From NCBI GenBank assembly GCA_021647705.1, contig JAKIUF010000041.1:1-41395 (forward strand): a stretch of 41,395 bases of DNA, given 5' to 3'. Under the pieces are notes generated by a model that was not told the origin of the DNA, searched no databases, and was given only the letters and a program-made list of their open reading frames with translations. A program made the position numbers and the translations under genes. Source of the stretch: Gammaproteobacteria bacterium (GTDB lineage Bacteria > Pseudomonadota > Gammaproteobacteria > SZUA-152). The number at the start of each line of letters is the position of its first letter. The stretch's first letter is position 1. Shown here in pieces: positions 1 to 41,395 of this stretch.

Positions 1-2
1 TT

Positions 3-524
3 GATTACGATTATGAGGTGGGGAATGACATCGAGGACCACTATGGGAGAGTTATTGCTCCCTTCTGGGCGGATCTTGATGCCAGCGAAGGGGGAAACAT
101 TTATTATAATACTCTGGGAACCGCCGGGGATCGCAGATTTGTAGTTACCTGGGATGATGTCATTGATCATGAGAACGAGTTCAACAACACATTTCAAGCA
201 GTCCTTTTTGAAAATGGGTCGATACAATTTGGCTATGAAAGCCTACTTGGAAGCGGTGATGATGCTGGCAAGGATGTGATTGGTGTGTCGCAGGGTGATG
301 GCACAAATTACAACTATTTTATCGCAGCCGATGGGGATAGTGGTGGCATATATCCTAATGGAAGGAATTTATTCTATAACTGGAATTCGACTTCACTGAA
401 TTATGACATATCAAATACCCACACTCATTCAGTTCCAGAGCCCAGCACAGTATTTCTTTTGGGTGCTGGGTTTGTCGGTCTATTATTCAGAGGTAGAAGG
501 AAAATGAGGAGTTTGTTGATTTAG
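3..524 (+). CDS. PEP-CTERM sorting-domain protein with nidogen-like region (5' truncated by window edge)
   Basis: The reading frame is open from base 3, so this is the C-terminal part of a longer gene; the first ATG/GTG inside the window is not the true start. The visible part (about 170 residues) has the look of a nidogen-like (NIDO) extracellular domain: an FWADLDA stretch, a VTWDDV strand, FQAVLFENGSIQFGY and a Gly/Asp-rich stretch. It ends in a textbook PEP-CTERM signal: VPEPST, a hydrophobic helix (VFLLGAGFVGLLF) and a basic tail (RGRRK). Proteins with this tail are exported and then processed by an exosortase, often in bacteria that make exopolysaccharide. No exosortase gene is in this window. 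A strong hairpin follows 60 bases after the stop. The sorting signal is certain; the NIDO assignment is likely. Confidence 0.85.
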   Translation, partial: DYDYEVGNDIEDHYGRVIAPFWADLDASEGGNIYYNTLGTAGDRRFVVTWDDVIDHENEFNNTFQAVLFENGSIQFGYESLLGSGDDAGKDVIGVSQGDGTNYNYFIAADGDSGGIYPNGRNLFYNWNSTSLNYDISNTHTHSVPEPSTVFLLGAGFVGLLFRGRRKMRSLLI

Positions 525-587
525 ATTGCTCCCTCTGTTTGTTTCACCTTAAATCAGGAAAATGATTTTTATTTTCCATCAAAGGCT

Positions 588-615
588 GAAACCACCGGCT
601 AAAGCCGGTGGTTTC
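588..615 (+). terminator. Strong hairpin after the PEP-CTERM gene
   Basis: A perfect 12-bp stem (GAAACCACCGGC / GCCGGTGGTTTC) closes on a TAAA loop. It lies 63 bases after the upstream stop. The T-tract is short (TTTC), so it works as a terminator at best by stem strength. Because the stem is symmetrical it could serve both strands. Hairpins of this composition also occur at IS200/IS605-type ends; no such transposase is nearby. Confidence 0.6.
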
Positions 616-738
616 TTAGTAAAAGTTTAGTTGCTGGCCAGCCTTTTCTTCATTTTTCCTATAATTTCCCGCGTTTAAAAAGCTTTTTATGAAGGCGTCA
701 GAATTTAGTCCTGTATACCTCGTCGTTATATTTAACAA

Positions 739-2613
739 CTATTTCCCATTCACAAATGATTGCAACCGGGGCTTCAGTGGACTTCCATCATCACTTGTAG
801 CCCAGGCCCACATCTGAGATAAACAGTTGGATTCTTTTGCTTCCAATCCGATCTTGGTGAAGGTGCTGTAATACGGAAAATTAGCGAAGGTATCGAAGGG
901 CCATTCGGCGTTCTGTCCCACTTCTATCGCGTTCTTCAGTTTTGGGTCACCCAAGTTGTTTTGCCAGTTGTTGATCCTGGCATTCTGTACATAAAGCAGC
1001 ATCACTTTACGTTCGGCTGAAATGTTGGCTAACGAATTGCTCACAGTGGTTAATGTCAACTCTATAAAAGCAGGATCGGTATTTTCGTCCATCGCCGCAC
1101 CACAACTGGCGCGATAAAGCCCTTTAACCAATTGCTCAAAGGGCGTGGTACCGGATGCATCGGCTGAATTATCAAACACCTGGGTCAAACTGGTCGCACT
1201 GAAGTCGGCATTGCTGGGGTCTTGCTGCGCAGCAGTAAATGGCTGGTAAGTGCCGCTATCCACGTCAAAATCAATACCAAACAATGGTGCTGCCTGGGCA
1301 CCGGCAATAATGTTATTGCCCTTTTTTACCAGCGGCACATCGGTATTATCGAAGGCAATCAAACTAATCTCTTCCTGCCCTGCATGACCTGTGTCCGTTT
1401 GTGACAGAATGCCAATGATGCCAGTATTGTCCAATGTACCGCCGTCGGTGAAATTCCGCACTGTGTTCTGACTTTCACTGCCAATGGGCCAGTAATTATA
1501 AGCCGGAACGATACTGCCCGTATCTGCCAACGCATTTTGAACACTCTGTATCGCGTAGTGCTCAATCATATCGTCAATAAGAGTGAGTTTAAGCCCATCT
1601 CCCTCTGCCCTGCTCAGAAGGGTTTTTTTGTGGGCATCACTCAGCCTCTGCTTTACGTGATCTATAACGGCCTGTTTTTTTTGTACATCATCAAGCTCTC
1701 CTTTGAGCAGGTTCAGCACGGCTTCGGCAAAAAATGCGCTGGAGGTACTGACGGAGTCGATCAATGAATAAGGTTGGGAAATACTGATGTCTACCGGAGA
1801 AGTATCTGCCGATGACTGGTCCAGCGTCGAGGTAAAACCGTAGGACTCAACAGTACCACCACCGACAATACCTGCTTGCGGAGTTTGCCCCTTCGATCCG
1901 GCCGATACCGGCGTTGCCTGATTGGGCAATTGAACGATGCTAGTGCCTCCTTTTTCCGTCTGTGCAACGGTTTGCATAATATTGTCATTCATAATCAGGA
2001 GGGGCCGTTCCTGACGAACGAAGAAAAAATCATTTAACGATGGCGCATTCTGGGGAAAGTTATTATCGGCATATTTCGTAGACAAGGTAAAAAATTTCGA
2101 TGAAGACCATGAGTGCCTCCCTTCATCCTGCAAATCAAACGGTTTGAGAACATAGTTGGCCACGATATCAGCCCACAGCCATTTATGGTCTGATTTTTTA
2201 TTGAAGCAAAGAAATATCAGTACCGATGTCGTCAAGTCGATGAGCGACATGCCCGCCGGGGCTTGGCCAAGACTGTGCGGATTGAGGGTATTGACGTTCA
2301 GTTTGTTTACGCCGTCATCAAGAGAAAGATTTTGCGGTGAAACGTATTTCCCTAATAAATCATCATCACTGATGTTGTTCGGTAAAAAGGTGTATACGGA
2401 TGATGCCCAGGTGCCGCCAGACACGGATGAAATATAACGCACTTTATTGATCAATTGAGTGCCTGTAAGGCCGATTAATTGTCCCCAGGCGCAGGTCAAA
2501 GCCCGTGAACCACCTCCGGAAAAACAAACCGCGATATTGGGTCGGGAGTTATCGGCGTTTTCAATTGTCGGGTTGGTTTCGGTATTCGCGTAAATACTGG
2601 CTTGATTGCTCAT
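739..2613 (-). CDS. Patatin/cPLA2-like lipid acyl hydrolase
   Basis: A 624-residue protein with the Ser-Asp dyad pattern of patatin and cytosolic phospholipase A2. An oxyanion-hole motif SGGGSRA (residues 32-38) is followed by the nucleophile elbow SVSGGTW (Ser65), and the Asp motif TDGGTLDNTG has Asp390. The GGTW form of the elbow is closer to the cPLA2/lysophospholipase catalytic domain than to small bacterial patatins. No signal peptide or membrane helix is evident at the N-terminus, so it is probably cytosolic or exported by a non-Sec route. A region rich in Gly, Ser and Thr around residues 215-270 may be a flexible insertion. The start has a good SD (GGAG, 6 bases upstream), and the ATG overlaps the TGA of a small upstream reading frame. 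Substrate is unknown; phospholipid deacylation is inferred from the family. Confidence 0.8.
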   Translation of the reverse strand: MSNQASIYANTETNPTIENADNSRPNIAVCFSGGGSRALTCAWGQLIGLTGTQLINKVRYISSVSGGTWASSVYTFLPNNISDDDLLGKYVSPQNLSLDDGVNKLNVNTLNPHSLGQAPAGMSLIDLTTSVLIFLCFNKKSDHKWLWADIVANYVLKPFDLQDEGRHSWSSSKFFTLSTKYADNNFPQNAPSLNDFFFVRQERPLLIMNDNIMQTVAQTEKGGTSIVQLPNQATPVSAGSKGQTPQAGIVGGGTVESYGFTSTLDQSSADTSPVDISISQPYSLIDSVSTSSAFFAEAVLNLLKGELDDVQKKQAVIDHVKQRLSDAHKKTLLSRAEGDGLKLTLIDDMIEHYAIQSVQNALADTGSIVPAYNYWPIGSESQNTVRNFTDGGTLDNTGIIGILSQTDTGHAGQEEISLIAFDNTDVPLVKKGNNIIAGAQAAPLFGIDFDVDSGTYQPFTAAQQDPSNADFSATSLTQVFDNSADASGTTPFEQLVKGLYRASCGAAMDENTDPAFIELTLTTVSNSLANISAERKVMLLYVQNARINNWQNNLGDPKLKNAIEVGQNAEWPFDTFANFPYYSTFTKIGLEAKESNCLSQMWAWATSDDGSPLKPRLQSFVNGK

Positions 2614-2906
2614 ATTTTCTCCTTGGTGATGGGCATTGTTCGCAAGCGTCCGGGTATTCCCGTGCTCATCCTTTGCAACTTCATTAAGCCGAATATTTCA
2701 TTCATTGCATGTGCTCTCGTGGGTTTGTTGTCCTCACTAAAGGACGTTTCTCTGTCGCGCGTAACAACTTGTGTTACACATAAGACCTTCGAAATATCCT
2801 GCGCAATCATCACACCCGTGCATAAAATATCCGGGCTGGGCGCAACGAATGTACTCCACTCGCGCTGCGCGTACAACGACAAATCAATACCCACCTCCAT
2901 AGTCAT
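2610..2906 (-). CDS. Small hypothetical protein possibly coupled to the lipase gene
   Basis: A 98-codon frame that I do not recognise. It ends in an ATGA overlap with the lipase start (its TGA shares bases with the lipase ATG), an arrangement usual for translationally coupled genes. Against it: no Shine-Dalgarno sequence precedes its ATG, there is no recognisable domain, and the region is otherwise intergenic. The predicted product is soluble with a basic C-terminus. It may be a real small gene or a chance open frame. Confidence 0.3.
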   Translation of the reverse strand: MTMEVGIDLSLYAQREWSTFVAPSPDILCTGVMIAQDISKVLCVTQVVTRDRETSFSEDNKPTRAHAMNEIFGLMKLQRMSTGIPGRLRTMPITKEKI

Positions 2907-2941
2907 CAGGCTAAGCCCTACCCGGAAAAGAGAGTGGAGTT

Positions 2942-3251
2942 AAGGTGTTTATAGATTTTTTGTTCTGCTCGATTCAACACAGAATAAAATTGTAGGGTGG
3001 AACAAGCGCAGCGGTTCCACCAGCAGGCCATAAAGAGATCAACAAATCGCCTCTGTGTTCACGACCGCTGACAAAAAAATCAAAGTCCTGCAACAAAAAC
3101 CCGATTGCTTGGAACAGGAGAAAAAAAGCCCTCACGCGACAACAACTCACTGGCAAACGGCGAATCAAGGTGGACGTCGATAGCAGCTCGAACCTTGAAC
3201 ATGTCCCTTTCCCATTTGGTGGAACCGCTACGCTTGTTCCACCCTACCCGG
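2942..3251 (+). mobile_element. MITE-like element family A, copy 1
   Basis: About 310 bases without coding capacity. Two inverted copies of a repeat (GTAGGGTGGAAC...GCGCAGCGGTTCCACC at 2992-3021 and its reverse complement at 3216-3246) bound the main part. Each repeat is itself a hairpin with GGTGGAAC/GTTCCACC arms and a 10-base loop. The interior, plus about 50 bases outside the left repeat, aligns base for base with the reverse complement of 12716-13031. The alignment breaks off just after CCCGG on one side and near AAGGTGTTTAT on the other. No transposase is encoded, so movement would need an enzyme elsewhere. It lies between the lipase and the murJ 3' end. Confidence 0.75.
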
Positions 3252-3297
3252 CTTAGCCTGACGGCTATACCCTCTGCATAAACATCCGGCAGTGATC

Positions 3298-3321
3298 AAA
3301 ACGGTGGCTGTTTTGCCGTTT
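3298..3321 (-). terminator. Weak terminator candidate after murJ
   Basis: Read on the minus strand, a 6-bp stem (AAACGG / CCGTTT) with a 10-base loop ends in a TTTT run, directly after the murJ stop. The stem is short, so this is only a candidate. Confidence 0.3.
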
Positions 3322-3327
3322 CTATTA

Positions 3328-4890
3328 TCACTTGGCTCGCCCCATCAGCTCCCGCACTTTTATCCCCATCATCAACAAAGCACCGAAATAAACGACTCCT
3401 CCAACGCTCACCCATAACACCAACTTCTCAACCCGCTGCCACAAACCCCATTGCAGCCAGCTCGATAAATCCCCCGTTCCCCAAATCAGCACAGCAGCCA
3501 TCAACAAACTGGCGATCAGCACACGCGCAGCCAACAGCCCCCAGCCCGGTAACACTTGCAATACACCTTCCTTCCGCAAACCACGAAACAACAAACCTGC
3601 ATTGATAAACGCTGAGCAGGCAGTAGCCAGCGCGAGGCCACTGTGCGGACCTTCAATATCAAACATCACCATAGGTACTACAAAAATAACATTGAGCCCC
3701 ATATTGATCACCATGGCGATGATGCCGATACGCACTGGGGTTTTGATATTCTGCCGGGCGTAATAACCGGGGGCGAGCACTTTCACGCCTATAAACCCCA
3801 ACAAACCCAGCGAGTAGGCCATGAGGCTGAGACGTGCCATGTCCACATCCTGAACATCGAAAGCACCGTAGTGAAACAACGTGGTGAGTATGGGGCCGGA
3901 TAATACAAACAAGCCCACCGTCGCGGGCGCGCCAACCACCAGCACCCAGCGCAGCGCCCAATCAAGAGTGCGGGAAAAAGCGGCCGGATCCGATGCCGCA
4001 TGTTTTTGCGATAGGCTGGGCAAAATCACCGTGGCCAGCGCGATGCCAAACACACCCAGCGGAAATTCCACCAGTCGATCAGAGTAGTACAGCCACGATA
4101 CACTGCCCGCCACCAGAAACGAGGCAATAATGGTATCGAACAGCAAATTGATCTGCGCGACAGAAGAACCAAAAATTGCGGGCAGCATGAGCTTACCGAT
4201 ACGCCGCACACCTTCGTCACGCACACCCCATTTGGGCCACACCAGCAGGCCGAGGCGTTTCAGAAAAGGCAACTGAAACAACAGTTGCACAATACCGGCA
4301 ATGAACACACCCCAGGCCAATGCCACCACGGGCTTTTCAAAATGCGGGGCAGCCCAGATGACAACACCGATAAGCACCACATTAAGAAACACTGGAGTAA
4401 ACGCCGGTACGGCAAACCGGCCAAAGGCGTTAAGAATACTGCCTGCCAACGCCACCATCGAGATGAACAACAGATAGGGAAAAGTGATACGCAGCATTTC
4501 TGCGGTGAGGTCAAAACGCTCCGGCTCATCGATGAAACCGGGGGCAAACAACATCACCAATACCGGAGAAACCACCGCCGCCAATACCGTGAGCACAAAT
4601 AAAATGCCGCCCAGCGTTCCGGCGACATTTTGTACCAGATTACGCACCTCGGCCTCACTGCGCTGCGTTTTGTATTCCGTGAGCACCGGTACAAAAGCCT
4701 GGGCAAAAGCACCTTCAGCAAACAGGCGGCGTAGAAAATTAGGAATTTTAAACGCGACAAAAAAAGCATCAGTCTCACCACCGGCACCGAGAAACTGGGC
4801 AAACACCACGTCACGCACCAAGCCCAACACCCGCGACAAGGTGGTCATGGCACTGACGATTCCAGTGGACTTCAGCAGGCGGCGACTCAT
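3328..4890 (-). CDS. murJ: Lipid II flippase MurJ
   Basis: A 520-residue polytopic membrane protein of the MviN/MurJ branch of the MOP superfamily, of normal length. It moves undecaprenyl-linked lipid II across the inner membrane for peptidoglycan synthesis. The N-terminus is family-typical: RLLKSTGIVSAMTTLSRVLGLVRDVVFAQFLGAG is followed by a DAFFVAFKIPNFLRRLFAEGAFAQAFVPV segment that includes the conserved Arg-rich cytoplasmic face of the transport cavity. About 14 hydrophobic helices follow. The ATG at 4890 gives the standard MSRRLLKS start. Neighbours are a family-B repeat element and rpsT, divergently placed. A murJ-rpsT pairing is common in gammaproteobacteria, although ribF is not next to it here. 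Confidence 0.96.
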   Translation of the reverse strand: MSRRLLKSTGIVSAMTTLSRVLGLVRDVVFAQFLGAGGETDAFFVAFKIPNFLRRLFAEGAFAQAFVPVLTEYKTQRSEAEVRNLVQNVAGTLGGILFVLTVLAAVVSPVLVMLFAPGFIDEPERFDLTAEMLRITFPYLLFISMVALAGSILNAFGRFAVPAFTPVFLNVVLIGVVIWAAPHFEKPVVALAWGVFIAGIVQLLFQLPFLKRLGLLVWPKWGVRDEGVRRIGKLMLPAIFGSSVAQINLLFDTIIASFLVAGSVSWLYYSDRLVEFPLGVFGIALATVILPSLSQKHAASDPAAFSRTLDWALRWVLVVGAPATVGLFVLSGPILTTLFHYGAFDVQDVDMARLSLMAYSLGLLGFIGVKVLAPGYYARQNIKTPVRIGIIAMVINMGLNVIFVVPMVMFDIEGPHSGLALATACSAFINAGLLFRGLRKEGVLQVLPGWGLLAARVLIASLLMAAVLIWGTGDLSSWLQWGLWQRVEKLVLWVSVGGVVYFGALLMMGIKVRELMGRAK

Positions 4891-4940
4891 GGGGCAGACG
4901 TTATCAAGGGCGTTGTTCTTGTTGGTTTTTACTTATAGAA

Positions 4941-5227
4941 TGTGAATTAAGCGCTAAATCACTCCGTTAGCACTTTTTACTGAAAACACCGTCATTCCGG
5001 CATGCTTTTAGCCGGAATCCAAGCGTTTGGGCTTCCGGACAAGGCCTCATAATACATCAGAAGGCTGTATTATAGTGGCATAGACAAATGACGGGTTATA
5101 AACGCAAAGACGCTGAGAACGCAAAGAAAAAGGAGAAACTTTGCATTTTTCGTGTCTTCGATTTTTAACGTTAAATACCTATTGTTTTTTTAGGATGCGG
5201 GGCTGTGTTTTTAGCGCTTAATACACA
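4941..5227 (+). mobile_element. MITE-like element family B, copy 1
   Basis: A 287-base non-coding element with near-perfect 18-base terminal inverted repeats (TGTGAATTAAGCGCTAAA at the left; TGTGtATTAAGCGCTAAA read inward from the right). Inside lie a GTCATTCC...GGAATCC hairpin and a second block with repeated CGCAAAG units that pairs with a CTTTGC/CGTGTC block. It aligns with the reverse complement of 11127-11411 and, without the first hairpin, with 34226-34421. It separates murJ from rpsT. Confidence 0.75.
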
Positions 5228-5318
5228 AACAGTAGAGAAAAATACTATTTCACCTACCCTCGTGGCCTTCTTCAGCCCAAAACACCCCTTAATTTGCCGG
5301 TTCAATCGTTACAAATAG

Positions 5319-5347
5319 TTGACAAACGACACATAAAACCGCATATT
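5319..5347 (+). promoter_or_regulatory. Candidate sigma-70 promoter of rpsT
   Basis: A perfect -35 TTGACA (5319-5324), a 17-base spacer and a -10 CATATT (5342-5347; 4 of 6 matches) lie about 85 bases upstream of the rpsT start and just outside the family-B element. A GC-rich discriminator-like stretch follows, as is common for ribosomal protein genes. It is predicted from sequence only. Confidence 0.5.
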
Positions 5348-5430
5348 GTGCGCCCTCTTCGGTGTTGGCTTTGCGCTCAGTGCCGGGACACGAATTCACC
5401 ACTCGAACAACGAACAAATGGAGTAAGACT

Positions 5431-5691
5431 TTGGCCAATTCAGCACAAGCCAGAAAACGCGCCCGCCAGTCGGAAAAGAGTCGTCAGCTTAATGCCGGCC
5501 AACGCGCTACCTTCCGCACCGCCGTGAAAAAAGTGGTTTATGCCATTGATGCTGGCGAAAAAGACAAGGCCGAAGCCCTGTACAAAGATGCCGTGCCGGT
5601 TATTGACCGTGCTACTGGCAAGGGTTTGATCAGCGCCAACAAAGGCGCTCGCCATAAGAGTCGTTTGAACACCCGCATTCGTGCGCTGTAA
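5431..5691 (+). CDS. rpsT: 30S ribosomal protein S20
   Basis: An 86-residue basic helical protein beginning (M)ANSAQARKRARQSEKSRQLN and ending in the conserved GLISANKGARHKSRLNTRIRAL-type tail. It binds 16S rRNA in the small subunit body. The start is the TTG at 5431: the product then begins exactly where the family does, and a GGAG (5420-5423) sits 7 bases upstream. An in-frame ATG farther upstream would add 23 unrelated residues. The UUG start is a known feature of E. coli rpsT, where the weak initiation codon contributes to autoregulation; the same may hold here. A strong terminator follows directly. Confidence 0.96.
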   Translation: MANSAQARKRARQSEKSRQLNAGQRATFRTAVKKVVYAIDAGEKDKAEALYKDAVPVIDRATGKGLISANKGARHKSRLNTRIRAL

Positions 5692-5710
5692 GCGAGTTTG
5701 TAAAATACAA

Positions 5711-5739
5711 AAAAAGCCGACCTTCTGGTCGGCTTTTTT
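5711..5739 (+). terminator. Intrinsic terminator of rpsT, probably bidirectional
   Basis: A 7-bp GC-rich stem GCCGACC / GGTCGGC with a TTCT loop has an A-run before it and a T6 run after it, 19 bases past the rpsT stop. Because the A- and T-tracts are symmetrical, it should also stop transcription coming from proB on the other strand. Confidence 0.9.
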
Positions 5740-5819
5740 GTGCCTGTGATGAAATCTCCAAAGTGCGCCAAAAACCACGCTCCTCCGGTCTGTGCCGGAC
5801 ATTTTTCACTACAGCGCCA

Positions 5820-6938
5820 TCAACACAAAACCAGGTTATCCCGATGAATCAGCTCTGGCTCATCCACATACCCCAGCACCATTTCCATTTTACCGGTCGG
5901 TAACCCTTTGATTTTTTGCGTCTCGACTGCACTGTAATTCACCAATCCTCGCGCTACTTCGGTCCCCTTTTGATCCACACAAGCAACCACTTCGCCACGC
6001 TCAAAATTACCACTGACGGCCATCACACCTACCGGTAACAGACTACGGCCGGATTCCCGCAACACTCGCACCGCGCCGTCATCCAGTACCAGCTCACCGC
6101 GCAATTGCAAATGCCCCGCCAGCCATTGTTTGCGGGCAGCCAGTGATTCCTGTTCTGTCGATAACAACGTGCCCACTGTTTTGCCCGCCAGCACCGAGGC
6201 CAATACATCCGTTTCATGGCCGTGAGCAATCACCGTCGCTGCGCCGGAGCGTGCAGCCAACCGTGCAGCTCTCAGTTTGGTCAGCATGCCGCCACGGCCC
6301 AATGCACCGGCATCCCCCACCAATGCTTCCAGCGACATGTCGTTAGCATTGGCGGTATCGATTAGTTTGGCATCAGCATGGTTGCGCGGGTCTTTATCGA
6401 ACAGGCCTGCTTGATCGGTAAGAATAATCAGACAGTCCGCTTCCAATAAATTAGCCACCAGCGCAGCCAGGGTGTCGTTGTCACCAAAACGGATTTCATC
6501 GGTAACCACGGTGTCATTCTCGTTGACCACAGGCACCACGCCGAGCTTCAGTAAAGTGCGTAGCGTGCTGCGGGCATTGAGATAGCGTTGACGATCAGAG
6601 AGGTCTTCATGGGTAAGCAGCACTTGAGCGGTATGAACACCATGCTGCTGAAAACAGGATTCGTAGGCTTGCACCAGACCCATTTGCCCCACGGCGGCGG
6701 CGGCCTGTTGTTCGAATAGCGCATGAGGACGCTGGCTCCAGCCAAGACGCATCATACCTTCGGCCACAGCACCGCTGGAAACCAGTACTACATCGATATC
6801 TTTTGCCCGCAGCCCGGCCATTTGCGTCACCCAGCCAGTGATAGCATTACGGTCCAGCCCTTGGCCATTGGCGGTCAATAAAGCGCTGCCGATTTTAACC
6901 ACGCAACGGCGGGTATTTTTAAGTTCTGTACGCTGCAT
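5820..6938 (-). CDS. proB: Glutamate 5-kinase
   Basis: A 372-residue enzyme that phosphorylates L-glutamate with ATP, the first and feedback-controlled step of proline synthesis. An amino-acid kinase domain (about residues 1-260) carries [21 protein letters not shown] and the [17 protein letters not shown] active-site stretch. It is followed by a PUA domain (about 275-365), so this is the full-length two-domain form. proA is not adjacent. In many gammaproteobacteria proB follows the rplU-rpmA-obg cluster; here the upstream 390 bases hold only palindromes and repeat ends, so it appears to be transcribed alone. Convergent with rpsT and sharing its terminator. Proline also serves as an osmolyte, which fits the sucrose genes in this window. 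Confidence 0.96.
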
Positions 6939-6996
6939 TTTTTATAGGGTGTGCTCTATGGCGCGTAGCTGTCAGGCTAAGCAAGTTTGTTAATTA

Positions 6997-7058
6997 TTTG
7001 TAATGAAAACTTTCATTACAAAATGTCACTTGAGAGTGATAATAATCATTCGAGTGAC
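6997..7058. promoter_or_regulatory. Two adjacent palindromes upstream of proB
   Basis: The first is TTTGTAATGAAA-ac-TTTCATTACAAA (6997-7022), a perfect 12-bp inverted repeat with a 2-base centre. Two bases later comes GTCACTTGA...TCGAGTGAC (7025-7058; 8 of 9 paired) with an inner GTGAT/ATCAT stem. The first centre is too tight for a good RNA hairpin and looks more like a protein-binding operator. It lies about 60 bases before the proB start, in the right place to act on proB. No regulator is identified. Confidence 0.4.
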
Positions 7059-7209
7059 GTGAGTTTATTCTTCTTTATTTCCAGTCAATGTTTTTGACGA
7101 TTCAGGGAATAAAAATCTTGCATGAACTCATCTGCATTCCCTTGACCATTGAGTAATGGTATTCCTGACTTGCGTCATTTTAACCTGCCAAGGTTTTAAC
7201 CACATGCAT

Positions 7210-7293
7210 GGTGGAACCGCTGCGCTTGTTCCACCCTACCAGGATAGTTTTGTGAGTAAAACCGTAGGGTGGAACAAGCGCAGCGGTTCCACC
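7210..7293. repeat. Pair of family-A repeat ends, tail to tail
   Basis: The approximately 30-base repeat that ends the family-A elements occurs at 7210-7240 (reverse) and 7264-7293 (forward), only 23 bases apart and with the opposite relative orientation to that in the full elements. The sequence GTAAAACCGTAGGG before the forward copy matches the outer flank of copy 2. An outer TTTTGTGAG (7248-7256) / CTCACAAAA (7300-7308) inverted repeat encloses the forward unit. The rest of 6939-7331 holds no gene that I can see. Confidence 0.65.
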
Positions 7294-7331
7294 AAGTTGC
7301 TCACAAAATGATTTAGCCCTGACGTCACATT

Positions 7332-8333
7332 CTAATACGAGCCAATACCTCGACTCACCACCCTAATGACATTGTCCTTTCTTTCCAACAAGCTGTACAT
7401 ACGTAGTGTGGTACGACCAATAATCGCTTCACTGCTCACCAGAAAATACTCACTGCTGACACTGACCCGTTTTTTATCCAAGGTAATATCGTAGTCATCT
7501 TTTAATTTTTTCACGAACGCGTCTGTTGTTTCAAAAGCCGTGTTCACGCGCATCGCCGCCAACTCGGTGGCAATACGTGGGGTGATGTCTTCATGAAGAC
7601 TCAGCAATACCATCTCCGGTGCCGTATTTACGTTGACCGCCGTGCTTACAGGCAAAGCTGTCACTAACGGTAACAAGGCAGACACGTCACGTAATGAAAG
7701 CCCAGCCACAGCCGCCAGCTCGCTGGAACTGGCCATCAGGCGATTGGCCGTCCGATACGGGATATCCAACCCCAGATACAGTAGATCTTCGGCACCATCG
7801 GCCAACGCATTGAGATTGGCGTCAATCCAGTCCGCCACCCGGTTGGCCACAAAAGGTGAAAGCTGCACTTTCTCTTCCGCGAAACTGACTTGTGCGAGCA
7901 ACGACTGCAATATCTTGATTTGTGCTTGGTCCGGTTTGCCATTATCGGCAGTATTATTAGCGGCATTATCGTCACCACCTGCTTTGGTCTCAATCAGATT
8001 ATTGAGATTAAACCGACCTTGCAGGTCTTCAACACTGCCAGTGATAACACCGCCTTCAATGGGAATGGGCGGCAGCTTCATCGCCCATTCTTCGGTCAAT
8101 GTATCAATTTGCGTTTTTTGCTTGTCTTCTTTTAAGATCTGGGTGACCCAGGATTCTGCGGCAAGCGCGTACATGTAGGCCTGATCCGCTTCCAGCATGT
8201 TGCCAGTGCGACGAATATCCAACTGTTGACGCGAGGCCATGGCCACGGCAACCACGGTGACCAACGCGGCAACCAACAATGCGGTAATCAGGGCTACGCC
8301 CCGCTGTTTGTGATTAGGGTTCACAGGCTTCAT
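7332..8333 (-). CDS. gspK: Type II secretion pseudopilin GspK
   Basis: A 333-residue large minor pseudopilin that caps the type II secretion pseudopilus together with GspI and GspJ. It has an atypical prepilin leader: QRG followed by VALITALLVAALVTVVAVAMA without the Glu at +5, which is the GspK hallmark, because it sits at the tip. A large helical globular domain (about residues 70-300) includes tandem helix-hairpin-helix-like segments such as NVNTAPEMVLLSL. The ATG at 8331-8333 overlaps the gspJ TGA by one base; a TTG one codon upstream also fits. gspL, gspM and gspN, which usually follow gspK, are absent here, so the operon ends with this gene. Confidence 0.93.
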   Translation of the reverse strand: MKPVNPNHKQRGVALITALLVAALVTVVAVAMASRQQLDIRRTGNMLEADQAYMYALAAESWVTQILKEDKQKTQIDTLTEEWAMKLPPIPIEGGVITGSVEDLQGRFNLNNLIETKAGGDDNAANNTADNGKPDQAQIKILQSLLAQVSFAEEKVQLSPFVANRVADWIDANLNALADGAEDLLYLGLDIPYRTANRLMASSSELAAVAGLSLRDVSALLPLVTALPVSTAVNVNTAPEMVLLSLHEDITPRIATELAAMRVNTAFETTDAFVKKLKDDYDITLDKKRVSVSSEYFLVSSEAIIGRTTLRMYSLLERKDNVIRVVSRGIGSY

Positions 8334-8947
8334 CAACCGGGCACTCGAAACAACCGGGTAATACGGCCTTCGGCCTTGGTTTCCAGTGTCACTTCTACCG
8401 CACGGGGTGGCGTAGTGCTGGCCGTCCCGCCTAACTGACTGCTGGGCCAGGAATTCTGCCAGGCATTTTTGTCGTTGAGGAAACGTAATTCCAGCTTATC
8501 GACACCTTCCAGCAACACGCTTTCCAGTGGTTTACTGTCCTGCGCACGATCCAATACATTCCAGTAAACACGCAGCAGGTTTCCATCACGCAATCCATAG
8601 GCCACCCGCTGTAAATTACTGCGCGCTCGCCCTGCCGGGTTGCGCCAGCCGGTACGTGTCAGTTCCAGTTGATAACGCCCGGTCTCCACCCCCAGCATGG
8701 CGGGCCGTACTTCGGCATATTCGTTACGAATCGGACGATCAATCGCTTGTTCAATATCGCGACCTAACCATAAAAAGGCCATCTGTAGCTGGCTAAGGCG
8801 TTCGGCATGCTGTGTCGTCACCAGCCGGGCGCTCATTACACTGTTAAGACCGCTGTAAGCCATTGCCGCCAACAACGCAAAAATACCCAGCGCCACCAAT
8901 AATTCCAACAGGGTAAAACCCGCTTGTTTTTTGCTCGCCATGATCAT
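8333..8947 (-). CDS. gspJ: Type II secretion pseudopilin GspJ
   Basis: A 204-residue minor pseudopilin of the pseudopilus tip. A short basic leader (SKKQAG) precedes the prepilin peptidase cleavage motif and methylation site FTLLELLVALGIFALLAAMAY. The C-terminal part (DKLELRFLNDKNAWQNSWPS) is typical of the GspJ family. Its ATG overlaps the gspI stop (ATGA), which indicates translational coupling within gspGHIJK. It should interact with GspI and GspK in the periplasm. Confidence 0.93.
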   Translation of the reverse strand: MIMASKKQAGFTLLELLVALGIFALLAAMAYSGLNSVMSARLVTTQHAERLSQLQMAFLWLGRDIEQAIDRPIRNEYAEVRPAMLGVETGRYQLELTRTGWRNPAGRARSNLQRVAYGLRDGNLLRVYWNVLDRAQDSKPLESVLLEGVDKLELRFLNDKNAWQNSWPSSQLGGTASTTPPRAVEVTLETKAEGRITRLFRVPG

Positions 8948-9402
8948 GACTGACCTATAAACCCGGTCAGTGTCACCAGAGGCGATTCATCATTTTCGTC
9001 CGAACGCACACGCACATCCACGCGGCGAATTTTCTGATTCGGTGTTTTGCTCACTTTCACTGACCAGAACCATTCGTGGCGCGCCATCAGCGTACTGCCT
9101 TTACTAGTGCCGGTAGACGGCCATTTTTTAGTGGCGTGCAATTCGGTCATTTTATTCATCGCCACCCAATGGGCATAGGTGCGTTGTTGCAGACTGGAAG
9201 CAGTACCCGCACTATTGGAAACGGCACTGGCAGCGGCGGCCAGAGAAAAGGCGATAACAGCCAATGCAACGATCACTTCCAAAAGCGTGAAGCCCTGACA
9301 GCGGGTGGTTTTTAAAAAACCCTGATGGACCGATTTACCCCCATTCCGGCACGGACCGGCACGCCGTAATGATGAGGTTGAAAAAACCTTAATTGTTTTC
9401 AT
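8944..9402 (-). CDS. gspI: Type II secretion pseudopilin GspI
   Basis: A 152-residue minor pseudopilin thought to nucleate tip assembly with GspJ and GspK. The prepilin motif CQGFTLLEVIVALAVIAFS follows an unusually long leader of about 36 residues from this ATG. The frame overlaps the end of gspH by 14 bases. A shorter start inside the leader is possible, but I see no better ribosome site. The globular part has a small GspI-like fold with the expected WVAMNKMTEL segment after the helix. Confidence 0.9.
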   Translation of the reverse strand: MKTIKVFSTSSLRRAGPCRNGGKSVHQGFLKTTRCQGFTLLEVIVALAVIAFSLAAAASAVSNSAGTASSLQQRTYAHWVAMNKMTELHATKKWPSTGTSKGSTLMARHEWFWSVKVSKTPNQKIRRVDVRVRSDENDESPLVTLTGFIGQS

Positions 9403-9952
9403 CTTCTTCTGCCCGGGTCAGAATCAGTTTGCCATTAATCAAGCCTTGCAGTGAATACTCTTCACCTTCATCCGTTTTTAACGTCATATCGAAAGGGGTG
9501 AGTTCGCCGCTGGAAAAAATAAAGATGAGTGGCAGGTTTTCTTTGTCTTCAAAGCTGGTTTCCGTACCTTCCAGAAATAATTCAAGTTCAACGGCTTCAG
9601 GCAATGGCCGCTCTCGCAACAGGTCATCTTCCTCCACTGGCTGCCAATCTTCTTTGCCCAGTTCTAAAAACCGGTAACGGTCATGATCAAACTCCAGAGC
9701 CAGTTCACGCCCTTGTAACACGGCCTCTTCACCTGCCAGTTGAATCAAACCATGCAGACGTTCTGCCTCGTCCTGTACGATACGACTGGAGTTTTGGCCA
9801 ATAGAAAGGCTGGCGAAACTGATAATGATGCCGATGATCACAATCACCGCCAGCAGTTCAAGCAGGGTAAAACCGGCGTATTTTTTTCCACCGGGGTATT
9901 TTGACAATGTTGGGGACGGTGTCATAAATTGCCTCATCCGGGCTCCTGGCAA
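9389..9952 (-). CDS. gspH: Type II secretion pseudopilin GspH
   Basis: A 187-residue minor pseudopilin. The leader ends in KKYAG, followed by FTLLELLAVIVIIGIIISFASLSI, with Glu at +5. The globular part is very acidic (EEDDLLRERPLPEAVELELFLEGTE) and fits the GspH/FimT beta-sheet domain; it includes the typical EAERLHGLIQLAGEEAVLQGRELAL stretch. It lies 22 bases after gspG and overlaps gspI. Confidence 0.92.
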   Translation of the reverse strand: MPGARMRQFMTPSPTLSKYPGGKKYAGFTLLELLAVIVIIGIIISFASLSIGQNSSRIVQDEAERLHGLIQLAGEEAVLQGRELALEFDHDRYRFLELGKEDWQPVEEDDLLRERPLPEAVELELFLEGTETSFEDKENLPLIFIFSSGELTPFDMTLKTDEGEEYSLQGLINGKLILTRAEEDENN

Positions 9953-9974
9953 CGAGGGCGGCAGTCAGGAAACG

Positions 9975-10427
9975 CTATTGCAGACCCCAGTTACCCACAT
10001 CTGCGTTGGCATCGTCTCCACCCGGCTGACCATCAGCCCCCAGCGAAAAAACATCAATAGTGCCCTGTACACCGGGTGAGAGATATTGATAATCACTCCC
10101 CCAAGGGTCTTTAGGCAGGCGATCCATGTACTGTTTCCAGTTCCGGGGCTCAGGTGTACCACCGGGCTTGCTGATCAGCGCCTGCAAACCCTGGTCGGTA
10201 TTGGGATAAACAAAATTATCGAGTTTGTAAAGCTTCAGCGCACTTTCCAGAGCACGAATATCCGCCTGGGCCTTAGTGGTGCGTGCTGCATCAGGGCGAT
10301 CCATCACGCGCGGTACAACAATGGCTGCCAGAATCCCGAGAATGACCACCACCACCATGACTTCGATAAGGGTAAACCCGGATTGTCGCCCCGGCATAAA
10401 TTTATAGGTTTTCACGTTTGTCTCCAT
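9975..10427 (-). CDS. gspG: Type II secretion major pseudopilin GspG
   Basis: The main pseudopilus subunit, about 150 residues, and first gene of the operon. The leader ends GRQSG, then FTLIEVMVVVVILGILAAIVVPRVMDRPD, the canonical major-pseudopilin helix. The C-terminus (LGADGQPGGDDANADVGNW) contains the conserved calcium-binding loop needed for stability. The ATG at 10427 gives METNVKTYK; a GTG four codons later (10415) has GGAG 6 bases upstream and may be the real start. It is transcribed divergently from the rhombosortase gene across an 80-base gap that must hold both promoters. Confidence 0.95.
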   Translation of the reverse strand: METNVKTYKFMPGRQSGFTLIEVMVVVVILGILAAIVVPRVMDRPDAARTTKAQADIRALESALKLYKLDNFVYPNTDQGLQALISKPGGTPEPRNWKQYMDRLPKDPWGSDYQYLSPGVQGTIDVFSLGADGQPGGDDANADVGNWGLQ

Positions 10428-10508
10428 TCTTTACACTAACCTTTATATGATGATTTCCAATGAGACGAATACTAACACCCGTGCGCGATCTTGTGCGGCT
10501 GAAGCCGC

Positions 10509-11102
10509 GTGAACTCTGTGACGCTATCACAACTCCGCGCTCATAGTTTGTTGCCAATAGGCTTGACCCTGTGTGTGACGCTATTTGCACTGGGAGGTTC
10601 CGAGCTAACGGCCATTTTACGCTTTGATCGCGAGGCACTGTTGCACGATGGTCAGGTCTGGCGATTGTTTACCGGCCACTTGGTACACCTGGGCTGGTCA
10701 CACACCGGACTGAATATCACCGGACTGGTGCTGATCTGGATACTGATCGGCCATCGGTTTGATAATCGACAATGGTCCGCCATTATCGCCGCACTCATGC
10801 TGAGCATCAGTCTCAGCTTGCTTCTCTTTAACCCAACACTGATCTGGTATGTAGGGCTATCCGGCGTGCTACACGGCATGCTGGTGGCCGGTGCTATAGC
10901 CGATATCCGCAGCGGTGATAAAACCGCCTGGGTGCTACTGATCCTGATTGCCGTAAAACTGATATGGGAGCAAATTACCGGAGCTTTACCCGGCTCCGAG
11001 GCCGCCGCTGGGGGCAATGTTATCGTTGATGCTCACTTTTACGGCGGACTCGTCGGACTTGCACTGGGCTTTTTGTTTAAACCCAGAACGGCCCAACCAT
11101 AA
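10509..11102 (+). CDS. rrtA: Rhombosortase (rhomboid-family GlyGly-CTERM protease)
   Basis: A 197-residue inner-membrane intramembrane serine protease with about six hydrophobic helices. The rhomboid fold is shown by WRLFTGHLVHLGWSHTGLN, the nucleophile motif YVGLSGVLHG (Ser118) and the partner His in VDAHFYGG (His176). The small size and the DAH-YGG motif are those of rhombosortase rather than GlpG. Rhombosortases cleave the C-terminal GlyGly-CTERM tail of proteins that leave through the type II secretion system, so its position next to gspG fits that role. It starts at a GTG without a clear Shine-Dalgarno, so the exact start is uncertain. No GlyGly-CTERM substrate is in the window. Confidence 0.87.
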   Translation: MNSVTLSQLRAHSLLPIGLTLCVTLFALGGSELTAILRFDREALLHDGQVWRLFTGHLVHLGWSHTGLNITGLVLIWILIGHRFDNRQWSAIIAALMLSISLSLLLFNPTLIWYVGLSGVLHGMLVAGAIADIRSGDKTAWVLLILIAVKLIWEQITGALPGSEAAAGGNVIVDAHFYGGLVGLALGFLFKPRTAQP

Positions 11103-11126
11103 ACCTGAAAACCCGCCAGACGTAAA

Positions 11127-11411
11127 TGTGAATTAAACGCTAAAAACACGTCACTCTTAAAAATCACCGGGTATTTAACGCAAAGGGCGCAAAGACGCAG
11201 AGGATGCAACGTTTCTCGTGTTTTTCTCTGCGTCCTTTGCGTCTCTACGTTTATAACACGTCACTTAATCAGTGCCACGAAACATAACCTCCCAATGTAC
11301 TGAAACGCTTCTCCGGAGGTTTAAACCTCCTGGATTCTGGCTAAAAACAGGCAGGAATGACGACATTTTTAGCCAGAAGTACTAACAGGGTGATTGAGCG
11401 CTTAATTCACA
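11127..11411 (-). mobile_element. MITE-like element family B, copy 2
   Basis: A 285-base element with termini TGTGAATTAA(a/g)CGCT at both ends in inverted orientation, flanked by AAA and TTT. It runs in the opposite direction to the copy at 4941-5227: the CGCAAAG/CGCAGAG block, a long inverted repeat of about 27 bases per arm around 11182-11250, comes first, and the GGATTC...GGAATGAC hairpin second. It fills nearly the whole gap between rrtA and sspB, which holds no gene. Confidence 0.75.
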
Positions 11412-11430
11412 TTTAAGCGGGTGCGCATAA

Positions 11431-11811
11431 TTATTTCACCACTCGCAATTGCGGCCCGCTAGGTTTAGGTTTTTCCTTGTCCGGCTCATCAGGACTGCGG
11501 TCTTCATCGTCATTGAACACCATACCTCGGCCATTTTCGCGTGCATAGATGGCCAGAACAGCTGGAACAGGCACACTGACATGCATTGGTTTACCACTGA
11601 AACGAGCACTAAAACTGACTTCTTCACCGGCCATATCAAGGTTTTGTACTGCTGAGGGAGCAACATTGAGAATAATTTTACCGTTGTTGACATGTTCCAC
11701 TGGCACCACCACATGGGGATGCTCAGCATTAACCAACAAATAGGGTGTCATATTGTTATCAGCAATCCACTCGTAAATAGCACGCATCAAATAAGGTCGG
11801 CTGGAATTCAT
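11431..11811 (-). CDS. sspB: ClpXP specificity-enhancing factor SspB
   Basis: A 126-residue adaptor that binds ssrA-tagged proteins stalled on ribosomes and delivers them to ClpXP. The N-terminal fold is typical: RPYLMRAIYEWIADNNMTPYLLVNAEHPHVVVP, then IILNVAPSAVQNLDM and FSARFSGKPMHVSVPVPAVLAIYARENG. A charged linker rich in Asp, Glu and Pro leads to the short C-terminal ClpX-docking tail PQLRVVK, nearly identical to that of E. coli. It follows sspA in the usual sspA-sspB order with a 43-base gap. The gene end lies 20 bases from the family-B element. Confidence 0.96.
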   Translation of the reverse strand: MNSSRPYLMRAIYEWIADNNMTPYLLVNAEHPHVVVPVEHVNNGKIILNVAPSAVQNLDMAGEEVSFSARFSGKPMHVSVPVPAVLAIYARENGRGMVFNDDEDRSPDEPDKEKPKPSGPQLRVVK

Positions 11812-11854
11812 CTTTCATACATCTCGCACACAACACAAATGATTGACCACTGCA

Positions 11855-12478
11855 TTAACCTTCACGCATTTCCCGCTCTTTTCCGCTAAGACTAGTCTGA
11901 AAAGATTCTAGCTCAAACAGACGTTGTGCATAGTCTTCCAACGGCTTGGCCACAGCAGATAATTTAATGCCATATGCTGGCAGACGCCACAAAATAGGCG
12001 CAACGGCACAGTCCAGCAATGACAGTTCATCGCTCATGAAAAAGGGTTTTTGCTCAAAAATAGGGGCAATCACAGTAAGACTGTCGCACAGCTCTTTGGC
12101 CACTTTTGCCTTGTCACGACTTTTTTGCAGCCGTTCCACCAAACTGTCCCAATCCTGTTGAATACGGCACAGGGTCATGCGGCTTTGCGCGCGGGAGACG
12201 GGGTCCACCGGCATCAGTGGTGGATGCGGGAAACGCTCATCCAGATATTCCATAATAACCTGAGCGTCATAAAGTACCAGTTCACGATCCACTAGCGTGG
12301 GCACCTTGCCATAAGGATTCAGCTCCATCAGGTCTTCAGGTGGATGTGCTGGATCTACATCGACGCTCTCAAAATTGATGCCTTTTTCGGCCAAAACGAT
12401 GCGCACACGATGACTGTACAAATCGGTGACACCGGTAAAAAGGTTCATTATGGATTTTCTATTGGCCACGACTGACAT
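11855..12478 (-). CDS. sspA: Stringent starvation protein A
   Basis: A 207-residue RNA-polymerase-associated protein of glutathione S-transferase fold; in E. coli it modulates stationary-phase and acid-resistance transcription. Key stretches are NLFTGVTDLYSHRVRIVLAEKGINFE, NPYGKVPTLVDRELVLYDAQVIMEYLDERFPHPPLMP and the PHPP pocket motif important for function. I chose the ATG at 12478 (MSVVANRKSIMNLF), which matches known SspA starts and has GGAG about 10 bases upstream; an open frame runs 32 codons further up but is not family-like. In many gammaproteobacteria it directly follows petC; here a repeat element of 316 bases lies between them. Confidence 0.95.
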   Translation of the reverse strand: MSVVANRKSIMNLFTGVTDLYSHRVRIVLAEKGINFESVDVDPAHPPEDLMELNPYGKVPTLVDRELVLYDAQVIMEYLDERFPHPPLMPVDPVSRAQSRMTLCRIQQDWDSLVERLQKSRDKAKVAKELCDSLTVIAPIFEQKPFFMSDELSLLDCAVAPILWRLPAYGIKLSAVAKPLEDYAQRLFELESFQTSLSGKEREMREG

Positions 12479-12599
12479 TTGCTGTTTTCTCCAACTGCTA
12501 CTGTCTAAGGAAATAATACTTGAGAGGCGGGGATTATACCTGAATAATCGGAAAACCCCTGAAATATCCTGCAAGGCAATGATTTAACTGGGATTCATA

Positions 12600-12712
12600 T
12601 TTTAAATCCGTGAGTCAAATTTGCCCGTTTCACTGTTTCCAAACAAATGCCAGAAACACACAAACTTGTAGGAATTCAATTTTTTTAACAAAACGACCAA
12701 CACCCTCCCCGT
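12600..12712 (-). pseudogene. Decayed duplicate of the petC 3' end
   Basis: Read on the minus strand, this stretch encodes VLVVLLKKLN, matching LVILLKKEYW at the end of petC, and then continues without the petC stop. At base level, ACAAAA..ACCAA.ACC (12688-12703) matches 13182-13198, and TTTAAATC..GT.AG and GTTTCACT.TTTCCA..CAAA (12601-12647) match 13080-13121, in the same order and strand. It is therefore an imperfect direct duplication of the petC end plus about 80 bases of downstream DNA, on the far side of the family-A element. Confidence 0.5.
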
Positions 12713-12715
12713 GAA

Positions 12716-13031
12716 CCGGGTAGGGTGGAACAAGCGCAGCGGTTCCACCAAACAGGTAAGGGATATGTCCAAGGTTCGATCCGCTATCGGCACCTACTTT
12801 TGACTCACTGCTTGTCGATGGATCGTTGTCGCATGAGGGAGGGGGGTTTCTCCTGTTTGAGGCAATTGGGTTTTTGTTGCAGATTTTTGGTTTTATTGTC
12901 AGCGGTTGTGTGTACAGAGACGATTTGTGGTTCCTTATTAAGCCTATTGGTGGAACCGCTGCGCTTGTTCCACCCTACGAGTTTTACTCTGTGTTGAAAT
13001 AGAGCGAAACAAAAAATCAATAAACACTTCA
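12716..13031 (-). mobile_element. MITE-like element family A, copy 2
   Basis: A 316-base element in inverse orientation to 2942-3251 and aligning with it along its length. Repeat ends are at 12720-12749 and 12949-12977. The interior shares ACAAATCG.CTCTGT, ACCGCTGACAA, GCAACAAAAACCC and TCGAACCTTG.ACAT with copy 1. It separates petC from sspA and lies between the two copies of a direct duplication. It contains an open frame of 90 codons that is not conserved in copy 1, so I do not call a gene. Confidence 0.75.
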
Positions 13032-13150
13032 GCTACACCGCTTAAAGGCGTGGGATTTTAAATCCACTATTGAAAGACTTTAAATCAGTCAGACTTTCCG
13101 GTTTCACTATTTCCAGGCAAACAGCAAAAACAGACCGATTCACAAAAATC

Positions 13151-13900
13151 TCAATGAATATCCCGCCAATATTCTTTTTTCAACAAAATAACCAATACCA
13201 AAAACCCCGAGAGAAACAACAGTACCCACTTGCCTAAAGCCAGACGTTGCAATTTACTGGGCTCCCCTAAATAAGCAAGAAAGGTAACCAAATCTCGCAC
13301 AGCGGCATCATATTCTGAGGCATTCAACGTGCCTTTTTCTATGAGCTTAAAGCCACGAATGCGCTCTGATGTATTGCCTTGCTCATCGGTATGACTTTCC
13401 ATAACGGGTACCTGCAAGCCCTGCAACTCCCACAACACATGTGGCATACCCACGTCTTTAAAGACGCTGTTGTTAACACCCCAGGGACGCGACTCATCCC
13501 GATAAAACGAGCGTAAATAGGTATACAACCAATCGACACCACGGGCACGGGCAATTACCGATAAATCTGGCACCGCTGTGCCAAACCAACGCTTGGCATC
13601 TTCCTCATCAATAGCCACTTTCATGGATTCACCCACCTTGGCACCCGTGGTAATGAACTGATTTCTCACTTCATCGCTGCTCATCTCCAGATCTTGGGCA
13701 ATGCGGCTGTAACGCATCAAACTGGCGGAATGACAATTAAGACAATAATCCACAAACAGTTTTGCGCCGCGTTTAATGGCTTCACGGTCATCCAGCTGAA
13801 TGTCGGCCGAATCCAGCATGACATCCCTCCCTCCCGCTGAAACACTTGCCACAAAAAAAATAGGGAATACTAAAAATAGTATGATCAATAGCAGTTTCAT
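13151..13900 (-). CDS. petC: Cytochrome c1 of the bc1 complex
   Basis: A 249-residue periplasmic haem protein anchored by a C-terminal helix. It passes electrons from the Rieske protein to soluble cytochrome c. A Sec signal peptide (about residues 1-22, ending SVSA) precedes the single haem motif CLNCH (Cys53, Cys56, His57). The anchor LGKWVLLFLSGFLVLVILLKKEYWRDIH closes the protein. Its ATG overlaps the petB TGA (ATGA). It is shorter than fused bc1 versions and typical for the gamma type. The sequence just past its stop is partly duplicated beyond a repeat element (see 12600-12712). Confidence 0.96.
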   Translation of the reverse strand: MKLLLIILFLVFPIFFVASVSAGGRDVMLDSADIQLDDREAIKRGAKLFVDYCLNCHSASLMRYSRIAQDLEMSSDEVRNQFITTGAKVGESMKVAIDEEDAKRWFGTAVPDLSVIARARGVDWLYTYLRSFYRDESRPWGVNNSVFKDVGMPHVLWELQGLQVPVMESHTDEQGNTSERIRGFKLIEKGTLNASEYDAAVRDLVTFLAYLGEPSKLQRLALGKWVLLFLSGFLVLVILLKKEYWRDIH

Positions 13901-15135
13901 TTTCCCGTCACCCTTTCTGGCAACGGCTTGGTTTTATCCCACTTACTGTAAATCGGCATCAACAGGAAAAAGGCAAAATATAAAACACTGAAAATACGCG
14001 AAAATAAGGTTGCCAGCGGTGTCGCTGCCACCGTGCCCAAATAAGCCAGACCAACAAAACTCACAACAAATACGCTTAACGCCAATTTAAACCAGGTACC
14101 ACGATAACGAATGGACCTGACCGGGCTGCGATCCAGCCAGGGCAGTAAAAACAACACCACCATGGATGCCCCCATAGCCACTACACCCAGAAACTTATCG
14201 GGTACCGCACGCAAAATGGCGTAAAAGGGAGTGAAATACCATAAAGGTGCAATATGTTCCGGCGTTTTAAGCGGGTCTGCTGGCACAAAATTATCCTTTT
14301 CCAAAAACCAGCCCCCCATTTCCGGGGCATAAAAAATCACCGCAGAAAAAATGATTAGAAACACCACAACACCAATCATGTCCTTAACGGTGTAATAGGG
14401 ATGAAAGGGAATGCCATCCAGTGGAACGCCATTTTCATCTTTCTTCTTTTTGATTTCGATGCCATCCGGATTGTTCGAGCCCACCGAATGCAAAGCGATC
14501 ATGTGAAACAACACCAGGCCAATCAACAGCAATGGAAAAGCAATCACATGGAATGCAAAAAAACGATTGAGTGTGGCATCAGCTACCACAAAGTCACCTC
14601 GAATCCATAGCGCCAGCTCATCACCAATATAAGGAATCGCACCAAACAAGGAGATAATCACCTGTGCCCCCCAGAACGACATCTGCCCCCAGGGCAATAA
14701 ATAGCCCATAAACGCCTCGGCCATCAGCACCACAAAAATCAGCATGCCAAACACCCATAGCAATTCACGCGGTTTACGGTAAGAACCGTAAAGCAGGGCA
14801 CGAAACATATGCAGATAAATCACGATAAAGAAAAACGATGCACCAGTAGAATGCATGTAGCGAATCAACCAACCCCAATTCACATCACGCATAATATATT
14901 CCACTGACGCGAAAGCAGTATCCGCAGTGGGCTTGTAATTCATGGTGAGAAATATGCCTGTGAGCAATTGAATCACCAGCACCAAAAAAGCCAGCGAACC
15001 AAAGAAGTACCAGAAATTTAGGTTTTTAGGTGCATAATATTTAACCAGATGATCCTGCCAAAATGCGGTCACCGGAAATCGTTCATCGGCCCACTCTCGT
15101 AAATCACCCAGGCTACGCGATATTTTATCAAACAT
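13897..15135 (-). CDS. petB: Cytochrome b of the bc1 complex
   Basis: A 412-residue integral membrane core of quinol:cytochrome c reductase with two b haems. Haem ligands are the His pairs in RYMHSTGASFFFIVIYLHMF (14 apart) and FHVIAFPLLLIGLVLFH (15 apart, the beta/gamma-proteobacterial spacing). The quinol-oxidation loop reads HIAPLWYFTPFYAILRA, with PLWY in place of the mitochondrial PEWY, as in other gammaproteobacteria. It is one unsplit polypeptide with eight helices, unlike the b6/subunit IV pair. The start overlaps the petA stop by one base (TAATG). Confidence 0.97.
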   Translation of the reverse strand: MFDKISRSLGDLREWADERFPVTAFWQDHLVKYYAPKNLNFWYFFGSLAFLVLVIQLLTGIFLTMNYKPTADTAFASVEYIMRDVNWGWLIRYMHSTGASFFFIVIYLHMFRALLYGSYRKPRELLWVFGMLIFVVLMAEAFMGYLLPWGQMSFWGAQVIISLFGAIPYIGDELALWIRGDFVVADATLNRFFAFHVIAFPLLLIGLVLFHMIALHSVGSNNPDGIEIKKKKDENGVPLDGIPFHPYYTVKDMIGVVVFLIIFSAVIFYAPEMGGWFLEKDNFVPADPLKTPEHIAPLWYFTPFYAILRAVPDKFLGVVAMGASMVVLFLLPWLDRSPVRSIRYRGTWFKLALSVFVVSFVGLAYLGTVAATPLATLFSRIFSVLYFAFFLLMPIYSKWDKTKPLPERVTGK

Positions 15136-15731
15136 TAAATGACCTCCGAATCAACACCCACCAACAGACGGGTCGCTGACACATAGTGGTGAGGTGGTAT
15201 AACGAGATTCGAGGGGGCTGGCATACCGGCGTAGACACGCCCGGCAAGATCATAAGTAGAGCCATGGCAGGGACAGAAAAAACCACCCTTCCATTCCGGC
15301 CCAAGATCCGGTGGAGCAAATTCGGGACGGTAGGTCGGCGAGCACCCCAGATGGGTACAAATACCGATCATTACCATATATTCAGGATTAATGGAGCGCT
15401 GTGGGTTCTTGGTATAAACAGGTTGCTGGGCAAGCTCGTCCGAATTAGGGTCGCGCAGAAATTTGTCCAGCTCCGGCAACGTCTTCAGCATTTGCTCATT
15501 TCGCCGCAAGACCCAGACCGGCTTACCACGCCATTCCACGGTCATCACCTGCCCGGGTTCCAGTTTGCTGATATCCACATCGATAGGCGCACCCGCCGCT
15601 TTCGCCTTTTCGCTGGGATCCATTGACAGCACAAAAGGTGTGGCTACATAAACTGCACCTACACCACCCATGGCAGCCGTTGCCGCCAACAACATGCGTC
15701 GTCGGCCATGATCAATTTCATCCATGCTCAC
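15135..15731 (-). CDS. petA: Rieske iron-sulfur subunit of the bc1 complex
   Basis: A 198-residue protein carrying the high-potential [2Fe-2S] cluster. The two ligand boxes are CTHLGC and CPCHGS (roughly residues 125-160), each with one Cys and one His ligand plus the disulfide Cys. The N-terminus has an arginine-rich Tat-type motif (GRRRMLLAATAAMGGVGAVYVATPF) that remains as membrane anchor. A GTG at 15731 has AAGGGG 7 bases upstream and is taken as start; the ATG two codons on is the alternative. It is first gene of petABC; the 380 bases upstream, after the ACIII terminator, should hold its own promoter. Confidence 0.96.
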   Translation of the reverse strand: MSMDEIDHGRRRMLLAATAAMGGVGAVYVATPFVLSMDPSEKAKAAGAPIDVDISKLEPGQVMTVEWRGKPVWVLRRNEQMLKTLPELDKFLRDPNSDELAQQPVYTKNPQRSINPEYMVMIGICTHLGCSPTYRPEFAPPDLGPEWKGGFFCPCHGSTYDLAGRVYAGMPAPSNLVIPPHHYVSATRLLVGVDSEVI

Positions 15732-16110
15732 ATAATTCCCCTTAATTACAAGTGCTGCTATTGAACCGAGAATCCTCAGTTGACTGCGCGCTTCAGAGGA
15801 TAATTAGCGGACATGCCAAAATTAACTTCAGGTCAGGCATTTCACCACGTCGGTACACCTTCCCACTACGAGTCAAATTGGACGCTATAGGGTATTAACA
15901 AAGACAAATAATTCGCGAATAAAAACATCCATTAACCGAGGAGCATAGCAGAGAATGAGAGCACGACAATATTGTTTATCTTAATATAATGATAAGCTGA
16001 TTTTTTATAGCGTAAAAAACAGAGAACCACACAATAACAAGCTAGACACTCGAGCAAACCCTGATTATTGACGCGCATAAAACAGGTAACAAGCAATACT
16101 TGCAGGCACA
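15732..16110 (-). promoter_or_regulatory. Intergenic region ahead of petABC
   Basis: No gene is apparent. The region is bounded by the ACIII terminator on one side and the petA ribosome site on the other, so a petABC promoter is expected here. I did not find a confident -35/-10 pair. Open frames on either strand lack ribosome sites and family features. Confidence 0.35.
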
Positions 16111-16135
16111 AAAAAGGGCTCCGAAGAGCCCTTTT
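16111..16135 (-). terminator. Intrinsic terminator of the ACIII operon
   Basis: On the minus strand the transcript would fold GGGCTC-UUCG-GAGCCC, a perfect 6-bp stem with the extra-stable UUCG tetraloop, preceded by AAAA and followed by a T6 run. It lies 43 bases after the actF stop and separates the alternative complex III operon from petABC. Confidence 0.92.
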
Positions 16136-16178
16136 CCACATTTGCTGCATGCAGGTTATTACAACTGCCAGCATTCCA

Positions 16179-17213
16179 CTATGCGCGTACCAGACCATAC
16201 TTGGTCATTGCCTTACGCACTGAAAACCAGCCAACAGCGGCTATCAGCAAAGTCACCACAATATCGAAAATTGATGTCATGGGGATATGGTAAAACTCTG
16301 GGGACACCGAACCGGAAACCCAAGTGTAACGTTCTATCCAGGTTCCCAACAGGATACTGATAGCAACAAATATAATCACTGTGGGGTTGTGACGATTGGG
16401 TGTCCACACCGCGAAAGTGAGGAAGGGCACAACAAACTTCAGCACCAGGAAGGTCCACCACAGCGGTGCCAGATCATAAAGCATCATGTCATTAAAACGA
16501 TCCATTTCTTCCGGTAAACGCCCATACCACATAATCAGATATTGCGTGAAGTAGAAATAGGTCCACAAAATCGTGAAGGCCAACATCATTTGCGCCAAAT
16601 AATTAAACACAAAAGGCTTGTACGGTTTGTTCACCTTGCCGGAACGATGCAGCATGATTAACACAATCGCCAGGAAGGCCAAAAAGAAGTGAAACATACT
16701 GACGAACTGGTAAATACCGTAACTGGCACTATGCCAGTTTACCACCATGGTCATTTCAAAATCCCAGGCAATCATGGTGCCGTACAACACATACACACCC
16801 GGAATAACCAGAGCAATATTCCGGAAAGTACGATGTACCTTAGGGTCATCACTCACATCTGTCAGATGCTGGTATTTAATAAACAGACAGAAAAAAGCGG
16901 CCACCACCAGGAAACCCAGGATCTGGCGCGTCACCAGAAAGGGGTAATTCAACCAGGCACTGAGATGCACATCTTCATCATCCGCGAGAGACAACCACGG
17001 GAAAGTACTTTCACCACTGTAAAGCAACAGCAGTAGTAACACACCAGCCAGTGGAAACAATGCCGCTGTGGAAACCGCAAAATATCGCACCTGAAAACGC
17101 CATTTACCATTCGCCAAGTGCAGAATCGACGCGAACGTCACACCTGCCAGCGCCAGATACAATACGATGAGGAAATTTGTGGTCAACACCGACCAGCTGC
17201 CAAAATTTTCCAT
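16179..17213 (-). CDS. actF: Alternative complex III subunit ActF (NrfD-like membrane protein)
   Basis: A 344-residue polytopic membrane protein of the NrfD/PsrC superfamily, with about ten helices. In alternative complex III, ActF pairs with ActC as a second quinol-site-like or proton-path subunit. Recognisable stretches are TFASILHLANGKWRFQVRYFAVSTAALFPLAG near the N-terminus, WHSASYGIYQFVSMFHFFLAFLAIVLI and IMWYGRLPEEMDRF. It is the last gene of the operon, 66 bases after actE, with AAGGG upstream of its ATG and a strong terminator downstream. It lacks the N-terminal extension of ActC. Confidence 0.9.
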   Translation of the reverse strand: MENFGSWSVLTTNFLIVLYLALAGVTFASILHLANGKWRFQVRYFAVSTAALFPLAGVLLLLLLYSGESTFPWLSLADDEDVHLSAWLNYPFLVTRQILGFLVVAAFFCLFIKYQHLTDVSDDPKVHRTFRNIALVIPGVYVLYGTMIAWDFEMTMVVNWHSASYGIYQFVSMFHFFLAFLAIVLIMLHRSGKVNKPYKPFVFNYLAQMMLAFTILWTYFYFTQYLIMWYGRLPEEMDRFNDMMLYDLAPLWWTFLVLKFVVPFLTFAVWTPNRHNPTVIIFVAISILLGTWIERYTWVSGSVSPEFYHIPMTSIFDIVVTLLIAAVGWFSVRKAMTKYGLVRA

Positions 17214-17279
17214 TTAACCCTTGCCCCTTTTATCTATTCTTGTCGAGCGCAGCAAAATATTGCTCGCCTTACCGTTGCT

Positions 17280-17831
17280 CTATTTTGCCGCAACCTGGGA
17301 TTCGTTCACCAAGCCATTTTTAAGGTAGTTCACCACATGCCAACGCTCTTCGACAGTCAGGTCATTCGAACCACCCTGCTCTCCCACCACGCCGTAAGCA
17401 GGCATTACATAACTACCAAACGTAATCGTGCCCCATAGCCAACCTTCTGTCATTGATTGCTGAACGTAATCGTCAGTCAGATCAATAGCACCAATTTTGC
17501 TGGCCACAGGTGACTCTGCTTTGCCCGTCAATCCATGGCAAGCTGCACAATAAATACGATAGAGAGTGCGGCCTTCTTTCAATGATGCTGCATTGGCCAC
17601 AACCGGGTTAACCAGGTCTTTGGACTCTTCCCGGTTCGCTACCTTGGTAGGAATGCCCATCACCGGAACTGAACGTGCAGGAAAAGGCGTCATCACGCCT
17701 TCCTGTGGTTTGATGCTGGGCTGATTCATCATATCCTGTGACCATGGCCAAGCCAGCGCCGCAGAAGGAACTGCCAATGCCGTTAACAATACCGCAATGC
17801 GTTTCATCGAATGGTTCGTTGCACACTTCAT
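17280..17831 (-). CDS. actE: Alternative complex III subunit ActE (monohaem cytochrome c)
   Basis: A 183-residue periplasmic class I cytochrome c. A signal peptide (hydrophobic core IAVLLTALAVPSAALA) precedes a haem motif CAACH in YRIYCAACHGLTGKAES; the probable Met ligand is in GSYVMPAYGV. Each haem-c subunit of ACIII helps hand electrons to an oxidase or soluble cytochrome. No lipobox Cys is seen, unlike some ActE homologues. The ATG at 17831 overlaps the actD TGA; the next ATG, eight codons in, would give a cleaner signal peptide but has no ribosome site. Confidence 0.9.
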   Translation of the reverse strand: MKCATNHSMKRIAVLLTALAVPSAALAWPWSQDMMNQPSIKPQEGVMTPFPARSVPVMGIPTKVANREESKDLVNPVVANAASLKEGRTLYRIYCAACHGLTGKAESPVASKIGAIDLTDDYVQQSMTEGWLWGTITFGSYVMPAYGVVGEQGGSNDLTVEERWHVVNYLKNGLVNESQVAAK

Positions 17832-18355
17832 CGAATCGCCTCTTCTCGAATTTCCAATACCTTGTGCTTTTCAAAAAGCTCCTTTACTGACTCACCAATG
17901 CTTTCATCGATTTCCACAATAATAGCCACTTGATCCAGGCTCACTTTTTCGCTGTACAACGAGCTACGTTTTTTCAATAGCCCCGATAAAAAGATGAAAG
18001 AGAAAAACGTCAGCCACACTGCAAAGAAAATCAGCATTTCGTACACCAACACAATGTTTGACGGCAACGCAATAACGGGTTTGCCGCCCTGTGGCTGCAC
18101 TAAAAAACTTGCCTGTGCGGCAGCCAAAAATATGAAGCCGAAAACCACGCCGAAAATAGCCCCAAACAAGGTGAATTTTTGAATATGCACTGGGCGTTCT
18201 CCCAACACTTCTTCAACTTCAGGGTGTTCAATGGGGGACGTCATAGTGACATCATCCACCGTCAAGCCTGGAACCTCATTACGACGAATATCAGCAATGG
18301 CATCATGAGCTTCCTCAAAATCACCAAACAGGCCCATCATTCTTTTTTTGCTCAT
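17828..18355 (-). CDS. actD: Alternative complex III subunit ActD (DUF3341 family)
   Basis: A 175-residue membrane subunit of ACIII. The N-terminal domain is cytoplasmic (MMGLFGDFEEAHDAIADIRRNEVPGLTVDDVTMTSPIEHPEVEEVLG), followed by two helices (KFTLFGAIFGVVFGFIFLAAAQASF and IVLVYEMLIFFAVWLTFFSFIFLSGLL) and a C-terminal domain with VAIIVEIDESIGESVKELFEKHKVLEIREE. This layout is that of DUF3341/ActD. It abuts the actC stop with no spacer; its ribosome site lies in the G-rich end of actC. Confidence 0.92.
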   Translation of the reverse strand: MSKKRMMGLFGDFEEAHDAIADIRRNEVPGLTVDDVTMTSPIEHPEVEEVLGERPVHIQKFTLFGAIFGVVFGFIFLAAAQASFLVQPQGGKPVIALPSNIVLVYEMLIFFAVWLTFFSFIFLSGLLKKRSSLYSEKVSLDQVAIIVEIDESIGESVKELFEKHKVLEIREEAIR

Positions 18356-19768
18356 TTATGCACCCCCCCCACCAGTGGTTTGAGTCACTGGTTTTGCATG
18401 ATCGGTCATACGCGCCAGATCTTCTTCACCCGCAGACAGTTTACGATGAAAGACCATCTCCTTCACTTCATACATGGAGACTGACGGAAACACCTTCACA
18501 AATATCAGAAACAACATACCAAACCAGCCAAAGCTACCAAACACAATGGCCCATTCGATAATGCTGCCATACATGATGTCCCACTGGTGTGGCTCGTGTG
18601 ACATAGACAATGTCGGTGCCACAATCATCCAGCGCTCGAAAAACATCCCCAGATTAAGGAACAACGAGACCACAAACATGGTGGGCATATGCCGACGTAA
18701 TTTCCTGAAGGCCAGTGCAAACGGCAATACAGAACCACAGAAGAGCATGGTCCAGAATATCCAGGCATAAGCACCAGTTGCTTTAGCGATCAACAGTTCC
18801 TTGTTATAGACATCATGACCATACCAAACAGAGGCGAACTCAATAAGATTCAGGTAAGTCCATACCATCGCTATAGCAAAGGTCAGTTTGGCGGTCTTTT
18901 CCATAATCGGCAGAGTCATATAATCTTCAAAACGGAAGAAATAACGCAACAGAATAAACAGCGTAATAATAGCCGCACAGCCCGAATATAATGCACCTGC
19001 CACAAAATACGGGGGGAAAGAAGTAATGTGCCAGCCGGGCATGATTGACATGGCAAAATCAGCTGACACAATAGAATGCACCGATACCGCCAGCGGAATC
19101 AGGAAACAAGCCATCAACAAATAAATCTTGCGGAAGTGACGCCATTGACGGTCACTGCCTACCCAGCCCAGCGCCAGGATGCCATACAACTTTTTGCGCC
19201 AGCCGGTGGTGTTATCACGACAGATCGCCAAGTCAGGAATCATGCCCACAAACAGAAACAACATGGAGGCTGTAAGATAAGTCGTAATGGCGAACGCGTC
19301 CCATACCAACGGTGAACGGAAGTTTGGCCAGATGCCTCGGTCACTGACATAAGGAAGCACCCAGTACAGGTTCCAGACACGCCCCAAGTGAATCATCGGA
19401 AAGATACCGGCTGTCAACAATGAAAACGTTGTCATCGCCTCGGCAAACCGATATATCGGTTTACGCCAATCGGCATGAATCAAATGCAAAATTGCCGACA
19501 GTAATGTGCCGGAATGACTCATGCCAATCCAGAACACAAAAGCAGCGATGTACATATCCCACATATGGGGATTATTCAGATCTGCCGTACCCATGCCCAC
19601 CGTATACTGAATATATTCCGCCAACACTGCGCAGGCTACCATGGCAATACATACCGCAAGCGTTACCCAATAAGCGGGGCGCGGATTTTCCATGCTCTTC
19701 AACACGTCGGTGTTGATCTTTGCCCACGCAATCTGCTCGTTAATATCTTTTTCTGTGACCATCGTCAT
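18356..19768 (-). CDS. actC: Alternative complex III subunit ActC (NrfD-like, quinol-binding)
   Basis: A 470-residue polytopic NrfD/PsrC-type protein, about ten helices, which carries the proposed quinol oxidation site of ACIII next to the [3Fe-4S] cluster of ActB. The most conserved block is FVFWIGMSHSGTLLSAILHLIHADWRKPIYRFAEAMTTF followed by FPMIHLGRVW. The end of the gene contains an uninterrupted run of eight G (TTGGGGA at the C-terminus). GGTG lies 9 bases before the ATG; an ATG two codons in is also possible. It is 61 bases after actB2. Confidence 0.94.
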   Translation of the reverse strand: MTMVTEKDINEQIAWAKINTDVLKSMENPRPAYWVTLAVCIAMVACAVLAEYIQYTVGMGTADLNNPHMWDMYIAAFVFWIGMSHSGTLLSAILHLIHADWRKPIYRFAEAMTTFSLLTAGIFPMIHLGRVWNLYWVLPYVSDRGIWPNFRSPLVWDAFAITTYLTASMLFLFVGMIPDLAICRDNTTGWRKKLYGILALGWVGSDRQWRHFRKIYLLMACFLIPLAVSVHSIVSADFAMSIMPGWHITSFPPYFVAGALYSGCAAIITLFILLRYFFRFEDYMTLPIMEKTAKLTFAIAMVWTYLNLIEFASVWYGHDVYNKELLIAKATGAYAWIFWTMLFCGSVLPFALAFRKLRRHMPTMFVVSLFLNLGMFFERWMIVAPTLSMSHEPHQWDIMYGSIIEWAIVFGSFGWFGMLFLIFVKVFPSVSMYEVKEMVFHRKLSAGEEDLARMTDHAKPVTQTTGGGGA

Positions 19769-19829
19769 TGTTATATCACCTTAATCTTTTTGACGGCTCT
19801 GCTTAAAAAGTCTTTGCAAACCTTCCGAT

Positions 19830-20672
19830 CTAAATATCTTCACGAACCCGTTCGAGATACATCACCGATGGGTCAACATTGAGTTCTTCAAAGATTCGAT
19901 AACCACGCAAATCAGCATCCTTTTTGGCTAATTTGGTTTTTTGGTAAACACCGCGTTCCACCTGATGTTTCTTCCAGAGTTTGCTGACTACACTGCCCTC
20001 ATCCATCGTGTCACCAAACACAATGGCTGAAGTCGGACAGGCTTGCGCACAAGCGGGTACCACTTCACCATCCTGCACCGAACGATCTTCCATAAAGGCT
20101 TTATCTTTAACCGTACGAATTCGCTGCACACAAAAAGTACATTTCTCCATCACACCTTTGTCGCGCACAGAAATATCCGGATTGAGCTGCTGCTCCATCG
20201 GCTCTGGCCAGGATGATTCGTAATAGGAATAAAAATTGAAGTAACGCACACGGAAGGGGCAGTTATTGGAACAGTAACGCGAACCAATGCAACGGTTGTA
20301 TACCTGCGCATTAAGGCCATCCGGCGTATGGTAAGTCGCTGCTACCGGACAAACCGGCTCGCAAGTCGCTGCGCCACACTGCTGACACATCATCGGCAGG
20401 AAACTGGCTCCTTGCTCAGGATGCTCCAGCTCTTGCTGATCCCAGTAGCGCTCAATACGCATCCAGTGCATGGCCTGGCCTCTTTCAAACTTTTCTTTAC
20501 CGACCACGGCCAGATTGTTTTCGGCATAACAGGCTGTGGAGCAAGCATTGCAACCAATGCACAAATCCAGATTAATGGCCATGGCCCAACGATGTTCGTA
20601 ATCATGATGACCGCCCTCTTCAGCACCTTTGCGATAGTCTGACCAGTGGTTGAGAATATTATCCAATGACAT
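19830..20672 (-). CDS. actB: Alternative complex III iron-sulfur subunit ActB2
   Basis: A 280-residue ferredoxin-type subunit equal to the C-terminal domain of fused ActB. Cys clusters in order: CIGCNACSTAC, CQQCGAATCEPVC, CIGSRYCSNNC and CTFC with a later CAQACP. By analogy with characterised ACIII, they hold three [4Fe-4S] and one [3Fe-4S] cluster. Electrons from quinol at ActC pass through them toward the c haems. Here it is a separate gene two bases after actB1, with a strong GGAGG 12 bases before its ATG inside the end of actB1. There is no signal peptide, as expected if it is exported with the Tat-signal subunit. Confidence 0.92.
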   Translation of the reverse strand: MSLDNILNHWSDYRKGAEEGGHHDYEHRWAMAINLDLCIGCNACSTACYAENNLAVVGKEKFERGQAMHWMRIERYWDQQELEHPEQGASFLPMMCQQCGAATCEPVCPVAATYHTPDGLNAQVYNRCIGSRYCSNNCPFRVRYFNFYSYYESSWPEPMEQQLNPDISVRDKGVMEKCTFCVQRIRTVKDKAFMEDRSVQDGEVVPACAQACPTSAIVFGDTMDEGSVVSKLWKKHQVERGVYQKTKLAKKDADLRGYRIFEELNVDPSVMYLERVREDI

Positions 20673-20674
20673 AA

Positions 20675-22888
20675 TTAAGTGCCCTCCGTACGGCGAACCT
20701 GCTCAACTGGCACGGTCACCACCAACTTGCGTCCCACCTGACTGTCCCCAGCCCCCGTTCCCATGCGTACGATGGACAGCGAATCCGCTGGCCCCACACG
20801 CTTCACGGTCACGCGCGTACTGTACATAGCCAGCTCGCCGGTTTTACCGTCTGTAGTTGCGTCAAGAATTTGCAGGGGATTGACACCCAGTCCCTTGGCA
20901 TAACGCCCGTAGGCTTCATGCCCCTGACCCAGCGGTATCGCCACGGCATCCGCATGCATACCTTTAAGCAGCACTACACGCAATTTGACTGAGCCCTGTG
21001 CAGAACTCACTTCCACTAAATCCAAATTTCCAATACCCATTTTTGCGGCGGTGTCCGGATGTATTTCCACCCAGGAGTCCCATACCACTTTGCTGATCTG
21101 ATCCGGCGCTTCCTGCAACCAGGGTAGATTGGCATGGCGACCATCAAACAAACCCAGACGGGGTGATGGCAGCAGCGTTAACCCCGCATTGTTATCCTCT
21201 ACCGGCGCTGCAAACGAAACGACAGTGGATTGTAGAGTTTTCGTGCCTGCATCCACTTTGATAACGCCGGTCTGTAAGGCCATATTCCAAAATTCGTCGT
21301 TACTCTTCGCGGCATTCTTCACTGAAGTTGGCATGGCGGCAAAAGCATTGCGTAAATATGCGTAATAGTCCTCGAACTGACCATAGTCATCCTTTTTACG
21401 CTGTTTGAGCAGGGTCAACAGGATGTCACCTAGACCTTTGGTCTCGGCATTGAGTTTTTCCATCAAAGGCTGTTGCACATGAATTGCATTGGCTTCAGCT
21501 TGATCGACGGGCACCTGCGTACCCCAGTCTTCCAGATAAGAGTCCACCGGCAGCACCAGATCAGCCGCCATGGTGGTTTCATCCGGAAACTGTGAAATAG
21601 CAACTTTAAAACCAATGTTGGCCATTGCTTCGGTCAGTCCCAGACTTTTCGGAGCGCTGTATATCGGGTTGCTGCCATGGAAAATCACTGCGTCCAGTTT
21701 TTTTGCTTTAGCCGCTTCGGCAAAAGCCACCAGATCAGCCGTGCCGCCCTGTTTGGCCATAAGTTGCGGGAAAGGAAAATCACCCGCAGATTCGATAGTT
21801 TTGCCTACATTACCAAGAATATGGTTCAACATCATAATGGCGGCGGTGGCGGCATACCCTTGCGCCTGTCCTTCAACGCCTGCGCCCGCCAGCACCAGAC
21901 TTGGTGCGCGCTCACTCAACAGCTGGGTAACACGTTGAATACGGTCACCGGCCACACCGGTCATCTGTGCCACTTTGGTGATATCGTAAGTATCGATCAA
22001 TGTGCGAACATCAGCAGGAATGCCAGCATCGCTTATTTTGATTTTATTCAGTAGCAAATTCGCCATGCCCAACGCCAGCACAGCTTCTGTACCCGGCTTG
22101 ATCGCCAACCATAAATCAGCGCTGCCACCAGTAAGTGACATTTTGGATTCGATCTGTACCAGCAGGCCGCGTTCTTTATTGGTACGGAATTTGGCATATT
22201 GCCCGGCGTACTGTACGGGAGACTGGCTTGCACCCATAAAATCCGCACCGAAGGAAACAATCATCTTCGCTTTGTCCAGGCGCAAACGAGGATTGGCCTC
22301 ACCCAGCATATCCTGATTAACCGCACGGGAAACAGCATTGTTAACCACTTCATGTGCGTAGTGGTTTGTTGACCCCATGGTGTCGAGATGATTTGTCAGC
22401 AACACGGACTGATGACCACTGATAGTGCCTGTAAACCAAGCAAAACGGTCACCATTGACCGTGCCCAGCTTTTCTTCCAACACTCCCAGCGCTTTGTCCC
22501 AACTGATTGGCGTCAGACTACCGCCAGTGCGCATCATCGGTGTGTTAATGCGGTCAGGGTTATAATGCCCCTGCACACCGGCCTGCCCCATCATGCAGAG
22601 CTTGCCATTATTCATTGCTGCATCTGGGTTACCTTCCAGCTTCAGTACACGACCTTCGCGTACCCGACCGTGAATACCACAACCTGCCGCACACTGTGTA
22701 CAGGTTGAGGCATACCAGACACCCACTCCCGGAATGACATATTCTTCCGGCATAAGATAAGAAACCACTTCTTCCTTACCCTCTTCCAGAGTGACGGTTG
22801 TGGGCATATCACACCCTGTCAGTGCTACGCCTGCACCACTCCAACCCATCACTTTCAGGAAATTTCTACGGTTCATTTTTCCGCTCAT
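20675..22888 (-). CDS. actB: Alternative complex III large subunit ActB1 (molybdopterin-oxidoreductase-like)
   Basis: A 737-residue relative of molybdopterin oxidoreductases (complex iron-sulfur molybdoenzyme fold). In ACIII this subunit carries no molybdenum cofactor and has a structural role. A Tat motif (RRNFLK, residues 7-12) is followed by a hydrophobic stretch ending LTGC (Cys26), a likely lipobox that would anchor it in the membrane. Cys63, Cys66, Cys70 and Cys98 form a C-x2-C-x3-C-x27-C pattern typical of a [4Fe-4S] site in catalytic molybdoenzymes. Later blocks include VVSFGADFMGASQSPVQ and AVIFHGSNPIYSAPKSLG. It forms one transcript with actA upstream (61-base gap) and actB2 downstream (2-base gap). 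Confidence 0.93.
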   Translation of the reverse strand: MSGKMNRRNFLKVMGWSGAGVALTGCDMPTTVTLEEGKEEVVSYLMPEEYVIPGVGVWYASTCTQCAAGCGIHGRVREGRVLKLEGNPDAAMNNGKLCMMGQAGVQGHYNPDRINTPMMRTGGSLTPISWDKALGVLEEKLGTVNGDRFAWFTGTISGHQSVLLTNHLDTMGSTNHYAHEVVNNAVSRAVNQDMLGEANPRLRLDKAKMIVSFGADFMGASQSPVQYAGQYAKFRTNKERGLLVQIESKMSLTGGSADLWLAIKPGTEAVLALGMANLLLNKIKISDAGIPADVRTLIDTYDITKVAQMTGVAGDRIQRVTQLLSERAPSLVLAGAGVEGQAQGYAATAAIMMLNHILGNVGKTIESAGDFPFPQLMAKQGGTADLVAFAEAAKAKKLDAVIFHGSNPIYSAPKSLGLTEAMANIGFKVAISQFPDETTMAADLVLPVDSYLEDWGTQVPVDQAEANAIHVQQPLMEKLNAETKGLGDILLTLLKQRKKDDYGQFEDYYAYLRNAFAAMPTSVKNAAKSNDEFWNMALQTGVIKVDAGTKTLQSTVVSFAAPVEDNNAGLTLLPSPRLGLFDGRHANLPWLQEAPDQISKVVWDSWVEIHPDTAAKMGIGNLDLVEVSSAQGSVKLRVVLLKGMHADAVAIPLGQGHEAYGRYAKGLGVNPLQILDATTDGKTGELAMYSTRVTVKRVGPADSLSIVRMGTGAGDSQVGRKLVVTVPVEQVRRTEGT

Positions 22889-22949
22889 AATCGTTATTCC
22901 GCTCTATTGAACCCACTCAAATCTATATTTTAATCAGCGATTAAACTGA

Positions 22950-23618
22950 TTACTTATGACACTTCCAACAGTCGCCCGGCGCACCGAGGTCTTTGTTTGC
23001 AATATGACAGTTGATACAGAAACCCATATTTAACGGTTTCACCTTATTAGCCACTGTCATGTTTTCCACATCACCATGACAAAACGCGCATATTTCCTTG
23101 ATATCTTCCACTGGAAACTCACGGTCAAACGCCAGGGTTTTCAAATGCTTTTCATGGGTAAAATGCACAAAATCCGGTACATCATGGACTTTTTTCCAGA
23201 GAGGAGACTCTTTGTCTTCCCAGTATTTTGTCAGCTCTTTAATACGCGGTTTGTCAGTCGCAATTACTTTGTGACAACCCATGCATTTGCTGGTAGGCGG
23301 AATACCAGCCACCTTGCTGCGACGTGCATAGGTATGGCAATACATGCAGTTAATGTCATTGTCCTTGACATGAATGTCGTGTGGAAACTCGATTGGCTGG
23401 GGCACATCTTCCCCCGTATGTGTGCCACTCGGCGGTACCACATCGTACTTGACAGCCATTGCCATGGAGGACATTAGCAACATCACCAGGAACACCATCC
23501 CGGCAAGTCCAGTCCTGACAAAGCCTGCGCCCGGATTGATCAAACGGTTCTTCACTACCATTTTCTTCCTCGATACATTTTGTTGTTTATCAACTTTTGT
23601 TTTCATCAATGTTTCCAC
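22950..23618 (-). CDS. actA: Alternative complex III pentahaem cytochrome c ActA
   Basis: A 222-residue multihaem protein, first gene of the operon. Five CxxCH motifs are present: CMYCH, CMGCH, CAFCH, CINCH and CWKCH, the number typical of ActA. An N-terminal signal/anchor helix (FVRTGLAGMVFLVMLLMSSMAMA) keeps it at the periplasmic face. It receives electrons from ActB and hands them to ActE or a soluble carrier. Two closely spaced ATGs (METLMKTK) make the precise start uncertain by four codons. Confidence 0.94.
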   Translation of the reverse strand: METLMKTKVDKQQNVSRKKMVVKNRLINPGAGFVRTGLAGMVFLVMLLMSSMAMAVKYDVVPPSGTHTGEDVPQPIEFPHDIHVKDNDINCMYCHTYARRSKVAGIPPTSKCMGCHKVIATDKPRIKELTKYWEDKESPLWKKVHDVPDFVHFTHEKHLKTLAFDREFPVEDIKEICAFCHGDVENMTVANKVKPLNMGFCINCHIANKDLGAPGDCWKCHK

Positions 23619-24204
23619 GAACCCTGGTACAAAGCCAATAGGTTAAAACGCGGAAAACACTGCCCTACCAGACAAATAACTGGCAAAACATTCTCTTTTA
23701 AACACAGCTCGCGCCGCAATATGGGAATTTTCAGACTTCTGCTAAATCAAGCCAGCCGAAGTAGCCGCTTGCTCTCCCTCAATTCTTTGCGGATCGTATC
23801 CGCTTGTTATTTTAAACAGGCCACTTTCCGCGACCTATCATCGTTATCGCTGCAGTTTCTTATTGACTCTGTCTGACGGGCACCCAGCACATCCTACAGC
23901 TACCACTCTGAACCGAACTGGCTAATCGTAACGTATCTTTAAGTTGTTATCACAACCTATATATCAGAATATTATTATCAATCCAACAAGCTTTGTTGTC
24001 AGCGCTACCCTGTGTCGGTCGATGCTAGACCAATCTCAGCGGGCGTGTCAACGCAATTCATAAGAAAAAAGCTCAGGAAATATTTCGCACAAAGAGACAC
24101 CGCCTCGCATTGGTGCAATCACCCGCGTAACACCACATATCAACGATCAAGCCGCCCCAAGTCAGTGCATTCATGCAACCACAATACTATAAATTCTCAC
24201 CCGC
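23619..24204 (-). promoter_or_regulatory. Upstream region of the ACIII operon
   Basis: There are 586 bases without a convincing gene. The ACIII promoter should be here. One candidate on the minus strand is TTGGAT (23981-23986), a 17-base spacer and TATATA (23958-23963) preceded by TG; its -35 is poor and it would leave a leader of about 340 bases. Nothing else structured was seen. Confidence 0.3.
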
Positions 24205-24642
24205 TTAGCCATCAATGCGTACAATCAAAATATCACACGGGGCATGGTGCTGCACGGCATTAGCGACCGAGCCTAATAATCGTGACAAACCATGGCGTCC
24301 GTGTCGCCCGATAACAATCAAATCAACCCCGGTATTTTTTGCGCGTTCAATAATTTCCGACTTTACCGATCCCTGCACAACCACCGGTTTAACCTGAGCA
24401 TGCGTTGATTTCCCCACTAGATTTGTCAGTACTTTCTCTGCTTGAACTATTAACTGTTGCACAATTTCCTGCTGTTGTGGCAAAACCAGTTCATTGGCCA
24501 GGTCAACAGGAATATATTCCACCACATGCAACAAACTCAGTTGAGCATGATAATGGTTGGCCAACTCTACTGCGCGTGAAAATACGGTGATATTTTCGGC
24601 ACTTAAATCAACTGCGCACAAAATATGTTGATAACTGCTCAT
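24205..24642 (-). CDS. Universal stress protein, UspA family
   Basis: A 145-residue single-domain cytoplasmic Usp. The N-terminal strand YQHILCAVDLSAEN and the nucleotide-binding signature GRHGRHGLSRLLGSVANAV (G-x2-G-x9-G-S, about residues 112-126) are intact, so it is probably an ATP-binding member. Usp proteins accumulate under starvation, oxidative or respiratory stress; the partner is unknown. A perfect AAGGAGG lies 7 bases before the ATG. It is on the same strand as the ACIII operon but 586 bases away, so probably a separate unit. The 328 bases upstream (24643-24970) hold no recognisable gene. Confidence 0.92.
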   Translation of the reverse strand: MSSYQHILCAVDLSAENITVFSRAVELANHYHAQLSLLHVVEYIPVDLANELVLPQQQEIVQQLIVQAEKVLTNLVGKSTHAQVKPVVVQGSVKSEIIERAKNTGVDLIVIGRHGRHGLSRLLGSVANAVQHHAPCDILIVRIDG

Positions 24643-24970
24643 GACGGCCTCCTTTTAAGTTCAACCCACCAACCTCATAAAGAATGGCACATTTTTGTGC
24701 CTGCGCAGAGATCTGCCTTGCCGGATGTGGGAACAAAATCCCCGTCAGGATATATACCCGTGCTGCCTGATTCCAGTGATACCTTACATATCGGCCGGTT
24801 AATATCGGCAAGATATAGCACCCGCCAGAGCCTTGTCACGACACTTTCGGAACAAGTTATGCTTCGTGCGCCTTACCACATTCCTGAAAACAAAAAGAAT
24901 GCTTGGATGATGTGGCGTTAAAAGATAATCGTGAAAAAACTCCATAAAATATTATTTCGTAAGGAAAAAT

Positions 24971-25492
24971 ATGCCGTTTACACCTTTTCATATGGGACCT
25001 GGGATACTTGTTAAGGCTTTATTACAAGGCAGTTTTAGTTTGATGGTATTTGGGTGGGCGCAGATCATAATGGATATTCAGCCATTATTTGTGCTTATAA
25101 CAGGCGATGGTCATCTTCATGGTTTTTCACACACCTATGTTGGCGCAACACTATTGGCAGTATTTTCGGCATTATCGGGCAAGTATTTATCCGAAATCGG
25201 TCTAAAAATTATCGGTATTTCTGATCGATCAACGTCCGGTTCAACTCCGGTAAAAATTACGTGGGGGATTGCATTTATAAGCGCTTTTATTGGCACGTAC
25301 AGCCATGTGATACTGGATAGCATAATGCACAGTGATGTGGAGCCCTTTTACCCTTTTTCACAAGAAAATGAAATTTTAGGGCTAATCACAATCCCCCAAC
25401 TGCATATGCTTTGCATATATAGCGCATTGGCAGGTGGAATAATTTATTATTCAGTGCAGTATGTACGTAAGAAATATAACCAAAAGGGTTAG
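24971..25492 (+). CDS. Small inner-membrane protein, DUF4184/YdjM-like putative metal-dependent hydrolase
   Basis: A 173-residue membrane protein with about four helices. The N-terminus (MPFTPFHMGPGILVKALL), a D-x-Q-P-L motif (IIMDIQPLF), HLHGFSHT and SHVILDSIMHSD place conserved His and Asp at helix ends, as in the membrane-bound metal-dependent hydrolases of the DUF457/DUF4184/YdjM group. No function has been assigned to this group with confidence. The ATG has AAGGA 6 bases upstream. The gene is AT-rich compared with the respiratory genes, lies alone on the plus strand and converges with fructokinase. The family call rests on motif memory and is only moderate. Confidence 0.6.
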   Translation: MPFTPFHMGPGILVKALLQGSFSLMVFGWAQIIMDIQPLFVLITGDGHLHGFSHTYVGATLLAVFSALSGKYLSEIGLKIIGISDRSTSGSTPVKITWGIAFISAFIGTYSHVILDSIMHSDVEPFYPFSQENEILGLITIPQLHMLCIYSALAGGIIYYSVQYVRKKYNQKG

Positions 25493-25494
25493 GC

Positions 25495-25509
25495 GGGGCT
25501 TAACGCCCC
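25495..25509. terminator. Short GC hairpin between convergent genes
   Basis: GGGGC-ttaac-GCCCC forms a 5-bp GC stem in the 17-base gap between two convergent stops. There is no T-run on either side, so it is only a candidate bidirectional terminator. Confidence 0.35.
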
Positions 25510-26367
25510 CTAGGCGGTAGCTCCCTGCTGCAAACAAATCTTCGCGGCGAATTTCAGTGCTTTATTTAATGTTTCTGTTATTGACCACCCCTGCAATATT
25601 CCGGCAATGGTGACAGCACTAAAAGCATCACCTGCACCAACAGTATCAATAATATTTTTTACTGGCACAGATTCACCTTCCACGATGCCCTCCTTGCTCA
25701 ACACAAAAGCCCCTTGCGCACCACGAGTGACAATAAGCCGTTCTAACTGGCAAGTTGCAAACAACTCCTTTGCATAAACTTGCAATTCGGGGCCATCGCT
25801 CATGGTCCGGCGGGTCACTTCGCACAATTCTTCGTCATTGAGTTTTACCCAGGTAGCACGCTGTAAAATACTTTCAAGCAGAGACATTTCCCACCAGGGC
25901 TCACGCAAATTCAGATCAAGAAAAACGGGTGCATTTGTTTTTTGCAATAGGATATCCAGTGCGTTTCTTGATGATTCTGTCCGCAAGGCCAAACTGCCGT
26001 GATAAACCAGTGCCGGTGTGTCTTCTGGCAATGCATTCAGCGCAGCCTGCGCATTGATATAATCGTATGCCTGCTTTGTTACGATGTCATAACCGGGCTG
26101 GCCATCCTGAAGTGTCACCACAACCTGGCCAGTGGGATAACAATCGCTGATTTGTATGCCGGATATGTCCATACCCTTTTCACTCAGGGTAGTACGTACA
26201 GCATCTCCATGATCGTCATTTCCCACACAGCTAATCAACAACGGTGCGCAGGAAAATCCTTGCAGGTGCCAAGCAACATTAAACGGTGCGCCACCCAATA
26301 CCACCTGACCATCAGGAAAACAGTCAAACAGAACTTCGCCAAAAATAATGGGGCGAGCTTGAGTCAT
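25510..26367 (-). CDS. Fructokinase, PfkB family
   Basis: A 285-residue ribokinase-superfamily sugar kinase. The start FGEVLFDCFPDGQVVLGGAPFNVAWHL holds the sugar-binding GGAPFN motif of fructokinases; the C-terminal signature DTVGAGDAFSA holds the catalytic Asp and anion hole. It phosphorylates fructose to fructose 6-phosphate, the co-substrate of sucrose-phosphate synthase. It follows that gene by 37 bases on the same strand, as in the sucrose operons of methanotrophs and ammonia oxidisers. It may recycle fructose when sucrose is broken down. Confidence 0.9.
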   Translation of the reverse strand: MTQARPIIFGEVLFDCFPDGQVVLGGAPFNVAWHLQGFSCAPLLISCVGNDDHGDAVRTTLSEKGMDISGIQISDCYPTGQVVVTLQDGQPGYDIVTKQAYDYINAQAALNALPEDTPALVYHGSLALRTESSRNALDILLQKTNAPVFLDLNLREPWWEMSLLESILQRATWVKLNDEELCEVTRRTMSDGPELQVYAKELFATCQLERLIVTRGAQGAFVLSKEGIVEGESVPVKNIIDTVGAGDAFSAVTIAGILQGWSITETLNKALKFAAKICLQQGATA

Positions 26368-26404
26368 TTTTATACCTGCCTTGGTTTAGGAGTGCGTGCG
26401 TTCC

Positions 26405-28609
26405 CTATTCACCGGGAATAACAATATCACCCAGAAAATCATAATGCGCCATACCTTCCAGAATTCCCCAGGCAAAACGGCTTTCCGCAAAGTACACCCG
26501 CTCACGCCCTTTGAGTCGTGCAAGCTCGGGGCTGTAGTTACCCACTACCAGCCCCAAAGTATTACCTCGCAACATATCTTCATCATTACCAGAGTCACCT
26601 GCAACTAAAATACGTTCTGGAGGAAGCCCCCACTTAATCGATAAATAACGAATTGCCAAACCCTTTGATGCACGCACAGGCAACAGGTCCAAAAACTCGC
26701 CATGCGAATAAATAAGTTTGGCATGCAGGTCAAGATGGCGTAAATGCGCCTGAATTTTTCGCACTGTAGGCGCTTTTTTGGGGTCAATAAAATAACTGAT
26801 TTTATGTTCACGCTGAACGTTGTCAGCTTGCATTTTCAAGCCAGGAATATCGACCAATGCTTTGCGCAGCTCTTTGGGTTTCCAGCGATAATCCACATGC
26901 TGCTTCCAAGCATAGTCTTCCAACATACCATGACCGTAATGAATTTCGCTGCCCACTGAAGTGATTAAAAAATCCGGGGCTGGCAGATTTTCTGACTTTA
27001 TAACATCCTGCGCACTTTCCAGCTTTCGCCCGGTAGCGAATGCCAGACCAATTTTGTGGTGAGCATTTAATTTCCGCCCATCCTTGAGCGTTTTGATCAG
27101 CGCTTTAAGTGCCTTGTCGTCTCCCAGTATTGTATTGTCGATATCACACACTAAAATACGATCAAGAATCGGTAGACGGGATTTTTTTCGGGTAGAAACC
27201 TGATGGTTGGCACGGCGCGGCTTTTCAATAACCCGTTGAATAATCCGCACATAATTGTCAGCATGGCTTTCCCATGAAAAATATTTATGCGCGCCATCAA
27301 GCCCGTTTTTCGACCATTGACTCCAACGACGTTTATTATTTAATGCGCCAAAAATGCTATTTCCCAGGGCATCAGCATCCAGCGGATCAATCAGCACACC
27401 ATTTTTGCACAAATCAATAATATCGCGAGGCCCGCCATCCTCAGTGGCAATAATGGGCAAACCACAAGCGGCAGCTTCAATCAGCGTTAACCCAAACGGC
27501 TCTGTTAATGCTGGATTCACAAACACACCTTTGCTTTTTGCCGCCATACGGAACAAATCTTCAATGTGTTCTGACTGGTGATGTTTTGGGTAAGCCGCAC
27601 AGCCATAAAGATCATATTTATCAAATAGCAATAATAATTGTGTCAGCACTTCACGTGCGCCTTTGTCCAGCTCACTGATATCATCGCGATTACCTGCCAC
27701 AATCACCAGATTGGCCATTTCACGCAAAGCTTTGTTTTCACCAAAGGCCCGTACCAATGTCTCCAGATTTTTTCGCTCATCCGGTCGGGCAATAGCCAAC
27801 ACCATGGGTTTTTTAGGATTATTTAAAAAACGTGAAAGCACGGCCTCCATGGGTGAAGCGCTTTCCTGTGTATTTGGTTTGCGGAACCGATTTAAATCCA
27901 CTCCTGGCGGAATGACCGTCATACGCCGCGGGTGATAGTTCTCGTAAATTTGATATTGTTCTTCCACTTCCTGATTGGTACTGGCGACCATCAGATTCGC
28001 ATTACCCAGAGTCACTTCTTCAGCTTCAATACGCTGAGTGAGGTTATATTGTGATTCGATGCTGGATTTTTTCAATCCCTTTTCTAATAAACGCTGTTGT
28101 TTTACCCTGCCCAAGGAGTGCCCGGTAAAAGCCATAGGCACACCCAACAATTGAGCCAGACGTGTTGCCACATAACCCGCATCAGCATAATGACCATGAA
28201 TAAAGTCTGGCATGCGCCCAACTCGACGAACATGCTGCAAAACATTGTCAACAAAAGCGTCAAGGTGTGGCCACAACACTTCTTTGCGTAAATATCGCCG
28301 GGGTCCACAGGGAATGCGTACAATGCGTGCATTGCTATTGACGCCAGAAGAATCCGTCAGTATTTCATAAGGCTCGGCATAAATATCATCTACTTTGCTA
28401 TCAAACACCTGGCGGGTGAGCAGGTCTACCTGCCCTACACCTGGATGCTTTACCAAAGCTTGTGCCAGCTCAACAACATATTTTATTTGGCCACCAGTAT
28501 CTGCATCTCGACCTAACTCTAAATTGTTTCCCTTGACCAACCCATGAATACTGACAAGCATGATATACAAGCCATCATCTTTTAATGCTTTTTGCTCTGT
28601 ATCTGGCAT
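26405..28609 (-). CDS. sps: Bidomain sucrose-phosphate synthase / sucrose-phosphate phosphatase
   Basis: A protein of about 734 residues. The N-terminal GT-B glycosyltransferase (family GT4, about residues 20-460) has SIHGLVKGNNLELGRDADTGGQIKYVVELA, the sugar-nucleotide region and the EPFGLTLIEAAACGLP (E-x7-E) motif. The C-terminal HAD domain (about 480-730) has DIDNTILGDD, ATGRK and GDSGNDEDML. It would join UDP- or ADP-glucose to fructose 6-phosphate and then remove the phosphate, giving sucrose, a compatible solute. The HAD triad looks intact, so the phosphatase half is probably active. I prefer the ATG at 28609 (MPDTEQ), which has GGCGGA just upstream; the ATG at 28630 has no ribosome site. 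Confidence 0.92.
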   Translation of the reverse strand: MPDTEQKALKDDGLYIMLVSIHGLVKGNNLELGRDADTGGQIKYVVELAQALVKHPGVGQVDLLTRQVFDSKVDDIYAEPYEILTDSSGVNSNARIVRIPCGPRRYLRKEVLWPHLDAFVDNVLQHVRRVGRMPDFIHGHYADAGYVATRLAQLLGVPMAFTGHSLGRVKQQRLLEKGLKKSSIESQYNLTQRIEAEEVTLGNANLMVASTNQEVEEQYQIYENYHPRRMTVIPPGVDLNRFRKPNTQESASPMEAVLSRFLNNPKKPMVLAIARPDERKNLETLVRAFGENKALREMANLVIVAGNRDDISELDKGAREVLTQLLLLFDKYDLYGCAAYPKHHQSEHIEDLFRMAAKSKGVFVNPALTEPFGLTLIEAAACGLPIIATEDGGPRDIIDLCKNGVLIDPLDADALGNSIFGALNNKRRWSQWSKNGLDGAHKYFSWESHADNYVRIIQRVIEKPRRANHQVSTRKKSRLPILDRILVCDIDNTILGDDKALKALIKTLKDGRKLNAHHKIGLAFATGRKLESAQDVIKSENLPAPDFLITSVGSEIHYGHGMLEDYAWKQHVDYRWKPKELRKALVDIPGLKMQADNVQREHKISYFIDPKKAPTVRKIQAHLRHLDLHAKLIYSHGEFLDLLPVRASKGLAIRYLSIKWGLPPERILVAGDSGNDEDMLRGNTLGLVVGNYSPELARLKGRERVYFAESRFAWGILEGMAHYDFLGDIVIPGE

Positions 28610-28651
28610 AAATTTCCGCCGATATTCCATTGTAGCAAGAGTGATTAAGTA

Positions 28652-29164
28652 TTATTTTTTAGTATTGTCAGAAAAGCCATTTTCACCAATAAACACCTGT
28701 GTACTCGGCGTAATAGCACTAAACAATTTAATAACATCTGTATTGCACATTTTCACACAACCGTGTGAACTTGGCACACCCATCTCATCCTCATCGGGAC
28801 AGCCATGTATATAGATATAACGACGCATGGTATCCACCGCACCCAGACGATTTTTACCGGGCTCCAGACCCGACAACCACAAAATACGTGTCAGCACCCA
28901 ATCACGATTCGGAAATGCCCGCCGTAAGTCTGGTGAATAAACCTCACCGGTATTACGCCGCCCGACAAAAACAGCATTAGTTTTTGCATCTCCGCCGATC
29001 ATTGCCCGCACCTGATGCCACCCACGGGGGGTACGCTCACTATCAGCCTGTTCACCCACCCCATTTTTTGCGCTGGCAATCGCCACATCCATGGCAACTG
29101 TATCGCCTTTGAGCAACTGTAAACGTTGCTCTGCAACATTAACAACAATCAGATCTTTCACCAC
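28652..29164 (-). CDS. L,D-transpeptidase catalytic-domain (YkuD) protein
   Basis: A 170-residue protein consisting almost wholly of a YkuD domain. The motif HGCPDEDEMGVPSSHGCVKM gives His and the nucleophile Cys136 in SHGC. Enzymes of this family make 3-3 crosslinks in peptidoglycan or attach proteins to it, acting in the periplasm, yet this one has no signal peptide. A frame of MVKDLIVVNVAEQRLQLL begins directly with the domain, so export must be by another route or the role differs. Start is GTG-GTG with GAGG 5-8 bases upstream. It is 42 bases upstream of sps on the same strand and may be co-transcribed. Confidence 0.88.
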   Translation of the reverse strand: MVKDLIVVNVAEQRLQLLKGDTVAMDVAIASAKNGVGEQADSERTPRGWHQVRAMIGGDAKTNAVFVGRRNTGEVYSPDLRRAFPNRDWVLTRILWLSGLEPGKNRLGAVDTMRRYIYIHGCPDEDEMGVPSSHGCVKMCNTDVIKLFSAITPSTQVFIGENGFSDNTKK

Positions 29165-29309
29165 TGAGACCTCACAAAATATCTGTCACGCAATACGCTA
29201 TGAGCAATATACGTTAAGTTTTCACAAACATTAAGCGATTTCAACATCCTATGCGGATTGGAAGATAAAATGGATAACATTACAGTTCGACCAATAACAT
29301 GAACTCTTT

Positions 29310-29478
29310 AGGAGCGTGCATGTAATAACTTCTCGGTTTTGCAGCCCGTCTTCGCCCGTTCTTCCATCACAAAAGCTCGAAATAGAACGACTATTTTTGC
29401 GCTTTTGTTCAATCAGAACGAACGAATACGCACTAAATCCGGGCGCTAAACCGAGAAATTATTACATGCACGTCCCTT
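29310..29478. mobile_element. Long foldback element (169 bases)
   Basis: Terminal inverted repeats of about 30 bases: GTGCATGTAATAA(c/t)TTCTCGGTTT with one mismatch in the core 24, plus looser AGG outer bases. Pairing continues inward (CGTTCTTCCATCACAAAAGC against CGTTCTGATTGAACAAAAGC) to a central AAATAG-aacga-CTATTT. The whole element is thus one imperfect palindrome without coding capacity. It sits in the 407-base gap between the serine hydrolase end and the L,D-transpeptidase start. Rest of that gap: no gene seen. Confidence 0.65.
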
Positions 29479-29571
29479 AGCTTGAAGGACATGGAAATGA
29501 TTTTTTTACTGTGTCTTTCGTTAGCATGCCCATATGGGACACCATGCTTCTTATTTCCCAGCCTGCAAGCG

Positions 29572-30630
29572 TTAGTATTTTTTGCTCTGTATTTGGTGCA
29601 AGATTTTTGTATAATTTTCAATATTCCGATTGCTCAACAAATCATGTTTAAGCATTCCTGCTGTCAAGGAATATACAAAATATTGCATAAGCGTCAGATT
29701 TTTTAAAAATAGCGCCAGTTCGACTTTATCTCCATTCTTAAAGGTTTCATAAACTGCCATCGTCAGAACAAATAAAGTTTCTCCTTCTTTTTCACCACTG
29801 TGAATAATCCTGGTTGATTTGAAAGGCTGCTTCATGATTTGATACACATATTCTCTCTCTTTGGCAGAAAGATATTTTTCACTATTCATCCCGTTTAGAA
29901 TATGCACATATTCCCGTGCGGTTCCCTGCACAAACCAGCCGCTAAATAATTTCTGCTTTTCTATGGTTATATCTTTTTTTGATATGGACTTATTGATGCT
30001 TTTATTTTTTAGCCTGGAATGCATTTCATAACTCAACCTAATATATTCTGTTTTTCCCATACGCTCCAAATCTTGCATACTGTGGTCTCTCAATACCAAA
30101 AGACTGGAACCAAACGGGTACAGTTTTTCATGTTTAGCAAGGCCGAATTTATTGATGATATCGTTTATCTTATCAAAACCAAGCTTTTCAAATAAATATT
30201 CCGTATTTGCATTTGAGCTAAACCTCATCATCCCTCTAGCCACTTCTAAAAGCGGGACTGTTTCTTCCTTCACCAAACCACGGCTCTTTATTTTCTTTAA
30301 CCAGGATTGATGTGCCCCTCCATCGGTATTTTTTATAAAATATTTTTCCAAATCTGACAGGAATATACTTTCTTCCGGGTTTACATCATTGTTAGCGGCT
30401 TGCCTGGCGAACGCTATCGCCACTATTATTTTTACAGTGCTTGCCAGGGGCATAAGCTCATCAGCATTTTTTTTCAGTATAGTTTTTCCATTCCTGACCA
30501 GACATACAGAGCCATTTACTGCTTCACCTGCGATATAACGCATAATTTTTGATGGTGAATATTTTAACCAAAGAAATAACAAAACTACTGCAATAATTAG
30601 AACCCCCACCCCCACCAACCACAAAATCAT
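29572..30630 (-). CDS. Beta-lactamase-fold serine hydrolase, membrane anchored
   Basis: A 352-residue protein with one N-terminal helix (about residues 2-22) and a periplasmic domain of the beta-lactamase2/PBP-like type. The nucleophile motif is S-T-V-K (Ser64-Lys67) in MPLASTVKII; the second motif is S-S-N (138-140) in MMRFSSNANTEYLF; a likely third is HSG in RIIHSGEKEG, replacing KTG. These three are in the order expected for class A beta-lactamase relatives. The lack of an obvious Glu166-type loop and the anchor make a cell-wall or esterase role as likely as antibiotic hydrolysis. Codon use is much richer in A and T (many AAA, AAT, ATT) than the neighbours, suggesting transfer. Confidence 0.75.
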   Translation of the reverse strand: MILWLVGVGVLIIAVVLLFLWLKYSPSKIMRYIAGEAVNGSVCLVRNGKTILKKNADELMPLASTVKIIVAIAFARQAANNDVNPEESIFLSDLEKYFIKNTDGGAHQSWLKKIKSRGLVKEETVPLLEVARGMMRFSSNANTEYLFEKLGFDKINDIINKFGLAKHEKLYPFGSSLLVLRDHSMQDLERMGKTEYIRLSYEMHSRLKNKSINKSISKKDITIEKQKLFSGWFVQGTAREYVHILNGMNSEKYLSAKEREYVYQIMKQPFKSTRIIHSGEKEGETLFVLTMAVYETFKNGDKVELALFLKNLTLMQYFVYSLTAGMLKHDLLSNRNIENYTKILHQIQSKKY

Positions 30631-31198
30631 TACTATTTTCCTTTCAGTATCGAAATAAAAAGGGATCAGGTTACGAATTGTAGTACATTCAGAGAAAGAA
30701 GACCTTTTTCAGGCTACTTCATTAACATGATGACTTTCGTCTGCCGATAGACTTCAGACTCTTCGCCCTCTGTCTATCAAGCCCGCGATGCATTCTTGTG
30801 ACCTCTCTCTGGGTGACAATTCAACCACAAGCTTAAACAACAGATGACCGGTCACCAAACAAAAAATGATAATGCCTCATTAAACCGAGCTGAAAAAACT
30901 ACGCGAACAACGTATTAAAACGCCCGGAGATAACTGAGTGAGTAGAAATGGGAAAGTTCAAAACGAGAGTTATTGCGATGGATGAAGTTGGGATATAACC
31001 CAATATACGAAATATCTGAATTAAAAAGGTTTTGACATTATAGCCTCACGTTTCACATGAACAGAATATAGCCATCGGCAACCCTTTCCCATGAGAATGG
31101 CCTCCCCCGTGTGATTCAAACAGGGGAGGCCCGCTGCAACAACATTTATCTGGCAAGAAAAAATATCACCATATGATGGCGCAACACATACTAATGAA
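30631..31198. other. Intergenic region with no recognised gene
   Basis: There are 568 bases between two minus-strand genes. It must hold the promoter of the serine hydrolase and the end of the cytochrome-lipoprotein transcript. No open frame with ribosome site or family feature was found. A 9-bp hairpin at 31099-31131 is listed separately. Confidence 0.5.
31099..31131 (-). terminator. Hairpin downstream of the cytochrome lipoprotein
   Basis: GGCCTCCCC / GGGGAGGCC, a perfect 9-bp GC-rich stem with a 15-base loop, about 70 bases past the stop of the cytochrome lipoprotein gene. No T-run follows on the minus strand, so it may slow or end transcription or protect the 3' end. Confidence 0.5.
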
Positions 31199-33832
31199 CT
31201 ACAGACTCAGGATAAAATCAGCCAAAGCTTCGATATTGACATCTGATACACGCGGCGAGTAGGGAGGCATTGTTGCATTACCCCAGTTGCCTCTTCCACC
31301 ATTTTTGATCTTATCAATCAATATGGCTTTTGCATTAGCCGTGCCTTTATATTCGTCAGCAATATCTCTCCATGAGGGACCGAGAAATGGATCATCAATA
31401 CCATGGCATGCCAAACAGCCACTTTCCCGCGCCAAATCCAGATCACCAACAACAGGCTCAGCGGCTACGACTACCGTCTTCACACGGTCGATATCATCTC
31501 CTAAACCCGTCGCAGTAACACGGACAGGGGTTGTGATCAGGCTACCACTCAGCAGTCCGACATCCACCAAAGGATCCACCGTAATGGTGCGGTTTTCACC
31601 GCTGCCCAGTGTACCCAATATCCAGAAAGCTTCTTGGGCATCCATACATGCTGCCCCACAACCTGTCGCATCTGGCTCGGCATCATGTGCAGCGTCAAAT
31701 TGGAGCCCAGGCGGTACGCGAAGCAGTACGCTAACGTCATTAACAGGCGCAGCGGATACGTTGCTGATACTGAATTCATAACGCAAACGCTCACCCGTCG
31801 CGACCGGGTCGGGAGTAGTGCTGATATCGAGCGTAAGGGGAAACGTTTTTTCGACAATGGTCAGCACCCGCTCAGCGCTGGCATCAAGGCTTGCTCCTCC
31901 ATCATGACGTAACTCTGTACGGATGGAGAGAATCTGGCCAGCGATAGCTGTTGCATTTACGGTGCCTTCGATGGTGCGCCGCAGAGCATGACCGACGGCG
32001 AGACTGCTTACATCCCAGACAATGTCGCCAGTAACAGCATCTTCGGTGCCACCATCGCTGACGCTATCCACACTGATCGCTGCGGGTAGGATGGTGCGCA
32101 ATTCCACGTTATCAAGCGCCGCGCTGTCAACATTGCCAACATCAACAATGAGGGTCAGGCTGTCGCCCGGCATGAGCGGATCCTCCGAAGCACTCATGGC
32201 CAGTTGTGATTTGGGGGTGTTATTCACCGCCACCGTCCTGGACACACTGATGATATCGCTAATACTGGAAGAGGTGACCCGTACAGATGCGCTGATCTGC
32301 TCATCTGCCAACACGCCGGGGAGAACCTGTGCATTGATGGTGATGCTACGACTTTCACCTTCAGCCAGCGAGCCCATTGCCCACACCGCTTCCTGGCCAT
32401 CAGTGCAGGTTATTCCGCAACCTTCTGCATTTGGCTCAGCATCATTTTCAGCATTAAACTGGAGTTCTGTCGGTAGCGTATACACTACGGAGACATCATT
32501 GACCGGCTGCGCTGATACATTACTCACCGTCATTGTGTAAAGCGCTCTTCCATCTGCGCTCACTGGCCCATTAATAGAGACTTCAAGCAAAAGCGATGGG
32601 GTGACGGTCAACGACAATGTGGTTTGAGTTTCACTCGCATTGTCGCGAACTGTCAGCTGCGCGGTAAAATCACCACTCGAAGCGTAAGTATGTTCCTGCG
32701 ATGCAATATTGGCGCAATCATCAATACTGTAATCGTCTGTCCCATCATTATTGATATCAAGTGCGCAGGTCAGTGAGTCACCCTCTGGGTCACTGACCTG
32801 CCAATAAAAGGTAGTCGCTACCGTCGAATAAGCCGGGTTTGGATCTACTGTGAACTGGCTGATAACCGGCGATGTCGATAACACCGTCAGCTCAATCGAT
32901 GTTTGCACCGAAGCGTTCGTGGCATCTTCAACAGTCAAACGAACCTGATAAACGCCTGCCTGCGTGTAGGTATGCGCCTGTGAAGTATTGCTGGCACAGT
33001 CGCTGATGGTGTAGTCATCCATGCCATCCGCATCGACATCCAATTTGCAGGTTAATGTGCCGCCATCGCCACCACTAACATCCCAACCAAAGATCGTGGA
33101 ACTGCCAGTTTTTGGGGTTTCGGGAGTTGCAGAAAAACTCTCGATTTTCGGTGGTAAAGGGGTGTTTGCTTCAGTGACCTTCACGCTCACATTCTGTTGT
33201 ACCGGCGCATTAACACCATCCACAACGGTCAGACGTACCTGATAATCCCCCGCCTGCGTATAAGTGTGTATTTGCGAGGTATTGTTGGCGCAATCGTCAA
33301 TGGTGTATTCGTTTGAGCCATCTGCGTCAACATCCAAACTGCAAGTCAATGTATCACTTTCTGCATCAGTAATATTCCAGCTGACGGTCACTGACATACC
33401 AACATTCACGCTGGCAGGGGTTACCGTCATATTATCGATAACCGGTGCAGCATTCAGTGTGGCATTAACAGTAATTGCAATTGTGTCGGTATCTGTCGCT
33501 CCGTCACTGTCTGTGGCTTTTAACGTAACGGTATGACTACCGACGGAAAGCGTGGAGAAGACATCTGTACCTGTGCCCAGTTGGCCATCAATCTGGGAGG
33601 ACCATATGAGGCTGGCTCCATTCAATGCGCCGTCTTCATCATCCACACCTCGACCGACGAAGAGAATATTACGGCTCCCCGAGTGAACGCTTCCATTCGT
33701 CGGGCTGCTGATAACCGCTGTAGGTGCTAAGTTGGCGGTGTCATCCTCATCGGGATCATTCTCTTCGCCACAGGCTCCCAGTAACAACGATAAAGAAATA
33801 ACAACACCCTGAATCCACTTCACTGAAGACAT
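31199..33832 (-). CDS. Multidomain lipoprotein: PKD and DUF11-type repeats with C-terminal cytochrome c
   Basis: An 877-residue predicted lipoprotein (lipobox LLGAC, Cys21). After an acidic linker come an Ig/PKD-like domain (about 35-125), three related PKD-type domains (about 127-415), three DUF11/CARDB-like beta domains (about 420-785) and a class I cytochrome c (about 800-877). The haem motif is CLACH (about residue 804) and the Met ligand is in ATMPPYSPR. Each of the three PKD domains has the pattern LTC-LD(V/I)(D/N)-DG-Y-I-DCA, i.e. a D-x-D-x-DG calcium-type loop bracketed by two Cys. The cytochrome part resembles small c551/c8-like domains. The likely role is a membrane-tethered electron carrier held on a long rod, outer-membrane or periplasmic; this is inferred. 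No operon partner: over 700 bases separate it from the ABC genes. Confidence 0.85.
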   Translation of the reverse strand: MSSVKWIQGVVISLSLLLGACGEENDPDEDDTANLAPTAVISSPTNGSVHSGSRNILFVGRGVDDEDGALNGASLIWSSQIDGQLGTGTDVFSTLSVGSHTVTLKATDSDGATDTDTIAITVNATLNAAPVIDNMTVTPASVNVGMSVTVSWNITDAESDTLTCSLDVDADGSNEYTIDDCANNTSQIHTYTQAGDYQVRLTVVDGVNAPVQQNVSVKVTEANTPLPPKIESFSATPETPKTGSSTIFGWDVSGGDGGTLTCKLDVDADGMDDYTISDCASNTSQAHTYTQAGVYQVRLTVEDATNASVQTSIELTVLSTSPVISQFTVDPNPAYSTVATTFYWQVSDPEGDSLTCALDINNDGTDDYSIDDCANIASQEHTYASSGDFTAQLTVRDNASETQTTLSLTVTPSLLLEVSINGPVSADGRALYTMTVSNVSAQPVNDVSVVYTLPTELQFNAENDAEPNAEGCGITCTDGQEAVWAMGSLAEGESRSITINAQVLPGVLADEQISASVRVTSSSISDIISVSRTVAVNNTPKSQLAMSASEDPLMPGDSLTLIVDVGNVDSAALDNVELRTILPAAISVDSVSDGGTEDAVTGDIVWDVSSLAVGHALRRTIEGTVNATAIAGQILSIRTELRHDGGASLDASAERVLTIVEKTFPLTLDISTTPDPVATGERLRYEFSISNVSAAPVNDVSVLLRVPPGLQFDAAHDAEPDATGCGAACMDAQEAFWILGTLGSGENRTITVDPLVDVGLLSGSLITTPVRVTATGLGDDIDRVKTVVVAAEPVVGDLDLARESGCLACHGIDDPFLGPSWRDIADEYKGTANAKAILIDKIKNGGRGNWGNATMPPYSPRVSDVNIEALADFILSL

Positions 33833-33973
33833 AACGTCTTTCCTCCAATCCCTTGTTTTTTGATTTTGTAACGACTCAGCCCAGCAGTAATTACCTCAGC
33901 CAAACACATACCTTCCAGCCATTAACCTAATGTTCCATCAAGGTTATTTGGCCATATGCCGGAGCCTGTTAAC

Positions 33974-34062
33974 GTTTTATTATTGTCACTGCTGCACCCT
34001 GCGGCATTTTTCTTCTTTAGTAGGGCGAAAAAAAACAATGCCAGTGGTGACGATAATAAAAC
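33974..34062. repeat. Imperfect inverted repeat upstream of the cytochrome lipoprotein
   Basis: Arms GTTTTATTATTGTCAC (33974-33989) and GTGACGATAATAAAAC (34047-34062) pair with one mismatch. Looser pairing extends outward (GTTAAC against GTTGAT) and inward (GCATT). It lies 140-230 bases ahead of the start at 33832 and could be a structured leader or an old foldback element. The remainder of 33833-34572 holds the family-B copy 3 and no gene. Confidence 0.5.
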
Positions 34063-34225
34063 ATCAACAAACTCTGGTTAGGATATCGATTAAATGACCT
34101 GTTGTTAATCGGTAAAAACCCAATGGTTATCGGGTATAGTGTGAATAATTCTTGAAATGACACAGCAAGCTCAGCGATTTGTGCCTGCAAATGATTCCTA
34201 TCAGCATGGTGGCAACCACCTTAAA

Positions 34226-34421
34226 TGTGAATTAAGGGCTGAATCACCAATGTCATTAAGTTAAGCGTACTTGGTCAAATCTAGTGTTTGTAAACGCAGA
34301 GGTCGCAGAGACGCAGAGGCCACAGAGAAAAACACTAAAAACGCTGTGCCCTCTGCGTCTCTGCGAGCTCTGTGTTAAATACCCGGTAATTTAAAAAAGT
34401 ATTTTTAGCCCTTAATTCACA
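34226..34421 (+). mobile_element. MITE-like element family B, copy 3 (short form)
   Basis: A 196-base element with terminal repeats TGTGAATTAAGGGCT, inverted at the two ends, and TTAAA on both outer flanks as a possible target duplication. It keeps the CGCAGAG-rich long hairpin (about 34290-34375, pairing CGCAGAG-GCAGAGACGCAGAG with CTCTGCGTCTCTGCG) but lacks the GTCATTCC hairpin of the other two copies. It shares GTTAAATACCCGGT with copy 2. It lies between the ABC genes and the cytochrome lipoprotein. Confidence 0.72.
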
Positions 34422-34572
34422 GTTAAATAGCACAAAGCATCAACACACTGAAACCATCAAATACTTTCCCACATTTCAGCGGCTTTTTTGTTATGTGTAT
34501 GACATATGAGCGAACAATCTATTGCCGCACCTACGAGTTCTAATAATCTCAGCTGGAACGAGATTGATTTGC

Positions 34573-35640
34573 TCATTTCCAGCGAAACAACACCGCACCC
34601 AGTAACAGAAAAACCGCACTCATCACCGAAAGCACCAGTAGTTGTGTACTTATTTCCACCAAGCTTGCTCCATCGATCATGATGCTTCGCGCCGCATCGA
34701 TGATATGAGTAAGCGGAAAAATCAGCGCTAAGTTTTGCATCAGCGGATTGGCACCTTCCAATGAAAACCACACCCCGGAGAGAAACATCATCGGCCAACT
34801 AACAAGATTAAGAATACCACCCGCCAGTTCTTCGCTACGAATACGTGCTGCCACCAACAGACCCATACTAATGAGACTGACTGCACCAAGAGAGAAAACC
34901 AGAAGTAGATTCCAATAAGAACCAAACATGGTGAAGTCGATAAACAGATCAGCCCCCACATAGACCATGATGGAAATAGCCATAATCAACCACAGACGCG
35001 AAACCACCTGCGCGGAGAGAAACTCAAAAGCACTGAGGGGTGTCGCCTGGAGGCGTCTGAGAACCCCGTTTTTACGATACCGCACGATGACATAACCAAC
35101 ACCGAACAAAGAACTGAACATCATGTTCATCGCCAATATTCCAGGAATAACCCAGTCCACATAACGAATTTCACGACCACTGACAGTTTGACGCTGATAT
35201 CCATCGGTCTCCACAGCGACAGGAGCCCCCCTCCTTCCATCAGCATCCACCATCACCGCACCATGCAACACCCGCTCCAGCATGTAGCCTTTGGGAGAAT
35301 CACTGTTAATCCAGTAGTGACCGCTATCAAGATCAAACAACATGTCCAGTTGATGGCGCTCCACCTTGATGATGGCCTGGTCCAGCCGGGTAATCGGGAT
35401 GAACTGAATGTAGCTGGTGCGAAAAAAAGCGTGTTCTTGTTTGGCGGTTACCAATTTCTGTAGTGGTGCCTCGGCATATACGCCAACTTTGTACTGGTCC
35501 AGCGGCTCTCCGGAAAAAGCAAAGGCAAAGCCGGCCACAATCAGTACTGGAAAAAGGATATTCCAGCCCAACGCCGAACGGTCGCGAATAAACTCCCGGT
35601 TGCGGGCAGCCAGTACTGTGAAAAAGCGACGCAGGTTCAT
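34573..35640 (-). CDS. ABC-2 type transporter permease
   Basis: A 355-residue inner-membrane permease of the ABC2_membrane_3 type. One N-terminal helix (SALGWNILFPVLIVAGFAFAF) is followed by a large extracytoplasmic domain (about 45-175) and five helices with the usual IPGILAMNMMFSSLFGVG, RYRKNGVLRRLQATPLS and FPLTHIIDAARSIMIDG blocks. Such exporters move drugs, lipids or polysaccharide; the substrate cannot be told. Its ATG overlaps the stop of the ATPase gene (ATGA), so the two are co-translated. It probably forms a dimer with two copies of the ATPase. Confidence 0.92.
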   Translation of the reverse strand: MNLRRFFTVLAARNREFIRDRSALGWNILFPVLIVAGFAFAFSGEPLDQYKVGVYAEAPLQKLVTAKQEHAFFRTSYIQFIPITRLDQAIIKVERHQLDMLFDLDSGHYWINSDSPKGYMLERVLHGAVMVDADGRRGAPVAVETDGYQRQTVSGREIRYVDWVIPGILAMNMMFSSLFGVGYVIVRYRKNGVLRRLQATPLSAFEFLSAQVVSRLWLIMAISIMVYVGADLFIDFTMFGSYWNLLLVFSLGAVSLISMGLLVAARIRSEELAGGILNLVSWPMMFLSGVWFSLEGANPLMQNLALIFPLTHIIDAARSIMIDGASLVEISTQLLVLSVMSAVFLLLGAVLFRWK

Positions 35641-36536
35641 GTACGCAACGCTGCGCCGGTAAGGGCTAAAAACAGGTCATCGAGGGTACGTGGACGAATC
35701 TGTAAACCCGCCAAAGAAACATCATGGGCGAGCAAAGTCCGCACTGCGGCATTGATGTCAGAGCTAAGGATTTCTACGATATCGCCTTGTACCGTCAAGT
35801 TCAGCGGCACGTTTTCAATCGGGCCAAGGATGTCCGAGCGTGGCAACTGTAACACCACCTCATCAAAATGCTCCGCCAGTAAAGCCTTGGGAGAGCCGTG
35901 GGCAATAATCCTGCCGTGATCCATGATGGCAATTTCATCACACAATTCATAAGCCTCTTCCATGTAATGGGTGGTCAGCAGTACCGTTTTACCTTGGGCC
36001 TTGATACGTTGCACCAATGCCCACAAATTACGCCGCGCTTGAGGATCAAGCCCCGTCGTCGGCTCATCGAGAAAAACCACCTGAGGATCATTGACCAGGG
36101 CCATAGCCAACAACAAGCGCTGGCGCTGGCCACCGGAAAGTTTGCGTGTATCGCGGTCAAGAAACTCACCCAACGCACAAATTTTGATCAACTCATCGCT
36201 ATCGATGGTACGGGAGTAGAGACGGCCGAACATCTCCAACGCCTCACGCACGGTAATAAAATCTTGTAATGCGGTGGACTGAAACATGATACCGGCATCG
36301 TTGCGGAATGCCTCGCGCGCAGCCCCGGCATTCACCCGCTGGCCACGGTAGTAAATTTCGCCACTACTGGGCTCAGTGATGCCTTCCAGCATTTCGATAG
36401 TGGTAGTTTTGCCCGCCCCATTGGGACCCAACAGGCCGAAGCAAGTGCCTTGTTGCAGTGCAAAGCTAACACCATCGACGGCGATAACAGCATCGAAGTG
36501 TTTGACCAGATTGGTAACCTGTAACAGTGCAGCCAT
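35637..36536 (-). CDS. ABC transporter ATP-binding protein
   Basis: A 299-residue ATPase of the DrrA/CcmA-like exporter class. Walker A GPNGAGKTTT, Q-loop in GIMFQSTALQD, signature LSGGQRQR, Walker B VVFLDEPTTGLD and the switch His in TTHYMEEAY are all intact. The C-terminal 80 residues (about 220-299) form the extra domain common in DrrA relatives, ending RPRTLDDLFLALTG. It is first gene of a two-gene operon with the permease. The 330-base gap to the divergent rhodanese gene should hold promoters for both directions. Confidence 0.94.
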   Translation of the reverse strand: MAALLQVTNLVKHFDAVIAVDGVSFALQQGTCFGLLGPNGAGKTTTIEMLEGITEPSSGEIYYRGQRVNAGAAREAFRNDAGIMFQSTALQDFITVREALEMFGRLYSRTIDSDELIKICALGEFLDRDTRKLSGGQRQRLLLAMALVNDPQVVFLDEPTTGLDPQARRNLWALVQRIKAQGKTVLLTTHYMEEAYELCDEIAIMDHGRIIAHGSPKALLAEHFDEVVLQLPRSDILGPIENVPLNLTVQGDIVEILSSDINAAVRTLLAHDVSLAGLQIRPRTLDDLFLALTGAALRT

Positions 36537-36624
36537 TATTGATGAAAGGTCTTAACAAAAGAGGTCATTAGAATAAAGGGTGAAAGCAATCAGCACCAGA
36601 AGAATCAAAATTACGGTTACCAAA

Positions 36625-36650
36625 CAACCACTAATCAGAATCAGTGGTTG
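36625..36650. promoter_or_regulatory. Inverted repeat in the ABC/rhodanese divergent region
   Basis: CAACCACT / AGTGGTTG with a 10-base centre, about 90 bases before the ABC ATPase start and 215 before the rhodanese start. It may be an operator shared by the divergent genes, or a hairpin read on the minus strand, where TTT follows. There is no other structure or gene in 36537-36865. Confidence 0.35.
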
Positions 36651-36865
36651 TGCCAGGAAAACCGGCAATAGTAACGATGAGTGAAAAGTGAGCATTTTGC
36701 TCGCCAACACGCTAAACTGAGGCAACAAGTTGGCCAAAAAGTGCAAATTATGTATGAATTGTTTGATAAGTCTTTTTGGTCACACATTCGCCCAAATCCA
36801 TATGAGCCAATGTTAGTCACATCAAAATGATCGCGGCACAGAGATCATGACAAATGGAGTCTCAA

Positions 36866-37675
36866 ATGCGTAAAATTACCAGCATTATTGCCCTCGCCAG
36901 TCTACTGCTGGTTTCCACTACCTTCGCCGATGACGAATTCCCAGGCAGGATAAAATACAAAAAAATCCCCTATATCGAGTTAGAAGACCTCTACAATAAA
37001 ATCAACGATGTGGTCGTAGTCGATGCCCGTTCCAGACTGGAGTTCGAAACTCTGCGTATCAAAACCGCCGTCAACATCCCAGTAGCCGCCGAAGGCTTTG
37101 AAGATGAAATTGTCAAACTGCGCGCGACCACAGACAAACCCATTGTCTTCTATTGCAATGGACACACCTGTATGAAATCGTACATCTCGGCTCAAAAAGC
37201 CATGGCAGTCAACGTCAATGATGTGCATGCCTTTGACGCAGGCATTTTTGAATGGACCAAAGCATACCCAAACGAAGCCGTTTTGTTGGGCAACAGCCCG
37301 GTAAACCTCGCCCACCTGATTCCCAAATCGACCTTCAAAAAACGCCTGCTCAGCCCGGATGACTTTAGTGATCGTGCCACAATAGATCGACAGAAATATA
37401 TGATTATCGACGTACGCGACAAATTCCAGCGTGCTGGAGTGGGTTTTTACCCTGGCATCGAGTACTGGGCCAGCCTCGATCAGCAAAAAAAACTAGGCCG
37501 CTACATCAAAAGAGCGCTCAAGCAAAATCGCACGTTGCTTATTTACGACGAAGTTGGCAAACAGGTGCGCTGGCTGCAATATGCACTGGAAAAAGCGGGT
37601 GCCAAAAAATACTATTTCATGGAAAAAGGGGCTAAAGGCTATTACAAAGAACTCATTGCCTTGAGTAATGAGTAA
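36866..37675 (+). CDS. Periplasmic tandem rhodanese-domain protein
   Basis: A 269-residue protein with a signal peptide (residues 1-21, ending STTFA). The first rhodanese domain (about 30-130) has VVVVDARSRLEFE and an active-site loop YCNGHTC with Cys97. The second domain (about 155-265) keeps the fold marks (MIIDVRDKFQRAG, LLIYDE) but has Asp where the catalytic Cys should be, so it is probably structural. The first domain could handle sulfane sulfur in the periplasm. I chose the ATG at 36866, as GGAG lies 7 bases before it; an in-frame ATG 12 bases upstream overlaps that site. A terminator follows 32 bases after the stop. Confidence 0.88.
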   Translation: MRKITSIIALASLLLVSTTFADDEFPGRIKYKKIPYIELEDLYNKINDVVVVDARSRLEFETLRIKTAVNIPVAAEGFEDEIVKLRATTDKPIVFYCNGHTCMKSYISAQKAMAVNVNDVHAFDAGIFEWTKAYPNEAVLLGNSPVNLAHLIPKSTFKKRLLSPDDFSDRATIDRQKYMIIDVRDKFQRAGVGFYPGIEYWASLDQQKKLGRYIKRALKQNRTLLIYDEVGKQVRWLQYALEKAGAKKYYFMEKGAKGYYKELIALSNE

Positions 37676-37707
37676 GCCTGCCGCCTAACATTTTTTGCCG
37701 ATAACAA

Positions 37708-37741
37708 GGGCGCATCAGATTATCGCTGACGCGCCCTTTTT
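37708..37741 (+). terminator. Intrinsic terminator after the rhodanese gene
   Basis: GGGCGC-a-TCAG paired with CTGA-c-GCGCCC around a 7-base loop (one mismatch), followed by TTTTT. Confidence 0.88.
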
Positions 37742-37874
37742 AATGAACCCAACCTCAGACCACCACTACCTTTGCGAATGAATAGACAGCGAAGATGACG
37801 AATGGATGCAAGCAGGCTAAACTCAGGATGATCGTGTAGCACTATCACCTTTAACACTAACACCTGGGACAATC

Positions 37875-38264
37875 ATGACAGACCATCGGAAATTCACCCG
37901 CCTGCCCCTCGATGTTATTGTGGAAATCAAACTGGAAGATGGAAACCGACTCTATGGTGAAACCGCAGATGTCAGCCTGGATGGTGCTTTCGTCCTGCTC
38001 ATTCCACCGCCCGGCGTACAACCCGGCCAGTCCTGTGATCTTGAACTCATCATCAAAGCAGAAGAAGGCTGGGTGCGAGTCGCCTTTAGCTGCACCGTTG
38101 CCCATACCAAGGACGATGGTATCGGCCTGCAATTTGGCTCCGCCGACACCCCGAATCACGAATCATTTTTGAAATTACTCATTGACGGCAGTGATAATAT
38201 TGACCAGATACTGGATGAGCTGTCACAACATCCCCGCAAGAAATTCCTATCACCCAATAAATAA
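37875..38264 (+). CDS. PilZ-domain protein, probable cyclic di-GMP receptor
   Basis: A 129-residue cytoplasmic protein that is essentially one PilZ domain. The two c-di-GMP contact motifs are present: RxxxR (Arg5-Arg9 in RKFTRL) and D-x-S-x-x-G (Asp32-Gly37 in DVSLDG). The strand GIGLQFG near the C-terminus fits the family. Such single-domain proteins usually relay c-di-GMP to a partner in motility, secretion or polysaccharide control; no partner is in the window. The ribosome site is weak (GGGAC). It stands alone between two terminators or convergent ends; the next gene is convergent. Confidence 0.92.
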   Translation: MTDHRKFTRLPLDVIVEIKLEDGNRLYGETADVSLDGAFVLLIPPPGVQPGQSCDLELIIKAEEGWVRVAFSCTVAHTKDDGIGLQFGSADTPNHESFLKLLIDGSDNIDQILDELSQHPRKKFLSPNK

Positions 38265-38322
38265 GGGTTCTCTGAAATAAGGAATGCGTATAAAACAGCC
38301 CCCCTGTTTAGCACCCCCAAAG

Positions 38323-40176
38323 CTACAAATCGACAACCCCGAGGTTATTATTCGTATTCTGTGGCACTAAATCACCATTCATATGCTCATAGATTATGTC
38401 GTGGTTTTCCTTGATCACCATCACTGGCGTATTCTTCTTGTAGCTGCGCCCCAAAAAAATGCGTGTTTCAGTACGAGTATCATACAAATAAAAGGTGGCG
38501 CTTTGATAAATGCTAGTCGGGAAAGCCTGTCCATCCAAAGTAAACTCAGGGTTAACACGCACCGCTGGCACATTCACGTTCAGAGTTTGATCCTCACCAA
38601 ACACGTTATTAAAATCCACTTCGTGCATTTTATTCTGTGGTACAGCATCACCATAAAGATGGTCCATTACAACGTGATAAGTACCCGGTATGAGCTTCAC
38701 TGCCTCGTTGCTGATATCACTAAAACCAAACAGAAACTCGTCACTGTCATTACTGGAATCACGTAACAGAAACTGCACACTATTGTTGATATCGCCAGGA
38801 AAACGATTGCCATTGAGGGTAAAACGACCGGCGACATTGACCGAAGTCACTGGCACCATCAAAGCTTGGTCGCTATTTAACACGATGTTATTCTTTCCTG
38901 GTACTAGTGCATTGGCGTTTTGCGGCACTTCTTCACCTGACTCATGCCGGTATAAAACGTCATATGCCCCCAACAATAATTCGTTCACGCCTGGGTCCGT
39001 GTCCATATCACTGCTGATCACGCGCACCACCGTAGAGGCAATCTCACTTGCCCCTAAAAACATAACATCATTGTTATTATTGACCGCTCGCAAATAAAAA
39101 TTGGCGTCATTGTATTCATCCTGCGGAAAAGCAGAACCATCAAGAGTGAACCCGGGGGTAATAGCTACACTGCGAATATCAACATTTTGTGATGGATTTA
39201 TGCTATCAATGACGACATTACTTGCCACAATCGCGTCGGTATTAACCGGCAGACCACTGCCCCGAACATGCTGATAAACAATGTCATAAGTACCTTCTAT
39301 TACGGACTGCGTAACCGGCAATTCAAAACTCGCACCCAGTTCTACACGATCACCTGTACTGATGTTACGCAGAAAAAACAGGGCTTTATGGTTTTGATCC
39401 GCCGGGAAAGCGGCCAAATCCAATGTGGCATCAAACTGAAAACGTACGCTGGCAACATCCACAGCCAAAGCACTGACCGCTGTGATAGACACACCTGCCA
39501 TAACAACAGCACCCTGATTATTGGGAATAAACTCACCACCAGTCCCCAGTGAGTAGATCACATCATAAGTGCCTTGCATTACCTGTACAGGCGCAGGTAA
39601 TGCCATGTGGCTTTTACCAATAAAAATACGTTCACCACCAGCATCAGGCTGTAAATAAAACACCCCTGTATCATATTCATTCAGTGGAAAAGCGCTGGCA
39701 TTTTGCGTAAACGAGGGCGTTATTTCCCACGCACGCACATCAATGAATATATCCCTGTCGCTATTAACCACCTCATTGATCTGCACCTGCGTATCCACAT
39801 TTTGTGGCACACCGTTACCCGTCTCATGCTGGAACAGCACATCATAGGTATCCTGTATGACGCGCACTGCCGCAGGGCTTGCATCATGGCTTGAGCCCAA
39901 CACTAACGTGTCACTAGTAAATGCGGTATTGCGCAACACAAAGTTGCCATCATTGTATTCACTTTGTGCAAATGCAGCACCGTTCAGGGTATAGGTCGGC
40001 GTTACCAGAGCACTCGACACATTGATCGTTACCGATTGTATCGGAACCTGTGCAGCCAGTTTGTTATTTTCAGTATTACCACAGCCCACGCCCCCCACCA
40101 TCAGCGCAACTAACAACAAACACGCCGACAAATTCAATTTAATGCCATCTTTTTGATACACATTTTTCATTTCCAT
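38323..40176 (-). CDS. Lipoprotein of six approximately 95-residue tandem repeats, unknown function
   Basis: A protein of about 617 residues with a probable lipoprotein signal (hydrophobic CLLLVALMVGGVGC; the -3 residue is Gly, so the lipobox is imperfect). The rest is six repeats of about 75-110 residues. Each has the consensus P-FTL(N/D)G-AFP---YND--FYLR, then (F/L)LG-S, V-VI-GTYD(V/I)-Y-H--G--VPQN and a VD(V/I)-SV link. Repeat 4 has an insertion of about 13 residues and repeat 6 is cut short at the C-terminus. The strand-rich pattern suggests a chain of beta domains, outer-membrane or surface placed. I do not recognise the family. The ATG at 40176 has GGAGG 6 bases upstream; a TTG 15 bases earlier lies within that site and is rejected. 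Confidence 0.85.
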   Translation of the reverse strand: MEMKNVYQKDGIKLNLSACLLLVALMVGGVGCGNTENNKLAAQVPIQSVTINVSSALVTPTYTLNGAAFAQSEYNDGNFVLRNTAFTSDTLVLGSSHDASPAAVRVIQDTYDVLFQHETGNGVPQNVDTQVQINEVVNSDRDIFIDVRAWEITPSFTQNASAFPLNEYDTGVFYLQPDAGGERIFIGKSHMALPAPVQVMQGTYDVIYSLGTGGEFIPNNQGAVVMAGVSITAVSALAVDVASVRFQFDATLDLAAFPADQNHKALFFLRNISTGDRVELGASFELPVTQSVIEGTYDIVYQHVRGSGLPVNTDAIVASNVVIDSINPSQNVDIRSVAITPGFTLDGSAFPQDEYNDANFYLRAVNNNNDVMFLGASEIASTVVRVISSDMDTDPGVNELLLGAYDVLYRHESGEEVPQNANALVPGKNNIVLNSDQALMVPVTSVNVAGRFTLNGNRFPGDINNSVQFLLRDSSNDSDEFLFGFSDISNEAVKLIPGTYHVVMDHLYGDAVPQNKMHEVDFNNVFGEDQTLNVNVPAVRVNPEFTLDGQAFPTSIYQSATFYLYDTRTETRIFLGRSYKKNTPVMVIKENHDIIYEHMNGDLVPQNTNNNLGVVDL

Positions 40177-40495
40177 AAATGGCCTCCCCAACCCCCGTGT
40201 AGGTACTGCTTGCCAATTAATGCTCGATACAACTTAACTAATCCTTAAATAATCCTTTATTTTTCAGGGGAAAAATCATTCGGAACAATAAACAGTCAGT
40301 AACATCAAAACTGCATACAATTCATCTGCCCATCCACATGGCGTCCGGTTCGAGCGTTAAGTCCACATCAATGAGGTTCATGTTACATTTGAATAGAACA
40401 AATACGCATCGCCTGCTAACAAGCTATTATTTGAAGTGGCAACTAAAAGCAAAAAATCATTGATTCAACTATCGTTAGGTCGTTAGGTTTCGGTA

Positions 40496-40529
40496 TATTT
40501 TGGACGCTCCCCCTGAACAATCCAAAATA
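40496..40529. repeat. Hairpin ahead of the small lipoprotein gene
   Basis: TATTTTGGA / TCCAAAATA, a perfect 9-bp stem with a 16-base loop, 58 bases before the next start. CAAGC(T/C)ATTATTTG also occurs twice nearby (about 40420 and 40545). It may be a regulatory site or leader structure; the rest of 40177-40586 shows no gene. Confidence 0.4.
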
Positions 40530-40586
40530 ACGTTATACTTTTAGCAAGCCATTATTTGTGACGATATCAAAAAGGAAACCGTACAC

Positions 40587-41012
40587 ATGCCGATTACACG
40601 CCGGGACCAAATCCTTTCTTTCCTAAGCTGGTCCGGACTCAGCCTTGCTGCCTTGTTGCTCAGCGCCTGCGCCACTCAGGGCGAAATGATGGACGATCTC
40701 AACAAAACCCTGCGCGGTTATGAAAAAGCCGTACGCTGGGCCAAGTTTGATACCGTCTATTCCTATCACAAGAGGGAAACAGATCAGGAAGCTGATATCC
40801 CCGCCAATATGGAAAATATCCGTGTTACCAAATACGAATCATCCAACCAACGATTTGATCAACAAAAATTGGTCATGAAACAAACAGTTACTCTGCATTA
40901 TTACAATACCGATGATTTACGTGAGCGCCGTGTAAAACATCGCCACGAATGGAAATATTTTCCTGAGAACAAGCGCTGGTATCTGATAAGCGACCCCATC
41001 GTTTTCCCGTAA
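40587..41012 (+). CDS. Small lipoprotein, unknown function
   Basis: A 141-residue protein with a lipoprotein signal (LAALLLSAC; mature Cys about residue 28) after an unusually long N-region (PITRRDQILSFLSWSG). The remaining approximately 113 residues (TLRGYEKAVRWAKFDTVYSYH, HYYNTDDLRERRVKHRHEWKYFPENKRWYLISDPIVFP) resemble small alpha+beta NTF2-like domains by pattern only. AAGGAAA lies about 10 bases before the ATG. No neighbour on the same strand suggests a role. Confidence 0.82.
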   Translation: MPITRRDQILSFLSWSGLSLAALLLSACATQGEMMDDLNKTLRGYEKAVRWAKFDTVYSYHKRETDQEADIPANMENIRVTKYESSNQRFDQQKLVMKQTVTLHYYNTDDLRERRVKHRHEWKYFPENKRWYLISDPIVFP

Positions 41013-41395
41013 AATGGTACTCCATAACCCCCCCTTCCACAAATGGGTTACAGGGATTATCCTGATTTTTTACACAAACAGTGTTTGCTTAGGTTCCGCT
41101 GCATGATGTCATGACAGCCAGATAACCTGGACAGGGTGACATTTTTTAATGAGAGGCTTAGTGGCTGTCGTCAATTAATATGGCCATGCTGCCGATGCCC
41201 ATTTTTTATCCAGCAAGGCATCGTGAGCGCGGTGGTGTTTGTCGTTCATTTGGAATGGCTAAATCACTTTCCTTACGTTTCACCTAGCATTTTTTCAGGC
41301 ACAACGGGATTGTCAAAATGATTGTTAACGCCCCCTAGTGAGGAGCATGTCCGTTGGACTGCATAAATACCCGCGACACCCCCCCCCCCACGGCC
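41013..41395. other. Terminal intergenic stretch
   Basis: There are 383 bases to the window edge without a supported gene. An inverted GACAGCCA...TGGCTGTC pair (about 41113 and 41159) and an 11-base C-run (41379-41389) are the only structures noted. Confidence 0.4.

Follow-up and report, generated by a model that had tools for sequence, protein, structure and literature searches.

A predicted lipoprotein rod of PKD and DUF11 modules with a c551-type cytochrome tip in a lineage of Gammaproteobacteria

Known long-range electron transfer in bacteria runs through packed chains of haems or through haems on floppy linkers. The described systems closest in principle to the protein reported here, rod A, are PgcA of Geobacter sulfurreducens and Laz, the lipid-modified azurin of Neisseria. 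In the passages that describe it, PgcA passes the outer membrane by export and relies on tethered diffusion; it resembles what we propose for rod A in its lipid-anchor signal peptide, its small separated monohaem domains and an exchange by tethered diffusion rather than through packed haems (PMC11520253). PgcA differs in its known surface location and in carrying three haems on flexible PT linkers, whereas the single haem of rod A would sit on folded PKD and DUF11 modules. Judged by motifs, rod A appears to share the lipid anchor of a PgcA-like class but not the several haem domains on PT linkers. Laz, as far as the published account goes, is likewise a small electron carrier of periplasmic type made into an envelope lipoprotein; once thought to be surface-exposed, it was found not to be exposed in gonococcus (PMC6277709). 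Being an azurin, it is a copper protein, unlike the haem-tipped rod A. Laz is not known to have a PKD/DUF11 rod.

Small cytochromes c on large exported proteins are also found in ThuA-GSDH-cytochrome enzymes and in the Cbp2D/TERTU proteins; in the parts of the reports that deal with them (PMC10916295, PMC12055684), these have catalytic or carbohydrate-binding domains, unlike rod A. Among the matches listed in the open-licence literature, there was no published PKD/DUF11 rod with a cytochrome tip (the DUF11 mentions in PMC9230146 are of DUF1127). Rod A is real, conserved and lineage-restricted. It varies the theme of a monohaem cytochrome on a lipid tether, in that the spacer is a rod of folded modules and that sister rods bear other tips. 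If true, an arrangement in which one haem sits on a folded spacer with exchangeable tips would add another geometry, the reach of which is defined and measurable.

Architecture of rod A

The window, by which we mean the whole analysed stretch of 41,395 nucleotides, belongs to a genome assembly (G000) of 4.44 Mb in 82 contigs that is 96% complete. Rod A is encoded there by a reading frame with a ggagg motif close upstream of the start codon (Table 1). An earlier note, made from the letters of the DNA, had described seven beta domains between a lipid anchor and a C-terminal haem, and this description held: the lipobox LLGAC is followed by four PKD modules, three DUF11 modules and a cytochrome domain. 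The domain-profile search proposed in that note returned PKD, DUF11 and cytochrome c, all above the curated Pfam cut-offs: PKD_4 (1.4e-18) and PKD (7.4e-16) in four stretches each, DUF11 (2.3e-17) in three stretches, and Cytochrom_C (4.7e-07) at residues 803-877. In the same Pfam search, neither a catalytic nor a carbohydrate-binding domain turned up in rod A, nor did a porin.

Table 1. Positions of rod A and its modules in the window, and of related features at other loci (L numbers).
Feature	Position	Strand	Details	Basis
Rod A reading frame	31199-33832	-	877 aa, ATG start	
Lipoprotein signal peptide	33770..33832	-	Ends in lipobox LLGAC (Cys21, +2 Gly)	Lipobox motif
PKD module 1	33461..33727	-	Residues 36-124, no Cys pair	Pfam; boundaries by eye
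PKD module 2	33167..33454	-	Residues 127-222, Cys164-Cys181 round DVDADG (33317-33334)	Pfam, alignment
PKD module 3	32876..33157	-	Residues 226-319, Cys262-Cys279 round DVDADG (33023-33040)	Pfam, alignment
PKD module 4	32597..32875	-	Residues 320-412, Cys356-Cys373 round DINNDG (32741-32758)	Pfam, alignment
DUF11 module 1	32204..32596	-	Residues 413-543, Cys472/Cys476	Pfam, alignment
DUF11 module 2	31841..32203	-	Residues 544-664, no Cys	Pfam, alignment
DUF11 module 3	31448..31840	-	Residues 665-795, Cys725/Cys729	Pfam, alignment
c551/c552-type cytochrome domain	31202..31447	-	Residues 796-877; CLACH 31403-31417; candidate Met855 ligand 31268-31270	Pfam, PDB match, alignment
ABC-2 permease and ATPase pair	34573..36536	-	Upstream syntenic context, 740 bp from rod gene; not assigned to rod function	
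Tip X, free or on rods	L009:1619-2224 (+), L058:5711-6373 (+), L011:8286-8816 (-), L141:492-1178 (-)			
Linker lipoprotein c551	L067:5041-5643 (-), L068:3373-3996 (-), L071:2568-3167 (+), L117:4491-5030 (-)			
PKD proteins with at least two CxxCH	L142:1498-3630 (-), L147:769-2598 (+), L145:3-1670 (+), L150:1507-3702 (-)			

Rod A has 13 Cys residues: one in the lipobox, six in PKD2-4, four in the DUF11 modules and two in the haem motif CLACH. The three calcium-type loops that the note had placed inside Cys pairs are present in PKD2-4, where pairs with a spacing of 17 residues enclose DxDxDG or DxNxDG; two CxxxC pairs, in DUF11-1 and DUF11-3, had gone unmentioned. The ten rod Cys are kept in all 12 aligned rods, and the lipid Cys in all 11 rods with a complete N-terminus. 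The modules would be braced by disulfides and probably by calcium. In three pairs of rod orthologues, dN/dS was 0.16, 0.18 and 0.24 for the mature protein and 0.18, 0.13 and 0.05, respectively, for the cytochrome domain. By these ratios, the rod orthologues are under purifying selection.

Mature rod A (residues 22-877) is strongly acidic, with a pI of 4.05 and a charge of about -83. In the AlphaFold2 model, whose confidence is too low for use as a structure (mean pLDDT 54.6, pTM 0.26, three input sequences), the secondary structure is almost wholly beta to residue 794 and helical past residue 798. Ig-like modules measure about 4 nm each, so seven of them would give rod A a length of about 28-32 nm. 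In lipoprotein sorting, Asp at position +2 is the inner-membrane signal, and Gly at +2 is not that signal; rod A is predicted to be lipidated and sorted to the outer membrane. The order of modules supports the layout claimed earlier, namely an anchor, a long rod free of cofactor motifs and one haem at the far end.

The cytochrome tip and its relatives

In a phmmer comparison with PDB sequences, the tip of rod A matched c551/c552 chains (best 1dvv, 9.8e-17, residues 800-876), which by sequence places it in class I cytochrome c551/c552. It carries the single CxxCH of rod A and would bind haem via CLACH, with Met855, in the C-terminal part of the domain, as candidate distal ligand. In the alignment, CxxCH and the candidate Met are kept in all seven haem-tipped rods. 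Free-standing cytochromes c551/c552 (PDB 1dvv, 2exv, 1a56) are like the rod tip in sequence class, CxxCH and Met; in contrast to the acidic, rod-borne tip, they are soluble single-domain carriers.

The order was sampled with 24 genomes, which make up one family and six genera. Nineteen of them have two free-standing c551 genes each, and G001 and G003 have one each; in the search of all 24, none was found in G006, G018 or G020. The rod tip shares 58-67% identity with soluble c551 relatives encoded in the same genomes. In a tree of cytochrome domains (63 rows and 86 columns, 2 of 65 rows having been dropped), the rod tips formed one clade with a support of 100/97, many other forks being open and the bootstrap unsettled. 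A four-residue insertion seen in one c551 type is absent from the rod tips. The seven rows of rod tips have net charges between -4 and 0, while free-standing domains (49 rows, taken both within the order and beyond it) average +4.7, with a range of -2 to +8; the lysines preceding the GP motif are missing in 7/7 tips. The acidic tips, set against the positive soluble c551s, suggest a change of partner.

G012, G014, G016 and G018 also have a c551 domain that is preceded by a lipobox and about 70-90 residues of low-complexity linker (Table 1). Two of these lipoboxes were recognised by motif with Lys or Gly at +2, one has Asp at +2, and that of G018 was assigned by eye. Like rod A, these proteins (L067, L068, L071 and L117) have a lipobox, a spacer and a C-terminal c551 domain; unlike it, their spacer is of low complexity and their domain has the 4-residue insertion and a positive charge (mean +3.4 for 7 rows of linker c551 domains). 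Linker-type c551 lipoproteins are present in three other families as well (L069, L070, L072), and a further c551 relative in G014 (L118) is short and lipoprotein-like and lacks the long linker. No rod-cytochrome was found in the four linker-c551 genomes.

PKD modules and cytochromes are joined in other ways too. G018 encodes a 710-residue protein of three PKD modules and cytochrome domains, with partial relatives in G019, G021 and G059, the matches spanning both parts, and likewise in G016, G068 and G123, known from matches alone. The choice-of-anchor V PKD-cytochromes (P0005/L142 and kin) resemble rod A in combining PKD and cytochrome c in one exported protein of the same bacterial family, but no lipobox was found in them, they have two or more CxxCH, and their cytochrome is of CBB3-like type. 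L142 itself carries the choice-of-anchor V domain. A GGGA-hydrophobic-basic tail closes L142 and L147, two of the four PKD-cytochrome proteins examined. We take such a tail to resemble a surface-sorting signal. At the translation start of its frame, L145 contains FFNDTATTEIYTLALHDALPI, which is presumably translated sequencing-adapter sequence and so likely an assembly artefact.

Distribution of rods and their tips

The fusion of rod and cytochrome was found at 7 loci in 5 of the 24 genomes of the order (G000, G003, G004, G007 and G008; 73-96% complete), all five belonging to the genus of the window. It was present in at least 5 of 144 relatives, with at most six candidates scored per genome, and among 398 genomes of the phylum only in the window's own, a weaker test with two candidates scored per genome. 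Searches with rod A as query would miss fusions on unlike rods. The fusion had been called uncommon in the earlier note; this stands for the exact architecture, but PKD-cytochrome c fusions of other build occur in the same family and class.

Three rods are encoded in G000. Rods A and B (contig C7, 70% identical to A) are haem-tipped, and rod C (contig C8, 1085 aa, without CxxCH) carries an unrelated tip, X. C rods were found in five genomes. The signal peptide, PKD1-4 and DUF11-1 to -3 are common to C, A and B; C rods have one DUF11 module extra and end in tip X, of about 177 residues. The next annotated gene beside rod B (L010:6676-8055, minus strand) encodes a protein with an animal haem peroxidase domain (PF03098, 2.7e-17).

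Tip X also occurs as a separate reading frame with a signal-like N-terminus (L009, L058, L141). It was found only in the genus of the window, in 7 of 144 relatives, G006 being counted on a 23-residue match. Tip X gave no Pfam or NCBIfam match and no convincing sequence match in the PDB; a model from the single sequence had a pLDDT of 32, and a possible threefold repeat is weak, its three pairwise scores being reached by 17, 35 and 159 of 2000 shuffles.

In the congener G002, genes for soluble X, for a 406-aa protein and for a 510-aa rod, built of three PKD modules and tip X, come after an ABC-2 pair. The ATPase of that pair is 94% and its permease 87% identical to those that precede the rod in the window, and two more upstream genes of the window match this stretch at 72% and 79%; the downstream genes tested had no match in it. 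No haem-tipped rod was found in G002, where one rod is broken off at a contig end. Near soluble X in L058 and L054 lies a 406-407-aa protein without clear family.

Module counts thus far are seven in A and B, eight in C and three in the G002 rod. L052, a locus in a relative, encodes a complete rod that ends in DUF11 and is tipless; L061, L062 and L063 likewise finish in DUF11, but are either split or truncated at the opposite end. Judged by sequence, the same rod design with haem tip, tip X or no tip makes up a modular rod family within one order. The family offers natural controls, like rods being available with haem, with tip X and tipless. A PadR-like regulator gene directly precedes the rod gene in L056 (7375-7716, minus strand; Pfam match), and PadR-like genes, their likeness judged by eye, lie before the rods in L052 (1502-1921, minus strand) and L054 (3861-4139, minus strand).

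Location, role and surroundings of the haem-tipped rod

Co-occurrence with outer-membrane conduits, which the earlier note had suggested looking for, was not borne out: a profile search for the MtrB/PioB porin (PF11854) found it in 0/5 rod-cytochrome genomes. It is present in 6 of the 24 genomes of the order, namely the four linker-c551 genomes (4/4), G001 and, as a fragment, G011. The pattern of linker with MtrB versus rod without it tracks genera and thus reflects few independent events. With no MtrB-type conduit in any of the five, no electron route across the outer membrane is evident in the rod-cytochrome genomes. By its sequence features, rod A would belong neither to MtrCAB-type conduits, as there is no MtrB porin and only one CxxCH, nor to Cyc2, as its haem is C-terminal and the chain contains no porin. 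As for secretion, GspD was found above cut-off in G004, G007 and G008 but not in G000 and G003, and the Slam match was borderline in G000 and G007.

We tentatively propose, at slightly less than an even chance, that rod A is an outer-membrane lipoprotein arm. Its N-terminal lipid would anchor it in the outer membrane, its seven beta modules would serve as a cofactor-free spacer of roughly 30 nm, and its C-terminal c551-derived cytochrome, facing the surface, would accept or donate single electrons by tethered contact on meeting a partner. As the rod has no cofactor motif, no conduction along it is expected, and the haem would act only on partners that the tip touches. Facing outward, the rod would reach well past the outer membrane; if it points inward, its length could roughly bridge an E. 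coli-like envelope. We lean slightly towards the surface-facing orientation.

Surface display is supported by the presence, in the same genome, of a like rod with another tip and by the occurrence of both tips as free exported proteins, as expected of a display arm, and rods of 3, 7 or 8 modules fit a surface arm better than a periplasmic ruler. The export of PgcA, which is likewise lipid-anchored with monohaem domains, speaks for such an arm too (PMC11520253). The charge switch of the tip counts slightly toward an outward-facing arm, as do the T2SS pseudopilins GspG-K and rhombosortase in the window and the sorting-like tails of PKD-cytochromes of other build (L142, L147). Against a surface arm stand the lack of MtrB, of GspD above cut-off in G000 and G003 and of more than a borderline Slam match in G000 and G007, together with the usual role of the c551 class as periplasmic carriers and the finding that Laz is not exposed in gonococcus.

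Rod A might instead hang inward from the outer membrane and hold its c551 at bc1, ACIII and oxidases, limiting diffusion; we give this a substantial minority chance. The soluble c551s of the same genomes, at 58-67% identity to the tip, and the bc1 and ACIII genes within the window are consistent with it, and the linker c551s of four genomes, all with MtrB, would suit shuttling between the membranes. As far as the sources go, Laz provides a precedent (PMC6277709), and an extended seven-module rod comes close to the inter-membrane distance of 30-32 nm given for E. coli (PMC8824477). However, the positive charge of the soluble c551s is lost in the tip, which makes the same partners, met in the same way, unlikely, and rods of 3, 7 or 8 modules share no single fixed span. 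Exported surface proteins typically show such an acidic build of PKD and DUF11 modules rich in disulfides, which speaks against an inward-hanging tether.

It is improbable that rod A is a structural or adhesive surface rod whose haem tip senses or scavenges (e.g. peroxide or NO) and carries no electrons. The existence of tipless and X-tipped rods does argue that a rod is useful in itself; the tip, however, is closest to electron-carrier c551s and has a candidate Met ligand in 7/7 haem-tipped rods, and a haem that is six-coordinate through His and Met binds ligands poorly. For multidomain cytochromes of Cellvibrio and Teredinibacter, a role as extracellular electron donors to secreted enzymes that oxidise polysaccharides has been proposed; it is highly improbable that rod A has such a role. 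In its favour, c551-like domains terminate large exported ThuA + GSDH + cytochrome enzymes in other genomes (L136, L137), and the X183 domain of Cbp2D passed electrons to an LPMO, slowly (PMC10916295). Against it, TtX183 domains gave the LPMO none (PMC10916295), the Pfam search of rod A showed neither a catalytic nor a carbohydrate-binding domain, and no polysaccharide-degrading enzyme is among the annotated genes of the window.

Extending the outward-facing arm to the whole family, we consider it rather unlikely, though conceivable, that the lineage mounts its own soluble proteins (c551, tip X) on PKD/DUF11 rods as plug-in surface arms, and that the haem rods, outside the cell and with no haem wire, bridge tens of nanometres to deliver electrons one by one to neighbouring cells, to minerals or to soluble carriers. 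Extracellular or cell-to-cell electron transfer by rod A itself, the role suggested in the earlier note, is possible.

A common periplasmic enzyme subunit, the outcome named in the earlier note as contradicting its reading, did not turn up in the searches made, and this candidate was rejected since rod A has no catalytic domain and no operon-like adjoining enzyme gene. An operon with ACIII or bc1 was rejected too, these genes lying about 8 to 18 kb off, behind sugar-metabolism and other genes. Alternative complex III genes adjoin those of bc1 (Rieske, cytochrome b, c1) at 13151-23618 of the window; the set comprises an ActA-like pentahaem protein, ActB with Mo-like and FeS parts as two reading frames, an NrfD-type ActC, ActD and a monohaem ActE candidate. 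As a partner, cd1 nitrite reductase was rejected for the five rod-cytochrome genomes, which at 73-96% completeness gave partial propeller matches of at most 42 bits; matches with E < 1e-100 were found in G005, G017, G019, G020, G021 and G022.

Elsewhere in the window, 7332-11102 encodes the T2SS pseudopilins GspG, H, I, J and K and a divergent rhombosortase (TIGR03902, 155.6 bits). The next annotated gene downstream of rod A is 568 bp away. A gene with a Beta-lactamase2 domain (29572-30630, minus strand) adjoins rod A and is absent at the comparable loci L044 and L045. A promoter scan found 6, against 6.6 expected from shuffles, and a terminator scan found 6, against 3.6 expected. Between the ABC pair and the rod A gene lies an imperfect inverted repeat with GCAGAG-type units (34268-34401); its 58-nt arms are 74% complementary.
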